The translations under genes and the position numbers were made by a program. A stretch of DNA of 64,000 nucleotides from Actinomycetota bacterium. GTDB lineage: Bacteria; Actinomycetota; UBA4738; HRBIN12. Every line of letters starts with the position of its first letter. Within the stretch, counting starts at the first letter, position 1. The stretch is taken from positions 1 to 64,000 of the forward strand of contig DASSCU010000032.1 of the NCBI GenBank assembly GCA_035697485.1. Direction: 5' to 3'. Of the stretch, positions 1 to 64,000 are shown one piece after another. Below the pieces are notes generated by a model that saw nothing but the letters and a program-made list of their open reading frames with translations, was not told the DNA's origin and searched no databases.

Positions 1-646
1 CGTCGAGGTTCGCTTCGATCGCCCCTTCGGGCGACTCTCCGATGGTGACGTTGTCGACCGTACCGTCGGCGTTCACGTAGTACACGGTCGGGAAACTCGA
101 GACCCCGAGCCCCTGCATCAACGTGCCGGCCCCGTCGTCGACCGCCGTCGTCAGGGTGAGGCCCTCGTCGGTGAGGAACTCAGACGGGGTGGGTCCCGGA
201 TTCTGCCCCATCGCGGTGGTCACGCTGACGAGCTCGACGCCCTCACGCGCCTGGGTCGCCGGCACCAGGATCGGCAGCTCCGCCTGGCAGTGTGGGCACC
301 ACGACGCCCACACGACCAGCACGGTCGGCGAGCCAAGGTGGTCGCTCCACGACACGGTGCCGCCGTCGAGGCCCGGAGCCGAGAACCCCGGCACCTGCTC
401 ACCGATCTCGAGCTGCGGACCTGCGGCTCGGTCGATCGTGACGGCATCGGCGGGAGCGGCAGTCTGCCCATCCCCGTCATCGCCGCCACCGCTCAGGAGG
501 AGTGCTCCAACGACGGCGGCCAAGGCGACGATGGCCACCACGATCCAGACGAGCCGTTGCCGGGCCGCCCGACGTTCCTGCTCCCGACGTCGCTCGGCTT
601 TCGTCTGCCGGCCGGACCGCTGCTTCGACTTCGTCGCATTCGTCAT
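1..646 (-). CDS. Membrane-anchored TlpA/ResA-like thioredoxin (3' end outside window)
   Basis: The protein reads from ATG at 646 and runs off the left edge, so about 215 residues are visible. A very basic cytoplasmic N-terminus (residues 1-31) is followed by one membrane segment (about 32-52), an acidic/Ala linker and a redoxin fold with the active site WCPHC (Cys117, Cys120). This is the layout of an extracytoplasmic thiol-disulfide oxidoreductase of the TlpA/ResA/AhpC-TSA type. A GAAAGGA Shine-Dalgarno lies just upstream of the ATG. It follows an S9 peptidase gene on the same strand by about 90 nt. A DsbB homologue is encoded at 54064-54663; a partnership is only a guess. The exact substrate (cytochrome c maturation or general disulfide reduction) cannot be told. 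Confidence 0.85.
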   Translation of the reverse strand, partial: MTNATKSKQRSGRQTKAERRREQERRAARQRLVWIVVAIVALAAVVGALLLSGGGDDGDGQTAAPADAVTIDRAAGPQLEIGEQVPGFSAPGLDGGTVSWSDHLGSPTVLVVWASWCPHCQAELPILVPATQAREGVELVSVTTAMGQNPGPTPSEFLTDEGLTLTTAVDDGAGTLMQGLGVSSFPTVYYVNADGTVDNVTIGESPEGAIEANLD

Positions 647-736
647 CGAGGTTCCTTTCAAGGCACGATCGAACCACTCTCCATCGAGATGTTCGCCTCG
701 CGGCGACGCGGCGGTTCGGGTCGTTCGGCCCCCGCT

Positions 737-2710
737 TCACATGACCGGTTCGCTCAGGTTCTCGATCGGGAGCACCGGGATGTCGTCCGCCGGCTCGAAG
801 CCCAGCACCTGACCGTAGAACGAAAGCTCGGCCTCGTAGGCTCGCTCGATCGTCTCCGCCTTTCGGAACCCGTGCTGTTCCCCCTCGAAGAGCAGGTAGG
901 CGTGAGGCAACCCCTTCGCCCGGAGCGCCTCGACCATGACCTCGGCCTGCGCCGGCGGCACGACCTCGTCCTCCGCCCCCTGCAGCAGCAACATCGGGGT
1001 CGAGAGCAGGTCGACCGAGTGGATCGGACTTCGGGCCCGATACAGATCGATGGACTCCGGCCACGGCCCGATGAGCGTGTGCTCGTACCGAGACTCGAAC
1101 TTGTGGGTGTCGCCGGTCGCGAATGGCTCGAGATCGCTGATGCCATACCAACTGGCACCGGCCGCGAAGTCGTCGTGGAAGGTCAGGGCACACAACGTCG
1201 TATACCCGCCGGCGCTGCCGCCCCGGATCACGAGCCGCTCCCCGTCGACCTCCGCTGCGTCGGCCAGGTACCGTGCCGCGTTGATGCAGTCCGCGGTGTC
1301 GACGACCCCCCAGTTGCCGTTCAAGCGCTGCCGGTAGGCGCGGCCGAACCCCGTCGACCCCCCGTAGTTGACGTCGGCGACGGCGAATCCGCGCGTGGTC
1401 CAGAACTGGATCGCGAGGTTCAGCGTCGGCATCGCCTCGCTCGTGGGTCCTCCGTGACTCATCACGATCAGCGGGGGACGCTCCCCCTCGGGAGGCGCGG
1501 CGTTCGGGTTGTTCGGGGCGTAGAAGTGGGCGAACGACGTCACGCCTCCGTCGGTCGGGAACTCGACCTGGCGGGGCAACGACACGAACGAGGTGTCGAT
1601 CGGCATATCGACGCCCTCGCGCAACACCTCCACCGAGCGCGATCCGAAGTCGAGCCAGACCACCTCCGAGGGGATGTCGGGTGCGCCCGCGACGAACGCG
1701 ATGGCGTCGCCGGCGGCAGCGATACCCGGGCCGTGCTCGAACGACGAATACGGCAGATCGAGATCCATCATCTCCCCGGTCTCGGCATCGAGTACGGCGA
1801 GATGTTGCACACCTCGATCCCCGTACCAACACGCGATGCGGCCGTCGTCCATGAACGCGAACGACGTCTCGTTCATCACCCACTGCGGATAGCCGAACTC
1901 GGCCTGGGCAGGATGCAGCGCCACACGTTCGTCCCCGGCGAGGCGCTCGAGGTTCCACCACCCCGAGCGGTCGCTCGCGAAGACGAGTTCGCCGGCCGGA
2001 CTCCAGCTCGGCTGCCAGATCGACTCCTCCCCGTCTCTCCCGGCCACCCGACGCTCCCCGCTGAGCGACCCGTCGGACGCCAGGTCCGCGACCCAGAGCT
2101 CGCACCCGTCCCACGGCATCCACGGCAGGTTCCAGCTGAGCCACGACAGCCGACGTCCGTCCGGAGCGATGCGCGGCGTGGAGTAGAGGTCGCGGCCCGC
2201 TGCGACCGTGCGGGGTTCGCTGGATCCGTCGAGCGGGAGCACGACCAGCTCGTTGGCCACGTCGGCGACCCGGCCCGACGAAGCGTGGCGCTCCCGCACG
2301 CCGAACCACCGCTCGCCGTCGGCGCTGATCCGCCCGTCGGCGTAGCGGTGCAGGCCGCCGGTGTCGGGCGTGATGGCGACGGGCGCCTCGCCCGGGCCCT
2401 GCCGGTACAGACGCCGATCGGCGTCGTGGGAGAAGACCACGACGCCGCGTCGCACGGTCCAGGCTCCGCCCCCGTACTCGTGCACCCGCGAGCGCACGTT
2501 GAAGCCTTCGGGCGTGACATCGACGGGCGAGGACCAGGGGCCACCGCGCACCACGACGCCGCGACCTCCCTCGGCCGGACGGGCCTCGTGCCAATACACC
2601 GCCCCCTCGTCGATCCAGGGCTCGGACAACGACACGGACGACGTGGCGAGCATGCGCGGGGACACGGGGGAGGCCCACGACCCGTACGGCCGCACGATCG
2701 GCTCGCTCAT
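737..2710 (-). CDS. S9 family (prolyl oligopeptidase-like) serine peptidase
   Basis: This 657-residue protein has an N-terminal TolB-like beta-propeller (about residues 40-390) and a C-terminal alpha/beta hydrolase domain. The nucleophile elbow is GGSAGG (Ser about 498), the acid lies in GAEDEVVPP (about 578) and the histidine in GEQHGF (about 613). No signal peptide is seen, so it should act in the cytoplasm on oligopeptides, as dipeptidyl/acylaminoacyl peptidases of the S9C type do. Its ATG overlaps the stop of the upstream methyltransferase gene in an ATGA, which implies translational coupling. A second S9 enzyme lies at 15107-16888. Length and motifs are normal for the family. Confidence 0.9.
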   Translation of the reverse strand: MSEPIVRPYGSWASPVSPRMLATSSVSLSEPWIDEGAVYWHEARPAEGGRGVVVRGGPWSSPVDVTPEGFNVRSRVHEYGGGAWTVRRGVVVFSHDADRRLYRQGPGEAPVAITPDTGGLHRYADGRISADGERWFGVRERHASSGRVADVANELVVLPLDGSSEPRTVAAGRDLYSTPRIAPDGRRLSWLSWNLPWMPWDGCELWVADLASDGSLSGERRVAGRDGEESIWQPSWSPAGELVFASDRSGWWNLERLAGDERVALHPAQAEFGYPQWVMNETSFAFMDDGRIACWYGDRGVQHLAVLDAETGEMMDLDLPYSSFEHGPGIAAAGDAIAFVAGAPDIPSEVVWLDFGSRSVEVLREGVDMPIDTSFVSLPRQVEFPTDGGVTSFAHFYAPNNPNAAPPEGERPPLIVMSHGGPTSEAMPTLNLAIQFWTTRGFAVADVNYGGSTGFGRAYRQRLNGNWGVVDTADCINAARYLADAAEVDGERLVIRGGSAGGYTTLCALTFHDDFAAGASWYGISDLEPFATGDTHKFESRYEHTLIGPWPESIDLYRARSPIHSVDLLSTPMLLLQGAEDEVVPPAQAEVMVEALRAKGLPHAYLLFEGEQHGFRKAETIERAYEAELSFYGQVLGFEPADDIPVLPIENLSEPVM

Positions 2711-3567
2711 CTCGGCCGCCGGCCCACGATCACCCTGGTCACCTTCAGTTCGCCCCCCTTCGTGCTCTGCACGTCACGGAACCCTCCGGCCGTGTAGACG
2801 CGCTTGACCTCTTTGACCCGGTCGGGACTGACCTCCATCAGCAGCCATCCGTTCGCCCGGAGCCAGCGCGGCGCTCCCGCGACGGTGCGTCCGATCAAGC
2901 CGAGGCCGTCGGTGCTGTGATCGGTGAGGGTGTGCGGGGGTTCCCAGTCACGGATCTCGTCGGGCAGATCGTCGATCTCGCCGGCCGGCACATAAGGAGG
3001 GTGGAGCGTGACCACGTCGACGGATCCCCGCAGCCGCTTCGGGAGCGCGTCGAACAGGTCTCCGACCTCGAAGCGCGCCGGGAGGCCGAGCGCCTTCGCG
3101 TTCTTGCGCGCGAGGCGCACCGCGTCGCCCGCCACGTCGGTGCCCCAGACCTCGGCCTTCGGCACCTCGTCGGCGACGGCCAGCGCGACCGTGCCCCCTC
3201 CCGTCGCGACATCGACGTGCACCGGGTGCTTCCGTCGGCGGAGCCGCCTGATCGCCTGCTCCGCGAGGAACTCCGACGAGTCCCGCGGCACGAAGACCCC
3301 CGGCTTCGTCAGCAGCTCGATGCCACGGAACTCCGCATAGCCCTTGATGTACGGGATCGGCTCGCCCCCGGCCCGCCGCTCGACCAGCGCCTCGAACCGG
3401 CGACGATCCTTGCCCGACACAATGTCGCCGGGTGCTGGGTCGTGACCCAGCACGTGCATCAGGAGATCCTCGGCCTCGATGCGTTCACGGCCCTTCTGCC
3501 AATGGTCGATCGCGGGAGAGGCTTCGAGCCGCTTCACGGCGCGGGTGAGCACCCGCCGGGCTTCCAT
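2707..3567 (-). CDS. PrmC/HemK-like class I SAM-dependent methyltransferase
   Basis: The protein has 286 residues from ATG 3567; a longer upstream frame would run into the divergent gene and looks non-coding. There is a helical N-terminal domain, then a Rossmann fold with the SAM-binding loop DVATGGGTVA (119-128). The position of the signature NPPY of N5-glutamine methyltransferases is occupied by HPPY (189-192). The rest resembles PrmC (release factor glutamine methyltransferase), including a GGEPIPYIKGYAEFRG-like segment. Because the Asn of NPPY contacts the glutamine amide in PrmC, the substitution leaves the substrate uncertain. It is coupled to the downstream S9 peptidase by ATGA. Confidence 0.75.
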   Translation of the reverse strand: MEARRVLTRAVKRLEASPAIDHWQKGRERIEAEDLLMHVLGHDPAPGDIVSGKDRRRFEALVERRAGGEPIPYIKGYAEFRGIELLTKPGVFVPRDSSEFLAEQAIRRLRRRKHPVHVDVATGGGTVALAVADEVPKAEVWGTDVAGDAVRLARKNAKALGLPARFEVGDLFDALPKRLRGSVDVVTLHPPYVPAGEIDDLPDEIRDWEPPHTLTDHSTDGLGLIGRTVAGAPRWLRANGWLLMEVSPDRVKEVKRVYTAGGFRDVQSTKGGELKVTRVIVGRRPR

Positions 3568-3596
3568 GGCGAGGCATCGTACCGGGTCGCGCTCGC

Positions 3597-3602
3597 TACA
3601 CT
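3597..3602 (+). promoter_or_regulatory. Probable -10 box of the GroES-like gene
   Basis: TACACT lies 9 nt before the ATG at 3612, and no Shine-Dalgarno is present in between. If it is the -10 box, transcription starts within a few bases of the start codon and the mRNA is leaderless. No convincing -35 and no CIRCE element is seen in the 44-nt gap shared with the divergent methyltransferase gene. Confidence 0.45.
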
Positions 3603-3611
3603 CCCCCGGAC

Positions 3612-4007
3612 ATGGCTGAGACCTCGAGCTCGTCGAAGAAGCCCGGCGCCAAGACGCCCGCGAAGCGGAAACCACGGGCGAAGAAGAGCGCCGACAGGCC
3701 GGCGATCCGGCTCACGGGTGACCGCCTGGTGGTGCGGAACCCCGAGAGCGGCGAGCGCAAGAGCGCGGGCGGCCTCTTGATCCCTGCGACGGCGGCGCCG
3801 GCTCCGAGGCGCCTGGCGTGGGGCGACGTGGCCCTCGTAGGCCCGGACGTGCGGGTGGCGAAGGAAGGCGACCGCGTGCTGTTCCTGCCCTCGTCGGGCC
3901 TGGAGGTCGAGCTCGACGGTGACGAGCTCGTGCTGCTGCGCGAGCGCGACGTGCAGGCGGTCTCGTCCGCACCGGGCGAGGAGCGCGCGCCCGGCCAGTA
4001 CCTGTAG
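3612..4007 (+). CDS. GroES-like (Cpn10) protein with basic N-terminal extension
   Basis: The 131-residue protein has a Lys/Ser/Ala-rich tail (about residues 1-28) followed by a Cpn10 fold. The segments GDRLVVRNPE, SAGGLLIPATA, a WGDVALVGPDV-type strand and a final LLRERDVQAV strand match co-chaperonin 10. Canonical GroES is about 95-100 residues, so the charged tail and a roughly 10-residue C-terminus are extra. The mobile-loop region is short and atypical. It sits alone, 9 kb from groEL and without CIRCE, whereas actinobacterial groES normally precedes a groEL. It could be a divergent co-chaperonin for the groEL at 13180-14805 or a specialised paralogue; a canonical groES is not in the window. 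Confidence 0.75.
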   Translation: MAETSSSSKKPGAKTPAKRKPRAKKSADRPAIRLTGDRLVVRNPESGERKSAGGLLIPATAAPAPRRLAWGDVALVGPDVRVAKEGDRVLFLPSSGLEVELDGDELVLLRERDVQAVSSAPGEERAPGQYL

Positions 4008-4015
4008 CAGCGGCC

Positions 4016-4420
4016 TCAGCCGGGCAGGAAGCTGAGCCGCACGGTCCGAACGTCGTTCTCGTGGTTCGGGTCGACCAGCACGATCGACTGCCAGGTGCCC
4101 AGCTGCATCGCGCCCCCCACCACGGGCAGGACCAGCGATGACGAGACGAAGACGGGGAGCAGATGGTCTCCGCCGTGGCCGACCGACCCATGCCGATGCG
4201 CGTAGCGGTCGTCGCGGGGGAACACGCGCTCGAGCAACTCGTCGAGGTCGGTCTCCGAGCCGCTCCCCGTCTCCATCAGCGCGACGCCGGCAGTCGCATG
4301 CGGGACGAACACGTGGAGCAGTCCGTCGTCGTCGACGTCGGCGGCGAAACGGGCGACGCGCTCGGTCACATCGTGCACGCGGCGACCGCCCGTCTCCATC
4401 CGGAACGTCTCGGTCCGCAT
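4016..4420 (-). CDS. YjbQ/UPF0047 family protein
   Basis: The protein is 134 residues from ATG 4420. It shows the family pattern: a HATAGVALME strand, an acidic stretch with DLDELLERVFP, a Y-x-H-RHG segment, a GGDHLLPVFVSSS region and an LGTWQSIVLVD strand near the C-terminus. UPF0047 proteins such as YjbQ form trimers and have been linked to thiamine-phosphate synthase-like activity in complementation tests; the physiological role is unsettled. It is the last gene of a minus-strand operon, 7 nt after the C45 hydrolase, and converges on the GroES-like gene with 8 nt between the two stops. Confidence 0.85.
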   Translation of the reverse strand: MRTETFRMETGGRRVHDVTERVARFAADVDDDGLLHVFVPHATAGVALMETGSGSETDLDELLERVFPRDDRYAHRHGSVGHGGDHLLPVFVSSSLVLPVVGGAMQLGTWQSIVLVDPNHENDVRTVRLSFLPG

Positions 4421-4427
4421 CGCCGCC

Positions 4428-5453
4428 TCAGCCCGCGTGCCCGGACGCCGCGGACCCGTCGCCGAGCGGGGCGTCGGCGAGCACTTCGACGTGCTCGCCC
4501 TCGGCGAAGGCGTCGAACCCGAGCCGCCACGAGTCGGTCGGCCAACGGTAATCGACGACACCTTCTGAGGGCCGGAAGACGGCCGTGTAGAGGGTTCCCC
4601 ACCCGTTCGCATACGACGTGCTGAACAGCGGCGACCGCAGGAACGCGCCGGCGAACGCCTCGACGTCGGGGGCGTCGCCCTCGACCAGCCGCACGATGCA
4701 CTGCTCGCGCTCGATCGTGCGGGTCGCCTTGGCCTGTTCGGGCCACTCCACCAGCCCCTGATGGTTCGTGGCGGCGGGGAACGGCCGGAAGATCGGTTCA
4801 CGATCAGGAGAGACGTAGGCGGTCACCACGTCGCCGGCGCGATCGACGATCGTGAGGTTGTGCGCGAGGCTGAAGGGGAGCCGGGCGATCGTCTCTCGGG
4901 CCTGAGGCACCGTCTCGCAGACCTCCAGCAAGTACCGCACGACGATGGGGATGCCGAACCCGTCGCCCATCACACGTCGCCCGCCGAACGTGAGCGAGAC
5001 CGCGAGGCCGGCGTCGTTCATGCCGTCGAGCAGTCCCCACAGGCAATCGGACGTGCCGATCACCCGTCGCTCGAGGAGCCGGGTCGACCAGATCAGCCCC
5101 TCGAATCGGCCGGGGGCGTAGTCGTAGTTGCGAGCGAGCACGGGCCCACCCTCGCGCACCCACGCGCCCTGGGAGCACGCCGCCAGGTAGGGCGGTGGCG
5201 TGTAGAGCGACAGCATCCTCGCGGCGAGGTCGCCCCCACCCGCGAGCTCCACCACCCGCTCGTACGCCGGCATCAGCTCCGGCATGTGGGCTCGCAGCAT
5301 GCGGGCGCTCGTCGCGTACGAGGCGCGCGCCGCCTCTCCCTCCCTTAGGAACCACTCGCGGTAGTGCGGCCACCGTTCGTCGAAGACGCCCGCCCATTTC
5401 GGGCCGAGCTCGAGCTCTTCCACCGCGCGGAAGGTGAACGGGATCATGCGCAT
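4428..5453 (-). CDS. C45 family Ntn-hydrolase / acyltransferase
   Basis: The 341-residue protein resembles acyl-CoA:6-aminopenicillanate acyltransferases and the wider C45/choloylglycine-like Ntn group. The putative nucleophile is Cys93 in AACSQGAW, followed by LARNYDY and a conserved GLNDAG-like turn (GMNDAGLAVSL). In classical C45 enzymes the Cys becomes N-terminal by self-cleavage, so a pro-region of about 92 residues would be released. No signal peptide is evident. It lies between an ATP-grasp gene (18 nt upstream) and YjbQ (7 nt downstream). The substrate is unknown; amide bond hydrolysis or acyl transfer is expected. Confidence 0.8.
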   Translation of the reverse strand: MRMIPFTFRAVEELELGPKWAGVFDERWPHYREWFLREGEAARASYATSARMLRAHMPELMPAYERVVELAGGGDLAARMLSLYTPPPYLAACSQGAWVREGGPVLARNYDYAPGRFEGLIWSTRLLERRVIGTSDCLWGLLDGMNDAGLAVSLTFGGRRVMGDGFGIPIVVRYLLEVCETVPQARETIARLPFSLAHNLTIVDRAGDVVTAYVSPDREPIFRPFPAATNHQGLVEWPEQAKATRTIEREQCIVRLVEGDAPDVEAFAGAFLRSPLFSTSYANGWGTLYTAVFRPSEGVVDYRWPTDSWRLGFDAFAEGEHVEVLADAPLGDGSAASGHAG

Positions 5454-5471
5454 CGTCGGTATCGGGTGCCG

Positions 5472-7100
5472 CTAGAGCATCTTGAAGCCGAACGGTTCCG
5501 GTTCGACCGGGGGAGGCGCCTCCGAGGGCGGCGGCACGCTGCGGAACTGCGACTTGATACCGGTGATCCACGACCTGGCCCGGTCGACCAGCTCGTGGTC
5601 GTCGTCGAGGAACCGCCCTCGCGTGACCAGGATACCCAGGTCCGCGCCCGGATACCGGTAGCCGCCGACATCCGCGATGCGCAGATAGAAGGCCTCCGAT
5701 CCGTCGGCGACCGTGTGCCAGTCGGTGTCGCGACGCGCGTACGCGATGCGTCCGTCGTCCCCCATGCGCCAGATGCCCGACGCCGGGGCATCGGTGATCA
5801 GCTCAACCGAGTCCTCCGTTTGTTTGAGGATGAACTGCGTCCACTCGTCCAGGTTGCCGGGGTGCGCCCAGCGCCGGTTCAGCTCCTCCACGTCGATCTC
5901 GTACTCGACGTCCATGAACTCCAGCAGGTGGAAGAGGAATAGCGGCATGTCGCCGTAAGCGACGGCGGTGACGTTCGTGATGCTGCTGGCCCCGGTCACC
6001 CTCGGGTTCAGCTCGCCCAGGTACATCTCGCCCGATCCTGCGTCGGCGAGGAAGTCGAGCTCGAAGTAGCCCCGGTATCCCTCCTGCCGTAGGCGTTCTC
6101 CGACGGCGTACGTGCGCTCTCGCGCGAGCAGCCGCTGCTCGGGCGTGAGCACCTCCGAGAACACGTCGTTGCCGCACCATCCACCGTCGTACGGCGTGAG
6201 CTCGGGGAAGCCGGTGAGCTCCGCCATGAGTGGGCCCACGAGAGTCCCGTGCCGCGTGATCACGCCCTCGATCGCGGTCTCACGCGGATCGATCCTCTTC
6301 ATCACCTTGAGGTCCTCGCCGACGATCTTCTCCTCGTCGGCCTTCCAATCGGACGCGCTCGCGACGAAGAACGTCGTCTGCCCCGAGTCGCCGTATGGCG
6401 TCTGGATCACGAGGTCGTCGCCGAGACCGGCGCCGCCTGCCAGGTCGAGCACCTCTCGGTAGGTCGACGCTCGCCCCATGACGTTGGGCACGCTCGGTAC
6501 CCCTGCCTCGTTCGCGAGCCTCGTGGTCTCGATCTTGGAGTCGAGCCGATGCCGCAGCTCAGCGGGGGGGAACGCCACCTCGAGGCCGAGCTCCGCTGCC
6601 AGGGTCTCCGTCTCCTCGTCGAACATCAGGAACGCGACCTTGCCCCCGGGACCACGACCCCGCACGTAGTCCACCACCTCTTTGTGGCCGAGCAGGTAGT
6701 TGCAGATGTGCTCGATCGATTCGAAGGCGCGCGGGCTCTGCTCCTTCGGGACGAAGACGTTGGGATGCCATCCGTCGAATGAGTCGTAGTAGTTCACGAA
6801 CTTGAAGTTGCGGACCCATCGGTCGATGCCGAGCAGGTTGAAGGCCGTGGCCGAGACGAAGTACACCGGCACCTCGTTCGTCCTGAAGAAGTGCCGGATC
6901 GCCGGTATGCCGACGAGCGGGCCGTCCGTCGACCGCTTGCTCGCCGTGTCGGTGCGATCGGCCGGTGGAACCTCGGCGACGGCGACGGCCGTGTCGCCGG
7001 CCCGAGCGACGCGCGACCGCTCGCGCCGCACGTACCAGCGAGCGACGACGATCAGCACGACGAGCGCAACCAAGACGGCCGCGATCAGGCCAGGCTGCAC
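5472..7100 (-). CDS. Membrane-anchored ATP-grasp enzyme
   Basis: The protein has 542 residues. One transmembrane helix (about 5-21) leads through a basic/Ala linker into a soluble domain with ATP-grasp features: a PYGDSGQTTFFV nucleotide-binding loop, MKRIDPRETAIEG, a GYFELDFLAD strand and GELNPRVTG, the acidic/Asn Mg-ATP site of carbamoyl-phosphate-synthase-like ligases. ATP-grasp enzymes join a carboxylate to an amine or thiol through an acyl-phosphate. It starts 16 nt before the stop of the upstream M20 gene and is 18 nt from the C45 gene, so a shared pathway is likely. The proline-rich C-terminus is unusual. The product is not known. Confidence 0.8.
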   Translation of the reverse strand: MQPGLIAAVLVALVVLIVVARWYVRRERSRVARAGDTAVAVAEVPPADRTDTASKRSTDGPLVGIPAIRHFFRTNEVPVYFVSATAFNLLGIDRWVRNFKFVNYYDSFDGWHPNVFVPKEQSPRAFESIEHICNYLLGHKEVVDYVRGRGPGGKVAFLMFDEETETLAAELGLEVAFPPAELRHRLDSKIETTRLANEAGVPSVPNVMGRASTYREVLDLAGGAGLGDDLVIQTPYGDSGQTTFFVASASDWKADEEKIVGEDLKVMKRIDPRETAIEGVITRHGTLVGPLMAELTGFPELTPYDGGWCGNDVFSEVLTPEQRLLARERTYAVGERLRQEGYRGYFELDFLADAGSGEMYLGELNPRVTGASSITNVTAVAYGDMPLFLFHLLEFMDVEYEIDVEELNRRWAHPGNLDEWTQFILKQTEDSVELITDAPASGIWRMGDDGRIAYARRDTDWHTVADGSEAFYLRIADVGGYRYPGADLGILVTRGRFLDDDHELVDRARSWITGIKSQFRSVPPPSEAPPPVEPEPFGFKML

Positions 7101-8473
7101 CAGTCTCTGACGAACAGGCCCAACACCTGGGCGGTCTGCACCACGGACGGAAGGTACACCCGTTCCCCCACGCCGTGCGCGGCCTCGGCATAGGGCCCGA
7201 AACAGACGGCGGGGATCCCCGCGACGTTGCCGAAGACCGCCGCGTCGGTCGTGCCGGTGGTGGAGACGAGCGCCGGGGGTGTGCCCGCTTGTCTCGTGAA
7301 GGCGTGGGCTAACGACGTCACCAGGGGATGGTCGTCGGGGATGTCGTAGCCACGGCTCGAGAAGCCGTTGTAGCGGACCTCGGCCGCGCCCGGCTGGTCG
7401 CTCGTCGCCTCATTCACCGCGGCTTCGATGCGACCTTTGAGCTCGCCGATCATCATCTCCGGGTACATGGCGATCCGATAGCCCGTCTCGCACTCGCCCG
7501 GCACCGTGGAGGCCCAGTCGCCGCCCCTGATCGTGCCGACGTTGAGGTTGATGGGGTGCGTGAACAGGTCGTAGGGAGGGGGCGGGCTCGCGTTCAGATC
7601 CGCCTCGAGCGATCGCAGCGCACCGATCACCGCGAGGCTCTTCTCGATCGCGTTCGTGGCGTGCTGACCCTCGGCGGCGTGTCCCGGCACCCCGGTGATC
7701 CGGACGCTGAACCACAACACCCCGACCTGCGAGGTCGTGATCGCCGCGCCGAACGGCTCCGCGATCACCGCCGCGTCGGCCGTGTAACCGTCGAGCAGGG
7801 TCTGCAGGGTCCCGTTGCCCGAGCATTCCTCCTCGACGACCGACTCCACGGTGACCGGAGCTCGCGGCGTGAGGCCGAGGGACCGCAGGCCCTTGACCGC
7901 TCCGAGGATCGCCGCGATGCCGCACTTCATGTCCGCGGCTCCCCGGCCGACCATCCAGCCGTCCTCCCGATGGGCGCCGAAGGGATCGACGTCGCCCCAA
8001 TGCGTCGTCGGCTCGGGACTCACGACGTCGATGTGCCCGTTGAGGATCAACGAACGCCCGGGCTCCCCATCACGGGGCCCCCACCTGGAGACGACGTTGC
8101 GCTTGCCCGCGACATCCCAGTCGAACGGAGCCGCGAGCGGATGACCGCGCAGGCGCTCGCCGTCCATCGGCACGTCGACCGGCTCGAGGCCGATCTCGGC
8201 GAGCGCAGCCTCGACGACGATCTGGCCCGGTTCCTCGTTGCCGAGCGTCGTGGGCGCACGGACGAGCTCAGAGAGGAGGTCGGTCATCCAGTCGGCCTGC
8301 TCGGCGATCGCAGCCAGGATCTCGCCGTCGATCGATCCGGCGTCCTCGGAGGACTCGGCGGGCGCGAGCTCCCCCCGACCGGCGAACGCGTGCGCATCGG
8401 GGGTCTCGACGTCGGTCGTGAGCCGGCTGCCACCGTATGCGCCCGGGGGGGCCTCGTCGGGCAGGGGCTCCAT
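7085..8473 (-). CDS. M20 family (ArgE/DapE-type) metallo-deacylase
   Basis: The 462-residue protein starts at ATG 8473; an ATG 18 nt upstream is also possible. It contains the two-zinc M20 signature: GHIDVVSPE, GRGAADMKCG, the catalytic VEEECSGNG and a C-terminal GPYAEAAHGVGE. The dimerisation lid falls between about residues 230 and 350. Family members remove acyl or amino-acyl groups from amino acids and dipeptides. It heads the operon M20, ATP-grasp, C45, YjbQ, overlapping the ATP-grasp gene by 16 nt. The N-terminal 50 residues are a low-complexity extension. ArgE, DapE, carboxypeptidase G2 and peptidase T-like roles cannot be separated by sequence alone. Confidence 0.85.
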   Translation of the reverse strand: MEPLPDEAPPGAYGGSRLTTDVETPDAHAFAGRGELAPAESSEDAGSIDGEILAAIAEQADWMTDLLSELVRAPTTLGNEEPGQIVVEAALAEIGLEPVDVPMDGERLRGHPLAAPFDWDVAGKRNVVSRWGPRDGEPGRSLILNGHIDVVSPEPTTHWGDVDPFGAHREDGWMVGRGAADMKCGIAAILGAVKGLRSLGLTPRAPVTVESVVEEECSGNGTLQTLLDGYTADAAVIAEPFGAAITTSQVGVLWFSVRITGVPGHAAEGQHATNAIEKSLAVIGALRSLEADLNASPPPPYDLFTHPINLNVGTIRGGDWASTVPGECETGYRIAMYPEMMIGELKGRIEAAVNEATSDQPGAAEVRYNGFSSRGYDIPDDHPLVTSLAHAFTRQAGTPPALVSTTGTTDAAVFGNVAGIPAVCFGPYAEAAHGVGERVYLPSVVQTAQVLGLFVRDWCSLA

Positions 8474-8521
8474 GGGGCCGCAGCGTACCAACCACCTCGA
8501 TGGGGTGGTCTCGGTTGTTCC

Positions 8522-8549
8522 TTGACGTATGTGTGTAATGTTGTAATCT
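8522..8549 (+). promoter_or_regulatory. Probable promoter and repeat-type operator upstream of the gene at 8556
   Basis: TTGACG (8522-8527) is followed after 16 nt by TAATCT (8544-8549), with ATG at 8556, so the mRNA would be leaderless. GTAAT occurs twice 8 nt apart inside the spacer and -10 region. This is a possible operator for the product, which has a ribbon-helix-helix-like segment. Confidence 0.5.
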
Positions 8550-8555
8550 CCCCCT

Positions 8556-9092
8556 ATGACGACACGTCCGGCACATCACTCCCCGTCCGACGACGAGATC
8601 CGTGGGTGGTTCGCGGGCCGCGTGCCCGACGACTGGTTCGTCGGACCGCTCGAGGTCGGCAGCGACCGCGACGAGATCCTCGTCATGGGTACGATCGCCG
8701 CACCCGACCTGCCCGACGACGAGAGCGCGGAGGCTCGGAGCGCGGCGGTCGCGGCGCGGATCGGCGGCTTCCGCGAGGACACGAGGGCACGACGTATCAA
8801 GATCGCGTCCGAGGCCGAGCATCGGTTCGGGCGGAAGGTGAGCTGGGGCGTGGTCTGCGCCGATCAGCGGGTGACGTTCACGACCCTCAGCGTGCCTGCG
8901 ATGACCCGTCTGCGCCTCGCCGAACGCCGGGTCCTCGACACGCTGGTCGATGCCGGGGTGGCCCGCAGCCGGAGTCACGCCCTCGCGTGGTGCGTCCGCC
9001 TCGTCGCCGAACGGCAGGACGACTGGCTGCGTGACCTTCGCGAAGCGCTGACCACCGTCGAGAAGGTTCGGGCGGAGGGTCCGAAGGACTGA
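8556..9092 (+). CDS. Conserved hypothetical protein with RHH-like C-terminal segment
   Basis: The 178-residue soluble protein has no signal peptide. The first 60 residues are acidic (DDEIRGWFAGRVPDDWF; DRDEILVMGTI). A Lys/Arg-rich middle (about 76-100) and a C-terminal stretch with RLAERRVLDTLVDAGVARS and SHALAWCVRLV follow; the last part looks like the paired helices that end small actinobacterial DNA-binding proteins. The gene stands alone, divergent from the M20 operon, behind a recognisable promoter. I do not recognise a named family with confidence. A regulatory role is inference. Confidence 0.65.
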   Translation: MTTRPAHHSPSDDEIRGWFAGRVPDDWFVGPLEVGSDRDEILVMGTIAAPDLPDDESAEARSAAVAARIGGFREDTRARRIKIASEAEHRFGRKVSWGVVCADQRVTFTTLSVPAMTRLRLAERRVLDTLVDAGVARSRSHALAWCVRLVAERQDDWLRDLREALTTVEKVRAEGPKD

Positions 9093-9098
9093 CCCACC

Positions 9099-9338
9099 TC
9101 AAGCGTCGACCGTTCGATCGCCCGAAGGGATCGGTCGCTCGATCGACACGATCATGTTCGCGACGACGCGGACGATGACCTGCTCCCCTGCCGCCAGATC
9201 GCCCGGCACGCTCTCCTGGCCGAGGCGGGCGGTCGCCGTCGTTCGGTCCCTGTAGGCGACCGTGACGTCCACGTAGCCCACCCCGTGCACGTCGAGGGGG
9301 CGCACATCGATCACGAGCGCCTCCACCTCACCCAGCAC
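9099..9338 (-). CDS. Small hypothetical beta-rich protein
   Basis: The 79-residue protein is made almost entirely of alternating hydrophobic/charged strands (VEALVIDVRPL, YVDVTVAYRD, EQVIVRVVANMIVSIER). This suggests an OB-fold-like or beta-barrel domain. It converges with the gene at 8556-9092, with 6 nt between stops, and diverges from the SLH/NlpC gene. Frame-specific GC bias supports coding. No family is recognised. Confidence 0.55.
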   Translation of the reverse strand: MLGEVEALVIDVRPLDVHGVGYVDVTVAYRDRTTATARLGQESVPGDLAAGEQVIVRVVANMIVSIERPIPSGDRTVDA

Positions 9339-9481
9339 GAATCGAGACTACCGCACGGTCCGTAGGGCCCGGCCCCCCCGCACCGATGCATGGCCGGTGC
9401 CGACATGGGCGAGGTGCGGGCCCACACCGGCACGCTCCGTCGTCGTTCAAGACCGGCCGGATCCATGCCGAACCTAACCCC

Positions 9482-10783
9482 ATGAACCGAGGGGGAACAC
9501 CGTTCCGTCGTGGTCTGGCGACGCTCGGCACCGTGATCGCCCTGGGAGCGACGCTGGTCACCGGCGGCCCTCCGGCCAACGCTGCAGACGCGCCTGCATC
9601 GACCCTCCTCCCGCACCTGGGGGAGCCCGGGTCGGGTCCGGGGCCCTACCCCGTCGACCTGTCGTCGACGGCGTCGCCGCGGAGGGCGAGTTTCCGGTGG
9701 AGCGATCTCGACGGCTCGGACGCGTGGGCCAAGTCGGCGATCGACTTCGTCGGCAAGGCCAACGACTGGATGCGCGACTTTGCAGCGCGCCCCGACGGCA
9801 GCGTGCCGTTCAGGCCCGACATGATCCAGACTCGGAAGTACCTAGCGCGGGCAGCGGTCAAGGCGTTCGCGCCGGGCGCCGCCGTCGACCCGGCGATCAC
9901 GTTCACCGATCTCGACCCGTCGCAGACCTTCTACAAGTGGGCCAACATCGCGGTGCAACGGGGCTGGATGAGGCGATCGACCGACGGCCGGTTCATGCCC
10001 GATCAGGCCGTGACGACCGGTGTCCTGCACTCGGTCGTGATCGATGCTCTCGGCATGCGAGGCATCGCTCGACAGCTCGACGGATTGCGCACGCGCGACG
10101 GTGTGCGGTTCCCGACGCCGGAGCGATTCGGCGCGCTGATGCTGGGGCTGCGGCTCGGACTCCGTTACAACAACAGCGACGAGGCCATGGACGTTGGACC
10201 GCGGAGTCCGCTCAGCCGTGCCCAGGTCGCTTACTCGCTGTACAAGGCCGCCACGCTTCCCTCGTGGGTGGTCCCCTGGGTCCGCGAGCAGTACGACGGC
10301 ATCGTGCTTCCCAAGATGGGACCGAAGCGCCTCGCGATCGTGCGCTGGGGCATGAAGTCCGTCGGCCTCCCGTACGTGTGGGGCGGCGAGTGGGGAGGAT
10401 CGAACCCGCCTGCCGCCCTCGGCGGCCAGCCCGTCCCCGGGTTCGACTGCTCGGGTCTCGCCTGGTGGCTCCTGCGGGAGAACGACGGTGGCGCGTGGAA
10501 GGTGCACCCACCGCGTCCCTACGCCGGCTGGGCGCTCCCGCAGCGGACGTCTGCCGACATGGCCCGCTTCGGGGCCCTCAGGTACGACCGTCTCCTCCCG
10601 GGCGACCTGATGTTCTACGACGGGAACGACGACGGCACGGTCGACCACGTGGACGTCTACATCGGTCACGGGTATGCCCTCGACTCGTCGAACACCCCGG
10701 GCGGGGTCACGATCATGTGGGTCGGCGACGGCTGGTACCGCGAGCACTTCGTGCATGGACGCCGCATCCTGCCGCCCGCCTGA
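9482..10783 (+). CDS. Secreted SLH-domain NlpC/P60 cell-wall hydrolase
   Basis: The 433-residue protein starts at ATG 9482. A Sec signal peptide (about 1-33, ending ANA-A) precedes two or three S-layer-homology-like repeats (about 60-240; WSDLD..., FTDLDPSQTFYKWANIAVQRGW...). The C-terminal NlpC/P60 peptidase domain (about 285-433) contains the catalytic Cys in GFDCSGLAW and the His in DHVDVYIGH. Such enzymes cut peptidoglycan stem peptides; SLH repeats bind secondary wall polymers. The gene converges with the thioesterase gene, whose stop codon is immediately adjacent. SLH fused to NlpC/P60 is more familiar from Firmicutes. Confidence 0.85.
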   Translation: MNRGGTPFRRGLATLGTVIALGATLVTGGPPANAADAPASTLLPHLGEPGSGPGPYPVDLSSTASPRRASFRWSDLDGSDAWAKSAIDFVGKANDWMRDFAARPDGSVPFRPDMIQTRKYLARAAVKAFAPGAAVDPAITFTDLDPSQTFYKWANIAVQRGWMRRSTDGRFMPDQAVTTGVLHSVVIDALGMRGIARQLDGLRTRDGVRFPTPERFGALMLGLRLGLRYNNSDEAMDVGPRSPLSRAQVAYSLYKAATLPSWVVPWVREQYDGIVLPKMGPKRLAIVRWGMKSVGLPYVWGGEWGGSNPPAALGGQPVPGFDCSGLAWWLLRENDGGAWKVHPPRPYAGWALPQRTSADMARFGALRYDRLLPGDLMFYDGNDDGTVDHVDVYIGHGYALDSSNTPGGVTIMWVGDGWYREHFVHGRRILPPA

Positions 10784-11185
10784 TCATCCTCCCGCGGTAT
10801 CGATCGCACGCTGCAGCACGACTCGTTCAGCGTCGGTCAGAGGCCGACTCGAAGACCCCTCCGGCGACCTCGGCACGATCACGGCCTCGGCCTCGGCCGC
10901 GAGGGTGCCGTCGGGCTTCTCGATGCGCTCACGCGTCCGGATGCTCGAACGGCCGAACCCCGTCACCTCGCACCGAACGACCGCGTCGCCATCGTCCTGG
11001 GTGAGCTGATCGCGGAAGTCGATCCCGACGTGGGCGAGCACGAAGTCCCACGCCTCGTCGGCGCCGAAGAGTCCCTCGATCATCCGGTCGCGGCACTCTT
11101 CCAGGTAGTTCAGGTACACCGCGTTGTTCACGTGCCCGTAGTTGTCCATGTCACGCCAGCGGATGTGGACCGTCACCTCGAACAT
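10784..11185 (-). CDS. Acyl-CoA thioesterase, 4-hydroxybenzoyl-CoA thioesterase-like hotdog fold
   Basis: The protein is 133 residues from ATG 11185, which has a GGCAGGA ribosome site; an upstream in-frame extension is Arg/Pro-rich and not believed. The hallmark RWRDMDNYGHVNNAVYLNYLEE is present, with the catalytic Asp and His/Asn of the YbgC/FcbC hotdog family, followed by DFRDQL and the RTRERIEKPDG strand. It should hydrolyse acyl-CoA thioesters in the cytoplasm. Its stop directly abuts the stop of the SLH/NlpC gene (10783/10784). Confidence 0.85.
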   Translation of the reverse strand: MFEVTVHIRWRDMDNYGHVNNAVYLNYLEECRDRMIEGLFGADEAWDFVLAHVGIDFRDQLTQDDGDAVVRCEVTGFGRSSIRTRERIEKPDGTLAAEAEAVIVPRSPEGSSSRPLTDAERVVLQRAIDTAGG

Positions 11186-11260
11186 GGCGCGTATCCTGCC
11201 ACGCCGCCGAGCCATCGTTCGCCCTGTGCGGCCCAGATGGCGCACAGGCCGAGGAAGCGA

Positions 11261-11292
11261 GAAGGCCCCGGGCGGGGGGCCCGAGGCCTTCT
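11261..11292. terminator. Strong GC-rich hairpin between two minus-strand genes
   Basis: GAAGGCCCCGGGC and GCCCGAGGCCTTC pair over 13 positions with a single C/A mismatch around a short G loop. It lies about 93 nt after the stop of the MFS gene and before the thioesterase gene, both read on the minus strand. There is no clear T-tract, so factor-independent termination is only probable. Confidence 0.45.
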
Positions 11293-11384
11293 CTGTCGGA
11301 GAGAGGGGCTCCACCCCTACTTCGGTTCGGGCCGGGCCGTGGTTCGCCGACGACGTATTGCGGTTCTGTGACGAAGACGGACCC

Positions 11385-13037
11385 TCACCGGTCGCCGTCG
11401 GCGAGCCGCCGGTCCACCTCCTCGTCAGCCTGCCGCCGGCTCGGAACCGACCCCGTGACCGCCGCGAGGAACACGTCGCGTTCCAGAGCCAGCAGGTCGA
11501 CGTCGTCGATCGCCGTCACCGTGGCGGTCCTCGGCACATCGCGGAGCAACGCGATCTCACCGAAGTAGTCGCCCGGACCGAGCTCGGCCACCGCGACCCC
11601 GCCCTTCGCGACCTCGACCGTGCCGTTGCGCACCACGTAGACGCGATCGCCGGCCTCGCCCTCCCTGATCACGACGCCGCCGGCCGGGACCCTGAAGGGG
11701 ATCAGGTGCCACGCGAGCTGCTCCTGCACGTGCTGAGCCAGTGGCGAGAAGATCGAGACTCCGCGGAGCAGATCGAACTCGGGCCCCGGACCGGCCGCTG
11801 CGGCGTCGATGCGGCGGAGCCGTGGCCACGCCCCGAGCGCCACACCCGCAAGGATGGCGCCGGCCGCCGCGAGCGCCCCCGCGGCGCCGAAGACCGAGAC
11901 CAGCAGCGGCGCTGCCGCGGCGCCGACGGCCAGGCCGATCATCTGCAGGGCCTCCTCGAGACCGAACACCCTGGCGAGCACCACGTCATCGGCGCGGCGC
12001 TGCAGCAACGTGCGACTCGCGACCGCGAACAGTCCGATCGTCGCCCCGCACAACGCCAGCACGACGACCGCCACCGGCATCGTGGACGCCAACGAGAGCG
12101 CGCCGAGTGCGGCGCCCGAGCCGAGGAGAGCGACCAGCACAGCCGGCGCCAGTCGCTGCACCCCCACGAGACCCACCGCGCCCGCGGCACCGAGGAGGAG
12201 ACCGAGGCCGAACCCCCCGGCCAGCACCCCGGCGCCGCTCTCCCCCGACCCGAGCACGTCGATCGCGAGCAGCGCGAAGAAGACGTCGAGCATGCCGACC
12301 ATCACGAACTGCACGCCGCCGACCCCGAGCAGCGTGGCGACGTCGGGCTCAGCCCGGGCCTGCCGGAGCCCGCCGAGCGCCTGCGAGAGGAAGGCGCTCA
12401 CGTGCTCGGAGGGGTTCGGCTCGTCCGGTCGATCCGGCCGCACCCCGAGCGCGGCGAGGACCGAGAGCGCCGAGACGAACGCCATCACGAGCACGGTGCC
12501 TCCCGGCCCCCAGCGACCCATCAGGATCGCGCCGGCCAACGGCCCGATCAGCGTGCCGATGCCGTCCATCGTGCTCGACGCGGCGTTGGCGGCGGTCAGC
12601 TCGCCCGGCGTCTCAGCCAGGCTCGGCAGGATCGCGTTGTGCGCCGGCCTCGTGAGCGTGATCACGCTCGCCGCCAGCACGGCGGCCGTGTACGCGACCG
12701 GGGCGGGTGCCTCGATCAAGCACACGCCCAGCAGCAGGTTGGCGCAGGTCTGCAGCCCGTAGCTCAGCACGAGCGCCTTCGCGCGGGGGATGCGGTCGGC
12801 GAGCACCGATCCGATCGGGGCGACGATCGCGGCCGGGACGAGCTGAAGCACGAGGACCGCCCCGGCCTCCCCCGCGCCGCCCTGCTGGAAGGCATACACC
12901 GCGACGGCGATCCACACCGCGTACTCCTGGGTGTTGAACAGCAGGAAGGCCACCAAGGCCCGTCGGAGCGATCGGTTCCGGAGTGCGGTGCGCAGCACGC
13001 CGAGCGCGGCGGCTGCCCGTTCCCTCACCTTCCGCAT
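11385..13037 (-). CDS. MFS transporter fused to a cyclic-nucleotide-binding domain
   Basis: The protein has 550 residues from ATG 13037; the open frame continues upstream into groEL but is not coding there. Residues 1-400 form a 12-helix major-facilitator module. It contains the loop ADRIPRAKAL after helix 2, and FGLEEALQM corresponds to the second half. Residues about 420-540 are a cNMP-binding/CRP-like beta-roll with GEAGDRVYVVRNGTVEV and GDYFGEIALLRDVPRTATV, including the PRTATV phosphate-binding cassette. The cytoplasmic sensor probably gates or regulates transport. The substrate is not predictable. A strong terminator separates it from groEL upstream. Confidence 0.85.
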   Translation of the reverse strand: MRKVRERAAAALGVLRTALRNRSLRRALVAFLLFNTQEYAVWIAVAVYAFQQGGAGEAGAVLVLQLVPAAIVAPIGSVLADRIPRAKALVLSYGLQTCANLLLGVCLIEAPAPVAYTAAVLAASVITLTRPAHNAILPSLAETPGELTAANAASSTMDGIGTLIGPLAGAILMGRWGPGGTVLVMAFVSALSVLAALGVRPDRPDEPNPSEHVSAFLSQALGGLRQARAEPDVATLLGVGGVQFVMVGMLDVFFALLAIDVLGSGESGAGVLAGGFGLGLLLGAAGAVGLVGVQRLAPAVLVALLGSGAALGALSLASTMPVAVVVLALCGATIGLFAVASRTLLQRRADDVVLARVFGLEEALQMIGLAVGAAAAPLLVSVFGAAGALAAAGAILAGVALGAWPRLRRIDAAAAGPGPEFDLLRGVSIFSPLAQHVQEQLAWHLIPFRVPAGGVVIREGEAGDRVYVVRNGTVEVAKGGVAVAELGPGDYFGEIALLRDVPRTATVTAIDDVDLLALERDVFLAAVTGSVPSRRQADEEVDRRLADGDR

Positions 13038-13130
13038 CCCCCCGTCCTCGGTTCGACCATCCTTGCGAGGCAGACGAGGGCGGTCAACCCATCCGATGCC
13101 GCGAGGAGAACGGGGGCCGGAGAAACGAGA

Positions 13131-13154
13131 ACGGGGCCCCGAAGGGCCCCGTTT
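13131..13154 (-). terminator. Intrinsic terminator downstream of groEL
   Basis: On the minus strand ACGGGGCCC-TTCG-GGGCCCCGT forms a 9-bp perfect stem with a UUCG tetraloop. The pyrimidine-rich tract TCTCGTTTCTCC follows. It starts 26 nt after the groEL stop codon, the expected position for groEL termination. Confidence 0.8.
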
Positions 13155-13179
13155 GCTCGGTTCTGCAGTGCGGTGGGAC

Positions 13180-14859
<1,680 letters not shown>

Positions 14860-14880
14860 TCAGCCTCGGTTCCCGACTGC

Positions 14881-14906
14881 TAGCACTCGATGGTGTCGAG
14901 TGCTAA
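14881..14906 (-). promoter_or_regulatory. CIRCE operator (HrcA binding site) of groEL
   Basis: TAGCACTC-N9-GAGTGCTAA matches the CIRCE consensus TTAGCACTC-N9-GAGTGCTAA except for the first base of the left arm. It lies between the groEL start and the -10 box, covering the expected transcription start. Known CIRCE sites are bound by HrcA and released on heat shock; hrcA itself is not in the window. Confidence 0.95.
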
Positions 14907-14909
14907 CCG

Positions 14910-14915
14910 ATTGTA
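14910..14915 (-). promoter_or_regulatory. groEL -10 box
   Basis: On the minus strand TACAAT lies directly upstream of the CIRCE element. A TTGCCA about 19 nt further upstream is a weak candidate -35. The start of transcription would fall inside CIRCE, as in classical HrcA-controlled promoters. Confidence 0.6.
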
Positions 14916-15106
14916 GCCACAAACCCCCGTGGGGTGGCAAGGGCATTTCCCCCGAGCACGCGATCGGAGCGCGCTCACACCGCGATCGCGGTCCGATGGT
15001 CAGCGACCCATCACCCATCGTGATCATCCTTCCAGCTGTCGGGTATCCGACACCGTGGCCGGTCCGGTTCGGCGGTACGCTGCGGGAGCCGTCCGAAGGA
15101 GCGTGA

Positions 15107-16888
15107 TTGGTCACCACCACCGATTGGCGACGCCGATTGACCGTGCCGACGGTGAGCGGCGTCGCCTGGAACCGGCAGGCACCACACCGTCTCGCGATCG
15201 TGTCGACGGAGAGTGGGGTCTCGCAGGCCTGGTCGTGGGACCTGGCCGAGGGCGTGCGCCGGCAGGCGTCGGCCGAAGGCGTCGGCGCCGAAGAAGCGCA
15301 TGTCACCCCCGACGGCTCGGGTATCGTCTGGTGGCTCGACCCCCAGGGGGACGAGCGAGGACGGTGGATGGTGACGCCCTTCGGCGGCGGCGATCCTCGC
15401 CCCCTCTTCCCCGGGCTCCCCGACATGTGGATGTCGGGGCTCTCGCTCGTCGGCGACTCGGTCGCCGCCGGGTTCTCCGACGACGACGGCTACACGATCG
15501 TCGTGCGACACGGCTCGGAACCGACCCGTGAGATCTACCGCAACGGGCAACCGGCGGGTGCGGGTCGGGATTGGCCGCAGGGACCAGGCGGCCTGTCCGC
15601 CGACGCCTCGCTGGTCGCGATCTGGCACACGGAGGGCTCGAACATCGAGAACCCGGCGGTTCGCGTGCTCGACGCGCACACGGGCGATCCGGTCGCCCGG
15701 GTCGCCGACGATGCGATGGCGGTGGTGGCCGCCGGCTGGTCCCCGGTGCCCGGTGACGACCGCCTCGTGCTGTTGCGCGAGATCGGCGGCTTCACACGTC
15801 CCTTCCTGTGGTCGCCTCGCACGGGCGCGCCGCAGGAGATCGCGTTGGACGTCCCAGGCACGGTGACACTCGCGGACTGGTATCCGACCGGCGACGCGCT
15901 CCTCCTGCACCGCGATCACGAGGCGACGCACAGCCTCATGCGGGTCGGGTCGGACGGCGGCGGGCTCACCACGGTCGTCGAGGCGGGCGGCACGATCAGC
16001 CACGCAGGGGTCCGCCCGGACGGTCATGTGTGGTTCCGATACGAGGACGGCGTTCGACCGCCGACCTGGCGTGAGGCCCCGAGCGGCGTCGAGGTGCTCC
16101 GCATCGCCGAGCCGCCCCCTGCGGGGCGCCCGTGGGAGCCGATGTGGTTCAACAACCCGGTCGGCCAGCCCATCCAGGCATGGTTCATGCGACCGGACGG
16201 GGAGCCGCCGTTTCCCGCCGTCGTGTCGGTACACGGCGGCCCGAACTACCACGACACCGATGCCTTCGAACCCCGGCGCCAAGCCTTCGCCGACGAAGGG
16301 TTCGCCGTCATGCTCGTGAACTACCGAGGTTCGACCGGCTACGGGCGCGAGTTCCGCCAGGCGCTCTACGGCGATATCGGGTTCCCCGAGTCCGAGGACA
16401 TCAACGCCGGCCTCGACCATGCGATCGAGGCCGGGCTGGTCGAGCCCGAGCGCGTGTTCCTCGAGGGATGGTCCTGGGGCGGCTACCTCGCGACGCTGAA
16501 CGCCGGCCTGCACCCGGAGCGATGGCGGGGCGTGATCGCCGGAATCCCCGTGGGCGACTCGGTGGCCGCGCACTACGAGAGCGCGCCCGCGCTCCGGGCG
16601 TGGGACGTGGCCGTCATGGGCGGCACGCCCATGGAGGTCCCCGAGCTGTTCCACGAACGGAACCCGATGACCTACGTGGACCGCGTGCGAGCCCCAATGC
16701 TGCTGATCGCCGGTGAGCAGGACAGCCGATGCCCACTCGGACAGGTGATGACCTACGCCCACGCCCTGCGGGTTCGTGGGCGGGAGGTCGAGGTGCACCT
16801 CTACCCCGGCGGGCACCACGCGAACGACGTCGACGAGCAGATCCGGCACGTCGAGCTGATGCTCGACTTCATGCACCGCCATTCGTGA
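15107..16888 (+). CDS. S9 family (prolyl oligopeptidase-like) serine peptidase
   Basis: The 593-residue protein uses a TTG start at 15107, supported by GAAGGAG about 6 nt upstream. An N-terminal beta-propeller (about 15-345) precedes an alpha/beta hydrolase domain with GWSWGGY (Ser about 456), AGEQDSR (Asp about 539) and GGHHAND (His about 570). The oxyanion region shows VSVHGGPNYH and NYRGSTGYG. It is cytoplasmic and probably cleaves short peptides or acyl-peptides. It shares architecture with the S9 protein at 737-2710 but is clearly distinct in sequence. Its last 20 nt overlap the end of the convergent BrkB-like gene. Confidence 0.9.
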   Translation: MVTTTDWRRRLTVPTVSGVAWNRQAPHRLAIVSTESGVSQAWSWDLAEGVRRQASAEGVGAEEAHVTPDGSGIVWWLDPQGDERGRWMVTPFGGGDPRPLFPGLPDMWMSGLSLVGDSVAAGFSDDDGYTIVVRHGSEPTREIYRNGQPAGAGRDWPQGPGGLSADASLVAIWHTEGSNIENPAVRVLDAHTGDPVARVADDAMAVVAAGWSPVPGDDRLVLLREIGGFTRPFLWSPRTGAPQEIALDVPGTVTLADWYPTGDALLLHRDHEATHSLMRVGSDGGGLTTVVEAGGTISHAGVRPDGHVWFRYEDGVRPPTWREAPSGVEVLRIAEPPPAGRPWEPMWFNNPVGQPIQAWFMRPDGEPPFPAVVSVHGGPNYHDTDAFEPRRQAFADEGFAVMLVNYRGSTGYGREFRQALYGDIGFPESEDINAGLDHAIEAGLVEPERVFLEGWSWGGYLATLNAGLHPERWRGVIAGIPVGDSVAAHYESAPALRAWDVAVMGGTPMEVPELFHERNPMTYVDRVRAPMLLIAGEQDSRCPLGQVMTYAHALRVRGREVEVHLYPGGHHANDVDEQIRHVELMLDFMHRHS

Positions 16889-17633
16889 CGACCGGCTCGT
16901 CGCGGTGCCGGAGCAGATCAGAGACCTCGCCCGCGAGCAGGAACAGCCACATCGCCACGTAGATGAACGCCAGCAGCCCGAAGACCGCACCGATCGCACC
17001 GTAGAGCGCCGTGCTGCGGGTGACGACGCCCGCGACATAGACGGCCCCGAAGCGCTCGAGCACGAGGAATCCGACCGTAAACACCGCGGCGCCCGGAAGG
17101 TGTTCGCGCAGCGTCGGCCCGGGCGAGGGCGTGAGCAGACGATAGACGAGCGCCCACGTGCCGGCACCGAACGCGGCCAGCGCGACGAACGCGACGAACT
17201 CGACGGTCACCCCGAGCAAGCCCTCGAGACGGAGTCCGGTCACCCACGCGGCGGCGGATGCGAACGCGACGAGCAGCACCACCACGGGCACACCGATCAA
17301 GGCACCGCTCACGCGCCCCACGACGAGCCCCGTCTGGCGGGAACGGAACACCGCGCCGAGGGCGTGTCGCACGCGGGCGACGAACCCCGACGCCGCGTAG
17401 ATGATGCCGATGAGCCCCACCACTCCGGTGCCGATCTGGGAGGCGGTCGTGAGCTCCAGCTGGGTCGATACCACCTCGTCGAACCCGGGCAGCAGATCGC
17501 CGATCGCGTCGATCAGGTCCTGTTGGGCCGTCTCCGCCTGCTGCTGGAACACGATGCCCACGACCGAGAGCAGCAGCAACAACAGCGGCGGGAGCGAGAG
17601 GAAGGCACCGTAGGTCAGCGAGCCGGCTTCCAC
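16869..17633 (-). CDS. YihY/BrkB family membrane protein (start uncertain)
   Basis: The hydrophobic protein has about six transmembrane helices. It begins near EAGSLTYGAFLSLPPLLLLL and contains the family pattern of an amphipathic first segment and a long central loop. From GTG 17633 it is 254 residues, short for YihY/BrkB (usually 280-320). The frame stays open for about 45 more codons upstream, encoding a plausible cytoplasmic N-terminus (SFAERVRARVDALGGRDTG), but no ATG, GTG or TTG is found there. Initiation may use a rare codon, or a base may be wrong. The family's function is unresolved; earlier RNase BN claims were withdrawn. Confidence 0.75.
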   Translation of the reverse strand: MEAGSLTYGAFLSLPPLLLLLLSVVGIVFQQQAETAQQDLIDAIGDLLPGFDEVVSTQLELTTASQIGTGVVGLIGIIYAASGFVARVRHALGAVFRSRQTGLVVGRVSGALIGVPVVVLLVAFASAAAWVTGLRLEGLLGVTVEFVAFVALAAFGAGTWALVYRLLTPSPGPTLREHLPGAAVFTVGFLVLERFGAVYVAGVVTRSTALYGAIGAVFGLLAFIYVAMWLFLLAGEVSDLLRHRDEPVVTNGGA

Positions 17634-17763
17634 ACCCAGCTGATCGCGCTGCGTGCGATCGGCGAGCTCGAGCGAGGGCCGGACGACGAGGCGAGCGAGT
17701 CCCGTGTCGCGGCCCCCCAGGGCATCGACCCGGGCCCGGACGCGCTCGGCGAACGATCGGGGC

Positions 17764-18189
17764 TCAGTCGTCGAAACCCCAGCTCACGACCCGGTCGACC
17801 CGCACTTCGACGACCACCGACGATCCCTCCTCGATCGGCGCCTCGGACTCGTACTGCGGGAACTTCTCGTAGAGCAGGGCGCGATCACGCGCGAACTCGA
17901 ACCCGGCATCGACCACGTAAGCCTCGCCGTGGGCGATCACCTGCTTCAGTTGGGACCAATCCTCGTGGTACTCGTCGAAGCTGATCGCCACATCGGGGTT
18001 CGCCTCGATGTTGCGGATCTTCTGCGTGTCGGTCTCGCTCGCGAACACGAGCCTGTCGAGGTCCAGCACCGCGGAGATCGGCACGACGTGCGGACGGCCG
18101 TCGGGGTAGGTCGTCGCGAGCGCCGCCACTCGGGCGCCGGCGACGAACGCGGCCTCGAGGCCCGAGAAGACGGGGACGTCGATCGTCAT
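17764..18189 (-). CDS. PPOX-family flavin/F420-binding protein
   Basis: The protein is 141 residues from ATG 18189. It has the split beta-barrel of pyridoxamine-5'-phosphate-oxidase-like proteins: ARVAALATTYPDGRPHVVPISA, an RLVFASETDTQKIRNIEANPDVAISFDEY core and a C-terminal VEVRVDRVVSWGF strand. In Actinobacteria such short proteins often bind F420 (Rv1155-like) rather than FMN. The gene lies 13 nt after the acetyl-CoA synthetase gene and is likely co-transcribed with it. The substrate is unknown. Confidence 0.85.
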   Translation of the reverse strand: MTIDVPVFSGLEAAFVAGARVAALATTYPDGRPHVVPISAVLDLDRLVFASETDTQKIRNIEANPDVAISFDEYHEDWSQLKQVIAHGEAYVVDAGFEFARDRALLYEKFPQYESEAPIEEGSSVVVEVRVDRVVSWGFDD

Positions 18190-18202
18190 CTCGTCCGGTC
18201 GT

Positions 18203-20158
<1,956 letters not shown>

Positions 20159-20242
20159 CGATCCTCCAGGTGCGTGCGCGGGCGAGCCAGCATCGTACGC
20201 GCGCGGCCCCGGCCGTGCGAGCCCTGATCGGCGGCCTGGATC

Positions 20243-20302
20243 GCGGTTCCCGGGGTGAACGGCGACCGCATGGATGTGCTTGCACAGAGCGGTTCCCGGG
20301 GT
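20243..20302. repeat. Pair of 14-bp direct repeats between acs and the DUF5679 gene
   Basis: GCGGTTCCCGGGGT occurs exactly at 20243-20256 and again at 20289-20302, 46 bp apart start to start. Both lie in the divergent intergenic region. Spacing near four or five helical turns and location suggest a regulator binding site. Confidence 0.6.
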
Positions 20303-20357
20303 AACCATCGGGCGCGAGGTTGCCCAGGGGGCCGCCTCGGGGGAAAGGAGGCAGGCG

Positions 20358-20531
20358 ATGGCCGACGAAGGCTATTGCATGAAGTGCCGGGCCAAGCGGG
20401 AGTTCGAGGGCCAGGTCGTGACCTTGAAGAACGGCCGTCCGGCCGCCCAGGGCACGTGCCCGGTCTGTGGCACGAAGCTGACCAAGATCCTCGGCATGGA
20501 CGCCGCCAAGGCTCGCGGCTGGTCGGCCTGA
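20358..20531 (+). CDS. DUF5679-type zinc-ribbon protein
   Basis: The protein is 57 residues from ATG 20358, preceded by GAAAGGAGG. Two CxxC pairs ([10 protein letters not shown] and [10 protein letters not shown]) form a zinc ribbon, and the Ala/Lys tail is typical of this small actinobacterial family. An upstream in-frame extension overlaps the direct repeats and lacks a ribosome site, so the short form is chosen. The function of stand-alone DUF5679 proteins is unknown; the domain also occurs fused to nucleic-acid enzymes. Confidence 0.8.
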
Positions 20532-20551
20532 CGCGCGACCGAACCCGGTCG

Positions 20552-21025
20552 TCAGTTCAGGCGGGACAGCAGCTGGTCCGGGGCGATCAACGTCGGCCCC
20601 GAGGTGACGCCCCGGTGGCGGGCCGCGAGGTCCGCCACCGTCGTCTCCTCGAACACCTGTTGCACCGCACGTGCGACGTCAGCCCAGAACCCTTGCAGCC
20701 CACAGCGTGAGTCGGCGAAGCACGTATGATCGCTGGGCTCGAGGCAGAACATCGGGAAGATCTGCCCCTCGATCGCATCGGCGATCTCGGCCATCGTGAT
20801 CTCGGCGGGGTCGCGCGCGAGGCGACAGCCGCCACCCGCCCCCCGAAAGCTCTCCACCAGCCCCGCCTTCGACAGGGCGCCGAGTTGCTGCTCGAGGAAC
20901 CGCACCGGGATCTGCTGACGTTCCGCGATCTCGCGGGCGGGCACCAAGACGCCCTCGTCACGCCGCTGCGCGAGCTCGATCATCGCGCGCATCGCGTATT
21001 CGAGCTTCTGCGAGACCTTCAGCAC
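20552..21025 (-). CDS. Rrf2 family transcriptional regulator with three conserved cysteines
   Basis: The 157-residue protein has a winged HTH at about 1-65 (KLEYAMRAMIELA, IPVRFLEQQLGALSKAGLV, GGGCRLARDP). A dimerisation helix and the Cys motif FCLEPSDHTCFADSRC (Cys94, Cys102, Cys108) follow. In IscR, NsrR and RsrR this triad binds an Fe-S cluster that senses iron-sulfur status, NO or redox. The sulfur-relay operon starting at 27683 is a plausible but unproven target. It faces the DUF5679 gene with a 20-nt gap. Confidence 0.9.
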   Translation of the reverse strand: MLKVSQKLEYAMRAMIELAQRRDEGVLVPAREIAERQQIPVRFLEQQLGALSKAGLVESFRGAGGGCRLARDPAEITMAEIADAIEGQIFPMFCLEPSDHTCFADSRCGLQGFWADVARAVQQVFEETTVADLAARHRGVTSGPTLIAPDQLLSRLN

Positions 21026-21192
21026 GGCGCAACCTCCCGCATGCCAGCGTATGGGCGCTCCAGGAGGCCGTCAACGAGCGAACGGCGAATGGGGCGCCGC
21101 GATTCCCATGTTCCGGGTATCAACGCACCGGTGCGGCATCCGATACGCACCGTAGGGGATCCAGACGTCCCCCGACAGGAGGACAAGGCGCG

Positions 21193-21651
21193 ATGCGCCG
21201 CGTACTGGTGATCGACGATGAGCCCGACGTCAGGCTGCTGTACCGCGTGAACCTTCGCCACGCGGGGTACGAGGTGCTCGAGGCCGACGACGGCGAACGA
21301 GGCATCGAGATCGCCCTGGAGCACCTGCCCGACGCGGTGGTGCTCGATCTGATGATGCCCCGCGCGGACGGGTTCGAGGTGCTCAAGGTCCTCCGCTCGC
21401 ACCCCGAGGCCGGTGACGTGCCCGTGCTGGTGCTCACGGCCGACACCCGTCGCGACGACCACCGCCGCTGTTACGAGCTCGGGGCCGACGACGTGATCAC
21501 GAAGCCGTTCGTGCCGGAAGACCTCACCCGGGGCGTCGGCAGGATCCTCGACGCGAGCCTGGAGGATCGGATCGCCCGGCGATCGGAGTCGGCCGGCGCG
21601 TCCGGCGACTCCCGATCGGCTGATCCGGTGAAGAGGCCTGCTGTCCGCTAG
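21193..21651 (+). CDS. Stand-alone CheY-like response regulator receiver
   Basis: The 152-residue protein has a receiver domain (about 1-122) with the acidic pair in VIDDEPDV, phospho-acceptor Asp52 in VVLDLMMP, Thr in LVLTADT and Lys in VITKPF. A hydrophilic tail of about 30 residues lacks any DNA-binding domain. It should work by protein-protein contact, perhaps with the histidine kinase encoded 1 kb away (22689-24893). A GACAGGAGG ribosome site precedes it. Its 3' end overlaps that of the convergent LytR_C gene by 4 nt. Confidence 0.9.
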   Translation: MRRVLVIDDEPDVRLLYRVNLRHAGYEVLEADDGERGIEIALEHLPDAVVLDLMMPRADGFEVLKVLRSHPEAGDVPVLVLTADTRRDDHRRCYELGADDVITKPFVPEDLTRGVGRILDASLEDRIARRSESAGASGDSRSADPVKRPAVR

Positions 21652-22202
21652 CCGACGGGGTTCGCCTCGGCGTAGTCGTTGCCGAGCAGCACCACGAGCT
21701 GGGTTTTCGGGGCGACGTCGGAGCCGAGCGCCGCGCTGAGCGGCTTGACCTGGACCTCGACGCCCTTGAGGTACCGCCCGGCGAGGTGGTCGGCGTCGAC
21801 CTCGTTCTGCTCCGCGTCCTCGCCGGTGCGGAAGTACACGATCGTCGTCTCGACCGGCTTCTGGGCGGCGTCGGCCGCCGGGAGGGCCGCGACGTAGCCC
21901 TTCCCGACGAGGAACGCCTCGACCTCGGCGGCGAGCCCCACCTCGGCGGTGCCGTTGAGGACCTGGATCATCACGCCGTCGACCTGAGGCTCGAGCTCCG
22001 GCGCAGCGCTCTCGCTCGCCGAGGGCGACGCCGACCCCGACGGCGAGGCGCTCTCGGAGGGCGTCGGCTCCACGACCTCGGTACCATCGCCCGCGAGCAC
22101 GGCGTCGTCGCCGCCGAACCCGTTCAGGATGATGGCGATGCCACCCACGACGAGGGCGACGAGCACGGCCAGACGCGCGGGGCTCAGGTTCACGCGGGTC
22201 AT
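21648..22202 (-). CDS. LytR_C domain membrane protein
   Basis: The 184-residue protein has an N-terminal membrane anchor (about 10-28), a Pro/Ser/Ala-rich wall-spanning linker (about 42-70) and a C-terminal LytR_C domain (about 75-180; VMIQVLNGTAEVGLAAEVEAFL, VYFRTGEDAEQNEVDADHLA, VVLLGNDYA). The domain accompanies LCP-type wall polymer transferases. In Actinobacteria it is commonly encoded beside a DUF3263 protein, as here (30 nt upstream). An envelope role is inferred. Confidence 0.85.
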   Translation of the reverse strand: MTRVNLSPARLAVLVALVVGGIAIILNGFGGDDAVLAGDGTEVVEPTPSESASPSGSASPSASESAAPELEPQVDGVMIQVLNGTAEVGLAAEVEAFLVGKGYVAALPAADAAQKPVETTIVYFRTGEDAEQNEVDADHLAGRYLKGVEVQVKPLSAALGSDVAPKTQLVVLLGNDYAEANPVG

Positions 22203-22232
22203 CCTACCCCAGCCACCGGACCCCGCCCTGGT

Positions 22233-22508
22233 CTACAGGCGCACGCCGAGCTGCCCGGCCACCCGTCTCCGGCGCCGCACCTCGCGGACCCGGAGGAGCC
22301 GGCGCACCAGCATGGGATCGTACGCGAGGGCCTCCGGCTGATCGATCAAGCGGTTGAGCAGCTGATGGTAGCGCGCCGGCGAGAAGCCGAATCGCTCGCG
22401 GATCGCTCGTTCCTTGGGGATGTCGAGCTTCCAGCTCCCACGCTCGAAATCGAGGAGTGTGCGGGATCGCTCGTCCAGCGCCTCGGGGGTCGGGGGGGTC
22501 GTCTCCAT
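22233..22508 (-). CDS. DUF3263 family protein
   Basis: The protein is 91 residues from ATG 22508. The central LLDFERGSWKLDIPKERAIRERFGFSPARYHQLLNRLIDQPEAL block with an adjacent Arg-rich C-terminus (RLLRVREVRRRRR) matches DUF3263, a small helical actinobacterial protein with an HTH-like look. It is upstream of and co-directional with the LytR_C gene, a conserved pairing. Regulation of the envelope gene is speculation. Confidence 0.85.
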   Translation of the reverse strand: METTPPTPEALDERSRTLLDFERGSWKLDIPKERAIRERFGFSPARYHQLLNRLIDQPEALAYDPMLVRRLLRVREVRRRRRVAGQLGVRL

Positions 22509-22688
22509 CACGCACGAGCGTATCCACGGGCACCGACGGTGCAAGCACCTGCGCGCCCTTCCGGGTCGTGTTCGGGTACAGGGGACGGTCCGGGCGGCCG
22601 ACATCCAAAGGGGAGGGGAGTCGCGAGCTTCCGAGGTGGGAGTCTCCCGATGGGAGGATGAACCGTCGGCGCGACGGGAGACGAGCGG

Positions 22689-24893
22689 GTGAGGGAACGG
22701 ACACGGGCAGACCAGGCCCAAGACGAGGTGAGCGGCGTCGGCGCCGACCGGTTCCGGTCGGCCGCGCAGCTGAACATGCTGCACAGCCTCGCCGCGAAGT
22801 TGAGCGGGCTCGGCAGCGTCGAGGCGATCGGCGAGGCGATCGCCGCGGAGCTGCGCACGATCGTCGAGTACCACAACTGCCGCGTCTACCACCTGCAGCC
22901 CGACGGCAGGACGCTCCTGCCGATCGCGTTCCGTGGTGAGTACTTCACCGAGTACGAAGAGGAGACGCTCGAGGAACTCGTGACCCATGTGGGTGAAGGC
23001 ATGACCGGCTGGGTCGCCGAGACGGGGCGCTCCCTGCTGACGCCCAATGCCCAGGAGGTCGAGTTCGCCGTCCAGATCGAGGGAACCGACGACATCGTGG
23101 AATCGATGCTGCTCGTGCCCACGAAGCTCGGGGACCGGGTCAACGGGGTGATCGTGCTCTCGAGCATCGGGTACGGGAAGTTCGACGAGCAGGACCTGCA
23201 GGTGGTCGAAGTGCTCGCGCCGCATGCTGCCGCGGCATTCGAGAACGCGACCCTGCTGGCGGCCGAGCGCGGCGCGGCGCAGGCCTCCGCGGCGCTCCTC
23301 GAGCTCTCGCAGCGGCTCGTGGGTCGACACACCGTGGGCGATATCTTCCAGGAGGCGATCGAGACGATCCCCTCACTGGTGCCCTGCGCTGCGGTCGGCG
23401 CCTACGTCCGAGACGAGGAGAGCGGCAACTTCCGCGTCGCGCGGCTGCACGTCGTGGAGCCGGGTCTGGCTCGGCCGAGGGTCGAGATCGGCGACGTGCC
23501 CGCCGAGGTGGCCGCCTCGTTCCTCTTCGCCGACCTCGAGCCGTTCACGATCGACGTGGATGTGGTCGGTCAGGTGCCTCGCGACCTCTGGGTCGTCACG
23601 GAGGCGCGCTCGGTCCTGGTAGCCCCGCTGCGATGGGACCCGGACGGGTTCGGCGCGATCGTGATGATCGCTCGGGGTGCAGACGAGCGATTCGACGAGC
23701 GAACGATCCGTCTCGGGCAGGGCATCGCGAACATCACCTCCCTGGCGCTCGGCAACGCCACCCGCCTCTCCGAGCTGGAGCGCTTCCAAGAGCTCGTGGC
23801 CAGCCTCGACGCGGTCTTCTGGGAGGCCGACGCGACTTCCCTGGCCTTCACGTTCCTCGGGGGACGGGTCGACGACATGCTGGGGGCCGGGGCGTCGTCG
23901 TGGCCCGACGAGGGCCGTACGTGGGGAGACCACATCGTCGACGAGGATCGGGCAGCGACCCTGGCGGCGGGCCGTGCCACGATCGAGAGCGGCAAGGATC
24001 GATCGCTGGACTACCGGGTCGCAACGCCCGACGGCACGACCGTGTGGGTGCGCGACGTGGTGCACGTCGTCCGCGGTGCGCAAGGTCCCCGTGAGCTGCG
24101 GGGCCTCATGGTCGACATCACCGAGCGCAAGCGCGCGGAACAGGCGCTGCGCACGAGCGAGCGGAAGTACTCCGAGGCCTTCCGGCGGGAGCGAGAGGCG
24201 ACGCAGCGCCTACGGAACCTGGACGAGATGAAGAACACGTTCCTGGAGGCCGTCTCGCACGACCTCCGCACCCCCCTCACGTCGATCCTCGGGTCGGCCC
24301 TGACGCTCGAGAGCTCCGGGCTCGACCTGCCCGCCGAGGATGCGCTCGACCTCGTCGAGCGCATCGCCGCGAACGCCAGGAAGCTGGAGCGCTTGCTCGG
24401 GGACCTGCTCGACCTCGACCGGCTGCAGCGCGGCATCATCACGCCGCAGCGGCGCCCCACCGACCTCGCGACGCTGGTGGCGCGGGCGGTCGATGAATGC
24501 GACGACCCGACCGGGCACGAGATCATGGCCGAGGTGGCTCCCGGGTCGTTCCTGCTCGACGCGGCCAAGGTCGAACGCATCGTCGAGAACCTGCTGTCGA
24601 ACGCGCTCCGGCACACGCCGCCCGGCACGCAGGTGTGGGTCCGCGCCGCCCCCGCAGACGGGGGGGTGTCGATCACCGTGGAGGACGCCGGCCCCGGCGT
24701 GCCCGAGGACCTGCACGACGCCGTCTTCGAGCCGTTCCGCCAGGCTCCCGGGTCGTCCTCGGAGCACTCACCCGGCGTGGGCATCGGCCTCTCGCTGGTT
24801 CGGCGGTTCGCTGAGCTGCACGGCGGCCAGGCGTGGCTGGAGGCACGCGAGGGCGGGGGCGCCTCGTTCCGCGTCTTCCTCTCGGAAGGGTGA
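22689..24893 (+). CDS. GAF-GAF-PAS sensor histidine kinase
   Basis: The 734-residue soluble protein starts at GTG 22689. Two GAF domains (about 30-180 and 190-350) are followed by a PAS/PAC domain (about 360-480, ending LMVDITERKRAEQAL). A short coiled coil leads to HisKA with SHDLRTPLTS (His about 524) and HATPase_c with NLLSNALRHTP, DAGPGVPEDL and GIGLSLVRR. There is no membrane segment, so it senses a cytoplasmic ligand or redox state. No partner regulator is adjacent; the nearest receivers are at 21193-21651 and 62136-62546. Confidence 0.92.
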   Translation: MRERTRADQAQDEVSGVGADRFRSAAQLNMLHSLAAKLSGLGSVEAIGEAIAAELRTIVEYHNCRVYHLQPDGRTLLPIAFRGEYFTEYEEETLEELVTHVGEGMTGWVAETGRSLLTPNAQEVEFAVQIEGTDDIVESMLLVPTKLGDRVNGVIVLSSIGYGKFDEQDLQVVEVLAPHAAAAFENATLLAAERGAAQASAALLELSQRLVGRHTVGDIFQEAIETIPSLVPCAAVGAYVRDEESGNFRVARLHVVEPGLARPRVEIGDVPAEVAASFLFADLEPFTIDVDVVGQVPRDLWVVTEARSVLVAPLRWDPDGFGAIVMIARGADERFDERTIRLGQGIANITSLALGNATRLSELERFQELVASLDAVFWEADATSLAFTFLGGRVDDMLGAGASSWPDEGRTWGDHIVDEDRAATLAAGRATIESGKDRSLDYRVATPDGTTVWVRDVVHVVRGAQGPRELRGLMVDITERKRAEQALRTSERKYSEAFRREREATQRLRNLDEMKNTFLEAVSHDLRTPLTSILGSALTLESSGLDLPAEDALDLVERIAANARKLERLLGDLLDLDRLQRGIITPQRRPTDLATLVARAVDECDDPTGHEIMAEVAPGSFLLDAAKVERIVENLLSNALRHTPPGTQVWVRAAPADGGVSITVEDAGPGVPEDLHDAVFEPFRQAPGSSSEHSPGVGIGLSLVRRFAELHGGQAWLEAREGGGASFRVFLSEG

Positions 24894-24895
24894 GG

Positions 24896-24945
24896 GCCCG
24901 GCAGCGCTGAGCGCCGGGCGGCGGGGGGTACAGCCGCCGCCCGGC
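24896..24945 (+). terminator. GC-rich hairpin pair after the histidine kinase gene
   Basis: Two overlapping stems are possible: GCCCGGC with GCCGGGC (24896-24919), and GCCGGGCGGCG with its complement ending at 24945. Both fall within 55 nt of the stop at 24893. There is no T-tract. They probably serve as a barrier between this gene and the convergent sulfur operon. Confidence 0.5.
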
Positions 24946-25006
24946 GCACGCGCCGTCGAGGCTCCCAGGGGGGTGGTCGCGACGACGGCGCGGGTCCACA
25001 CCCCGA

Positions 25007-25537
25007 TCAGATGAACAGCGTCACCGCGTCCTGCGCCTCGAGCAGGGCGGTCGTGGCGCCGGCGGGCTCGTCGATCCCATCGATCAGATCGTCCTTCGTG
25101 AGGCCCATCAGATCCATCGTCATCTGACAGGGCACCAGGTGCACCCCGAGATCGCGAGCGACCTCGAGCAGCTCGTCTGGCGACGCAACGTGGTGCTCGT
25201 CGGCGAGCTTCTTCATCATCGCGGGCCCCATGCCGACGAAGTTCATCTTCCCCAGCTTCAGGTGCTCGGTGCCGCCGCGGTTCATCATCGACATCATCTT
25301 CTGCATCCAGTTCTCGCCGGTGAGGTGCACGTCGTTGCGTACCAGCGGGAACAGCCCCCAGAAGGTGAAGAAGATCGTGGTCTCCATGCCCATGGCTGCC
25401 CCCGTCGTGCCGAGGATGAAGGTCGGCCAGATCTTGTCCAGGTCGCCGGACCAGGCCATGATCACGAGCTTCTTGTGTGGCACATGCTCGAGCCGCGCCG
25501 GTGCGGGCGCCTCGAGGGTGGCTTCCATCGCCGCCAT
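25007..25537 (-). CDS. DsrE2-like sulfur-carrier family protein
   Basis: The 176-residue protein has a DsrE-type fold with Met-rich segments (KMMSMMNRGGTEHLKLGKMNFVGMG), an AWSGDLDKIWPTFILG start and a single conserved Cys137 in HLVPCQMTMDLMG. DsrE2-like proteins bind persulfide or membrane-associated sulfur in oxidisers and occur beside TusA and rhodanese genes. It is the last gene of the five-gene sulfur operon, 5 nt after a tusA gene. ATG 25537 is chosen because it has an AGGGGTGAG ribosome site. Confidence 0.85.
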   Translation of the reverse strand: MAAMEATLEAPAPARLEHVPHKKLVIMAWSGDLDKIWPTFILGTTGAAMGMETTIFFTFWGLFPLVRNDVHLTGENWMQKMMSMMNRGGTEHLKLGKMNFVGMGPAMMKKLADEHHVASPDELLEVARDLGVHLVPCQMTMDLMGLTKDDLIDGIDEPAGATTALLEAQDAVTLFI

Positions 25538-25542
25538 CGGAC

Positions 25543-25779
25543 TCACCCCTTCTTCCTGATCACGAAGCGGTAGACCTCGCCCTCCTCGTCCTGCTCGACC
25601 AGCTCGTGGCCCGTCGAGGTGCACCAGGCGTTGAAGTCGGGAACCGCGCCCGGATCGGTCGCGAGCGACTCGATCAGCTCCCCCGGCTGCAGGTCACGGA
25701 TCGCCTGAGCGGTCTTCGCGATCGGCAGCGGGCAGGAGAGCCCCTTCAGGTCCAGTGTCTTGGTGATCGTCTCGTCCAT
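25543..25779 (-). CDS. TusA-like sulfur carrier
   Basis: The protein is 78 residues from ATG 25779. The SirA/TusA signature LKGLSCPLPI carries the persulfide Cys16, followed by AIRDLQPGELIE and a C-terminal HELVEQDEEGEVYRFVIRKKG strand. It relays sulfane sulfur between proteins in the cytoplasm. It lies between an SQR-like flavoprotein gene and the DsrE2-like gene, and is the second of two TusA paralogues in the operon. The pair are only moderately similar, so they probably have different partners. Confidence 0.9.
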   Translation of the reverse strand: MDETITKTLDLKGLSCPLPIAKTAQAIRDLQPGELIESLATDPGAVPDFNAWCTSTGHELVEQDEEGEVYRFVIRKKG

Positions 25780-25825
25780 CGAACTCACTCCTTCGTGGTG
25801 GCCATCGCTTCGCTGCATGAGCCGT

Positions 25826-27010
25826 TCACCCCTTCGTCGCGGCGTCCGCGGGGGGCTTCGAGAACGGCGCGTTCTCGGGGATGCGGCCCTGGGGCACCGT
25901 CTCCCAGTACATGCGGTTGAACAGCCACTTCGCCGTGTGCCAGGCTCGGTTGGGCTTCGGTGGCTGCGGCGGATGGTCGTAGTCGAACCGCAACGAGGTC
26001 GCCTGGCCGTTGCCGGTCTCGAGGAAGCACATCACCCGGCCGCCGTAGTTCTCCTTCGGCGCCGTGCCCTTCACGAGCGACGTGATCCGGCTCGCGATCA
26101 CGGGCGCCTCGAAGTGCGCGGTCGAGCCCGACTTCGAGATGGGCAGGTTCGTCGCGTCGCCCAGACCGAAGATGCGTTCGTGCCCCTCGACGTTGAGCGT
26201 GTGCTTGTCGGTGGGGAGCCATCCGCCGGGGTCGCCGAGCTCCGAGTCGATCACGACCTGGGCGCCTTTGTGCGGTGGCACGAGCACGAGCAGGTCGTAC
26301 TCCTGCTTCTCGCCCTCGAGCGACTCGACCACTCCGGCGCTCGGATCGACGGCCTCGACGTTGAAGAACGTGGTGAGCCCGATGCCGCGTTCGTCCATGT
26401 ACGGCTGGATCAGCTTCGAGGCGCTCTCGATCGTGAACGCCCGGTTGAGCGGCGAGAGCAGCTCGATCTCGCTCTTGTCGCGCACGCCCTTGTGCCGCAG
26501 GTACTCCTCGACCATGAACGTGAACTCGACCGGCGCCGGAGGGCACTTGTACGGGATGCCCGCGACCCCGACCTTCAGCCGGCCACCATCGAAGCGCCGC
26601 AACTCCTGCGCCAGCCGCTCGGCCCCGTCGAGTGAGTAGAACTCGAACGCGCCCTCGGACAAGCCAGGGATCTGCTCGGGGACGAGCCGGGACCCCGTCG
26701 CGATCACCAGGTAGTCCCACTCCAGGCTCCCGCCGCGCTCGAGCTGCACGGTTCCCGCGTCGGGGTGGATGCGGACCGCCCGCTCGATCGCGAGGTCGAC
26801 GTTCGGACGGAGCAGGGTGCGCTCCTCGCGGCTCAACCAGTGGCCCTTCGCCTCGCCGAGCGCGACGTAGAGGTAGCCGGGCTGGTAGTCGTGCATGCCG
26901 GTGGGGTCGACCACCGTCACGCGCGCGTCACGGCCCAGCTCCTTGTCGAGCAGGTTCGCGACGAGGGTGCCGCCGACGCCGCCACCCAACACCGCCACGC
27001 GCGCCGGCAT
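25826..27010 (-). CDS. FAD-dependent sulfide:quinone oxidoreductase-like protein
   Basis: The 394-residue protein starts at ATG 27010. It has an N-terminal FAD-binding Rossmann motif (VLGGGVGGTLVANLL), ATGSRLVPEQIPGL, a GVAGIPYKCPPAPVEFTF segment with one conserved Cys, and FGLGDATNLPISKSGS that closes the FAD site. This matches SQR/FCC-type flavoproteins. Classical SQR uses two or three Cys; only one is obvious here, so a persulfide or other sulfur dehydrogenase reaction is possible. It is flanked by two tusA genes and lies 6 nt after the upstream one. Confidence 0.85.
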   Translation of the reverse strand: MPARVAVLGGGVGGTLVANLLDKELGRDARVTVVDPTGMHDYQPGYLYVALGEAKGHWLSREERTLLRPNVDLAIERAVRIHPDAGTVQLERGGSLEWDYLVIATGSRLVPEQIPGLSEGAFEFYSLDGAERLAQELRRFDGGRLKVGVAGIPYKCPPAPVEFTFMVEEYLRHKGVRDKSEIELLSPLNRAFTIESASKLIQPYMDERGIGLTTFFNVEAVDPSAGVVESLEGEKQEYDLLVLVPPHKGAQVVIDSELGDPGGWLPTDKHTLNVEGHERIFGLGDATNLPISKSGSTAHFEAPVIASRITSLVKGTAPKENYGGRVMCFLETGNGQATSLRFDYDHPPQPPKPNRAWHTAKWLFNRMYWETVPQGRIPENAPFSKPPADAATKG

Positions 27011-27016
27011 CGTCGC

Positions 27017-27256
27017 TCACCTCGCCTTCCGGATGATGAACCGGGTGAACCCGTCGTCCGGCACGACCTCCACGAGCTCGTGCTGGGCTTTGGCGACCCA
27101 CGCCGGGATGTCGGTCTTGGACCCTTCGTCGCTCGAGAGCACCTCGATCACGTCGCCGATCTGACTCTCACGGATCGCGCCGATCAGAGTCATCAGCGGT
27201 CCTGGGCATGCCATGCCCTTCGCGTCGATCGACCTCGTCACTTCCGTCGTCGTCAT
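27017..27256 (-). CDS. TusA-like sulfur carrier
   Basis: The protein is 79 residues from ATG 27256, preferred over an ATG 15 nt upstream because GGAGGTAGGA precedes it. The motif AKGMACPGPLMTL carries the active Cys17, and the family C-terminus HELVEVVPDDGFTRFIIRKAR follows. The CPGP variant is frequent in sulfur-oxidation TusA proteins. It lies 19 nt after the DsrE gene and 6 nt before the SQR-like gene. Confidence 0.9.
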   Translation of the reverse strand: MTTTEVTRSIDAKGMACPGPLMTLIGAIRESQIGDVIEVLSSDEGSKTDIPAWVAKAQHELVEVVPDDGFTRFIIRKAR

Positions 27257-27275
27257 CGTTCCTACCTCCATGTCT

Positions 27276-27683
27276 TCAGATGAACGTCACGGGGCCGTCG
27301 GCTTCCATGAAGAAGCTGGCGACGCCCCACACCCCGTCGACCAGCGGGTCGAGATCGTCCATCGTGATGTGGAACATCTCCAGCGAGTCCGCGCACGCCT
27401 GGATACGGACATCGCCGAGATCCTTGGCCTGACGGAAGAGCTCGCTCCAGTGCGTCTTCCCCTGGTCACGCATCGCTCGCTCGCCCTCGGGACCGGCCTC
27501 GGGCGAGACCCCGTGGTCCTTCAAGATGCGGTCCACCCTGAATGCGTCGAGCGCCCAGTACTGCAGGAAGACGTCGACGGGACGAGCCATCGCCGCTGCG
27601 CCGACCGTCAGCACCGCGGCGGCTTGCAGCTTGTCGTCGGTGCCGGAGAACAGGACCAAGGAAAGCCGATCGTCGGTGCCCAT
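27276..27683 (-). CDS. DsrE family protein, first gene of the sulfur operon
   Basis: The 135-residue protein shows the DsrE/F-like fold: LSLVLFSGTDDKLQAAAVLTVGAA, AMARPVDVFLQYWALDAF, RIQACADSLEMF with Cys97, and the final DGPVTFI strand. Such proteins accept or donate sulfur with TusA. It opens the operon DsrE-TusA-SQR-TusA-DsrE2. About 165 nt separate it from the divergent amidohydrolase gene, where the promoter should be. Confidence 0.85.
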   Translation of the reverse strand: MGTDDRLSLVLFSGTDDKLQAAAVLTVGAAAMARPVDVFLQYWALDAFRVDRILKDHGVSPEAGPEGERAMRDQGKTHWSELFRQAKDLGDVRIQACADSLEMFHITMDDLDPLVDGVWGVASFFMEADGPVTFI

Positions 27684-27847
27684 CGCGTACCCCTTTCGTT
27701 CCTACCCCTGCGTCGTCACCCTCAGCATCGAGCCACGCGGCCGGAGATGCCGGGGGCGGGAGGCCCCCCACGGCAGGGACGGTCGGGACCTCGCGACGGG
27801 AATACCGGAGTGCCTGCGGCGGTTTCCGGCGCGGCTACGATGCTCCG

Positions 27848-29428
27848 GTGCTCGACCTTTGGATCGCCTCGGCCACCGTCGTCGACGGGACGGGCGCCCC
27901 CGCCTACCTGGCGTCGATCGGCGTGGACGGAAGTCGGGTCGCGGTGATCACGAGGGACGCAGGCGCGACCGGGCCGGAGGCGGAACTGCGACTCGACGGT
28001 TCCGGCCTCGTGCTCGCTCCCGGCTTCGTCGACGTGCACAACCACTCCGACCTGGGGGCGCTCGTGGACCCGACGATGCCGTCAACGCTGCGTCAGGGCG
28101 TGACGAGCGTGGTCGTGGGCAACTGCGGGATGTCCCCCTTCCCGGCATCGTCGGCGACCGAGCTCGCGTCGTGGGCCGGCGGCGATGCCGCCGAGATGGA
28201 TCTCGACTTCGGAACGTTCGGCGGCTTCCTGGAGCGTGTCGAGGAGGCAGAACCGTCGGTGAACGTCGCGGCACTGGTCGGTCACGGATCGGTCCGTGAA
28301 CTCGCGATGGGGCTCGAGCGACGCGCCCCCACCGACGAGGAGCTTGCCGCGATGCGACGGACGGTGGCCGAGGCGATGGACGCCGGTGCGGTCGGCCTGT
28401 CGACGGGCCTGATCTACGTGCCCGGCATGTACGCGTCGACCGAGGAGATCGTGGCCATGGCCGAGGAAACCGCCCGTGCCGGCGGCATCTACGCGTCGCA
28501 CGTACGAGGAGAGGGCGCCCACCTCTTCCGCGCCGTGAACGAGGCGATCGAGATCGGTCGGCGCACCGGGCTCCCGGCGCATGTGAGCCACTTGAAGTGC
28601 GAGACGTCCTACATGTGGGGCCGGGCGGACGAGCTGCTGGCCCTGGTGCACGAGGCCGACGACGTGACCGGCGACCAATACCCGTACACGGCGTGGGCCT
28701 CCGTTCTCTGGTCCCTGCTCCCCCAGTGGGCACCCGTGGCCGAGCTCCCGGCTCTGCTCGCCGACCGCGCCACCCGGGATCGGTTGACCGCGTCCGTCGA
28801 GCACGGAGAGGGCGACGCGTTCCAGTCGTCGGTCGACGGGGTCGGCTGGGACCGCATCGTGATCGAGGACACCGCCGACCGAGGGTGCAACGGGCTCGAC
28901 GTCGCTGCGATCGCCGAACGCCGCGGGGTCGAGCCCGTCGAGGCGTTCTTCCAGCTCCTGGTCGAGGAGCCCAGCACTTCCTGCATCGGACACGCGATGC
29001 ACGAGGACGACGTGCGCAGGATCCTGGCCGACCCGGAGATCATGGTCGCGTCGGATGCCGTCTCGGTCGCGCCCGGCGGGCCGATGGCCGACGTCCCGGT
29101 ACACCCGCGCACGTACGGCACCTTCCCTCGCGTGCTCGGGCCTGCGGTCAGAGACGGCGTGCTCACGCTGGAAGCGGCCGTCCGCACGATGACCTCCCTG
29201 CCGGCGGACCGCTTCGGCCTCTCCGGACGCGGACGAGTCGTGGAGGGCGCACGGGCGGACCTCGTGCTGTTCGACGCCGACCGGGTGACCGACCGGGCGA
29301 CGTTCGAACACCCGCACGCGTTCCCCGACGGCTTCGAGGCCGTGATCGTCGGGGGGTCGGTCGCGTGGCAGCGAGGGGACGATCGCATCCGGCGGGGGGG
29401 ACGGGTCCTCCGCCGTGGCGAGGGATAG
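27848..29428 (+). CDS. D-aminoacylase-type (N-acyl-D-amino-acid deacylase) amidohydrolase
   Basis: The 526-residue protein starts at GTG 27848. It is a metal-dependent TIM-barrel amidohydrolase: the first strand ends in the HxH site DVHNHSDLG, followed by GNCGMSPFP and an EGAH...HVSHLK pair. A late Asp occurs in ASDAVSVAPGG, and the sequence ends with the small beta domain (GRGRVVEGARADLVLFDADRV). Enzymes of this group deacylate N-acyl-D-amino acids or process dihydropyrimidine-like imides. The gene is followed after 9 nt by a methyltransferase gene. Confidence 0.88.
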   Translation: MLDLWIASATVVDGTGAPAYLASIGVDGSRVAVITRDAGATGPEAELRLDGSGLVLAPGFVDVHNHSDLGALVDPTMPSTLRQGVTSVVVGNCGMSPFPASSATELASWAGGDAAEMDLDFGTFGGFLERVEEAEPSVNVAALVGHGSVRELAMGLERRAPTDEELAAMRRTVAEAMDAGAVGLSTGLIYVPGMYASTEEIVAMAEETARAGGIYASHVRGEGAHLFRAVNEAIEIGRRTGLPAHVSHLKCETSYMWGRADELLALVHEADDVTGDQYPYTAWASVLWSLLPQWAPVAELPALLADRATRDRLTASVEHGEGDAFQSSVDGVGWDRIVIEDTADRGCNGLDVAAIAERRGVEPVEAFFQLLVEEPSTSCIGHAMHEDDVRRILADPEIMVASDAVSVAPGGPMADVPVHPRTYGTFPRVLGPAVRDGVLTLEAAVRTMTSLPADRFGLSGRGRVVEGARADLVLFDADRVTDRATFEHPHAFPDGFEAVIVGGSVAWQRGDDRIRRGGRVLRRGEG

Positions 29429-29437
29429 GCTCCCGGC

Positions 29438-30250
29438 GTGAGCGACACGGACCTGAACCGATCCCTGTGGGACGAGCGAGTCGGGCTGCACGGCCAGGAC
29501 GACTACTACGACGTGGCCGGCTTCTTGGCGGGCGGCTCCTCGCTCACGGAGCGTGAGCTCGACGAGGTGCGTGCCGCGGTGGGCGACGTCGAAGGGCTCG
29601 ACGTGCTGCACCTGCAGTGCCACTTCGGGCTCGACACGCTGTCGTTCGCTCGCCTGGGAGCGAGGGCGACGGGTCTGGACTTCTCTCCCGTGGCCGTCGA
29701 GCGAGCTCGCGGACTCGCCGCAGAGGCCGGCATCGACGCCGCCTTCGTGGAGGCCGACTCCCAGCACCTGCCCAGCGACGTCGAGGGCGGTTTCGACCTG
29801 GTCTTCGCCTCGTACGGCGTGCTGTGTTGGATCGCCGACGTCGACGCATGGATGCGCTCCGCGTCCGCGGCGCTGCGCAGCGGGGGGCACCTCGTGCTGA
29901 TCGACCTCCATCCGGCCTCGCAGATGGTCGGGGGCATCGACCCGTTGGAGTTCGACTTCCCTTACCTCGGTGCCGAGCCCCAGCGCTTCGAGGCGTCGGG
30001 GTCGTACGCCGCACCCGACGCCGAGCCTGCGGCGAACGTGTCGGTCGAGTACGCCCACGGTCTCGGCGAGATCGTGACGGCCGCGGTCGGCGCGGGGTTC
30101 CGCATCGACGCATTGACCGAGTGGCTCGACGAGACGTTCGATCCGCGCGGGGGCATCCTCACGGCGGAGAACGACGGGCGCTTCCGCCTGCGGCTCGGCG
30201 GCGGTCACCCGCTGCCGTTGACGTTCTCGCTGCGTGCCACGAAGACGTAG
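29438..30250 (+). CDS. Class I SAM-dependent methyltransferase
   Basis: The 270-residue protein starts at GTG 29438. The SAM-binding motif is VLHLQCHFGLDTLSFARLGA with an ATGLDFSP motif II, then EADSQHLP and DLVFASYGVLCWI. The 'LQCHFG' version of motif I is typical of a common UbiE/COQ5-like actinobacterial family acting on small molecules. It is probably co-transcribed with the upstream amidohydrolase gene. Substrate unknown. Confidence 0.88.
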   Translation: MSDTDLNRSLWDERVGLHGQDDYYDVAGFLAGGSSLTERELDEVRAAVGDVEGLDVLHLQCHFGLDTLSFARLGARATGLDFSPVAVERARGLAAEAGIDAAFVEADSQHLPSDVEGGFDLVFASYGVLCWIADVDAWMRSASAALRSGGHLVLIDLHPASQMVGGIDPLEFDFPYLGAEPQRFEASGSYAAPDAEPAANVSVEYAHGLGEIVTAAVGAGFRIDALTEWLDETFDPRGGILTAENDGRFRLRLGGGHPLPLTFSLRATKT

Positions 30251-30259
30251 CGCCGTCTC

Positions 30260-30784
30260 TCAATCCCCCGGACAGGCTCCCCACAGACCGGCCTGCTCGT
30301 CGCGCGCTCGCCGTTGGGCCGTCGTGAAGCGGTCGACGTAGCGAACGTTGGGCGGGAACGTCGCGAGCACCGCGAAGCCGTCGCGAAGGATGCCCTCGTT
30401 GAAGAGCGCACCGTCGAGCCAAACGTACGCGAGCGTGCGGTCGAAGCGATCGGTCCGTTCCACGTCGAACTCCAGCTCGACGTCCCGGCCGCCGAGGGCG
30501 CGAGCCGTGTACTGCGTCGCCCGCACGCCGAAGCACTCCTCGTCTGTGTAGGGACCGTCCTTCTCGGGCGTGTCGATGCCGATCAGGCGCACGGGCGTTT
30601 CTTCACCGCGCAGGTCGACGCGGATCGTGTCGCCGTCGACCACCTCGACGACGCGCACGGTCGTCCGCGGGTCATCCTCCCCGCCGGCTTCCCGATCGTC
30701 GAACCCCTCGATGCACGCGGTCGCGAGCACGATCGACGCGATCGCGATCAGGGCCGGCGGACGGAGCTGTCGACTCGGCGGCAC
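30260..30784 (-). CDS. Thermonuclease-like (SNase) lipoprotein
   Basis: The 174-residue protein has a lipoprotein signal with lipobox VLATAC (Cys about 24) and an OB-fold nuclease domain. This contains VVEVVDGDTIRVDLRGEE, VRLIGIDTPE, the catalytic RTDRFDRTLAYVWLDG and a NEGILRDGFAVLATFPPNVRY tail. These residues match the Asp/Arg/Glu active site of staphylococcal nuclease. It should degrade nucleic acid at the outer face of the membrane, for nutrition or defence. It converges with the methyltransferase gene and diverges from the P450 gene. Confidence 0.9.
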   Translation of the reverse strand: MPPSRQLRPPALIAIASIVLATACIEGFDDREAGGEDDPRTTVRVVEVVDGDTIRVDLRGEETPVRLIGIDTPEKDGPYTDEECFGVRATQYTARALGGRDVELEFDVERTDRFDRTLAYVWLDGALFNEGILRDGFAVLATFPPNVRYVDRFTTAQRRARDEQAGLWGACPGD

Positions 30785-30807
30785 GCGCGGAACGCTACCG
30801 TAGCGCC

Positions 30808-32031
30808 GTGCAGGGAGCCGATCCGCGCGCGCTCGGGTTCGATCCCGAGGACATCGGTTTCGTCGCCGATCCGTACCCGGCGTACGAACGCCTTCGCGAC
30901 CGGGCGCCGGTCCTCTACGACGAGGCCACCGACCACTGGCTCGTGACCCGCTACGACGACGTGAACGAGTTGCTGAGGGATCGCCGGTTCGGCCGTACGT
31001 ACCTGCACGTGGCGACGCACGAGGAGATGGGGCACGAACCGCCCTCCCCCTCGCTCGATCCCTTCTGGCACCTGATCAACCACGGCATCCTCGACATGGA
31101 ACCCCCCGACCACACGCGGGTGCGCCGGCTCGTCTCGAAGGCCTTCACACCCCGCATGGTCGAGTCGATGCGCACGCCCGTGCAGGAACTGATCGACGAA
31201 CTGGTCGACACGGTCGCGGGCGGGGGCACGTTCGACCTGCTCCCGGCGATCGCCGAACCGCTGCCGGTCGCGGTGATCGCCGCGCTGCTCGGCGTGCCTC
31301 GCCCCGACCGACACCTGTTGCGACCGTGGTCGGCCGACATCTGCCGCATGTACGAGCTGCACCCGACCGAGGAGGACGCCGCGGTCGCCGTCGCCGCGAG
31401 CGCCGAGTTCTCCGACTACCTCCGCGCCCTGTCGCGCGAACGACGGGCCGCGCCGACGGGCGACCTGATCAGCGAGCTGGCCCTCGTGGTGGACGAGGGC
31501 CAGCGGCTCACCGAGGACGAGCTGATCGGCACATGCGTGCTCCTGCTGAACGCCGGCCACGAGGCCACCGTGAACGTGACGGGCAACGGATGGTGGGCGC
31601 TGTTCCGCACGCCGGGCGCGCTGGATCGACTGCGCACCGAACCGGCCCTCGTGCCCTCGGCCGTCGAGGAGCTGATGCGGTGGGACACGCCGCTGCAGCT
31701 GTTCGAGCGCTGGGTGCTCGAGGACGTCGAGATCCACGGGGTGCGCGTGCCCCGCGGCGCGGAGCTCGGCCTCGTCTTCGGATCGGCCAACCGCGATCCT
31801 GCGGTCTTCGACTCGCCGGATGAGCTGCGCCTCGACCGCGAACCGAACCCGCACGTCACGTTCGGTGCGGGTATCCACTTCTGCCTGGGGGCGCCGCTGG
31901 CCCGCCTCGAGCTCCAGACGTCGTTCGCGACCGTGCTCCGCCGCCTGCCGAACCTCGGACTGGTCGAGGAGCCCCGATGGAAGCCCGGCTACATCATCAG
32001 AGGGCTGGAGTCGCTGGTCGTCCACGCCTGA
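30808..32031 (+). CDS. Cytochrome P450
   Basis: The 407-residue protein starts at GTG 30808. The heme-binding loop is HVTFGAGIHFCLGAPLARLE (Cys about 359), the I-helix oxygen site GHEATVN (about 250) and the ExxR helix lies near VEELMRWDTP (about 290). Another conserved segment is MEPPDHTRVRRLVSKAF. It is a class I bacterial P450 that needs a ferredoxin and reductase, neither of which is adjacent. The substrate is not predictable. The stop codon sits in the loop of a small CACGCC/GGCGTG hairpin (32022-32037). Confidence 0.93.
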   Translation: MQGADPRALGFDPEDIGFVADPYPAYERLRDRAPVLYDEATDHWLVTRYDDVNELLRDRRFGRTYLHVATHEEMGHEPPSPSLDPFWHLINHGILDMEPPDHTRVRRLVSKAFTPRMVESMRTPVQELIDELVDTVAGGGTFDLLPAIAEPLPVAVIAALLGVPRPDRHLLRPWSADICRMYELHPTEEDAAVAVAASAEFSDYLRALSRERRAAPTGDLISELALVVDEGQRLTEDELIGTCVLLLNAGHEATVNVTGNGWWALFRTPGALDRLRTEPALVPSAVEELMRWDTPLQLFERWVLEDVEIHGVRVPRGAELGLVFGSANRDPAVFDSPDELRLDREPNPHVTFGAGIHFCLGAPLARLELQTSFATVLRRLPNLGLVEEPRWKPGYIIRGLESLVVHA

Positions 32032-32089
32032 GGGCGTGCCACGAGGCGGAGTGGATGGATCGCCTCCTCGACGCCGACCAGCGACCGCG

Positions 32090-32749
32090 TCAGGCGGTCG
32101 AGATGCTGACCTCGTCCATCACGCCCTTGTACCAGTCGCCGGACGCGTCGGGTTTGCCTCCGAGGATCAGCGGTGCGGTACTCGAGATCGACCCGACGTT
32201 CCCGCTCCGTGACGTCGACGACCCGTCGACGGTCAGCGTGATGCGCGACGACGTCTTCTTACAGACGATCGTGTGCCAGCTGCCGTCCGAGAGGTCGGGC
32301 CCCGCCTTGACGGACAGGCTGCCGCTTGCGCCCTGGAACCTGCAGAAACCCTGTCCCGAGCCGAGGATCTCCATCTTGTAGATGCCGCTTCCCTTGCGCA
32401 CGAGGTCGTAGTCGCCGACCGAGGCCGACGGCCGTGAGGTGAATTTCACGTGGGCCGTGATCGTGATCGTCTTCGAGCCGGGGTTCAGGCTCGACGAGTT
32501 CTGGATGATCACTCGCGAGTTCGACCCGTTGAAGCTGTAGGCGCGCCCTCCACCGCTGTAGCCGGGGCTCACGCGAGTGATGTTCCGCAACGTGCCGACG
32601 TTGCCGGAGCCCGACGAGTCGACCATCTGGCCCGACGACTCGTCCATATGCCACAGACCGACCGTCGCAGCGAACGCGGGCAGGGCGCCGGCAACCGACA
32701 GGAAGGCACACAACGCCAGGGTGAGCAGGGTCCGAGAGGAACGCGTCAC
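32090..32749 (-). CDS. Secreted LamG/concanavalin-like domain protein
   Basis: The protein is 219 residues from GTG 32749, which has GGGAG upstream. A Sec signal peptide (about 1-27, ending AFA-A) precedes a single LamG-like jelly roll: VGLWHMDESSGQMVDSSGSGN, YSFNGSNSRV, ITITAHVKF, WHTIVCKK and DGSSTSRSGNVGS. Such domains bind polysaccharide or protein; there is no catalytic module. It converges with the P450 gene. Confidence 0.85.
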   Translation of the reverse strand: MTRSSRTLLTLALCAFLSVAGALPAFAATVGLWHMDESSGQMVDSSGSGNVGTLRNITRVSPGYSGGGRAYSFNGSNSRVIIQNSSSLNPGSKTITITAHVKFTSRPSASVGDYDLVRKGSGIYKMEILGSGQGFCRFQGASGSLSVKAGPDLSDGSWHTIVCKKTSSRITLTVDGSSTSRSGNVGSISSTAPLILGGKPDASGDWYKGVMDEVSISTA

Positions 32750-33214
32750 GGGAAACTCCCTTTCTGAGAGCCGCCGACCAGGGTCGACACACTTGGCTGC
32801 CGAGCGTAGTCCTGGGTTGTTCATCTGTACACCCCGTGCGTTCGCACAGGAAGGAGCTTCGGCGCCGGCACGTTGCCGAGTTCCGAACGATCCAGGCGGA
32901 GAAGCTCGGCGACCGCAGAATCAGGGTGCGAATCAGGGTGATCCCCCGATGCGGAGGGGGCGGCGCGGCGGGCAAGCTCCGTGGCATGAGGCGCTACCTA
33001 CTCACCAGGGGCAGTACCGCACAAGTGCGTCCATCGGACGCCATCGCGAGGAGGCGATGCAACGTGTTGCGGAAGAAACGAAGGCTCCGTGGACCGGGCC
33101 GTCCGGGCTGCAGCGGGAGCGCTGCTGATCGTAGTTGGCCCCGGTCACGGATGTTCGGGTGGTGCATCGCAGTCGTGAGGACGCGCTGAAGTGAACCCTG
33201 GAGAAGAGACCGAG
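32750..33214. other. Intergenic region without a convincing gene
   Basis: About 465 nt lie between the LamG gene (minus) and a small membrane protein gene (plus). Open frames in both directions are Arg-rich and show no family pattern. A near-tandem pair of AATCAGGGTG lies around 32925-32940. Promoters for both flanking genes should be here. Confidence 0.5.
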
Positions 33215-33406
33215 ATGAAGAAGATGTTCGTGATCGCATCCATCTTCGCGGTCGCCGTCATCACGCTCCGGCGTTTCGGTTCGGCGGTCGCGAAGCGAGC
33301 CATGGCGAAGTGCGAAGAGATGATGGGAACCCGAGCAGAAGCCCGGGAGGAGTTGATTGGTTCCCGCACGAGCCCTGAGGAATCGGCCGAGCGGGTCACC
33401 GTGTAG
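33215..33406 (+). CDS. Small single-helix membrane protein
   Basis: The protein is 63 residues from ATG 33215, with GGAGAAGAG about 9 nt upstream. A hydrophobic segment at residues 3-18 (MFVIASIFAVAVITL) precedes a basic and then Glu-rich cytoplasmic tail. It lies 16 nt upstream of a SHOCT-domain membrane protein gene and is probably co-transcribed with it. No family recognised. Confidence 0.5.
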   Translation: MKKMFVIASIFAVAVITLRRFGSAVAKRAMAKCEEMMGTRAEAREELIGSRTSPEESAERVTV

Positions 33407-33422
33407 AACGGAGGTGTTGACC

Positions 33423-33638
33423 ATGATGTGGGGCGGTGGCCTTTTCGCCCTCATCTGCATCGCGTTGATGATCTGGATGATGATGGGGCACGGAATGATA
33501 GGCCACGGTTATCGAGAACATGGCGGGACGATTGATTCCGAACGCGGACCCAACGCCCAGGAAATCCTGGCCGAGCGCTTCGCCCGAGGCGAAATCTCGG
33601 AGGAGGAGTTCGAGCAACGGAAGCGGCTGCTCAAGTAA
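33423..33638 (+). CDS. SHOCT-domain small membrane protein
   Basis: The protein is 71 residues from ATG 33423, with CGGAGGT 7 nt upstream. A Met-rich transmembrane helix (about 5-22, LFALICIALMIWMMMGHGM) is followed by a His/Gly linker. The C-terminal SHOCT motif (ILAERFARGEISEEEFEQRKRLLK, about 47-70) is a short helix pair found at the ends of many membrane proteins and thought to aid oligomerisation. The Met/His-rich membrane part recalls small proteins of metal-resistance loci, but no metal genes are nearby. Confidence 0.75.
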   Translation: MMWGGGLFALICIALMIWMMMGHGMIGHGYREHGGTIDSERGPNAQEILAERFARGEISEEEFEQRKRLLK

Positions 33639-33762
33639 CGGGACATCCGCGTGCCCCCAAGTCCCTGACGCCTGACGCGACACGTAGGTCATGGGCGGGG
33701 TCTTTCGCCTCCAAGGGCACGCCGACGCTCACGACGGAAGGTGTGCCCAAGGGAGGTTCGAC

Positions 33763-33960
33763 ATGGCGACTCACGTCTCAACGGCTCCGAGGAGGGGCTC
33801 CCGGCGGCCGTCGTGGTAGGCGGTCGGTCTGGGGCTCGTTGCCGCCGTTGTTCGACGGGCGGCCCGTGACCCGCGCCACAACGGACCGGATCGCGTTGCG
33901 CCGGAACTCCGTGAGCTCGCCGAGGACCAGCACGCCGTGATGCGCGAGCGTTCGCGAATG
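33763..33960 (+). pseudogene. Possible small membrane-protein gene interrupted by an amber codon
   Basis: ATG 33763 has an excellent AAGGGAGGT site 6 nt upstream. The frame encodes MATHVSTAPRRGSRRPSW, then TAG (33817-33819), then an open continuation AVGLGLVAAVVRRAARD... and a charged helix RVAPELRELAEDQHAVMRER. One helix plus a charged tail resembles many short actinobacterial membrane proteins. A TGG to TAG change or a sequencing error would explain it. The 3' end cannot be placed. Confidence 0.3.
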
Positions 33961-33978
33961 TACCTTGGACCGTACGAA

Positions 33979-34398
33979 TCAGGGAACGCCGGGACGGCGA
34001 GGCGCGTCGAGGACCGGCTCGGGCGCATGCCACACGGCCTCGACGTTGTTCTGATGCAAGTCGTTCACGAATGCCGCGTAATATCGCTCGGAGTACTGCG
34101 TCCAGACCCCCGGCTCGCCGCGGACGGTCGCGCCGTTTGCGACGGCGGCCGCGAAGAATGCATCCACGGCGTCCCGACCCTCGGCGGAGAACGCAACATG
34201 CGCCGCTGTGGTCACGGGCTCCCCACGGGAGATCGTGAAGTCGTCCAGTTCCTCGGCCCCGTAGGAGACACCGTCGTCCTGAAGGTGAAGTTCCTCGTAG
34301 CCGAGTGGGGCGAGGGCGGGTGTATAGAGCCCCCGACTCGCGTCCAGGTCTGCCACGACGAAGAGCACGTGATCGACGACGACGCGGCGAACCGTCAT
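33979..34398 (-). CDS. VOC family (glyoxalase/bleomycin resistance-like) protein
   Basis: The 139-residue protein contains one VOC beta-alpha-beta-beta-beta unit pair: VVDHVLFVVADLDASRGLYTPALAPLGY at the start and YYAAFVNDLHQNNVEAVWH at the end, with metal-type His and Glu. It resembles the short glyoxalase-like proteins often encoded singly in Actinobacteria. It is the first of three VOC genes within 1.6 kb, all minus-strand but separated by gaps of about 150 nt, so not an obvious operon. Confidence 0.85.
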   Translation of the reverse strand: MTVRRVVVDHVLFVVADLDASRGLYTPALAPLGYEELHLQDDGVSYGAEELDDFTISRGEPVTTAAHVAFSAEGRDAVDAFFAAAVANGATVRGEPGVWTQYSERYYAAFVNDLHQNNVEAVWHAPEPVLDAPRRPGVP

Positions 34399-34561
34399 TG
34401 GTTCACGCTATCAACGCCGGGCCTGGGGTCGCTACCGTCGGGAAGCCACGCGCTTACTGGACGGCTGCGCGGGTCGGGGTTGCAAGGGAGCCTCGAGTGG
34501 GCGACACCTCGCCGTGATGCGCTTGTGTGCAGCTACTTCCCTGACGGCGTGCCGGACAGGC

Positions 34562-34978
34562 TCAGTTGCCGGTGTCAACGTACAGGCAGAACGGGTGCCC
34601 CACCGGATCGAGCATCACCCGGACGTGCTCCTGAGGCTGGTACGTGGCCACACTGGCACCGAGCTGTCGTGCGTGCACGATCGCGGCTTCCAGGTCGCTC
34701 ACCTCGAAGTCCAAGTGAAGCATCATCTGTTGCGCGCCCTCGACCGGCGGCCAGATCGGTTCCACGTACTCCGGTGAGGTCTGGAACCCGAGGTACGCCA
34801 CCCCGTCCGGCGGTCCCACCGTGGCGAAGTCGGCCTCCTCGCTCGTGAGTTCCCAGTCCAGCAATCCAGCGTAGAACCGCGCCAGGGCCGGAGCATCGGG
34901 AGCCTCCAGGACCACACCCCAGTAGTCGTGTCGGGACTCCCGAGGTGTCGCGGCGTCACCCTTCTGTCGTCCGCGCAT
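34562..34978 (-). CDS. VOC family protein (Glyoxalase_6-like)
   Basis: The 138-residue protein begins with a basic tail, then YWGVVLEAPDAPALARFYAGLLDWEL. A middle QMMLHLDFEVSDLEAAIVHARQLGA segment and the closing VMLDPVGHPFCLYVD follow. This repeat-of-two layout is the Glyoxalase_6 type, for which no substrate is established in most members. It shares little beyond the fold with the VOC proteins on either side. Confidence 0.87.
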   Translation of the reverse strand: MRGRQKGDAATPRESRHDYWGVVLEAPDAPALARFYAGLLDWELTSEEADFATVGPPDGVAYLGFQTSPEYVEPIWPPVEGAQQMMLHLDFEVSDLEAAIVHARQLGASVATYQPQEHVRVMLDPVGHPFCLYVDTGN

Positions 34979-35132
34979 GCCCTCCCCTGCCTGCTCAAGG
35001 CCCTACCGTCACCGAGAAGACAACACGCCCGTGACCCAACCCACCGAGCTCCTCGATTCTCTCGGCTGCCATAGGGTCGCGAATGTACCCGGAAGCCAGC
35101 GCACCGGCTGCGTACGGAGCGGGACTGGGTGG

Positions 35133-35504
35133 CTAGGCTGGCTCGGTGAAGGTGAGGAAGTAGCCATTGGGATCTTGCAGGCCGAGCTCTCGGGTTCCCC
35201 ATTCGCGGACCTCGGGTCCCCATGCGGGCCCGGTGTGGTCTTTGATGTCCTCGAAGAGCCCCCCGACGCTGTCGGGATGGAAGTAGAGCGTCCCCGTGAA
35301 AGCGGGTGGGCCGGGCCAGGGCGTCTCATCACCACCGAGGAATTGCAGGATCACACCGTCGCGGGACAGCTCGCACCACGTGGGCTCACCCTCGTCCGGG
35401 AAGACCCCGCGAACTTCAAACCCTACCTGCCGATACCACTCGATCGTGGCGGCAACATCGATGGCCTTGAAAATCGCCGAGACGGAGGCGGGCCGAGAAA
35501 CCAT
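35133..35504 (-). CDS. VOC family protein coupled to a Cys-rich membrane peptide gene
   Basis: The 123-residue protein begins AIFKAIDVAATIEWYRQVGFEVRG, continues with CELSRDGVILQFLG and LYFHPDSVGG, and ends ELGLQDPNGYFLTFTEPA. This is the bleomycin-resistance/glyoxalase I-like pattern. Its ATG overlaps the TGA of the upstream 72-residue gene by one base (TGATG), so the two are translationally coupled. The substrate is unknown. Confidence 0.85.
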   Translation of the reverse strand: MVSRPASVSAIFKAIDVAATIEWYRQVGFEVRGVFPDEGEPTWCELSRDGVILQFLGGDETPWPGPPAFTGTLYFHPDSVGGLFEDIKDHTGPAWGPEVREWGTRELGLQDPNGYFLTFTEPA

Positions 35505-35722
35505 CACAGCCCGTCGACCTGTGAGGCCTTCCAGTCCGCCAGGGCGCGATTCCTGTGCCCTCGCGGGAACACCCATCGGAAGAGGCTCAGGCCCGGCTTC
35601 TTGCACCAACAGTCGTCGTCGCAAGCGCAAGCGTATGCGCCGCTCGCTTCTCGAAGACGGGTAGCGATCGCGAGCAAGATGTAACCAAGCACCAGGCCCC
35701 ACACCGAACGTGAAGCTCTCAT
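35504..35722 (-). CDS. Small Cys-rich membrane protein
   Basis: The protein is 72 residues from ATG 35722. One transmembrane helix (about 5-20, SVWGLVLGYILLAIA) is followed by the motif CACDDDCWCKKPG (about 31-43), four Cys in CxCxxxCxC, and a basic C-terminus. The Cys cluster could bind zinc or an Fe-S centre at the membrane surface. A TATCAT -10-like box ends about 7 nt before the ATG, suggesting a leaderless message. It is coupled by TGATG to the VOC gene. No family recognised. Confidence 0.6.
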   Translation of the reverse strand: MRASRSVWGLVLGYILLAIATRLREASGAYACACDDDCWCKKPGLSLFRWVFPRGHRNRALADWKASQVDGL

Positions 35723-36238
35723 GTCCCGAATGATACTGCTGGCTTGGAACGAGGAGATGCGAACAACTAGCCTCGCTCCATGTCTGCTGTACCCCCCCTC
35801 CTCGATACTCGTCACTCGCTCCCGCCACGTCTGCGCGGATCCGGTGATGGCCGCATGGATCGAGTTGCTTGACGAGCTCGAGGCCGGCGGACCACTGATG
35901 CGTGAGGTCGTGTGCGTTTCGCTCGAGATATACGGCGAACAACGGATGCGCTCGCCGTTGCGCGAGGCGCATCTTCGCGGATAGTCGGGCAGGACGCGCA
36001 GCAAGCCCCAAACCCGCTCCCGTCGGGAATTTCGGGAGGGAATCTCGCCCGACGGCTGAGGAGCGCGTCCTGCCCGCACCACTCGAGCTCGGTACCACAC
36101 GACACGTGTACGAGCCGCCACCCCCGTCCGGAGGAATGTCCCATGTCGGAGCGCGATGGCTTCCCCGAGCCGCGAAGGTGGTCGGGCGACATTCAGTGTG
36201 GCCGCGTGGGACGTGGAGCGGGGCACGTCTCGCGCGAG
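35723..36238. other. Region without a secure gene
   Basis: About 515 nt separate two minus-strand genes. A plus-strand frame (about 35721-35984), with a stretch reading MAAWIELLDELEAGGPLMREVV, is the only mildly protein-like one. Its codon third positions are not GC-biased, so it is not called. No tRNA or repeat is seen. Confidence 0.4.
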
Positions 36239-37507
36239 CTAAGGCGCGGCAGCGCCCAGTCCTTCGCGGTCCGGATCGAGCGCGAAGCGGATGTCCCGCT
36301 CGTCGTGCATGGCCTCAACCGTCGCGGCACGGAGCAGCCTCGCCTGCTCGTCGAGCACTGCGATTCGCTCCGGAAGCGCGACACGACGGAGATCCATCAA
36401 GGCGGCGACCAGGCGTCGCGAGACCTGGGGCGAGCCCGCGCCGGCCATCCGGATCTCGTCGAAAGCCAGATGGACGTAGTCCTCCCAGGTCATCATCTTC
36501 ACGAGCAGTCGGATCCGGCCATCCTCAGCAGGAACGCGACCGTCGGGGAACGGCCGACGCGCGAGCTGCCTGAGGACGTCGTGCAAGCGGTCGATCGCCT
36601 GCACGGCCGTCGTGGGATCCTGAAATGGCGACTCAGACAACGAGCGCTCCGCGACATCGACCAGAAGCCGCACCCCGTAGGCGACGTCCTCGTCGAGAGT
36701 CGGCTCGAGCTTCAGGCTCAACGCCGCGAAGAGCCGGTTCTCGTCCAGATGCTCGGGACGGCCGTGAACGATGAATAGCGGTCCGCCCGCGGGAACAAAC
36801 GCGCCAAGAGCCGGGACGAGCTCAAGCACGCAGTCGGCCCGTTCGGCCTCGGCGACGAGTGCATCCGTCGCGATCCTTGTCACGACGCCCGACTTTCGCG
36901 CAGCGACAACGCGTGGAGACTCCGGATCGACGGGAGGCGGCGGGCCGGCGTCTGGATATCGGCGGTCGACGAGCTTACGCGTGTCGTGACCGACGAGTTC
37001 GATCAGCGCCGAAACGCGAAGCGACTGGCCGATGTGGTGCACGTAGATCACCAAGGCCGCGATACTCGCCAGCACGAGGAGGTACGACGTCGCCACGGCG
37101 ATGCTTGGAACCTGCCCTGTGCCGTCGCCCCGGTCCACAACCTCGCGGATCGTCAGCACAGCGTGCACGAAGGTCGCGACGAAGAGCCCGATGGCGAGCT
37201 GGCTGGGCTTGTCGCGAAGGATCCGCTGCACGATCCGGGGCGAAAACTGCCCCATCGCCAGCTGGACGACGACCATCGTGATCGTCAGCACGAGCGTCGC
37301 GAGGCTCACCATCGAGACCGCGATCGTGGTCAAGACCGCGTTCGCCGAGGTCGGCCGACCGACGAGCACCTGCGAGAGCGCCTGATAGTCGAAGGCTCGG
37401 TCAAGGGTGATCGTGCCGAAGGAGATCGCCGCGCCCGCGAGGACACACATGACCGGCACGAACCAAAGACTCGACGCCACGCTGGCCGCGAACTTTCGTA
37501 ACAGCAC
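36239..37507 (-). CDS. DUF2254 membrane protein
   Basis: The 422-residue protein (GTG start) has four transmembrane helices in the first 170 residues (SSLWFVPVMCVLAGAAI, VLTTIAVSMVSLATLVLTIT, LAIGLFVATFVHAVL, YLLVLASIAALVIYVHHIGQ). The conserved FSPRIVQRILRDKPSQLAIG lies between them. A soluble domain (about 200-420) contains GALVIVHGRP-like and DVAYGVRLLVDVAERSLSESPFQDPTTAVQAIDRL segments. This is the full DUF2254 pattern, a conserved protein of unknown function. It is the last ordinary gene before the island. Confidence 0.88.
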   Translation of the reverse strand: MLLRKFAASVASSLWFVPVMCVLAGAAISFGTITLDRAFDYQALSQVLVGRPTSANAVLTTIAVSMVSLATLVLTITMVVVQLAMGQFSPRIVQRILRDKPSQLAIGLFVATFVHAVLTIREVVDRGDGTGQVPSIAVATSYLLVLASIAALVIYVHHIGQSLRVSALIELVGHDTRKLVDRRYPDAGPPPPVDPESPRVVAARKSGVVTRIATDALVAEAERADCVLELVPALGAFVPAGGPLFIVHGRPEHLDENRLFAALSLKLEPTLDEDVAYGVRLLVDVAERSLSESPFQDPTTAVQAIDRLHDVLRQLARRPFPDGRVPAEDGRIRLLVKMMTWEDYVHLAFDEIRMAGAGSPQVSRRLVAALMDLRRVALPERIAVLDEQARLLRAATVEAMHDERDIRFALDPDREGLGAAAP

Positions 37508-38255
37508 GACCTAGGGCTACCCAACTCGCCCGCTTGGCACGCATATGCTCGCGCTCGTGGGCTAGTCGAACCCGATCCCGTCGAGCGGCGGCGACGCTTG
37601 CTGCCGTCCTTCGACAGGGCTCATCACCCACGCGGACATGGATAGTTGCGCCCCGCCCGACTCCTTCATCTACTCGACGAGACCGGGGAGACCCGCCCAG
37701 GGTGCCACCACGGTCGCTGTCGTTGAAGAAACACCCGGGCCGACTCCCCCGTCGTGGGGAAACGGACCGACTCTGAGCGTCTTGCCGGCCCGCCTCCCTG
37801 CTCGGAAAGAGCAGGTCTGCGCACCTCCAGCAGCGCGGTCTTCCGCAGACTGCAGCCATAGACCTCCTGAGCTCTCGAACCGAGATCACGTGGTCGATGT
37901 TCATGGCCTCGCTCGATTTGCTGTCAACGGCGTGTCCCCGAATCATCGAGGCGGGTCACTTCCAACCGCCTCGCTCGCCATCGGACCTCACCGCTGCCCG
38001 TCAGCTGGGCGTGGTCGACGTGCAGCACCACCTCACAGCGGAAAACGGTCCCGCTCGCGATCCGGTGGCGCCATCGTCGGGAGCGGGAAGTCCAAGGTGG
38101 AGGAATGACGGGGTGGGTGCATCGACCGCCGACGGGGGGCAGGGACGCGGGCCACCCGATCCCCACCTAGTAGCAGCATGAGGCAGGGGGTATCTAAGCC
38201 CCAATCTCCTGCCTTCGGGACACGGTGGGACACGAGCAGCACGTGAGTAAAGCGC
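37508..38255. other. Region without a secure gene, flanking the island
   Basis: The 750 nt between the DUF2254 gene and the left att repeat contain only weak, mixed-frame open reading frames. A minus-strand segment reading MNIDHVISVRELRRSM is faintly HNH-like but lacks the rest of the motif. The region may hold older debris of the tRNA-proximal chromosome. In many Actinobacteria tRNA-Met, rpmG, secE and nusG follow tRNA-Thr; none of these is found here. Confidence 0.4.
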
Positions 38256-38327
38256 GTGAGCTGACGCTATCGCTTGCAGTGCAAGGAGCCGGCGGTTGGA
38301 TTCGAACCGACGACCTACCGATTACAA
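38256..38327 (+). repeat. Left attachment repeat
   Basis: The 72 bp beginning GTGAGCTGACGCTATCGC match 48593-48664 except at two positions (C/T at 38277 and T/C at 38297). The second mismatch breaks a base pair of the T-stem, as expected where the tRNA copy is not under selection. Confidence 0.9.
38287..38327 (-). other. tRNA-Thr 3'-half fragment
   Basis: The minus strand carries the discriminator base, the 3' acceptor strand, the T-arm (with one broken pair), the variable loop and the 3' side of the anticodon arm of tRNA-Thr. It stops at the anticodon. No D-arm or 5' acceptor strand follows, so it is a remnant and not a functional gene. Confidence 0.9.
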
Positions 38328-38378
38328 CCAGGCCTCGGGTAGATCCCTGTCTCGTCTACCCTCATCTACCTGCGTCGT

Positions 38379-38433
38379 CTGGTCTCGTGTGGTCTCGTCT
38401 GGTCTCCAGTTCAGACACGGTTCAGACACGGTA
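38379..38433 (+). repeat. Short tandem repeats at the left end of the island
   Basis: Three copies of a (T)GGTCTCGT-type unit (38379-38407) are followed by two adjacent copies of TTCAGACACGG (about 38410-38431). CAGACACGGTA recurs at the right end (48564-48574). Repeats shared by both ends of an element are candidates for integrase arm-type or excisionase binding sites. Confidence 0.55.
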
Positions 38434-38569
38434 TCGGGAGATAGTCAGGTGTGCTGACCAATGCTTAGCCAGCCGGGAGCGCACTGGGTTCGCCACCTGC
38501 ACAGATGTTCTGCCACCGCCTCGCGAGTGTCAGCGGTGATCGGGGCATGCACCGTCACGGTAGTTCGTG

Positions 38570-38980
38570 TCATCTACCCAACGCGATAGTGGCTTGTTCC
38601 CTACGTCGTTCCGATAGCCATGGGTGTGGTAGCCCGACGACGTGTTCGAACGTCAGCTCGCTTCGACGCACGCCACACGTACATCTGCTTCCAGTGATCC
38701 TTGAAGCCTTCGCGTTCATACGGGCCGTACACGTAGCCGACGCCGACCACATCACGGAATCGCTGCACGCATTCGAGATCGGTCATCTGAACGACAGCCT
38801 GGACGTAGGCTTGTCCTTGTGGCTTCGGGAGATCGAGCCCTCTCCCTCGAACAGGCCGGCGGCCCAGGCAACGGAATCGTCCACGGTCGGACTATTCGTA
38901 CCCGAACGACCCCAGGTGTCCTTACCTGCAGCGCGGGCTGGCGCGGCGAGTGACACGTCATCGAGATCGAGAAGTGACAT
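38570..38980 (-). pseudogene. LAGLIDADG homing-endonuclease-like gene with two frameshifts
   Basis: Starting at ATG 38980, the frame encodes a short N-terminus and then VDDSVAWAAGLFEGEGSIS, the LAGLIDADG-like helix. It stops after TSRLSFR. One base later the neighbouring frame continues with QMTDLECVQRFRDVVGVGYVYGPY and HWKQMYVWRASKRADV. Near 38640 a third frame supplies FEHVVGLPHPWLSERRREQATIALGR. Spliced together the three pieces give a continuous protein of about 136 residues of the single-LAGLIDADG type common in actinobacterial phages and elements. The first break fits loss of one C in TTCCAG; the second is near the segment encoding RADVR/TFEHV. Confidence 0.8.
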
Positions 38981-39144
38981 CTGCCCACCCGCTGTAGATA
39001 AATACAGGATGTCACTTGTCACTCGTGCAGGTAGATGGGGGTAAGCGGAGGACGGTGAAGTGACAAAGTGACACGGTGTAGGCACCCAGGAAGATGTCAC
39101 TTGAGGCGGCCAGCCACGCGCTGCGGGTTGGTTCTTGGGGAACC

Positions 39145-39510
39145 TCACGTCGCCTGATGCCTCACCCACTGGTCGTCCTCCGATGTGATGTTGAGCTGCT
39201 TGCGGGCGCGGTCGATCTGCTTGGCGTCGTAGCCCTCGCGCTGCAGTTGCTGACGGATGTCGGTCGCCGGGATGCGGTCGCGTGAACCGAACTCGCCTTT
39301 GATCCGGATGCGGAGCAGTTCGGCCTTCGACTGCTTGGCCTTCTCCACCGTCTGCAGTTCTCGCCGGCGGCCTTGCGAGTCGCCATCGTTCATGAACAGA
39401 CGCTCGGTGGTCATGTCCTCGACTTCACCGATCAGTTCGAGATAGCCGACGTCTTCGAAGAAGTGCCCGTCGATCGTGAGGTCTCGTCCCCGCCGGCGGA
39501 ACTGCAACGC
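39145..39510 (-). pseudogene. C-terminal fragment of an unidentified element protein
   Basis: About 110 codons ending at 39145 look coding: RRRGRDLTIDGHFFEDVGYLEL, a charged linker, then KAELLRIRIKGEFGSRDRIPATDIRQQLQREGYDAKQIDRARKQLNI, a winged-helix-like end. The style resembles the C-terminus of primase/helicase or AAA ATPase proteins of integrative elements, where a helicase core is followed by a small winged helix. The frame upstream of about 39510 becomes antisense to the integrase fragment, so the N-terminal part is missing. Confidence 0.5.
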
Positions 39511-40183
39511 GGGGGACTTGCGTGAGTGTGACCCTCCTGCAGCGGGCGGGGCGGCCGACGAGGACGAGCGTCCGGTGTGGGAACCCGACGTCGTGGAAGC
39601 CTTCCAGGCGTTCTCAGATCCCGAGAAGGCCACTACCGAGTTCGAGTTCATGGCCCGGACGGCGATGAACCTGGACTTCGAACTCGGCCTGAGAACCGGC
39701 GAGCTCGTCGCGCTGCAGTTCTCAGATCGTGTCGGCAACGTCGTGAAGGTGCGCCGAGCCCGTTCAATGATAGGCGGCCGCAAGGACATCGTTGAGAAGA
39801 AGCCGAAGACCGGCAGCGGCAAGCGCGACGTTGGCATGAGCAGCCGCGCCCAGGCCCTGTGGGACGCCCTACCGGCTCGTCAGAGTGTCCCGTCCATCGG
39901 CGGGTACCTGTTCGTGGACGAAGCCGGCCAGCCGGTGCACCCGTCCCGGATCATCGCCGAGTTCGAACGGCTAAGGGACGGGTTCCTGGCCGAGAACCCG
40001 CACGTTGCGAGGATTACGTTCCGCGACGTGCGGTCGTGTGCCATCACCCGGTGGGTCCGCAGGGGTGTCGATGCCCCGATGGTCAAGACGATGGCCGGCC
40101 ACAAGTCCTACGCGTTCACGATCGACCGGTACTTCAAGGCGACGGCAGCCGACACCGAGGCCGCCGCTGCGAAGTTGGGCTAG
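39476..40183 (+). CDS. Tyrosine recombinase (integrase), N-terminally truncated
   Basis: The recognisable sequence starts near residue 33 (RPVWEPDVVEAFQAFSD) and covers only the catalytic domain. It shows Arg in LDFELGLRTGELVALQFSD, an RDVRSCAITRWVRRGVD box in place of HxLRH, GHKS and the nucleophile Tyr in FTIDRYFK. Intact integrases of this kind have about 380 residues with SAM-like and arm-binding N-terminal domains; these are absent. The start codon is uncertain. The first catalytic His appears replaced by Arg. It lies 1.9 kb inside the left att site. Activity is unlikely. Confidence 0.8.
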   Translation: MRSRPRRRNCNAGDLRECDPPAAGGAADEDERPVWEPDVVEAFQAFSDPEKATTEFEFMARTAMNLDFELGLRTGELVALQFSDRVGNVVKVRRARSMIGGRKDIVEKKPKTGSGKRDVGMSSRAQALWDALPARQSVPSIGGYLFVDEAGQPVHPSRIIAEFERLRDGFLAENPHVARITFRDVRSCAITRWVRRGVDAPMVKTMAGHKSYAFTIDRYFKATAADTEAAAAKLG

Positions 40184-40386
40184 CCCCCCACGCTGATGGA
40201 TTGATCTCTGCACGAAGGCCGCCGTGTGATTGATGCCCTCGGTGAACCCGCTGCCCGCGAGCTGCTTGACGCGGTCACCCGCAGTGACGCCCGCAAGCCA
40301 GCCCGTGGGGGAAACGTGGCGATCCTTTCAGACAAGCATCCAGCATTCATCTACACATTCGGGCTGTCTCATGCGTACATGCAGCG

Positions 40387-40917
40387 ATGGAGACACAGCC
40401 AGGTCAGGTGAAGCTGGTCCGCGACGCCGTGGACGCAGAGCAGGCATCGTTCGAGGAATTCTTCGCTGCCGCATGGCCTCGACTCTTCCGGGCTCTTCTC
40501 CTTCTTACCGGAAGTGCTCACGAGGCCGAAGATGTCGCCCAGGAAGCATTCCTGAGCCTCCTGGAGCGCTGGGATAGGCTCGATCACGGGACTGATCTCG
40601 AGGGCTATCTCTTTCGGACGGCGCTGAACAGCTATCGCAGCCTCTACCGACGATCAAGGCTTGCGGCCAAGCGGGTCCTCGCTCCCGGGCAGGCCGGGAC
40701 CGATCCTTTCGAGCAGGTTTCCGAACGCGAGAGCGCGGTTCGTCTCCTCCTCGGGCTTACTCCGCGTCAACGTGCGGCGATCGTTCTCACCGGGATCGAG
40801 GGGTTCGACTACCGACAGACGGGGGCCATGCTCGGGGTGAAGGAGACCACCGTCAGAACGCTCGTCTCACAAGCCAGAGCTCGGTTCCCGAAGGAAACGG
40901 ACGGCAGCGATGAATGA
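40387..40917 (+). CDS. ECF-type RNA polymerase sigma factor
   Basis: The 176-residue protein has region 2 (about 20-90; FEEFFAAAWPRLFRALLLLTGSAHEAEDVAQEAFLSLLERW) and region 4 (about 115-172; LTPRQRAAIVLTGIEGFDYRQTGAMLGVKETTVRTLVSQARA). This is the SigE/sigma-70 ECF layout. It shares blocks (LTGSAHEAED, LLERWDRLD, EGYLFRTALNSYRS) with the factor at 55697-56278. The downstream membrane protein gene overlaps it by 8 nt and probably encodes its anti-sigma or sensor partner. It is cargo within the tRNA-Thr island. Confidence 0.92.
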   Translation: METQPGQVKLVRDAVDAEQASFEEFFAAAWPRLFRALLLLTGSAHEAEDVAQEAFLSLLERWDRLDHGTDLEGYLFRTALNSYRSLYRRSRLAAKRVLAPGQAGTDPFEQVSERESAVRLLLGLTPRQRAAIVLTGIEGFDYRQTGAMLGVKETTVRTLVSQARARFPKETDGSDE

Positions 40918-41824
40918 CCAGGAGATCCTAGACAGGGCCGAACGGGCAGCCAGGAGCGTCGTCGTGCCGGACGGTCGCTTCGAGGAACTGCTGCGCCGTC
41001 GCGACCGCAAGCGCCGGAACCAGCGCATCGCGGCGGGGGTCGTCGGGATCACGGTCTTCGTGGCGGCGATCTGGATCGTGACGACGGGACTGCCCGATCA
41101 GAGCCAGACGGAGGTCGTTCCGGGAGGGGCGGGTACCGGGTCGAGCGAGACCGAGCCGCCGTCGGGCGTCACCGGCGAGACGACCGGCACGTGGCCGTGT
41201 TGGGATTCTCAGGACGGACCGCCGCCGTGGGTGTGCTTCGGACCGCTCGAAGAGGGGACGTACAGGTCGCAGCGCTTCGACCCCGCCCTCACCTTCACCG
41301 TCCCGGCCGGATGGAACAACCCGTGGGACACGCGTGGCTCGTTCTATCTGTGGACGCCGGGATGGTCGGACGGGTGGGAGGATCCGGAGGATCCGGACAG
41401 TCCAGGCCTCTACGCCGATTACCCGGGAGTGAGGCTCTCCCGCGACGCCCGCGCCGTCCGGAGTTGCTCCGACGCCGTCGTCGCCGGTGCCGGCACGTCC
41501 GCGCTCGAGCTCGCGACGTGGGTGAGCGACCATCCGGGTATCGCAACGGATGGGCCGTCGCCCGTGGAGATCGGCGGGCTCGCGGGATACCAGCTCGACG
41601 TGTCGATCGCGGAGACGTGGCACAAGAGGTGTTCCGGGCGGTTTGTGAGCGTGGAGCCGCTCGACGGGGCCTTCCTCGTCGAAGGGATATGGTCGAAGTA
41701 CGCCACCTCGCGTCTGATCTTGCTCGATCTGCCGGACGGTGGGAGCGTCCTGATCGATATCGACGGGACGCAGGTGGACGCCGCGATGCCCGTCGTGCGC
41801 TCGTTCGAGTTCGGCCTGAGCTGA
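40910..41824 (+). CDS. Membrane protein, probable anti-sigma/sensor partner
   Basis: The 304-residue protein has a short cytoplasmic part (1-38) with Arg-rich RRRDRKRRNQR, a transmembrane helix (about 40-60), a Thr/Ser/Gly linker and a secreted domain (about 85-300). That domain carries PAGWNNPWDTRGSFYLW, a CSDAVV...LATWVSDHPGI stretch and EIGGLAGYQLDVSI. It resembles the extracytoplasmic domain of the protein at 57069-58682 (PAPGWERF, PCADLL, LVRAVATAPGT, VGGRPADRVVLTV). No classical zinc-binding anti-sigma motif (HxxxCxxC) is present. Coupling to the sigma gene by an 8-nt overlap is the main evidence for its role. Confidence 0.7.
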   Translation: MNDQEILDRAERAARSVVVPDGRFEELLRRRDRKRRNQRIAAGVVGITVFVAAIWIVTTGLPDQSQTEVVPGGAGTGSSETEPPSGVTGETTGTWPCWDSQDGPPPWVCFGPLEEGTYRSQRFDPALTFTVPAGWNNPWDTRGSFYLWTPGWSDGWEDPEDPDSPGLYADYPGVRLSRDARAVRSCSDAVVAGAGTSALELATWVSDHPGIATDGPSPVEIGGLAGYQLDVSIAETWHKRCSGRFVSVEPLDGAFLVEGIWSKYATSRLILLDLPDGGSVLIDIDGTQVDAAMPVVRSFEFGLS

Positions 41825-41836
41825 GGTTGCCGGTCT

Positions 41837-41943
41837 CGTCTGGCGGCCGATCGCGCCGCGCGCATCGGCAGGCTCTACGCCCGCGCCGACGGGGAGCGGC
41901 TGGCCGAGCTGCTGATGGACCTTGAGGGCAATGAGGGCCGATG
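41837..41943 (+). pseudogene. Possible C-terminal gene remnant
   Basis: Directly after the sensor gene a frame with no start reads RLAADRAARIGRLYARADGERLAELLMDLEGNEGR and stops at 41943. Composition and helical pattern are protein-like. It looks like the end of a gene whose front was deleted. No family recognised. Confidence 0.3.
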
Positions 41944-41948
41944 ACCCG

Positions 41949-42131
41949 CTACCGGGGCCACCCGCACAGGTCCACGATCCGCTCGTACAGGTCGTTCGTG
42001 ATGTGCAGCTCCCCCGCTTCGAGGGAGCGGTACTCGGCCAGGGTCAAGCCCAGGCGTCCCGCCATCTGCACCTCTCGAAACCCCATCCGCTCCCGATCTC
42101 GTGGGAGGTGCTGAACGATGATCGGGAGCAT
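41949..42131 (-). CDS. Small XRE/Cro-C1-like HTH protein
   Basis: The 60-residue protein is essentially one helix-turn-helix domain: RMGFREVQMAGRLGLTLAEYRSLEAGELHITNDLYERIVDLCGW. This fits the Cro/C1 fold with recognition helix LTLAEYRSLEAG. Such a protein would repress or activate element genes. No clear ribosome site is seen, and the frame is short, so it could be partly degraded at the N-terminus. Confidence 0.6.
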   Translation of the reverse strand: MLPIIVQHLPRDRERMGFREVQMAGRLGLTLAEYRSLEAGELHITNDLYERIVDLCGWPR

Positions 42132-42338
42132 GGCTCAGGCTAGCCCGTCACTCACACACGAGCTGGGTTACACAACGCCGACGTGAGGACTAACCTCTAG
42201 GGACCGACGCAGCTCCGAATCGGTCGGACCCTACAACCCGCAGCAGCCGGGGTCCGCGACCTAGGACACCCGTCGGGACGTAGAGGCCCCTGGGTTCTCC
42301 GTCGCTCGGGGGTCCCTGCGTGTCTCGACCAATCCAGG

Positions 42339-42485
42339 CTCGCCCTGCGCATCATCGACATCGCCCCGATCCTCGACGTGACCACCAACGCGTGCGCCAG
42401 ATCGTCGCCCAGCGTGATGACCCCCGAGCCGGCGGAGGTGATCGGACGGCATCGGTTGTGGCGACCCATGGGCGTGGAGCGGTAG
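42339..42485 (+). pseudogene. AlpA/excisionase-like DNA-binding protein remnant
   Basis: One frame gives RIIDIAPILDVT, then, after non-coding-looking residues, EPAEVIGRHRLWRPMGVER-stop. The middle, HQRVRQIVAQRDDP, is in the +1 frame. Joined, they match the small helix-turn-helix proteins of the AlpA/excisionase type (EIA-LGVT-QRV-QIV ... FPEP ... GR-W--V). Two compensating frameshifts and no start codon mark it as broken. It would be the lost excisionase or regulator of the island. Confidence 0.55.
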
Positions 42486-42523
42486 CTCGATGCGAGCCTC
42501 GAGTATGGGTGCCTGAGAAGTGA

Positions 42524-43405
42524 TCAGACAGGCAGGATGACGTCCTCGCACCCGAGCTGATTGTCGAGGGTGTCGAGGTAACACGTGTCGTTACCGCCGC
42601 CCCCGAAGACCGTGTCGTTGCCGTCACCCCCGTCCTGCGCCCTGATCACGTCGCCGCCGCTCCCACCCAGGAGCGTGTCGTTGTCAGGTCCCCCAATGAT
42701 TCGGTCCCTGCCGCCGCCCCCGTGCACGAAGTCGTTCTTGCCCTGGGCTTTGATCCGGTCGTTCCCTTCGAAGCCGCAGATCGAGTTGGCCTTGGCGCTT
42801 CCTACGATGCGATCACGCTCGTTCGTTCCCTTGATCCTGCAGGCTGGAGAGACGCGGATGTCGTCCACGGTCTCGATCAGATTCAGGGGCACACCGGCGC
42901 GAGCGAAGACGAGTTCGACCCGACGGAAGGCAGTGCCGGCGACCCCGATGGTCTGGTCGGGAAGGTCATTGGCGTTCATCTCGACGCTTGCTGAATCGAC
43001 CTCGACCGCTCCCTTGAAGGCGCTGAGCGCGGCGACATCACCGGCCTGGACGACGGACGGATCGTCGTTCCCGAACGTGATGGAGATCTTCTTGATCGGC
43101 ACGTCGAAACTGATGATGAGTCGGCTGCCGTCGTCAGGTTGCACAGCGAGTCCCTGACCGATCACTTCCGGGATCGCTCCGTACACCTGGAGGCCCTCCC
43201 CGACCGAGTCAGAGAAGTGCGCGATGCTGCTGTCGATGCTCGTGAACCCGTTCGATTTCGCGCCCGATGTGTCCCGCTCGAAGTTCAGCGGAGGTGCTTT
43301 CACGGAGCTCGGGAGTGCTTGGGCAACGCCGGGAAGCACGAGCAAGACCGCCACGAGCGGGATGAGCACGAGCCTCGGGGTGGACTTGGGTCGAATCCTC
43401 GTCAT
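42524..43405 (-). CDS. Secreted protein with RTX-like calcium-binding repeats
   Basis: The protein is 293 residues from ATG 43405, with GAGGGGGAA upstream. A signal peptide (about 1-30, ending AQA-L) precedes a beta-rich domain (about 35-190; DVPIKKISITFGNDDPSVV). The C-terminus (about 195-285) holds four or five glycine/aspartate nonapeptide-like repeats (GFEGNDRIKAQ, GGGGRDRIIGGPDNDTLLGGSGGDVIRAQ, GGGGNDTC). These repeats fold as calcium beta-rolls after secretion. Two terminal Cys may form a disulfide. The role is unknown; it is island cargo. Confidence 0.85.
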   Translation of the reverse strand: MTRIRPKSTPRLVLIPLVAVLLVLPGVAQALPSSVKAPPLNFERDTSGAKSNGFTSIDSSIAHFSDSVGEGLQVYGAIPEVIGQGLAVQPDDGSRLIISFDVPIKKISITFGNDDPSVVQAGDVAALSAFKGAVEVDSASVEMNANDLPDQTIGVAGTAFRRVELVFARAGVPLNLIETVDDIRVSPACRIKGTNERDRIVGSAKANSICGFEGNDRIKAQGKNDFVHGGGGRDRIIGGPDNDTLLGGSGGDVIRAQDGGDGNDTVFGGGGNDTCYLDTLDNQLGCEDVILPV

Positions 43406-43532
43406 CTCTGGTTCCCCCTCTGGTTGAGACACGCCAACACCGGTCAGCTTGGCCCTGGCCAGCGACGCGGTCAAACCAGGGCTTCGTCGCCGGGCGGGCG
43501 GCGCGGGGGCGGGAGCCGGGGTGGCCGCTTTC

Positions 43533-43844
43533 TCAACTTGTCGAGGGGGGCGCCTCCGAGGTGAGGCCATCGGCGAGTCGAAGGACTGACGGTGAGATTC
43601 CCACCTGCCGCAGGGACGATCGGATCGCGGCTCGACCCTGTTTCGACGCCGCCGGCTCGTCGCTGGCCTCGATGGCGACCTCGATGACGATCCCCTTGAG
43701 GGAGTCGCCATCGAGATCGGCGAACACGGTCGTCCCGACGACGTTAGGCACCCGGATCAGAGTCCGCTCGAGAGGCCATTCGATCACCCTGATCCCTCTG
43801 AGCGGTGGGTCGGCGAGGTAGGCGCGCCGCACCAAGTAGATCAC
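43533..43844 (-). CDS. Hypothetical protein
   Basis: The 103-residue, mostly beta protein has strands IYLVRRAYLADPPLRGIRVIEW, TLIRVPNVVGTTVFADLDGD and KGIVIEVAIEA, followed by a helical C-terminus. It has no signal peptide and no recognisable motif. Codon third positions are GC-rich, which supports coding. It lies 127 nt upstream of the RTX-like gene on the same strand. Confidence 0.5.
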   Translation of the reverse strand: MIYLVRRAYLADPPLRGIRVIEWPLERTLIRVPNVVGTTVFADLDGDSLKGIVIEVAIEASDEPAASKQGRAAIRSSLRQVGISPSVLRLADGLTSEAPPSTS

Positions 43845-44311
43845 GGGCTGACGGTATAGATGGGGCGGCGCTTGGGGCTATGGGTCGTTCGTCCCGCGCT
43901 CAGTGGCCTAATGCGTTGCACGTAATTCGCGACATGGAGAGTCCAGGACTCGACTGGGCACTTACTCCCCGAGTGCTTCCGGATCCGGTGTTGCCGTGTC
44001 CTCTTCGCCGCCCTCGGGCAGGCCGTCTCAATGGGCTCCTGGGAGGAATCTCGTCCGGTCCCTACGGGTCGGGCAACCTGTCACTTCGGGGATCTGGGTT
44101 TCCATGCGGCGCCATCGAGGTCATCGACAGGCCGAGCTAGTCAACCGGCGTCGGCTGGCAAGGATCGGATGCATCGACCGAGGGTTTCGGATCGTCTTCA
44201 GCGGCAGGCGCGTTTGGCAAGGCGGCGTGCCATAGAGTTTGCCAATGTACCTAGATGAGCACGGGCCGGTGCGTTGCCCACCTCGAAGAGATGAGCTTTC
44301 CCCTTCTTGGC
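43845..44311. other. Gene-free stretch in the island
   Basis: About 467 nt contain only short, mixed-frame open reading frames with no family pattern and lower GC at third positions than neighbouring genes. It may be debris from earlier insertions and deletions. Confidence 0.4.
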
Positions 44312-44806
44312 CTACCCCGGCGTACCTTGGTTTCGAAGTCGCTCGTGTAGACGGTCGAAGCGAGCTTCGTAGATCCGGAACATGTCCGTCTCGGTAGTAG
44401 TCCCATCGTCGTAGGCGGGTGAGACCAGCGGCCGAGCTTGCTGGACTTCGATTACCACGATCGCTTTCACCCGTTCGAGGAGCGTCGTGACCCCCTCCTC
44501 GCGCATTCGCCTGAGACCGTCCGAGAAGCCGTCCGTCCCGGGCTCATGGACCACGGCCGGTCCCTTGAAGCGATAACCCTTCCGAACGAACGGGTCCACC
44601 ACGTTGACCTCAACAAGGGACCCTCGACGGATGTTCGCAACCGTCCGGGGCGAGCTGATGTCCGCAAAGAAGAGGTGATCGTCGTCCCACACACGTGTGG
44701 TCCCTTTCGGCGACAGGTTCGGCGACCCATCCTCACAAACGGTCGCGTGGAACCCGAGTCCTTGTTCGCGGACGACGCGCTTCATGTCATCGGTGAGGAT
44801 CGCCAT
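44312..44806 (-). CDS. PPOX-family (pyridoxamine 5'-phosphate oxidase-like) protein
   Basis: The 164-residue protein begins MAILTDDMKRVVREQGLGFHATVCEDGSPNLSPKGTTRVWDDDHLFFADI, followed by RTVANIRRGSLVEVNVVDPF and KGYRFKGPAVV. This is the split-barrel flavin-binding pattern of small PPOX proteins. It is distinct from the shorter PPOX protein at 17764-18189. It lies about 110 nt downstream of the SRPBCC gene on the same strand, within the island. Substrate unknown. Confidence 0.85.
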   Translation of the reverse strand: MAILTDDMKRVVREQGLGFHATVCEDGSPNLSPKGTTRVWDDDHLFFADISSPRTVANIRRGSLVEVNVVDPFVRKGYRFKGPAVVHEPGTDGFSDGLRRMREEGVTTLLERVKAIVVIEVQQARPLVSPAYDDGTTTETDMFRIYEARFDRLHERLRNQGTPG

Positions 44807-44917
44807 GGCAACCTCCGTCCCTCACCATGCACGATAGACCCCAAGGGACAGCGCATCGCGGTGCCCGAGGGTTCAGGAATGTACCTAGGGGCCGACCCTC
44901 GATCGAGGCTGCGTCGC

Positions 44918-45358
44918 CTACTCGTCTGCTGGCGCGATCTCCGTCTCGATCAGGCGCTTCACGTTGTCGACGCTCCGCTGCATCATCCGCGTGAGGAACT
45001 CGAGCTTCTCGGGATCGTCCATCCCCTCGATCCGGGTCGTGACCGTAACGAGGGTCCGCGCCGGTCCCCGCGCCTCGAACGTGGCTCGCCCCTGGGCGTC
45101 CATGTTCCGGTCGTGGATCGAGACGGCTAAGGCGCGTTCTGGATCGAACTCCACGACCTCCATCTCGCCTTCCACCGGCGTGTCCCACCGGGTGTTCACG
45201 CGCCGGATCCTCGTGCCGACCGTGATCGGGCCGTCCGACAACTTCTCGAGGCGCATATCGGGATCCCAGCGCGGGTGGTTGTGGACGTGCTCCACGGCAT
45301 AGAAGCGCCAGACGTCGGCGACCGGTCGATCGACCTCCGTAGAAACCTGGACTTCCAC
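44918..45358 (-). CDS. SRPBCC (polyketide cyclase/START-like) protein
   Basis: The 146-residue protein starts at GTG 45358, which has AGGAGG 5 nt upstream. It opens VEVQVSTEVDRPVADVWRFYAVEHVHNHPRWD and continues with VGTRIRRVNTRW, EVVEFDPERALAVSI and a long C-terminal helix (EKLEFLTRMMQRSVDNVKRLIE). This is the helix-grip SRPBCC fold that binds hydrophobic ligands. Ligand unknown. Island cargo. Confidence 0.85.
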   Translation of the reverse strand: MEVQVSTEVDRPVADVWRFYAVEHVHNHPRWDPDMRLEKLSDGPITVGTRIRRVNTRWDTPVEGEMEVVEFDPERALAVSIHDRNMDAQGRATFEARGPARTLVTVTTRIEGMDDPEKLEFLTRMMQRSVDNVKRLIETEIAPADE

Positions 45359-45514
45359 GACCGCCTCCTGATGGAGAAGACACACCCTTCGTCCGGCCAG
45401 GCTTCAGGGTATATCCCTCGCCGAAAATCGGACCACCGGCGAGGTGCGGTCGCGCAGGACAGGGTGGGGTGACCGACGCCCGATCCGACGTAGCGCCCTG
45501 CCCGGCTCCCACAT

Positions 45515-45727
45515 CTACTCGACAGGGGTCAGGACGGGGACGGTCTCCGCTGCATCGATGCCGATCACTTCGAAGCCGAGCGCCATCTCCGAGTGGAAGC
45601 TCAGCGGGCCGACACACCGGATGGCCAGGGTGACGAGTCTCGTGTCCCCGGGCTCGAAGGCGGCGTATTCGTCTGCGAGGTACCAGGAGATCGTCCTAAT
45701 GACGGCCCTGTCGTAACCGTGGGGCAC
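45515..45727 (-). CDS. Hypothetical protein overlapping the end of the WhiB-like gene
   Basis: The frame beginning at GTG 45727 reads VPHGYDRAVIRTISWYLADE, AAFEPGDTRLVTLAIRCVG and FEVIGIDAAETVPVLTPVE, 70 residues with good beta-strand character. It overlaps the 3' end of the WhiB-like frame by 127 nt in another phase. Either this is a separate overlapping gene, or the WhiB-like gene has lost its natural stop through a frameshift. No family recognised. Confidence 0.45.
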   Translation of the reverse strand: MPHGYDRAVIRTISWYLADEYAAFEPGDTRLVTLAIRCVGPLSFHSEMALGFEVIGIDAAETVPVLTPVE

Positions 45728-46185
45728 TCGTTCGGAGCCAGGATGAGCGGGACCACTTGATTCAGGAAGCATTCTTCGATGACCTCCGCCTTCTCGGTGA
45801 TGGACAAGTCCCGGCGGTGTAGCTCCCGCCGCTGACGTTCGGTACTGCCGCCGGCGACCCCCGACGGGAGGGGACGGCGCTGGCCCTCGATCTCGAAGAT
45901 GAGCGTATCGAGCGCACATTTACGGCGAACGGGGCAGCGCGCGCAATATCGGAGAGCTCGAGCTTCTGCAGGGGTGCCACCGATGGGTCGGCCCCGCTGA
46001 CCACTCGTACGGTCGGGATAGAAGGTCGAAACGTGCTGCCCGATGCATGCAGCCTGCCCGATCCACTCGACCCGAGGCCTGACGAGTAGCGGATCTGGAC
46101 GCTGTTTCGGATGGCATGGACAGGCGCACCACTCCTTGTCGCAGCGATGGTGCGCCGCCCTTGAACACTCCCCGGTCTGGGCCAT
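45601..46185 (-). CDS. WhiB-like Fe-S protein with Cys/His-rich N-terminal extension
   Basis: ATG 46185 is chosen for its GGAAGGT site. Residues 1-30 hold an extra metal-binding-like cluster (CSRAAHHRCDKEWCACPCH). The Wbl core follows: WIGQAACIGQHVSTFYPD, then ALRYCARCPVRRKCA, which supplies four cluster Cys spaced C...CxxCxxxxxC. GVAGG stands in place of the usual GVWGG turn, followed by a basic segment. WhiB proteins bind a 4Fe-4S cluster and act with the principal sigma factor. The last 45 residues are low complexity and antisense-like, overlapping another frame. It is encoded in the mobile island, as in many actinobacterial phages. Confidence 0.8.
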   Translation of the reverse strand: MAQTGECSRAAHHRCDKEWCACPCHPKQRPDPLLVRPRVEWIGQAACIGQHVSTFYPDRTSGQRGRPIGGTPAEARALRYCARCPVRRKCALDTLIFEIEGQRRPLPSGVAGGSTERQRRELHRRDLSITEKAEVIEECFLNQVVPLILAPNECPTVTTGPSLGRSPGTSQTNTPPSSPGTRDSSPWPSGVSAR

Positions 46186-46430
46186 GTTCTGACCTTCCGG
46201 GAGCATGTAATGGCGCCCCATACGGGAGGCGCGGCCCCGGATGCCCACCAGGGCCGCTTCGACTCCTTCTTTCGGTGGCCGGGGCCACCCTCCCGGCCCA
46301 CCCTGTTGGGTGAGGGGCGGGAAACCGACGACCTCTCGGCCGATCTCCCGCCCCTCTTGTCGTCGGAAGCGAGTGGAACCCACCCACCTCCTTCCTTCGC
46401 TCGTCATTCGCCATCTGACGAGGCTCTGTA

Positions 46431-46467
46431 AGCCCCGTAGAAGCCTCGAAAAAGGCTCTGTGGGGCT
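46431..46467 (-). terminator. Imperfect hairpin after the zinc-ribbon gene
   Basis: Starting at the stop codon on the minus strand, AGCCCC pairs with GGGGCT and AGCC with GGCT around a loop containing TTTTTCGA. It could weaken transcription between the 46467 gene and the WhiB-like gene. The rest of the 46186-46466 gap shows only a GC-rich leader. Confidence 0.35.
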
Positions 46468-46826
46468 CAGGACCCTGCCGCGAGTCTCTCGGCCCCCTGC
46501 GGGACCGGGAGGGCGGTTTTCGCGGCCTCCTGGCGGGCTTTTTCGGCCTCCCGATAGCAGCGGCGGCAGTATCCGTAGCCCGTTTTCTTGAGTCCCCACT
46601 CGCGTGGGCCGTGTCCACGGTCGCACTCGGACTTCCGGCCGGGCGGGAGGGTCGAAACGACCTCCTTGCGGTCGGCGAAGGCGACACAGACCGGGCAGGA
46701 CAGGCGCTGGTCGAAGTCCACCATCACGTGATCGTCCTTCGGGTGGGTCCAGGCCTTGTCGCCCTGACGATGGAACACCGTGCGCGAGCCGTCGCTGCCC
46801 ATCTCGATGAGGGTCGAGGCGCTCAC
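46467..46826 (-). CDS. Zinc-finger hypothetical protein of the island operon
   Basis: The protein is 119 residues from GTG 46826, which overlaps the stop of the upstream gene as GTGA. The N-terminal part includes TVFHRQGDKAWTHPKDDHVMVDFD. Two Cys pairs follow, LSCPVCVAF (about 44-47) and CRRCYREAEKARQ (87-90), with a Cys/His group SECDRGHGPREWG between them. This should form one or two zinc-binding sites. It resembles small proteins of actinobacterial phages in style but I do not recognise a family. Confidence 0.6.
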   Translation of the reverse strand: MSASTLIEMGSDGSRTVFHRQGDKAWTHPKDDHVMVDFDQRLSCPVCVAFADRKEVVSTLPPGRKSECDRGHGPREWGLKKTGYGYCRRCYREAEKARQEAAKTALPVPQGAERLAAGS

Positions 46827-47755
46827 CAGGACGTGATCTCGACCGTGCCGGGCGCGACCGGGACGAGGTTCTGATCGGCCTCGATGACGGCACGGGCGCG
46901 GGCCAACTCGCCGGCCGTGGGCGGCGGGTTCTTCTTCACGTACTCGGTGATCTCCGCGACGTTCTTGGACGCGGTTCTCAGTTCCTCGACATCGAGGAAT
47001 CCCGACCGGTTGGGATCGTCCAGCATCGCCTTGAGCCGGCGCTCCTCGGTCGTCCACCGCTCGAGGGCTTGCTGCCGGGGCTTGAGCGCGGTCTTGGTCT
47101 CGCGGTCGCGGGTGAACACGGCGTTCTGCTTGTCGGACTTCCTCCAACCCATCTCATCGAGGATCGGGCCGTGGTCGGCTTCGGCTGCGGCGAGATCCCT
47201 GCGTGCCTTCTGTGCGGCGAAGGAGTTGTCCTCGATGCCTTGCTCGCGGGCCTGGGCGTCGTGCTTGGCAACCGCCTCCCGCAGTGGGGCGAGGATGGCC
47301 TCACCCTCGGCGGCGAGGTCGAGGAGCTGATCGTCGGTGGTCTTCGTGAACGGCAGACGCTTCTCAGCGACCTCGATCTGACTCTTGAGGTCGGCGACTC
47401 TGGCGGCAGCCTCGACGCGGGCGGTGCGCAGCGGGTCGAGGTCCCTCGCGGTGTCGGGGTGGACACGGGCGAGCGTCTCGGGCCTCTCGGCTGCTGCGAG
47501 GGCGCACTCGGCGACCTTCAGATCCTTCTTCAGCGCGGCGAGCTTGCCTTGAGGACTGGCGGCATATCGTGCAGCCTCTCGCCGGCGCCGCTCGGCCTCG
47601 GCCTTCTTGGTGGTCTGGATTCGCTTCTCGCGCTCGGCGACGATCTCGGAGTGGAAGTCGGACCAAGCGTCCTCATCCTGCTCCACGAGCCCGACAGCCA
47701 TTTCTAGATGATCCTCTAGCGAGTCGTCGTCGTACTCGGCCCAATCTGTGCTCAC
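46823..47755 (-). CDS. Coiled-coil protein of the island operon
   Basis: The 310-residue protein starts at GTG 47755, overlapping the upstream stop (GTGA). It is highly charged and helical: an acidic N-terminus (WAEYDDDSLEDHLEMAVGLVEQDEDAW), then long Ala/Glu/Arg/Lys coiled coils (about 40-270, e.g. EKRIQTTKKAEAERRRREAARYAAS) and a short C-terminal segment. No enzymatic motif is seen. Its place between phage-like genes suggests a structural or DNA-associated role in the element, but this is a guess. Confidence 0.65.
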   Translation of the reverse strand: MSTDWAEYDDDSLEDHLEMAVGLVEQDEDAWSDFHSEIVAEREKRIQTTKKAEAERRRREAARYAASPQGKLAALKKDLKVAECALAAAERPETLARVHPDTARDLDPLRTARVEAAARVADLKSQIEVAEKRLPFTKTTDDQLLDLAAEGEAILAPLREAVAKHDAQAREQGIEDNSFAAQKARRDLAAAEADHGPILDEMGWRKSDKQNAVFTRDRETKTALKPRQQALERWTTEERRLKAMLDDPNRSGFLDVEELRTASKNVAEITEYVKKNPPPTAGELARARAVIEADQNLVPVAPGTVEITSW

Positions 47756-48008
47756 GTCGCGTTCCTTTCTGCTTGATCGGCCCGGGCCTTGAGGGTGTCC
47801 AACTCGGGTAGGTGACGCGGCTCCATGCCGCGCATTTCCATCTCGTCTGTCATCTCACGCAGCGCCCGGTAGGTGGGCTCCAGGGCCTTGCGGGCGATCT
47901 TGCGGCCCGGGCTGGGCCGGGGGCTGCGTAGGTGCGGAGGGTCTCGTAGAAGGCCGTGAACGCCCGCTCGTGCATGGCCCGGATCTGCTCGTCGGTGAAC
48001 AACGTCAT
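47752..48008 (-). pseudogene. Frameshifted small helical protein of the island operon
   Basis: ATG 48008 (overlapping the upstream stop as ATGA) opens MTLFTDEQIRAMHERAFTAF YETLRTYAAPGP in one frame, which then degenerates. From about 47925 the next frame supplies RKIARKALEPTYRALREMTDE, PRHLPELDTLKARADQAE and a stop at 47752, itself overlapping the next gene. Together they give one protein of about 85 residues. The switch lies in a C/G-rich run (GCCCCCGGCCCAGCCCGGGCC), so a one-base indel, a read error or programmed frameshifting are all possible. Confidence 0.6.
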
Positions 48009-48538
48009 CGGGGCCCCCAATAGGAGATCGGTTCGCGGCGCTGCCTCGGGTACTTCCCGGGGGGCGGCGGTACAGGCGGCAGAGAATCGTGAATGCCATA
48101 AGACTGAAGCTCATTGATCAGATCGATGACGGCCTGCCTATTGGCGTTGTACGCGCCGGTGTTGTTCTCCCTCGTCCGCGGACTCCCCCTCCATGGTCCC
48201 GGGCCCAACGATTCGCAGACATCGACGGCGCGCTGCAGCCGCTCGCGCAGGAACTTGATCCGCTCCGGGGCAGGGGGAGCGTCGGCTTCGATGGCGTAGG
48301 GCTCAAGCTCGCCGTCCTCATCGACGGTCCCGTAGCGAGCGCGATGCTCTGCGGCAGCAAAAGCCGGGGAGCGCTTGCGCCAGACCCTCGGGGTGTTGGG
48401 TTCGATGCCGGCCGCCTCTGCAGCGGCTTTGACGCCGGTACCGGCCGCCCCCTGCCCCCCCGGGGTGCCCCCGATCCCGCCCGGCGGTACGGACAGAGAC
48501 GCGGGCGGGAGGAGGGGAGTAGTAGTGCTACCTATCCC
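48005..48538 (-). CDS. Phage-like small protein (possible small terminase subunit), start unclear
   Basis: The minus-strand frame is open from 48538 to the stop at 48005. The coding-like part begins near GTGVKAAAEAAGIEPNTPRVWRKRS, an HTH-like helix pair, then RARYGTVDEDGELEPYA, PPAPERIKFLRERLQRAVD and a proline-rich tail. No ATG, GTG or TTG occurs before TTG 48208, so the true start is lost or lies in another frame beyond the G-run at about 48460. The pattern recalls small terminase or homeodomain-like proteins of phages. It heads the minus-strand operon of the island and overlaps the next gene by ATGA. Confidence 0.5.
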   Translation of the reverse strand, partial: GIGSTTTPLLPPASLSVPPGGIGGTPGGQGAAGTGVKAAAEAAGIEPNTPRVWRKRSPAFAAAEHRARYGTVDEDGELEPYAIEADAPPAPERIKFLRERLQRAVDVCESLGPGPWRGSPRTRENNTGAYNANRQAVIDLINELQSYGIHDSLPPVPPPPGKYPRQRREPISYWGPR

Positions 48539-48592
48539 CTACCCCCTACCTATTAGACTCACTCAGACACGGTAGCCCTGATCACGAGGTGG

Positions 48593-48664
48593 GTGAGCTG
48601 ACGCTATCGCTTGTAGTGCAAGGAGCCGGCGGTCGGATTCGAACCGACGACCTACCGATTACAA
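48593..48664 (+). repeat. Right attachment repeat
   Basis: This is the 72-bp partner of 38256-38327. Its last 41 bp (48624-48664) are the 3' half of tRNA-Thr, the usual crossover region for tRNA-targeting integrases; the first 31 bp lie beyond the tRNA 3' end. Confidence 0.92.
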
Positions 48665-48697
48665 GTCGGTTGCGCTACCGGACTGCGCCACGCCGGC
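48624..48697 (-). tRNA. tRNA-Thr (anticodon TGT)
   Basis: The 74-nt gene folds into a full cloverleaf: acceptor GCCGGCG/CGCCGGC, a D-arm with GCGCAGTCCGGTAGCGC, anticodon arm ACCGA-CTTGTAA-TCGGT with anticodon TGT, variable loop AGGTC, and T-arm GTCGG-TTCGAAT-CCGAC. The discriminator is T, and CCA is not encoded. It lies 12 nt after rlmB on the same strand and serves as the insertion site of the island. Confidence 0.95.
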
Positions 48698-48709
48698 CGA
48701 GCCCGGATT

Positions 48710-49513
48710 CTACCCCGCCGGGTTCGAGGCTCGGCGTTCGCGCGGCACGACGTACGCGTAGAGCACGGCCGCCAGCGCCGCCGCTGCATTGAGCGAACCG
48801 ACCCTCCCGCGCATCGGCAGGGAGAGCAGCTGGTCGCAGCGCTCGCGGGTGAGCCTCGCCATGCCCTCCCCTTCGCTGCCGATCACGACGGCCACCCGCC
48901 CTTCCGGACAGTCCTCCTCATAGACGGTGACGTCGGCGGTCTGGTCGAGCCCGACGACCCAGAAGCCTGCGTCCTGCAGCCGCTCGATCGCTCGAGCGAC
49001 GTTTGCGACCCGAGCGTGCGGCAGGTGAACGAGCGCTCCCGCCGACGCGCGCACGGCGGCCGGCGTGACCTCGGCGGCGCGACGGGTCCGGGTCACCAGC
49101 ATCGCGGCACCGGCGGCCTCTGCCGACCGAGCCGCCGCCCCGAGGTTCTGCGGGTCGGTGATGCCGTCGAGGACGACGACGAGCGCGTCCTCCTCGAATG
49201 GAAAGGCCGCGAGGTCGCGCTCGCCCAAGGCCTCCGAAGCCTCGGGGGCGATCCTCGCGACCACTCCCTGATGCTCGTCGGCCAAGGCATCGAGCGTGGC
49301 CCGGGGCACCGTACGCACGGACACGTCGTCGGCGTGCGCCTGCTCGAGCAGCGACCGCATGCCCTGCGTCACCTTCGGTGAGGACACGATCAACACCTCG
49401 GAGACCCGGCCGGCGCGCAGCGCCTCCGTGACGGCTCGACGTCCCGAGATCACCTGTGAGGTCCCCGGGCCCGACGAACGGCGTCGTCTCGCCCGATCGC
49501 GTTCGCGGCTCAT
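48710..49513 (-). CDS. rlmB: TrmH/RlmB-type 23S rRNA 2'-O-ribose methyltransferase
   Basis: The protein is 267 residues from ATG 49513. An N-terminal L30e-like substrate-binding part (about 15-95; ISGRRAVTEALRAGRVSEVLI) precedes the SPOUT knot domain. This has LDGITDPQNLGAAARSAEAAGA, VIGSEGEGMARLTRERCD and SLNAAAALAAVLY, the three motifs that bind SAM in the trefoil knot. RlmB methylates G2251 of 23S rRNA in E. coli. ATGA overlap with ispF. The synteny ispD-ispF-(cysS)-rlmB is standard; cysS is absent here. Confidence 0.93.
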   Translation of the reverse strand: MSRERDRARRRRSSGPGTSQVISGRRAVTEALRAGRVSEVLIVSSPKVTQGMRSLLEQAHADDVSVRTVPRATLDALADEHQGVVARIAPEASEALGERDLAAFPFEEDALVVVLDGITDPQNLGAAARSAEAAGAAMLVTRTRRAAEVTPAAVRASAGALVHLPHARVANVARAIERLQDAGFWVVGLDQTADVTVYEEDCPEGRVAVVIGSEGEGMARLTRERCDQLLSLPMRGRVGSLNAAAALAAVLYAYVVPRERRASNPAG

Positions 49514-50010
49514 GCGATGACCGTGACGGCCATGCAGCCGACGCCGTCGCCGACGAGTCCGAGGCCCTCGGGCCTCGTCGCCTTCACCGACATCGCCTCG
49601 AGCGGGATCGCGAGGACTTCGGCAAGGGCGGAGCGCAGCTCGTCGCGGCGAGGCGCGACCGCAGGTCGCTCGCAGATCACCGTCGCATCGCTGGATCGCA
49701 CCGAGTAGCCGGCGCCGCGAACGAGCTCGAGGGTGTCCTCCAGCAACGCCAGCCCCGCCATGCCGGCGATCGACGGGTCGTCTTCGGGGAAGTGGAGCCC
49801 CACGTCGCCGAGCGCGGCGGCGCCCAGCAGCGCATCGGCGATCGCATGACAGACGACGTCGCCGTCGGAATGACCGGCGAGCCCCGGCACGCCGTCGAAG
49901 GTGACCCCGCCCAGCGAAAGAGGACGGTCGTCCGTCGCCCACGGATGCGCGTCGAACCCGAGGCCGACGCGCGGCACGGCCTCAGGCACCGGTGCCGCCC
50001 ATGCGCGCAT
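49510..50010 (-). CDS. ispF: 2-C-methyl-D-erythritol 2,4-cyclodiphosphate synthase
   Basis: The 166-residue protein has the zinc ligands in GLGFDAHPW, AGHSDGDVVCHAIADALLGAA and GDVGLHFPEDDP, and the substrate loop VKATRPEGLGLVGDGVG. It cyclises CDP-ME-2-phosphate in the MEP isoprenoid pathway. The ATG at 50010 overlaps the end of ispD by 29 nt; GTG codons slightly downstream are alternative starts. Its stop overlaps rlmB by ATGA. Confidence 0.96.
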   Translation of the reverse strand: MRAWAAPVPEAVPRVGLGFDAHPWATDDRPLSLGGVTFDGVPGLAGHSDGDVVCHAIADALLGAAALGDVGLHFPEDDPSIAGMAGLALLEDTLELVRGAGYSVRSSDATVICERPAVAPRRDELRSALAEVLAIPLEAMSVKATRPEGLGLVGDGVGCMAVTVIA

Positions 50011-50680
50011 CGGCGTTGGCGAGGTCGAACAGCGTCGTGATCTTGACGTTGTTCGGATCGCCCGGGATCGCCGCCACCGCGAGCCCGTCGTGCTCGAGGG
50101 CGGCCGAATCGTCGGTGAGGACCACGCCTGCCTCGGCGGCGCTGCGGTGTGCCCCGCGCAGGACCGACACGTCGAACGCCTGCGGCGTCTGGGCGAGGGC
50201 GAGCAGCTCCCGGGCGAGGGTACCGACCACCAAGCCGTCGGCGACCTGCTTCACCGTGTCAGCGACCGGCGAGACGGGGACCGCACCGGGCGTGCGCTGG
50301 TTCACCGCCGCGATCACGGCCGTGAAGAGGTCGGGAGGGGCGAACGGGCGCGCGGCATCGTGGATCGCCACGATCGACGTTTCGGACGACACGGCGTCGA
50401 GCGCAGCGCGTACCGATGCCTGGCGCGTCTCGCCCCCGGTCACCACCAGCACGGGAACACCGCAGCCCTCGAGGCACGTCTCCGCCCGCTCCTCCCAGCC
50501 CCCCGGGGCAGCCACGATGACCGCTCCCACCAGCGGCGACGCTGCCGCCGCACCGGCGGCCACGGCGAGCATCGGACGCCCGCCGATCGACAGGAACGCC
50601 TTCGGTTCCTCGGCACCGACCCTGCGACCCGCGCCCGCGGCGAGCACGATCGCGACCGCCCTGCCCTCACCCGGTTCCAT
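49982..50680 (-). CDS. ispD: 2-C-methyl-D-erythritol 4-phosphate cytidylyltransferase
   Basis: The 232-residue protein has the CTP-binding N-terminus IVLAAGAGRRVGAEEPKAFL, GGETRQASVRAALDAV, the HDAARPF motif and a TPQAFDVSVLRGAH segment, followed by DDSAALEHDG and NNVKITTLFDL. It couples MEP with CTP in the MEP pathway. It is followed by ispF in overlapping fashion and preceded by the PIN/TRAM gene (37-nt gap). Confidence 0.96.
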   Translation of the reverse strand: MEPGEGRAVAIVLAAGAGRRVGAEEPKAFLSIGGRPMLAVAAGAAAASPLVGAVIVAAPGGWEERAETCLEGCGVPVLVVTGGETRQASVRAALDAVSSETSIVAIHDAARPFAPPDLFTAVIAAVNQRTPGAVPVSPVADTVKQVADGLVVGTLARELLALAQTPQAFDVSVLRGAHRSAAEAGVVLTDDSAALEHDGLAVAAIPGDPNNVKITTLFDLANADARMGGTGA

Positions 50681-50717
50681 GTGCGAAGCATGGCAGACCG
50701 GTCGCAGATACGGGACC

Positions 50718-51800
50718 TCAGTCCGAAGTCGAGCCCCCGGGCACGAGCGCCGCGAACACCATGCGCCCCGTCGTCGTCTGGATCACGTTCGTGACGCGGA
50801 TGTCGGGCGAGGCCCCGATCTGGTCGACGGCCTTCTCGACCACGACCATCGTGCCATCGTCGAGGTACCCGACGGCCTGGCCGTGCTCGCGGCCCTCCTT
50901 CACGAGGCGCACCGAGATCTCGTCGCCCGCCGTGTACGGCACCCGGAACTTCGACGCCAGTGCGTTGATCTGGGCGACCGGCACCCGCAAAGCCTCGGCG
51001 ACCTTGGCCAGGTTGTGGTCCACGGTGATCAGCGATGCACCGCGTTCCCGGGCGAGTCGCACGAGCGCGGCGTCCACGTCGATCACGCCGGCCTCCTCGA
51101 CGAGCTGGAACTGCACGGTGGGCGCCTTCTGCAGCTCGACCAGCACGTCGAGACCGCGGCGGCCGCGCTGGCGCCGGCGGGGGTCGCCAGAGTCACTGAT
51201 CGCCTGGAGCTCGCGCAGCACCCCGTCGTGCAGGAGCACCGTGCCACTCACGAACCCGGTCGCGACCAGGTCGAGCACGCGTCCATCGATCAACGCGCTC
51301 GTGTCGAGCACGTGCAGGTCGCCGCGGGTGGCCACCGAGGCGCGCGGCTTCATGCCCACCAGCCCGAAGATATCCTCGTACTTCGCCTCACCCAAGCGGA
51401 ACCCGAGCGAGCCGCACACGAGGTACACGAAGACGATGGCGGGCCAGGCCGCGCCACTCGGTACGAGCAGCAGCGGGATCATCAGCAGTCCGGCGACGAC
51501 GAGCCCGACGATCAGGCCGACAACGCCGCCAGCGAGTTGCGGAGCGGGTCGGCGTCGCAGCTCGTGCTCCATGCCGCTCACGGCACGCAGGGTCAGCCGG
51601 CCGGCGACCCCGCCGATCACGAACCCGACGGCCGCTCCGAGGAAGATGAACGCCAGCGCGCGGCTCGTGCTCTCCTCCGCGACCGTGCCGCCGAGCAGGA
51701 ATCCACCGGTCGCGAGCAGCGCGATGAAGATGAGCCGAACGCCTTCGACGAGGTAGCCGCGCATCGCGCCACCACGCACATCCTGCTCACGTTCACTCAT
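50718..51800 (-). CDS. PIN/TRAM-domain membrane protein (YacL-like)
   Basis: The 360-residue protein has four transmembrane helices (about 15-135), a PIN nuclease domain (about 160-275) with LDTSALIDGRVLDL, HDGVLRELQAISDS, GLDVLVELQ and TVDHNLAKVAE, and a C-terminal TRAM domain (about 285-350; GDEISVRLVKEGREHGQAVGYLDDGTMVVVE). This is the YacL/PilT-like protein regularly encoded beside ispD and carD. The acidic PIN residues are intact, so RNase activity is plausible. Its biological role is poorly known. Confidence 0.93.
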   Translation of the reverse strand: MSEREQDVRGGAMRGYLVEGVRLIFIALLATGGFLLGGTVAEESTSRALAFIFLGAAVGFVIGGVAGRLTLRAVSGMEHELRRRPAPQLAGGVVGLIVGLVVAGLLMIPLLLVPSGAAWPAIVFVYLVCGSLGFRLGEAKYEDIFGLVGMKPRASVATRGDLHVLDTSALIDGRVLDLVATGFVSGTVLLHDGVLRELQAISDSGDPRRRQRGRRGLDVLVELQKAPTVQFQLVEEAGVIDVDAALVRLARERGASLITVDHNLAKVAEALRVPVAQINALASKFRVPYTAGDEISVRLVKEGREHGQAVGYLDDGTMVVVEKAVDQIGASPDIRVTNVIQTTTGRMVFAALVPGGSTSD

Positions 51801-51953
51801 GGCCGTCGCTCCACCTCCTTCACGCTCCGACGATCGCTCGGCCGGCGGGCAAGCTGAACGAACCTGAGGCTGAAGGAAGCATCGGCGCGGGCGTGGAACG
51901 CCTGTAGTCCGGAGGAATCGTGCGCTGCGCCCGGTCCCTCCCGGGCCGAGGCG

Positions 51954-52460
51954 TCAGACGGCGGCGATCTTCTCGCCGTGGGCGTCGTCGAGGACCTCGT
52001 CGATCATGATCTCGGCGGCTTCCTCGGACTTGCCGGTCGCGTGCGACAGCTCGGAGATCAGGATCTGACGGGCCTTGGTGATCATGCGCTTCTCGCCGGC
52101 CGACAGCCCCTTCTCCCGATCGCGGATCGAGAGGTTCCGGAGCACCTCGGCGACCTGGTACGGGTCGCCGGAGTGGAGCTTCTCCATGTTGTTCTTGAAG
52201 CGACGGCTCCAGTTGGCGGCCATCGACGACTCTTCCTCGGTGAGCACCTTGAGGACCTTCTTGACCTCGTTCTTGCTCACCACCGACCGCAGGCCGACCT
52301 GATCGGTCGAGTCGGTCGGGATCATCAGCGTGAGATCACCGTAGGCGACGCGCAACACCAGATAGGTGCGGGTCTCGCCCAGGAACTCCTTCTCTCGCAA
52401 CTCCTCGATGACTGCTGCTCCGTGCTCCGGATGCACCACGGTGTCGCCCTTACGGAACAC
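51954..52460 (-). CDS. carD: CarD-family transcription factor
   Basis: The protein is 168 residues from GTG 52460, which has TGGAGG 5 nt upstream; an ATG 45 nt further upstream is less likely. The RNA-polymerase-interacting domain (about 1-60; VFRKGDTVVHPEHGAAVIEEL, RTYLVLRVAYGDLTLMIPTDS) is followed by a helical DNA-binding domain with WSRRFKNNMEKLHSGDPYQVAEVLRNL. CarD stabilises open promoter complexes at rRNA and other promoters and is essential in mycobacteria. It lies between radA and the PIN/TRAM gene. Confidence 0.95.
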   Translation of the reverse strand: MFRKGDTVVHPEHGAAVIEELREKEFLGETRTYLVLRVAYGDLTLMIPTDSTDQVGLRSVVSKNEVKKVLKVLTEEESSMAANWSRRFKNNMEKLHSGDPYQVAEVLRNLSIRDREKGLSAGEKRMITKARQILISELSHATGKSEEAAEIMIDEVLDDAHGEKIAAV

Positions 52461-52619
52461 GGAACCTCCAGGAAGTCGAGAACTGGGATCGCGCTGACTA
52501 GTCATGCAAGGGTAGCACGGGAGGGTCTTGCGGCGCAACCCAAATCCGCAGGTCAGAGGGCTGATTCCGGGGTTCCGATGGCTCGAACGACCTAGGCTGA
52601 ACGTCGATTCAGCAGCGTG

Positions 52620-53963
52620 TCACGGCTGCGAGGGCGACCTCGGCGCCCACGACAGCGCTTCGGCGACATCTCGAACCGGCACCACCCGGACGCCGTCGGG
52701 CGCAGGCTCGCCGGTCGGCGCGAACACCGTGCCCACCCCCGCTGCGCGAGCAGCCGCGAACCGCTGCGACATGGCCGGCGCGGGCCGCACGAGTCCCGTC
52801 AGGGAGACCTCGCCCACGAAAGCCGACGTGTCGGGCGGCGAGGCGCCCGTCGCGGCGGACGCGAGGGCGGCCGCTACGGCCAGGTCGCACGCGGGATCGT
52901 CGACCTTCACGCCTCCCGAGGAGGCCCCGTAGAGCTCGGAACGGCCGAGCGACAGGCCGGCGGCGCGCTCGAGCACGGCGGCGACCAGCTGGAACCGCCT
53001 GGCGTCGAGCCCGGTCGCCTGGCGGCGAGCCGACCCGTCGGACGAACCCACGAGCGCCTGCACCTCGACGGCCAGGGCGCGGCGACCGGACTGAACGAGC
53101 GCCGTTGCTGCGCCAGGCATGCGCTCTCCGCTCACGAGCAAGGACGTGGGGTCGATCTCGCGAAGTCCGCCCGAGGTCATCTCGAACCATGCGCTCTCGC
53201 CCTCGGCGCCGAACCGATTCTTGCCACCGGTGAGCACCCGCAAGCCCGAACGCGGATCGCCATCGAACGTGAGGACCGTATCGACCGCGTGTTCGAGGGC
53301 TCGCGGCCCCGCAAGGTCGCCGTCCTTCGTGACATGCCCGGTCAGCAGCATGGCGACGCCCTCGGCCTTCGCGAGCCCGACGAGCGCGTCGGTGCAGGTG
53401 CGGACCTGGGAAACGCCGCCGGGCATCTGGGTGCCGCTCGTGTCTCTGATCGTCTGGATGGAATCGACCGCCAGCAGGAAGGGACGCTCGGCTCGTGCGG
53501 TCTCGATCACCTGCTCGAGGTCGCGGCCGGGGGCGAAGCGCACCTCGTCGGCGGGGATGCCCAGCCGACGTGCCCGAGAGGCCACCTGCGCGTGCGACTC
53601 CTCGCCGCTGACCAACAGGCACTCGTGGCCGCTCGAGGCGAGGTGGGCCACGAGGTGCAGCAGCAACGTCGACTTGCCGATACCGGGCTCGCCCGCGAGC
53701 AGCGAGACCGAGGCAGGCACGACGCCCCCGCCGAGCACGCGGTCGACACCGGGGAACCCGGCGGGCACGCGTCGATCGTCGCCCTGGCCTACCGCACCGA
53801 TCAGCGGCGACGTCACGATGGGGGTTCCGCTGCGCGTGGGAGCGGTCACCACGCCGGTCTCCTCGATCGAGCCCCAGGCGCCGCAGCCGGGACATCGCCC
53901 GACCCACTGCGACACCTGCTGACGACACTCCTGACAAGTCAGCACGACCCGCGTCTTTGCCAT
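52620..53963 (-). CDS. radA: DNA repair protein RadA
   Basis: The protein is 447 residues from ATG 53963. The N-terminal zinc finger is CQECRQQVSQWVGRCPGCGAW. A RecA-like core has Walker A GEPGIGKSTL (about 92-101), Walker B LLAVDSIQT and the RadA-specific KNRFGAEGE (about 245-253). A C-terminal Lon-type domain (about 290-447) has SSGGVKVDDPACDLAVAAALASA. RadA drives branch migration in recombination. disA, which often follows radA, is not found. The gene diverges from dsbB, about 100 nt away. Confidence 0.96.
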   Translation of the reverse strand: MAKTRVVLTCQECRQQVSQWVGRCPGCGAWGSIEETGVVTAPTRSGTPIVTSPLIGAVGQGDDRRVPAGFPGVDRVLGGGVVPASVSLLAGEPGIGKSTLLLHLVAHLASSGHECLLVSGEESHAQVASRARRLGIPADEVRFAPGRDLEQVIETARAERPFLLAVDSIQTIRDTSGTQMPGGVSQVRTCTDALVGLAKAEGVAMLLTGHVTKDGDLAGPRALEHAVDTVLTFDGDPRSGLRVLTGGKNRFGAEGESAWFEMTSGGLREIDPTSLLVSGERMPGAATALVQSGRRALAVEVQALVGSSDGSARRQATGLDARRFQLVAAVLERAAGLSLGRSELYGASSGGVKVDDPACDLAVAAALASAATGASPPDTSAFVGEVSLTGLVRPAPAMSQRFAAARAAGVGTVFAPTGEPAPDGVRVVPVRDVAEALSWAPRSPSQP

Positions 53964-54063
53964 GGTCGGCACCCTAGCCCTCGGGACCGACATCACATGA
54001 GGCCCGTGCTCGGAAGGACCAAGGTCCCTGCCCCGCAGAGCCGGTGTGGATAGGCTTCGGGCG

Positions 54064-54663
54064 ATGAACGTCGACACGATGGCGACCCTGTTCGCCCTGC
54101 TCACCGTGATCGCGATCGCTGCGGTGATCGCGATCGCCCTGCTTGCCGTGGCCGGCCGCGACGGCTTCTCATCGACGAAGGACGCTGTGTGGGAGACCCT
54201 CGGCCCGTCGGCGTTGTGGCTCGCCTTCCTCGTGGCGCTGACCGCGACCCTCGGCAGCCTCTACCTCTCCGAAGTCGCGCACTTCGTGCCGTGCAAGCTC
54301 TGCTGGTACCAGCGCATCGCGATGTACCCGCTCGTGCCGATCCTCGCGATCGCGGCATGGAAGCGCGATGTCTCGGTCGTCAGATACGTCGTGCCGCTCG
54401 CCGTGATCGGCGCCGCCATCTCGCTCTACCACTACCAACTCGAGCGGTTCCCGAGCCAGGCGTCGGTCTCGTGCAGCGCCGACGCGCCGTGCACCGTCGT
54501 GTGGATCTGGAAGTTCCACTTCGTCTCGATCCCGCTCATGGCGTTGAGTGGGTTCGCCCTGATCGTCGCGCTCGTGCTCGTCGCTCGATCGTTCGCACGA
54601 CTGGACATCGACGACGACGGTGCTACCCTTGCCGAGCACTCCGGCGCGACCGCCGCGCCGTGA
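54064..54663 (+). CDS. DsbB-like disulfide bond formation protein
   Basis: The protein is 199 residues from ATG 54064. It has five hydrophobic segments, the motif VPCKLCWYQRIAMYPL (quinone-side CxxC) in the second or third helix, and a second Cys pair SCSADAPC in the external loop before VWIWKFHFVSIPLMAL. This matches DsbB, which re-oxidises a periplasmic-type thiol oxidase with quinone. A TlpA-like thioredoxin is encoded at 1-646; no DsbA is in the window. Many Actinobacteria use VKOR instead of DsbB, so its presence is worth noting. Confidence 0.88.
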   Translation: MNVDTMATLFALLTVIAIAAVIAIALLAVAGRDGFSSTKDAVWETLGPSALWLAFLVALTATLGSLYLSEVAHFVPCKLCWYQRIAMYPLVPILAIAAWKRDVSVVRYVVPLAVIGAAISLYHYQLERFPSQASVSCSADAPCTVVWIWKFHFVSIPLMALSGFALIVALVLVARSFARLDIDDDGATLAEHSGATAAP

Positions 54664-54698
54664 CAGCGCGCTCAGCGCTGATGAGCCGAGAGGAGGCG

Positions 54699-54767
54699 AT
54701 GAGCATGGCCGCGAGATCGGTGTTCGATATCGCGCGCACGCCGCGTCCCTCCCGGTCCTCCGCGTAG
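54699..54767 (+). CDS. Possible 22-residue leader peptide
   Basis: A short frame MSMAARSVFDIARTPRPSRS (two more residues follow) starts at ATG 54699. GAGAGGAGGC lies just upstream; an in-frame ATG at 54681 is alternative. It lies in the 196-nt gap before the RIO-kinase gene. Good ribosome site but no other support. Confidence 0.3.
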   Translation: MSMAARSVFDIARTPRPSRSSA

Positions 54768-54859
54768 CCCCACCCACGCTCGGGTCGGCGCTCCACGCCC
54801 AGCTCCTCCGGGGACGTGGCATCACCCATGCCACGAACCATCCCGGAAGGAGACCCGCG

Positions 54860-55621
54860 TTGACCGACGCGAACCAGTTCGAGCACTTCTTCGACGAGGG
54901 ACTCATCGAAGCGGTGCTCAGACCGATCAAGAGCGGCAAGGAAGCCTCCGTGCATCTCTGCCGCGCCAACCCGCGCACGACCGGCGAGGATCTCGTCGCG
55001 CTGAAGACGTACCATCCGCTCGACCGGCGGGACTTCCGCGACGAGTCGACGTACCGCGACGGCGAGTGGATCAAGGAGCGCCGCGTCCGCGTCGCGCTCG
55101 AGAAGAAGACACGCTTCGGACGCGAGGTGCAGGGCATGATCTGGGTCGACCGCGAGTGGGAGACCCTGCGCACCCTCTCGGCCGGCGGCGCTCACGTCCC
55201 GCGCCCGATCGAGTCCACCGGCGATGCGATCTTGATGTCGTACATCGGCGACGACGGCTTCGCCGCGCCGCAGCTGCGCTCCTACGACGTCGAGGACACG
55301 GACGAAGCCGAGGCACTCGTTGACCAGGTTCTCGGGGCGATCGAGCGGATGCTGTTCCTGAACGTCGTGCACGGCGACCTCTCCCCGTACAACCTGCTCG
55401 TCTGGGAGGGTCAGGTGACCGTGATCGACCTGCCGCAGGCGGTGGATCCCCGGAAGAACCGGCATGCCCGCGCGTTCCTCGAGCGAGACGTCGAGCGCAT
55501 CTGCGAGTGGGCCTCTCACCACGGCGTGGACCGTCACGCGGGGCGCATCGCGGGCGACCTGTGGACCGGGTGGGAGTTCGCCGACCTCGTGCCCGAGGAG
55601 CTCCGTGGCCTCACGATGTGA
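54860..55621 (+). CDS. RIO-type protein kinase
   Basis: The protein is 253 residues from TTG 54860, with GGAAGGAG about 8 nt upstream. It shows KSGKEASVHLC (P-loop-like), VALKTYHPLDRRDFR with the ATP-binding Lys, MSYIGDDGFAAPQL, the catalytic loop NVVHGDLSPYNLLVW and the metal-binding VIDLPQAVDPRKN. These are RIO1 hallmarks. RIO kinases mature ribosomes in archaea and eukaryotes; the bacterial ones are found in some phyla and their substrates are unknown. It stands alone between dsbB and the sigma module. Confidence 0.88.
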   Translation: MTDANQFEHFFDEGLIEAVLRPIKSGKEASVHLCRANPRTTGEDLVALKTYHPLDRRDFRDESTYRDGEWIKERRVRVALEKKTRFGREVQGMIWVDREWETLRTLSAGGAHVPRPIESTGDAILMSYIGDDGFAAPQLRSYDVEDTDEAEALVDQVLGAIERMLFLNVVHGDLSPYNLLVWEGQVTVIDLPQAVDPRKNRHARAFLERDVERICEWASHHGVDRHAGRIAGDLWTGWEFADLVPEELRGLTM

Positions 55622-55696
55622 CGCACGCGAAATCGGACCATCCCCCGGGGCCTCGTCCCCGTTCCGGATCGGCGAACCCGAGCGTAGGGTCGAACG

Positions 55697-56278
55697 ATGC
55701 GATCCTCACGGAGGATCCGAGCGGCCGGGCTAAACGATCGGGATGCGTCGAGCATCCATGGTCGCGTGCAGGCCGAGGACAACGTCGTCAAGCTCGACCG
55801 GGAACGTGAGGCGCCCGCGGATCCGACGAGCTTCGAAGAGCTCTTCCTCGACGTGCACGATCGCCTGTACCGAGCGCTGTATTTCGTCACGGGCAGTTCG
55901 GCCGACGCGGAGGAACTCATGCAGGACGCGTTCCTGAAGCTCTGGGAGCGGTGGGACCGGCTCGACACGATCGAGGATCCGGTCGCGTACCTGTTCCGCG
56001 TCGCGCTGAACGGGGTCCGGATGCGCGCACGTCGCGCACGCATGGCGACGAGGAAGATCGCGCCGACCGCCGCCAGCCGCGATCCGTTCGACGACGTGAA
56101 CGTCCGGGAGGACGTTCGTCGGATGCTTCGCGGCATATCCCCTCGTCAACGGACCGCGATCGTGCTCACCGAGATCTTCGGATACAGCTCGGAACAGGCC
56201 GCCCGCATCATGGGCATCCGGCCGACCACCGTGCGCGTGCTCGCGTCACAGGGGCGTGCGGCGCTCAAGGGGAGCTAG
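55697..56278 (+). CDS. ECF-type RNA polymerase sigma factor
   Basis: The protein is 193 residues if it starts at ATG 55697; a start near GTG 55766 is also possible. Region 2 is FEELFLDVHDRLYRALYFVTGSSADAEELMQDAFLKLWERW (about 45-85). Region 4 is ISPRQRTAIVLTEIFGYSSEQAARIMGIRPTTVRVLASQGRAALKG. It is similar to the island factor at 40387-40917. It heads the operon with two single-pass membrane proteins (10- and 15-nt gaps), which probably sense envelope conditions for it. Confidence 0.92.
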   Translation: MRSSRRIRAAGLNDRDASSIHGRVQAEDNVVKLDREREAPADPTSFEELFLDVHDRLYRALYFVTGSSADAEELMQDAFLKLWERWDRLDTIEDPVAYLFRVALNGVRMRARRARMATRKIAPTAASRDPFDDVNVREDVRRMLRGISPRQRTAIVLTEIFGYSSEQAARIMGIRPTTVRVLASQGRAALKGS

Positions 56279-56288
56279 GGAGGCGAGG

Positions 56289-57053
56289 ATGCCGGACGTT
56301 CGGGAGGTCTACGAGATGGTCACGAAGCAGAAACCACCCGCACCTGGCGCCCTCGAGCGTCAGCAGAAGCGGCAGGTCCGCACCGCGCGGAACCGGAAGG
56401 TCGGCGCGTTCGCCATCGCGGCGGCCATCGCTCTCGCCGCGGTCGTGCTGATCATGGCGAACCGCCCTGGGGGAGACACGACGACCCCGGCGGACACGCC
56501 GCCGACCGTGTACCCCGTGGATCCTGCTGCGGTGCCCGTCGCCACGGGTTTCGTCGAGGCGTTCGGCGCTTTCGACGGGGAGCGAGCGGTCACATATCTG
56601 GCCGACGACGCTCGCCTTGAGATGGACGCAACCACCCCGGAGGAGGTGCCAGTCTTCCTTTCCTTCCTCGAAGCCATGGGCTACGAACAGATCCCCGTTG
56701 AGGCATGCTCCGCAACGGACAGCTCCGCCTTTGGCACCTCGGTTCGCTGCCGGTTCGATTGGCACGGCATCAGGTCCGACGAGATCGGACTGGGCCCCTA
56801 CCCCGGCTCCTGGGATCTCACCGTTCGTGATGGGGAGATCGTTGTGGTGTCGCTGCACTGGAACATCAACAGTTTCTCGCCACAGATGTGGGAGCCCTTC
56901 AGGGATTGGGTCTCCGCGACACACCCGAAGGATCTCGACGTGATGTACGTGGAGGACGGAACCAACTTCGTGCTCAGCGAGGAGTCGATCGCGCTGTGGG
57001 CGCAGAACACCAAAGCGTACGTGAAGGCGGTGAAGCGAGAAAATGCGGCCTGA
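56289..57053 (+). CDS. Single-pass membrane protein of the sigma operon
   Basis: The protein is 254 residues from ATG 56289 with GGGAGGCGAGG upstream. A short cytoplasmic part with Gln/Arg-rich helix, a transmembrane helix (about 38-57) and a secreted SnoaL/NTF2-like domain (about 75-250; ATGFVEAFGAFDGERAVTYLADDARLEM, VRCRFDWHGI, GSWDLTVRDGEIVVVSLHWN) can be seen. The arrangement is that of an anti-sigma-like or accessory sensor. No zinc anti-sigma motif is present. Confidence 0.7.
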   Translation: MPDVREVYEMVTKQKPPAPGALERQQKRQVRTARNRKVGAFAIAAAIALAAVVLIMANRPGGDTTTPADTPPTVYPVDPAAVPVATGFVEAFGAFDGERAVTYLADDARLEMDATTPEEVPVFLSFLEAMGYEQIPVEACSATDSSAFGTSVRCRFDWHGIRSDEIGLGPYPGSWDLTVRDGEIVVVSLHWNINSFSPQMWEPFRDWVSATHPKDLDVMYVEDGTNFVLSEESIALWAQNTKAYVKAVKRENAA

Positions 57054-57068
57054 CGGACGGTCGATCGC

Positions 57069-58682
57069 ATGTCGGCGAGCATGAAGCGCAAGACATGCCT
57101 GCGCTGCGATTGGCAGGGGGACACGACGGAGCGCACCTGCCCCGCGTGTGGGGAGCGGCCGCTCTATCTGTTCGACGCTCCCCCGCCGCAAGTCGAGCGG
57201 AAGTCCGTCGGGAGCGGTTCCAGGAAGCGTCCGACCAGGGAGCGACCGACCCCCGAGACGGGCGCCGCGGCGGCGGTGCCCGTCGCTCCCCCGCGATCGC
57301 CGGATCCGCCACCGTCCCCGACGGACATCGAGGGATCGTTGGGCCGATCCGATCGTGTCGTCGTGCCACTCATGGTCGTGGCGCTCGCGCTGACGATCGC
57401 CGTGGGCATGTGGTTCACGGGTCGAGCACAACAGCCCAGGACCGAAGATGCTGTGGGAACTGGCTACTTCCCCGACGTCCCCTCGCCCACGTCGGCCGTC
57501 TTGCCCTCGCCGGCGCCGACGGATGCCGGCCTGGTCGGGCAACCCGGCATCGGCAGGCAGGTGCTCACCGTCGGGGACGTGCCGCTGTCGTTGAGGATGC
57601 CTGCGCCGGGCTGGGAACGGTTCGCCGGGGTCTCGCTCAACAAGTCGGTCGTCGGACCGCAGGGTGCGGAGGCGATGCTCTACTGGTCGAGCTTCCCCGA
57701 GGGAGGTCGCGCTGAGCCCTGCGCCGACCTGCTGGGCCAATCGGTCAGCGGCTCGGTCACGGATCTCGTGCGCGCCGTCGCGACGGCGCCCGGGACCCGG
57801 CTCGTCGCCGGACCTTCGACCGTCACCGTGGGCGGACGCCCGGCGGATCGGGTAGTGCTCACGGTGCGCGAGCGCAATGGGTGCAACCCGGGGTTCTTCT
57901 TCACGTGGCGGGACATCAGGGGCGGCGCTCTGTTTCCGAGGACGACGGCGGGAGACAGGATCGAGGTGTGGATCGTCGACGTGAGTGGATCGCGCCTGTT
58001 CATCGCAGCCGTGACGACCGAGCAAGCCGACCGGGCGCTGCGACGGGAGTCCAGGCAGATCGTCGGATCGATCCGCTTCATCCCGCCCCATGTGTTGGCC
58101 GACGTGAAGATCGCCGAGCGCTTCATGCAGGCCCGGAACGACAACGACGTCGCAACAGCCATGTCGCTGCTCTCGAAGGACGGGGCCACGGCCTGGATGC
58201 AGAACGGCTACCGCACGGAGCGCAACATGCCCTTCGTTCGACTGGACCGTGAGGAGCTCGCACTCGCGCTCGAGGTCGAGCGACTCTACGAGGTTCGATA
58301 TACCGCCTCGGGATGTCGATGGGACTCCGATCCGGTCATCCGTGGCGCTCCGATCGTGTGCACCTATCGGATGGACAACACGTTGCGGCGGATCCTCGGG
58401 TATCCGCCGGTCGAATCGTCCATCAGCATCGGTGTAGGGCAGGATCGCATCACGCACCTCAGCTTCCCGTGGCTCAACGTGAGCTACCCATCGGCCGACC
58501 CCCCGGAGTTCGCGGAGTTCGTGGCGTGGATCGGAGCTGAGCATCCGGAAGCCGGGCAGGTAAACGACGACGGTGAGCTCTTCAAGACCGGAGGCCAGGA
58601 GCTCGTCCATACCCTGTCCCGGACATCGATCGACCTCCTGGCGACCTACCTCGGGGAGTACGAGCGCTCGATGACCAGCTAG
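57069..58682 (+). CDS. Zinc-ribbon, single-pass membrane sensor-like protein
   Basis: The 537-residue protein has a cytoplasmic zinc ribbon (Cys10, Cys13, Cys24, Cys27: TCLRCDW, TCPACGERP), a Pro/Arg linker and a transmembrane helix (about 96-115). The extracytoplasmic part has two modules. The first (about 150-340) resembles the secreted domain of the island protein at 40910-41824. The second (about 350-535; DVKIAERFMQARNDNDVATAMSLLSKDGATAWM) looks NTF2/SnoaL-like, as in the gene upstream. It probably controls the sigma factor at 55697 through envelope sensing; this is inference. Confidence 0.7.
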   Translation: MSASMKRKTCLRCDWQGDTTERTCPACGERPLYLFDAPPPQVERKSVGSGSRKRPTRERPTPETGAAAAVPVAPPRSPDPPPSPTDIEGSLGRSDRVVVPLMVVALALTIAVGMWFTGRAQQPRTEDAVGTGYFPDVPSPTSAVLPSPAPTDAGLVGQPGIGRQVLTVGDVPLSLRMPAPGWERFAGVSLNKSVVGPQGAEAMLYWSSFPEGGRAEPCADLLGQSVSGSVTDLVRAVATAPGTRLVAGPSTVTVGGRPADRVVLTVRERNGCNPGFFFTWRDIRGGALFPRTTAGDRIEVWIVDVSGSRLFIAAVTTEQADRALRRESRQIVGSIRFIPPHVLADVKIAERFMQARNDNDVATAMSLLSKDGATAWMQNGYRTERNMPFVRLDREELALALEVERLYEVRYTASGCRWDSDPVIRGAPIVCTYRMDNTLRRILGYPPVESSISIGVGQDRITHLSFPWLNVSYPSADPPEFAEFVAWIGAEHPEAGQVNDDGELFKTGGQELVHTLSRTSIDLLATYLGEYERSMTS

Positions 58683-58738
58683 GGGCGGTCCTTCACCCGA
58701 CCCTCTATCTCGCGTCAGCGACCCTGCCCCACCACGTG

Positions 58739-59148
58739 TTCATGGAGGACGATCCAGTCTCCAGCGAGGCCCTCCGCCCCGACGGATCTGGGTGGGGTCC
58801 GTCCTGGAACCCGGGAGCTCCGAGTCGTTCCGTCGAGGAACATCGCTCGGAGGTCTTCGGGGCAATGTGCGTCGTGACGGGCAGCGATCAGGAAGCTGAG
58901 GAGATCAAGAAGGATGCGTTCCCGGAACTGTGGGAACGACGGGACCGGGTTCTGCCCTCGACGATCCCACGCGGTTCCCGTTCCGGACCACGATGAACGT
59001 CTCCCGGAACCGCCGCGCCGTGCTGCGCTCGCGGCCCGGAAGGTGCTGCACCAGGTGGAACACACGGCGTCGAGATCGCCACGGTGGACGATCGCGACGA
59101 CCTGGTGCGGACGATGCGATCGGGCCTTCGAGCTGTTCCCGATGCCGA
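58739..59148 (+). pseudogene. Decayed ECF sigma factor gene
   Basis: Frame one from ATG 58739 gives SVEEHRSEVFGAMCVVTGSDQEAEEIKKDAFPELWERRDRV, clearly region 2 of a sigma factor like the one at 55697. A neighbouring frame continues with ALDDPTRFPFRTTMNVSRNRR. The third frame supplies RRAALAARKVLHQVE, and then VDDRDDLVRTMRSGLRAV appears in yet another phase. At least two frameshifts and loss of region 4 make it inactive. It directly follows the intact sigma/sensor operon. Confidence 0.7.
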
Positions 59149-59179
59149 GAAGCCCGGGCCCCGCAGGGGTCCGGGCTTC
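59149..59179 (-). terminator. Terminator hairpin after clpC
   Basis: GAAGCCCGGGCCCC and GGGGTCCGGGCTTC pair over 14 bp (one G-T) with a 3-nt loop. It is 60 nt past the clpC stop on the minus strand. A second small stem (CCGCC/GGCGG) lies between. There is only a short pyrimidine run, TTCTC, after the stem. Confidence 0.6.
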
Positions 59180-59238
59180 GGCCTTGATGCCGCCCGAAGG
59201 CGGCGGAGACGGATCGGGTTCCCCCGATCCGACGCTTC

Positions 59239-61731
<2,493 letters not shown>

Positions 61732-62135
61732 GTCAGCGTCCTCCGGGCCACGACCCGCATGTTCCGCTCTCCGCCCGGGGATCAACGGACCCCGTCCTAC
61801 CCCCGAGGCGCCTCGGGCGCCGCACCAGGTGACCGGTGGCAGCGCCCACTGAGAGCAAGTATACCCGTGCCCCCCCGTTCGCCTTGAACCGCACCGCCAC
61901 CTCCGCGTCGATTTCCCTACCCTGTTGTTCGGACGTTCTCGGCTCGGGGATGAGGTGCCTTTCGGCGGATGCAGAGAATCCCCCTTTCGGACCATGAGAA
62001 TGTCCTCCTTCCGGCCCGTTGTGTGGGGAGGACGGTGGGTGCCAGGATGGGCGAGCTTGGAACCGCTCCCGAGCGGGTAGCGTGTACCGAGCAGCATACG
62101 GATGACCGAACGGCGGCACGATCGAGGGGATCCAC
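61732..62135. other. Divergent regulatory region of clpC and a response regulator
   Basis: The 400-nt region holds no convincing gene. No HAIR (CTTGAGT-N7-ACTCAAG) or CIRCE element is present. Promoters for both genes must lie here; a GTGTACC...CATACGG stretch near 62080-62100 is a weak plus-strand candidate. Confidence 0.45.
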
Positions 62136-62546
62136 GTGCAGAACGCCCAGATGCTCGATGGAGGCACGCGCGTGCGAGTACTCGTGGTAGACGATCACCC
62201 CGCCTTCCGCAGGGCGCTGACCTCGGCGCTGCGGCTGGTCGGCGACATCGAGATCGCGGGTGAGGCGGGCGGCGGCGTGGCGGCGTGCGATCAGGCCGAG
62301 GCCCTCGAGCCCGACGTGGTGCTGATGGACCTGTCGATGCCCGACCTCTCCGGCATCGACGCGATGAAGAAGATCCACGAGGCGAACCCCGACCTGCCGG
62401 TCGTGATCCTGACCGCGCACGCCGATGCCGGGGTCGAGCGCGAGGCACGCGAGGCCGGGGCGCGAGGGTTCCTGGCGAAGGGCACCGGGCTCCAGGACCT
62501 CGTGATCACGCTGCACGAGGCCACCGGCGACGAGGCCGTGCTCTAG
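62136..62546 (+). CDS. NarL-type response regulator receiver without output domain
   Basis: The protein is 136 residues from GTG 62136. The receiver domain has [14 protein letters not shown], phospho-acceptor Asp65 in [16 protein letters not shown] and FLAKGT. The DHP-FR and GA-GFLAKG signatures are those of the NarL/FixJ group, but the LuxR-type HTH is missing. It therefore acts through another protein or is a truncated member. Its end overlaps the convergent secreted protein gene by 4 nt. No kinase is adjacent. Confidence 0.9.
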
Positions 62547-64000
62547 CCGCTCGGCACCGCGTCTCCCGTCGGCCGCACGATCCACAGCCCGCTGCCGATG
62601 TCACTCGCGTAGATCAGCCCCGTGTCCGGGTCGACGGCCACCCCCCAGGTGACCGCTCCTCCATCTGGGACGAACTGACCTACGAGCTGTGGAGCCGTCG
62701 GATCGGACATGTCGAGGGCGACGATCCCGTGGCCGTACCACGACGAGTAGGCACGGTCACCGAGGACCTCCGTGTTGTGGATCGACCAGACGCCGCGGCG
62801 CGGAGGGTCGGCATCCCCCACGACGTAGGGCAGTCCCGTGAAGGACCCCACCTGTTCGAACTCGGGCACGCCGTCGCCGTCGGCGTCAGTCGCCGTCGAC
62901 TCGTCGAAGATACGCAAGTATCCCACCGAAGGCTCGGTCGGGCGCAGCGTGATCGTCGTGGCTCCTCCGTCGTCGCGGATCGCATGCACCAGTCCGTCAC
63001 CGGCGGCAACCTGGAACACCACCATGTCCTCGTTCTCGGTGATGCCGTCCGGGCGTCTGAACGGCCACGGCCAGGGATCGTCGGGACTGATGAAGTTCGA
63101 GACGAGCGCCGTCGCTCCCGACCGCGCGGCGAGCTTCGTCTGCTTCTTCAGACGGCACGGCGCCTCGGGCCACGCGTCGATCACGCCGGTGTAGTAGAAG
63201 TCGATGGTGTCGGCCACGACGATCTTGCCCGCTGCACCGGCGTAGTCGTCGCCGGAACACCCCTCCCCGGCATCGACCACGTCGCCGGTGATCTCTCCCG
63301 TGTCGGCGAGGGTCTGCGGCATCCAGGGCATGTCGAGAACGTTGACCCACCGGCTCGTGACCGACGCCTTCGCGCGGCTCGGCGAGGCGGGATCGTAGTC
63401 CTCGTCGTTCTGCAGCACGTATCGGGTTCCACCCACATCGAGCGGGAACATCGAGTGGGCGTCCCCGTCCTCACCCGGACCGAACTGCGTGCGTCCGACG
63501 ATCGTCGGGTCGGACGGATCGCTGATGTCGAGCTTGACGGTGCCGGCGTCCCAGTAGGAAACGTATGCGCTGTCGCCGTCATCGGCGGTTCGCACGCTGT
63601 GGGCGAAGACCGCCGTGAACGACCCGCTGCCCTGGAAGGTGCTGACGAAGGGATCGCCTCCGACCGACTCGAGATCGCTGTCCTCGAACACGCTCCACGT
63701 GCTCAGGCGCGCGGGATCCTCCGGCTCGGTGATGTCGACGATCTGCACCTCTCCGCTGCGCGGTGCGCCGAAGTACAGCCAGCCGTAGTCGGCGAACGGC
63801 GTCGCGCCGAGCGCGAGCGCGGTGCCGTCGGGACGCACGACGAGGTCGAGCTCGTGGACCCCTGCGCGCGTGCGCATCGATGACAGGAACAGGGGGTGGC
63901 GCGGCTTGGTGACGTCGAAGAAGGCGAACGCGTTGCGGCCGTGGCGTGCACACGCCTGCAGTCCGACACCCATGATCGCCCGGTCGCCGACCGGGATGAT
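62543..64000 (-). CDS. LVIVD-repeat/PA-domain protein (5' end outside window)
   Basis: At least 485 codons are visible and the frame continues past the right edge. Several beta-propeller LVIVD-type repeats occur: FAFFDVTKPRHPLFLS, VQIVDITEPEDPARLST, VKLDISDPSDPTIVG, VALDMSDPTAPQLVG. A protease-associated (PA) insert (about AGAAGKIVVADTIDFYYTG, Cys-containing) divides the propeller. Cys residues and domain types point to secretion. The C-terminus ends LIYASDIGSGLWIVRPTGD. Function is unknown; such proteins bind surfaces or other proteins. Confidence 0.85.
   Translation of the reverse strand: MIPVGDRAIMGVGLQACARHGRNAFAFFDVTKPRHPLFLSSMRTRAGVHELDLVVRPDGTALALGATPFADYGWLYFGAPRSGEVQIVDITEPEDPARLSTWSVFEDSDLESVGGDPFVSTFQGSGSFTAVFAHSVRTADDGDSAYVSYWDAGTVKLDISDPSDPTIVGRTQFGPGEDGDAHSMFPLDVGGTRYVLQNDEDYDPASPSRAKASVTSRWVNVLDMPWMPQTLADTGEITGDVVDAGEGCSGDDYAGAAGKIVVADTIDFYYTGVIDAWPEAPCRLKKQTKLAARSGATALVSNFISPDDPWPWPFRRPDGITENEDMVVFQVAAGDGLVHAIRDDGGATTITLRPTEPSVGYLRIFDESTATDADGDGVPEFEQVGSFTGLPYVVGDADPPRRGVWSIHNTEVLGDRAYSSWYGHGIVALDMSDPTAPQLVGQFVPDGGAVTWGVAVDPDTGLIYASDIGSGLWIVRPTGDAVPSG

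Follow-up and report, generated by a model that had tools for sequence, protein, structure and literature searches.

A widespread pair of an ATP-grasp ligase labelled 'biotin carboxylase' and a C45 hydrolase, found among arginine/GABA-type genes

A four-gene cassette within a resident block

The window, a stretch of 64,000 nucleotides of contig DASSCU010000032.1 from an Actinomycetota bacterium, contains a compact cassette of four genes on the minus strand, flanked by the genes of a resident block:

8473-7085, minus strand: M20 ArgE/DapE-type deacylase (NF005306/TIGR01910)
7100-5472, minus strand: ATP-grasp ligase with a GTG start (PRK06524/NF005096, E 5e-230)
5453-4428, minus strand: C45 Ntn hydrolase (NF040521/PF03417)
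4420-4016, minus strand: YjbQ/UPF0047 protein (TIGR00149/PF01894)
3612..4007, plus strand: Cpn10-like protein; resident block, lower flank of the cassette
2707..3675, minus strand: PrmC/HemK-type protein methyltransferase; resident block
8556..9092, plus strand: AbmR-like ATP-binding transcription factor (NF058631); resident block, upper flank of the cassette

The coordinates and family searches agree with the first-pass annotation, which had described four tightly spaced reading frames on one strand. The M20 and ATP-grasp genes overlap by 16 nt, the gap between the ATP-grasp and C45 genes is 18 nt, and that between C45 and YjbQ is 7 nt. This arrangement is not due to chance, since it recurs in relatives. 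The AbmR-like gene diverges from the M20 gene with 82 nt between them, and a shared promoter region is possible. The GC content of the cassette is 68.9% versus 70-71% in the flanks, with a third-position GC of 0.89-0.90.

A comparison of 61 genomes, comprising that of the window and 60 relatives, reveals which of these genes belong together. The ATP-grasp gene is found in eight close relatives, counting the window's genome, and any further match is weak, at E 1e-5 or worse. Exactly the same eight genomes have C45; genome G001 is counted through a 48% paralogue located on a different contig, because the contig bearing its ATP-grasp gene stops short of the expected C45. At E<=1e-60, five of these eight genomes have M20 next to the pair; the other three, all from one genus, keep ATP-grasp and C45 with no M20 beside them. 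More distant M20 copies are found elsewhere in three genomes of the sample. M20 is an optional, lineage-specific accessory. Its metal-ligand motifs are intact (H147, D149, D181, E215/E216, E239 and H433). In another genome, a close M20 relative (55%) lies without ATP-grasp beside an aldehyde dehydrogenase, an amino-acid permease and a frame resembling a group-II decarboxylase (L145), which is another amine-breakdown setting for this type of M20.

YjbQ is present in 49 of the 61 genomes. Relatives that lack the cassette carry the block PrmC–Cpn10–YjbQ–AbmR–NlpC, in which AbmR lies near YjbQ (roughly 100 nt away at locus L140); a 3-kb stretch separates the two in cassette-free genome G005, and AbmR was not detected at cassette-free locus L142. 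Because the PrmC–Cpn10–YjbQ–AbmR block exists without the cassette, YjbQ is a resident neighbour. We therefore rejected it as a pathway member on account of these cassette-free sites, and it is probably a bystander. A recent insertion of the cassette was also considered and rejected. In the tree of five resident genes, cassette-free genomes are nested inside cassette-bearing ones, one node having zero support, and the base composition of the cassette is in line with that of its flanks. Old presence with repeated later losses fits this nesting and the native composition better.

The ATP-grasp ligase and its C45 partner

The ATP-grasp protein scores 763.6 bits against the curated cut-off of 684 for PRK06524/NF005096, the NCBIfam 'biotin carboxylase' entry that alone covers it; no Pfam family matched. 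Its structure model (pLDDT 86) finds biotin carboxylases as top matches (E 1e-17, TM about 0.55), the profile search also returns the biotin carboxylase family, and N5-CAIR synthetase is among the fold matches as well. By sequence, no close solved relatives were found beyond weak carboxylase matches. Invariant core residues are K189, E347, E363, N365 and R367. The first-pass annotation had described the protein as membrane-anchored. An N-terminal membrane helix is indeed predicted at about residues 3-30, but it is confined to the window's lineage, and proteobacterial homologues begin at the conserved domain.

The name 'biotin carboxylase' does not hold in detail. In the profile alignment to PDB carboxylases, the motif R-x-Q-V-E of biotin carboxylase reads R-V-T-G-A (within E363-L-N365-P-R367-V-T-G-A), and the QRRxQK stretch finds no match. 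Furthermore, neither a biotin carrier nor a carboxyltransferase gene was found among the neighbour families identified at about 95 loci, where part of the neighbours was scanned. The protein shares with biotin carboxylases such as E. coli AccC the ATP-grasp fold, the BC-type C-terminal part and the NCBIfam name, whereas the bicarbonate-site residues are not kept and another substrate is predicted. A true biotin carboxylase was rejected for these reasons: the fold fits, but the bicarbonate/biotin-site motif does not, and no partner gene was identified. The replacement of Q-V-E by T-G-A and the missing partner genes point to a ligase with another acyl substrate, which is wrongly named and most likely makes amide-type bonds.

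The C45 protein scores 162.9 bits against a cut-off of 85 for NF040521, and the family assignment, an IAT-like fold and the nucleophile Cys were all found. Its model (pLDDT 94) matches isopenicillin N acyltransferase best in the PDB (2x1c, E 1e-13, TM 0.68); no meaningful close solved relative was found by sequence. Cys93, the predicted nucleophile, lies within ...A/G-C-S-Q... and is invariant in 38 sequences; R108-N109-Y110-D111 and N230 are invariant too. With a strict pattern, the motif G/A-C-S/T-Q is found in 66 of 75. The fold, the position of the nucleophilic Cys and the G/A-Cys autocleavage motif are shared with 2x1c, but sequence identity is only 13-14%, and the C45 proteins here are bacterial and placed amid amine catabolism rather than antibiotic synthesis. 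C45 is most likely the amide-cutting partner of the ATP-grasp ligase. The first-pass annotation had assigned one bond-making and two bond-breaking enzymes to the cassette; the ligase and its C45 counterpart stand, while the M20 part is optional. A second C45, 48% identical to the window copy, lies in the window's genome on contig C5 (116011-116988).

Distribution and gene neighbourhood of the pair

An alignment-based scan of genome contigs yielded 80 loci. They span at least five phyla, including Actinomycetota (with a Thermoleophilia MAG), alpha- and gammaproteobacteria, Trueperaceae, Gemmatimonadota and a Phycisphaerales MAG; Betaproteobacteria were added by the plasmid search. C45 lies directly downstream of ATP-grasp on the same strand in 79 of the 80 loci and the last one (L038) is cut by a contig end, with the proteobacterial count resting on the 80 nearest loci and not on a random sample. 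The two genes overlap or are at most 114 nt apart in 72 of 74 measured loci. M20 is found upstream of the pair in 6 of the 80 loci and YjbQ near it in 5. The complete four-gene order, whose conservation across Actinomycetota had been raised before, does recur (L043, L044), but only in the window's Actinomycetota family. With a GC content of 69%, locus L069 was left out as a case from Bacillota, since either its label, 'Oceanobacillus sp. HTM 045', or the contig itself is probably in error. On plasmid p3 of R. leguminosarum (L129, 11482-12769), the C45 match extends over only 73 residues and is followed by an IS30 transposase, so that this copy is probably interrupted.

An even sample of 396 Actinomycetota genomes contains ATP-grasp in 14, as 15 copies. 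Ten copies adjoin C45, one of them on the opposite strand (L122), and another copy is truncated by the end of its contig. At the remaining four loci (L118-L121), read as probably mycobacterial, with a PE-like protein in L118, a beta-lactamase-fold hydrolase (PF00144) lies directly downstream and replaces C45. These four hydrolases are 81-82% alike, and a 40% relative is encoded alongside the pair in a Rhizobium plasmid cluster (L130). Thus, the ligase accompanies a hydrolase of changing fold. Pairwise distances of ATP-grasp and C45 correlate (r=0.86, Mantel p=0.001). When the PLP decarboxylase and C-N hydrolase described below are included, r ranges from 0.86 to 0.94, to which shared organism history contributes. 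The true unit is ATP-grasp plus C45, linked over at least five phyla and lost together. Whether the cassette genes regularly occur alone therefore has a split answer: YjbQ and M20 do, ATP-grasp and C45 do not.

Clustering of adjacent reading frames shows what surrounds the pair. Of the 80 loci, 65 have an Orn/Lys/Arg-decarboxylase-type (OKR-type) PLP enzyme (~920 aa, PF01276), and a carbon–nitrogen hydrolase (PF00795) is present at 57. In Halomonas and relatives, ATP-grasp, C45, the OKR-type decarboxylase and the C-N hydrolase lie among ectoine-degradation genes, namely DoeA, DoeB, an Lrp-type regulator, an SSADH-like dehydrogenase and a class-III aminotransferase that is not of the GABA-transaminase type. 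In Gemmatimonadota, both SSADH and GABA transaminase are located just upstream of the pair on the same strand. One or the other occurs at several further loci, with GABA transaminase near the pair in several gamma- and alphaproteobacterial MAGs, in Roseobacter ponti and at actinomycete locus L122; neither stands beside the window cassette. In Shinella and Thiothrix/Thiofilum, the pair is accompanied by 5-guanidino-2-oxopentanoate decarboxylase, an agmatinase-type ureohydrolase, an aldehyde dehydrogenase, a D-amino-acid dehydrogenase and a racemase, recognisably a cluster for arginine to 4-guanidinobutyrate to GABA. Importers are also present: family 5 substrate-binding proteins in S. meliloti and R. 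leguminosarum, and amino-acid permeases in Thiothrix and Shinella. The S. meliloti tags SMa0680/SMa0682 were left out, as they were not matched to the decarboxylase at the pair locus. No PuuB-like oxidase was regularly present at the pair loci.

In the window's genome the link to arginine is indirect, because a search for an OKR-type decarboxylase, which lacked a positive control, gave no hit there, and the genes for GABA transaminase and ureohydrolases are found away from the cassette on separate contigs. To be noted, on contig C24 of this genome (about 207949-210406, L153) a frame resembling lysine 2,3-aminomutase adjoins a C-N hydrolase sharing 42% identity with its proteobacterial counterpart.

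Proposed function and competing readings

The ligase travels with an amide hydrolase of two folds amid genes leading from arginine-type amino acids to GABA and succinate, and this is best explained by temporary conjugation. The ATP-grasp enzyme would activate a carboxylate as an acyl-phosphate and join it to an amine from arginine, ornithine or diamine breakdown, giving a temporary N-acyl amide. After the downstream steps, C45 would hydrolyse this amide via its N-terminal Cys and return the acyl part. A gamma-glutamate as acyl part is a guess, to which a glutamate-dehydrogenase-family gene in the wider region of Rhizobium and Sinorhizobium and a dicarboxylate symporter with a family-3 binding protein near the pair in Cupriavidus lend weak hints. 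M20 in the window's Actinomycetota lineage may be a further amide hydrolase that takes the slot held by the C-N hydrolase or amidase in other phyla; such a replacement is suggested as M20 and the C–N hydrolase were not seen together at one locus. We consider the chances about even that the core of the cassette is the pair, with an arginine- or diamine-derived amine temporarily amidated and later released by C45, the substrates being deduced from the gene context. The C45 paralogue of the window's genome, which has no ATP-grasp gene nearby, is a counterpoint to this pair model. The indirect arginine link in that genome, the lack of a regular PuuB-like oxidase and the ectoine-degradation setting in Halomonas also speak against it.

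Comparable logic is known from other systems. PuuA adopts the fold of glutamine synthetase, and its counterpart PuuD belongs to the class-I-glutaminase-type hydrolases. In animals, Ebony and Tan conjugate amines with beta-alanine and hydrolyse the conjugates, so a conjugating ligase is paired there with a C45 hydrolase acting on amines; Ebony is NRPS-like and not an ATP-grasp enzyme. PuuA and PuuD conjugate putrescine temporarily and hydrolyse the conjugate later (PMC9397018). The proposed route shares with the Puu pathway (PuuA ligase, PuuD hydrolase, GABA transaminase, SSADH) the protect-then-release logic ending in GABA to succinate, and GABA transaminase, SSADH or both stand near the pair at several loci. 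It differs in that ATP-grasp and C45 have folds unrelated to PuuA and PuuD, and homologues of PuuB and PuuC are not regularly adjacent.

The first-pass annotation had proposed a small pathway for an unknown peptide or acyl-amino acid. A biosynthetic role, in which the pair makes and remodels such a compound with C45 as acyltransferase instead of hydrolase, draws on the resemblance of C45 to isopenicillin N acyltransferase, which can act as an acyltransferase, and on the common formation of dipeptides by ATP-grasp enzymes. However, no recurrent NRPS, export or tailoring genes were found near the pair, and its recurrent neighbours are catabolic enzymes and importers, which makes this role unlikely; the neighbours elsewhere point more to breakdown of arginine or diamines to GABA than to synthesis. 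The ATP-grasp enzyme could instead work without biotin as a carboxylase, using carboxyphosphate to N-carboxylate an amine, guanidine or urea, and C45 and the C-N hydrolase would then split the product. Its closest fold, the match to N5-CAIR synthetase and the guanidino compounds of the neighbouring pathway are consistent with this, but R-V-T-G-A in place of R-x-Q-V-E and the unmatched QRRxQK stretch argue against it. C45 enzymes are known to act on acyl amides rather than on carbamates, and we give N-carboxylation little credence.

That all four genes, YjbQ included, form one pathway is suggested by their tight spacing on one strand in the window and by the same order at L043 and L044. Against it, YjbQ adjoins Cpn10 in cassette-free relatives and is common among the genomes but rare at the pair loci (49/61 and 5/80), and one genus keeps the pair without an adjacent M20. 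This is largely refuted and now highly improbable: YjbQ is independent of the cassette, M20 is optional, and only ATP-grasp and C45 are inseparable. Temporary conjugation is the reading we prefer. The earlier impression that no pathway of this composition had been described was borne out, since we found no published work on the ATP-grasp/C45 pair in the openly accessible literature.

What the analysis leaves in place of the four-gene pathway is a widespread, mislabelled and uncharacterised ATP-grasp/C45 pair in an arginine/GABA-type context. We tentatively suggest, with somewhat more doubt than belief, that it marks an undescribed widespread route for degrading arginine- or diamine-derived amines in conjugated form. 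The conjugates would come from a BC-fold, non-biotin ATP-grasp ligase; release would be by C45, or by the beta-lactamase-fold hydrolase in probable mycobacteria, and the other amide-cutting step would fall to a C-N hydrolase, an amidase or M20 according to lineage. The locus also illustrates that what looks like one tight 'operon' in a single genome may combine a pathway with a long-standing neighbour. The label 'biotin carboxylase' is misleading in Halomonas, Rhodobacterales, Rhizobium plasmids, probable mycobacteria and uncultured Actinomycetota. The association of the ligase with C45 and with genes of the arginine/GABA type offers two uncharacterised families a concrete function that can be tested, and points to a new means of arginine, ornithine or diamine breakdown.

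Follow-up and report, generated by a model that had tools for sequence, protein, structure and literature searches.

Islander (PMC4383910) places 2083 of its 3919 islands at the anticodon loop, which is one of two common sublocations. Its islands carry the same end marks as the element described here, namely, an intact tRNA gene and a displaced 3′ fragment that share one orientation. Islander requires an integrase in each island, whereas the integrase of our element is truncated and none was detected in the tRNA-Val modules of the same genome. Tandems of three or more are present only four times in the Islander table (PMC4383910), compared with approximately eight units in the tRNA-Val array reported below. 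Several islands in tandem behind a single RNA gene are likewise known at ssrA of Dehalococcoides (PMC3146451), where 15 islands are without an integration module and the authors suggest cis-mobilizable elements. The Dehalococcoides islands involve a serine recombinase, ssrA, and a 20-bp repeat, whereas the sites in this study are of the tyrosine type and are found at several tRNA genes.

In the excerpts of the two reports considered here, the fGI1 cassettes of 'Ca. Actinomarinales' (PMC7771536) and the additive islands of Methylophilaceae (PMC10872708) vary in gene content between relatives, as do the present units. In our genome, the repeats extend from the anticodon loop through the tRNA 3′ end and follow a defined arm with phased repeats (tRNA-Val, tRNA-Leu, and tRNA-Thr), whereas arm sites are not described for the cassettes in those excerpts. 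Integrase-less, att-bounded tandem units also occur in CIMEs and tandem accretion (ICESt1-related, Pavlovic 2004, as cited in PMC3146451); unlike CIME accretion as summarized there, the present arrays yielded no functional integrative conjugative element. Tycheposons, as cited in PMC10872708 and PMC11389934, likewise carry cargo, reside at tRNA genes, and have a tyrosine recombinase, but, as far as those citations go, they differ from our units, most of which are without a detected recombinase. CALINs (PMC11389934) are likewise integrase-free rows of one- or two-gene packets with a common end site; their sites are folded attC, whereas ours are tRNA halves with arms, and no integron integrase was found in the tRNA-half rows. 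Because of the parallels in Actinomarinales, Methylophilaceae, Dehalococcoides ssrA, and CIMEs, the tRNA-array pattern is not a new kind.

We analyzed a 64-kb window (the whole stretch of DNA under study) from an uncultured bacterium, in which an earlier note had recognized a tyrosine-integrase element in tRNA-Thr(UGU) that has since decayed. The flanking repeat, an empty site in relatives, the arms, and the truncated integrase support this view, and positions 38,256–48,664 very probably represent a decayed tRNA-integrated element that is one of a population in the genome.

Structure of the element ends

The element is bounded by a 72-bp direct repeat (38256–38327 and 48593–48664) with 10.3 kb between the copies. 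The copies are 97% identical with two mismatches (38277/48614 and 38297/48634), as the earlier note had described. The features of the two ends are as follows.

38256..38327, minus strand: left attachment copy, a displaced tRNA-Thr 3′ half from the anticodon loop, with a broken T-stem pair (38297) and a mismatch at 38277
38375..38406, plus strand: 12-bp direct repeat TCGTCTGGTCTC in three copies at 10-bp spacing; likely arm-type sites for the integrase
38409..38430, plus strand: 11-bp direct repeat GTTCAGACACG in two copies at 11-bp spacing; likely arm-type sites of the outer set
48563..48572, plus strand: third TCAGACACGG, 50 bp beyond the tRNA 3′ end; likely arm-type site of the other end
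48593..48664, minus strand: right attachment copy, the tRNA-Thr 3′ half from the anticodon loop and 25 bp past the tRNA end
48622..48697, minus strand: intact tRNA-Thr(UGU), the attachment gene (ARAGORN, Rfam)

The repeat covers the tRNA starting with the base that precedes the anticodon, reaches the 3′ end, and continues for approximately 25 bp. ARAGORN found a single tRNA in the window, tRNA-Thr(TGT) at 48622–48697 on the minus strand, and Rfam concurred (72.9 bits). The right copy completes this tRNA. The left copy is a 3′ half only, as had been claimed, and the change at 38297 converts a T-stem C-G pair to C-A by our reading of the sequence. The anticodon-loop core is the same in both copies. 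One end has an intact tRNA, and the other has a 3′ fragment that is displaced but keeps the orientation of the tRNA. The 72-bp repeat occurs exactly twice in the 3.41-Mb genome and not at many unrelated loci, the pattern that had been named as evidence against an element.

In the 64-kb window, the 10-mer TCAGACACGG occurs at 38411, 38422, and 48563 only. The phased repeats at both ends are likely integrase arm-type sites. The assembly is a draft, and the repeat might be ascribed to a chance segmental duplication or a misassembly involving no integration. However, the duplication begins at the anticodon loop in the manner of a classical integration, arms are present at both ends, relatives have an empty site, and the same pattern recurs at other tRNAs; we consider this explanation hardly credible.

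The tRNA-Thr locus in relatives

In a genome of the same genus (G001), the P450 gene ends at L033:9992, tRNA-Thr occupies 10048–10123, and rlmB is next; the P450 gene and tRNA-Thr are separated by a 56-bp gap with nothing between them. This junction is an empty site. An empty site, the check set by the earlier note, was thus found in G001 and in other family members, and a second tRNA-Thr half was absent from the fetched tRNA-Thr loci of relatives. The flanking features are listed below.

30808..32031, plus strand: cytochrome P450-like gene, left flank; adjoins tRNA-Thr in G001 too
32032..38255, no strand: further lineage-specific DNA, not in G001 (LamG, SHOCT, three VOC proteins, DUF2254)
33979..34398, minus strand: VOC protein
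48710..49942, minus strand: rlmB-like methyltransferase, right flank kept in relatives

The extent of 10.3 kb holds for the repeat-bounded block, whereas the DNA missing from G001 amounts to 16.6 kb (32,032–48,617), that is, 6.2 kb more to the left of the repeat. A search for a third, eroded tRNA-Thr half in the 32.0–38.2 kb region gave a score not above shuffles. Because no third attachment copy is found there, the origin of the left 6.2 kb is not explained by the same mechanism. The VOC gene shows 93% DNA identity to G001, whereas rlmB shows 74%. Part of the VOC gene is also present on contig C38 (98%), which carries tRNA-Ala fragments. Three cargo genes show 82–93% DNA identity to relatives, compared with 67–74% for the rlmB region, which indicates that the cargo moved horizontally.

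The proposal that related genomes may carry the element intact found no support among the 27 genomes of the order, in which no intact relative was present and the best integrase match was 31% identical. Pattern scans with the integrase gave one 38% local match in the species-genome collection and no match in IMG/VR; such scans of public collections detect close relatives only, and none was returned.

Gene content and decay

The genes between the repeats are as follows.

38601..39044, minus strand: endonuclease-like gene (earlier 'LAGLIDADG-like'), frameshift near 38,790
39148..39525, minus strand: fragment of an unassigned gene, head-to-head with the integrase remnant; 5′ parts missing from both
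39524..40183, plus strand: tyrosine integrase remnant, catalytic half only (Pfam PF00589, 6.5e-10)
40387..40917, plus strand: ECF sigma factor, intact
40910..41824, plus strand: sigma-factor partner, membrane, anti-sigma-like by position, intact
41949..42343, minus strand: small HTH_31 gene with a 210-bp leader; dispersed repeat
42524..43408, minus strand: secreted protein, RTX nonapeptide repeats
44312..44806, minus strand: PNPOx-like flavin-binding domain protein
44918..45385, minus strand: SRPBCC (polyketide cyclase-like) protein; 88% DNA identity to G007
45601..46302, minus strand: WhiB-like regulator
46470..46835, minus strand: small cysteine-rich protein, weakly HNH-like
46823..47755, minus strand: 310-aa coiled-coil-like protein
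47752..48020, minus strand: frameshifted operon gene
48008..48520, minus strand: terminase-small-subunit-like HTH remnant (earlier 'AlpA-like'), no start codon found

The integrase remnant retains the R, GH, and Y motifs, its HxxR box reads RDVR, and approximately 220 N-terminal residues are absent with the G023 integrase as the reference. The island holds no complete integrase gene, and the reduction to the catalytic half indicates that the island is incomplete and decayed. Four genes had been described as broken. This was borne out for the integrase, of which the catalytic part only matches PF00589 (6.5e-10), and for the operon gene, with a frameshift seen at 47.75–48.02 kb. In regards to the LAGLIDADG-like gene, the frameshift at approximately 38.79 kb stands, and the label is based on a single 29-residue match to a PHROG named HNH endonuclease (7e-5) and an AGLFEGEGSI-type motif. 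No start codon was found for the AlpA-like gene; its best match is a weak one to a terminase small subunit PHROG (5e-4), and no AlpA model matched. Searches of phages, plasmids, NCBIfam, and PDB returned nothing for the fragment at 39.15–39.53 kb; we take this fragment, as a lead only, to resemble a helicase-primase C-terminus. The source genome is a 64-contig draft assembly (95.6% complete, 2.5% contamination), and the frameshifts and missing integrases could therefore partly be assembly effects.

Among the remaining cargo, the sigma-factor partner gene shows 82% DNA identity to a G003 gene, and the 3′ part of the RTX-protein gene recurs on contig C11 (89–94%). The 310-aa protein had no relative in IMG/VR, the class, or the 27 genomes of the order, and PADLOC detected no defence genes. 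The HTH_31 repeat is often located near tRNA genes elsewhere in the genome. Its leader was considered as a structured RNA and rejected: no Rfam family matched, a sub-threshold mir-598 match was taken as chance, and covariation was unsupported across four copies (term +0.5).

It is possible, though not probable, that a phage or phage satellite, and not a plasmid-like element, gave rise to this remnant, with integrase, small-terminase-like, WhiB, and endonuclease genes left and structural genes lost or never present. The gene with the terminase small subunit PHROG match (5e-4) adjoins the right end, WhiB matches phage WhiB families, and the integrase matches phage integrases, including those of mycobacteriophages (27% identity; all phage and plasmid matches are <35%). 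These phage matches are, however, short and weak, and none of the 38 open frames of both strands matched a portal, capsid, tail, or large terminase protein, the weak small-terminase match being the sole sign of structural or packaging genes. A degenerate AICE or integrated plasmid would agree with the tRNA site, the tyrosine integrase, and a divergent gene fragment in a place that a replication gene could have occupied. This origin is improbable: the 38 open frames include no FtsK-type translocase, replication initiator, relaxase, or GntR regulator, the divergent fragment is unmatched in phages and plasmids, and of the AICE set (FtsK-type translocase, replication initiator, int, and xis) only the integrase remnant was found. 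Of the tycheposon features, the tRNA site and a recombinase remnant are present, and general searches revealed no recognizable replication gene. The element is att-bounded and without working recombination or transfer genes in its 38 open frames, as is a CIME.

tRNA-half units elsewhere in the genome

The element of the earlier note is real; the wider population in the genome is invisible from the window. At least five other tRNA genes carry similar insertions. Duplications of tRNA 3′ halves are also found at Thr(GGU), Gly(GCC), Leu(UAG, two), Ala(GGC), Met, and Val(UAC). Copies of the 3′ half are present for seven or more tRNA genes, and most of these copies begin at or near the anticodon loop; arm sites are recognizable at three tRNAs (Val, Leu, and Thr). 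A one-shot genome-wide scan for tRNA halves scored only 40 of its 84 candidates, and no census was drawn from it.

At Leu(UAG), TTGCTCAC pairs 10–11 bp apart are located exactly at three ends (C6:50298/50309, 61791/61802, and 64232/64242), and the arm design, judged by these motifs, is the same as that of Thr(UGU). The tRNA-Val(UAC) locus is a tandem array of approximately eight modules of 2.5–4.4 kb, each ending in a conserved arm of approximately 125 bp and a tRNA half. Both phased repeats are present in seven of the eight Val arm copies, and the arm motifs named for the tRNA-half units are GCATAACA/GGyACTC. The cargo of the Val modules is intact, and no integrase was detected in them. We infer a single Val array spanning contigs C11 (137–145 kb) and C57, which do not overlap. 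Shorter Val arrays are found in related genera. The number of units is one at Thr(UGU), two at Leu, and approximately eight at Val; Thr(UGU) itself has no cassette array.

Four Phage_integrase genes were found, including the window remnant; another is located beside tRNA-Pro on C19. The element could still be mobile, its ends being used by the integrase of another element (CIME). The identical anticodon-loop core, the intact arm repeats, the second integrase beside tRNA-Pro on C19, and the further elements in the genome are in line with such mobility. We nevertheless regard it as doubtful, since the two repeat mismatches and the broken genes point to long residence, and of just four Phage_integrase genes two are XerC/D-like by reading and one is the remnant. 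The earlier conclusion that the element is fixed does not follow either: both ends retain the tRNA core and arm-type repeats, and such intact-looking attachment ends could be served in trans.

Discussion

In the reading that we prefer, that of a decayed tRNA-integrated element, the element would have circularized and then integrated through a tyrosine recombinase crossover within the tRNA-Thr(UGU) anticodon loop. The tRNA 3′ half carried by the element would have restored the tRNA at the right end, with the original 3′ half displaced to the left end. An internal deletion may then have removed the integrase N-terminus and the 5′ part of the divergent neighbour gene. The element would belong to a tRNA-integrated population in which most units have ordinary cargo and no detected integrase; the units were probably inserted, and are perhaps still excisable, by an integrase provided in trans. 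In the tRNA-Val(UAC) array, every new unit would rebuild the tRNA and shift older units outward.

We tentatively extend this scheme to the Val arrays of the order, which may, on a rather speculative view, constitute an integron-like capture system. Small integrase-less circles with one conserved arm of approximately 125 bp and a tRNA-Val 3′ half would be inserted serially behind the tRNA by one trans integrase, with their regulatory genes (cyclases, ECF sigma pairs, LuxR-ATPases, and a histidine kinase) intact, and the window element would be of the same population at another tRNA.

The Thr(UGU) element alone represents ordinary decay at a tRNA gene, and its interest comes from the genome-wide setting. 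The Val rows, together with the shorter ones in related genera, provide a testable system for the build-up of integrase-less cargo behind tRNA genes. The arm sequences allow one to ask which integrase serves the units and whether helpers are common to units at different tRNAs.

Structure of the tRNA-Thr(UGU) insertion

The insertion at 38,256–48,664 (~10.3 kb) is bounded by the two copies of a 72-bp direct repeat, which were described in the earlier note as differing by two mismatches. We confirmed the coordinates and the mismatch positions (38277/48614 and 38297/48634), and the repeat occurred exactly twice in the whole genome (3.41 Mb, 64 contigs). The features of the ends are as follows.

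38256–38327, left copy of the 72-bp repeat, displaced 3′ half of tRNA-Thr
48593–48664, right copy of the 72-bp repeat, overlapping tRNA-Thr(UGU)
48622–48697, minus strand, tRNA-Thr(UGU), anticodon 48661–48663
38411 and 38422, TCAGACACGG, left end
48563, TCAGACACGG, 50 bp beyond the tRNA-Thr 3′ end

The identity runs from one base 5′ of the anticodon to the tRNA-Thr 3′ end and ~25 bp further. The repeat thus spans tRNA-Thr only from the anticodon to the 3′ end, which indicates that the left copy is a displaced 3′ half; its T stem contains a single C-A mismatch, in agreement with the broken T-stem pair noted before. Tyrosine recombinase integration at an anticodon-loop site is expected to leave this layout; the Islander catalogue (PMC4383910) has such sites as one of two common tRNA sublocations.

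Three 12-bp repeats of TCGTCTGGTCTC with 10-bp spacing and two GTTCAGACACG repeats with 11-bp spacing were found beside the left copy, and a search of both strands of the 64-kb window gave three occurrences of the 10-mer TCAGACACGG. The arm-binding sites of lambda-family integrases are helically phased repeats on both sides, and the phased repeats at both ends of the element look like such sites. An element at tRNA-Leu(UAG) on contig C6 exhibited the same design, with TTGCTCAC pairs 10–11 bp apart at all three ends (50298/50309, 61791/61802, and 64232/64242) and just one further occurrence in the fetched stretch of C6.

Empty site and extent of the extra DNA

The tRNA-Thr locus in relatives, proposed earlier as the check, was empty in the same-genus genome G001. 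G001 is collinear with 18.2–32.0 kb of the window and continues with the P450 gene end (L033:9992), 56 bp, tRNA-Thr (10048–10123), and rlmB. In the fetched loci of other family members, different genes from this neighbourhood came after tRNA-Thr, with no second tRNA half. These results indicate that the insertion is lineage-specific among the genomes compared.

The DNA absent from G001 is the whole of 32,032–48,617, which adds 6.2 kb on the left side of the repeat to the extra DNA. The GC content of 32.0–48.6 kb was ~65% vs. ~70% in the surroundings. A search of this 6.2-kb flank for a third, eroded tRNA half gave none. The VOC gene of this flank showed 93% DNA identity to G001:C237, vs. 74% for the rlmB region, and part of it matched contig C38 with 98% identity over 209 bp, which indicates that the left 6.2 kb also contains mobile cargo. 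Besides the VOC-gene piece, C38 (L186) holds two tRNA-Ala(GGC) 3′ fragments (231–260 and 2922–2965). A relative of the LamG gene of the window (68% DNA identity) is located on G006 C104 (L188, 6393–7896), 0.85 kb from tRNA-Arg(ACG).

Decay and cargo

The integrase, reported as broken, retains its catalytic domain, in which the HxxR box reads RDVR, and lacks ~220 N-terminal residues relative to a G023 homologue. It stands head-to-head with a gene fragment without an assigned family; the 5′ parts of both are missing near 39,525, which suggests that one internal deletion took them. The endonuclease-like (LAGLIDADG-like) gene and one operon gene (47.75–48.02 kb), which the earlier note called broken, are both frameshifted. 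The gene called AlpA-like had no start codon that we could find and matched a small terminase family (5e-4). Among the cargo genes still intact are those for an ECF sigma factor, the partner of this factor, an RTX protein, a WhiB regulator, and PNPOx-like and SRPBCC proteins; no structural phage genes or conjugation genes were found among the 38 open frames. DNA identity in the rlmB region was 67%, far below that of the sigma partner gene (82%, with G003) and of the SRPBCC gene (88%, with G007), which indicates horizontal movement of the cargo.

tRNA halves across the genome

Parts of the element (41.85–42.91 and 43.52–44.11 kb) recur elsewhere in the genome. With the element and left flank pooled, and part of the matches being short, 8 of 17 repeat loci lay no more than 5 kb from a tRNA gene, a zone that makes up 9.6% of the genome (binomial p = 8e-5). 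This enrichment prompted a search for tRNA halves in the surroundings of the listed tRNA genes (~1 Mb of fetched sequence). Beyond Thr(UGU), this search gave the following 3′-half copies that do not belong to a tRNA gene.

Gly(GCC), 8.2 kb from the tRNA, 49/49 nt
Leu(UAG), 2.6 kb (55/55 nt) and 14 kb (92%)
Thr(GGU), 1 kb from the tRNA
Met, 4.8 kb from the tRNA
Val(UAC), many copies

A small HTH gene (window 41949–42343) and its conserved 210-bp leader form a dispersed repeat, often near tRNA genes, with copies on C58, C51, C11, C10, C29, and C6; the leader matched no Rfam family, and covariation was unsupported in four copies. For tRNA-Met (C11:97879–97953 / C11:113434–113509), a degenerate tRNA that scores 33.7 bits and lies 15.5 kb upstream contains a 5′-half copy, and the DNA right after the tRNA-Met 3′ end is one of the dispersed repeats of the element. 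Two dispersed-repeat pieces (8715–8908 and 10023–10122) on G001 C101 (L174) lie <2 kb from a tRNA-Val without 3′-half copies.

The tRNA-Val(UAC) array

The Val halves (loci L124, C11:134901–145383, and L159/L164, C57) are all in one orientation on C57.

C11 137193–137268, tRNA-Val(UAC)
C11 140525 and 144999, Val 3′ halves after the tRNA
C57 20311, 16609, 13109, 9184, 6688, and 4236, Val 3′ halves

The end of C11 and the start of C57, which do not overlap, fall within apparently one cyclase/beta-propeller gene, from which we infer one array of about eight units. The units were 2.5–4.4 kb, and the majority of their open frames were intact.

Unit 1, Mem_trans carrier and ECF sigma pair
Unit 2, TPR-cyclase
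Unit 3, split cyclase/propeller gene
Unit 4, paralogue of the split gene
Unit 5, LuxR-ATPase
Unit 6, cyclase-ATPase
Unit 7, histidine kinase
Unit 8, PHO4 transporter and PhoU_div

A conserved ~125-bp arm precedes each half. Full phased repeats (a GCATAACA pair and a GGyACTC triplet) were present in 7 of 8 arms, and the arm of the last, oldest-looking copy is partly deleted.

None of the Val units contained a Phage_integrase gene. The genome has four such genes: the window remnant, one next to tRNA-Pro where C19 ends, and two read as XerC/D. A fifth, decayed piece (C11:81008–81244) lies 1.2 kb from tRNA-Asn and is ~42% identical to the window integrase over 81 residues. The C19 gene (6071–7060) is cut by the contig end and adjoins tRNA-Pro(TGG); C10:13884–13922 duplicates the 5′ half of this tRNA rather than its 3′ half.

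Val halves of the same polarity, in shorter rows, were also found in relatives.

G007, two units: cyclase-ATPase; ECF sigma pair
G002, hydrolase-cyclase
G004, PAP2 proteins
G018, more diverged halves

The GCATAACA-type arm was recognisable in G007, G002, and G004. These results indicate that the arrangement belongs to the group and not to one assembly.

Proposed mechanism

Alongside the observed sites, arms, polarity, empty site, and decay, we propose that a circle carrying an arm and a tRNA half would recombine with the tRNA gene at the anticodon loop, which would rebuild the tRNA and push earlier units outward. Since most units have no detected integrase, either they would be served by an integrase from another element or each would have lost its own. 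The window element is the least reduced unit seen, in the sense that it keeps a recognisable integrase piece.

CALINs are the parallel among integrons (PMC11389934). In Islander, which requires an integrase in each island, tandems of three or more number just four (PMC4383910); the Val row comprises about eight units and is integrase-less. What differs here from the known systems is that the arms have a defined architecture and that the integrase-less row is this long.
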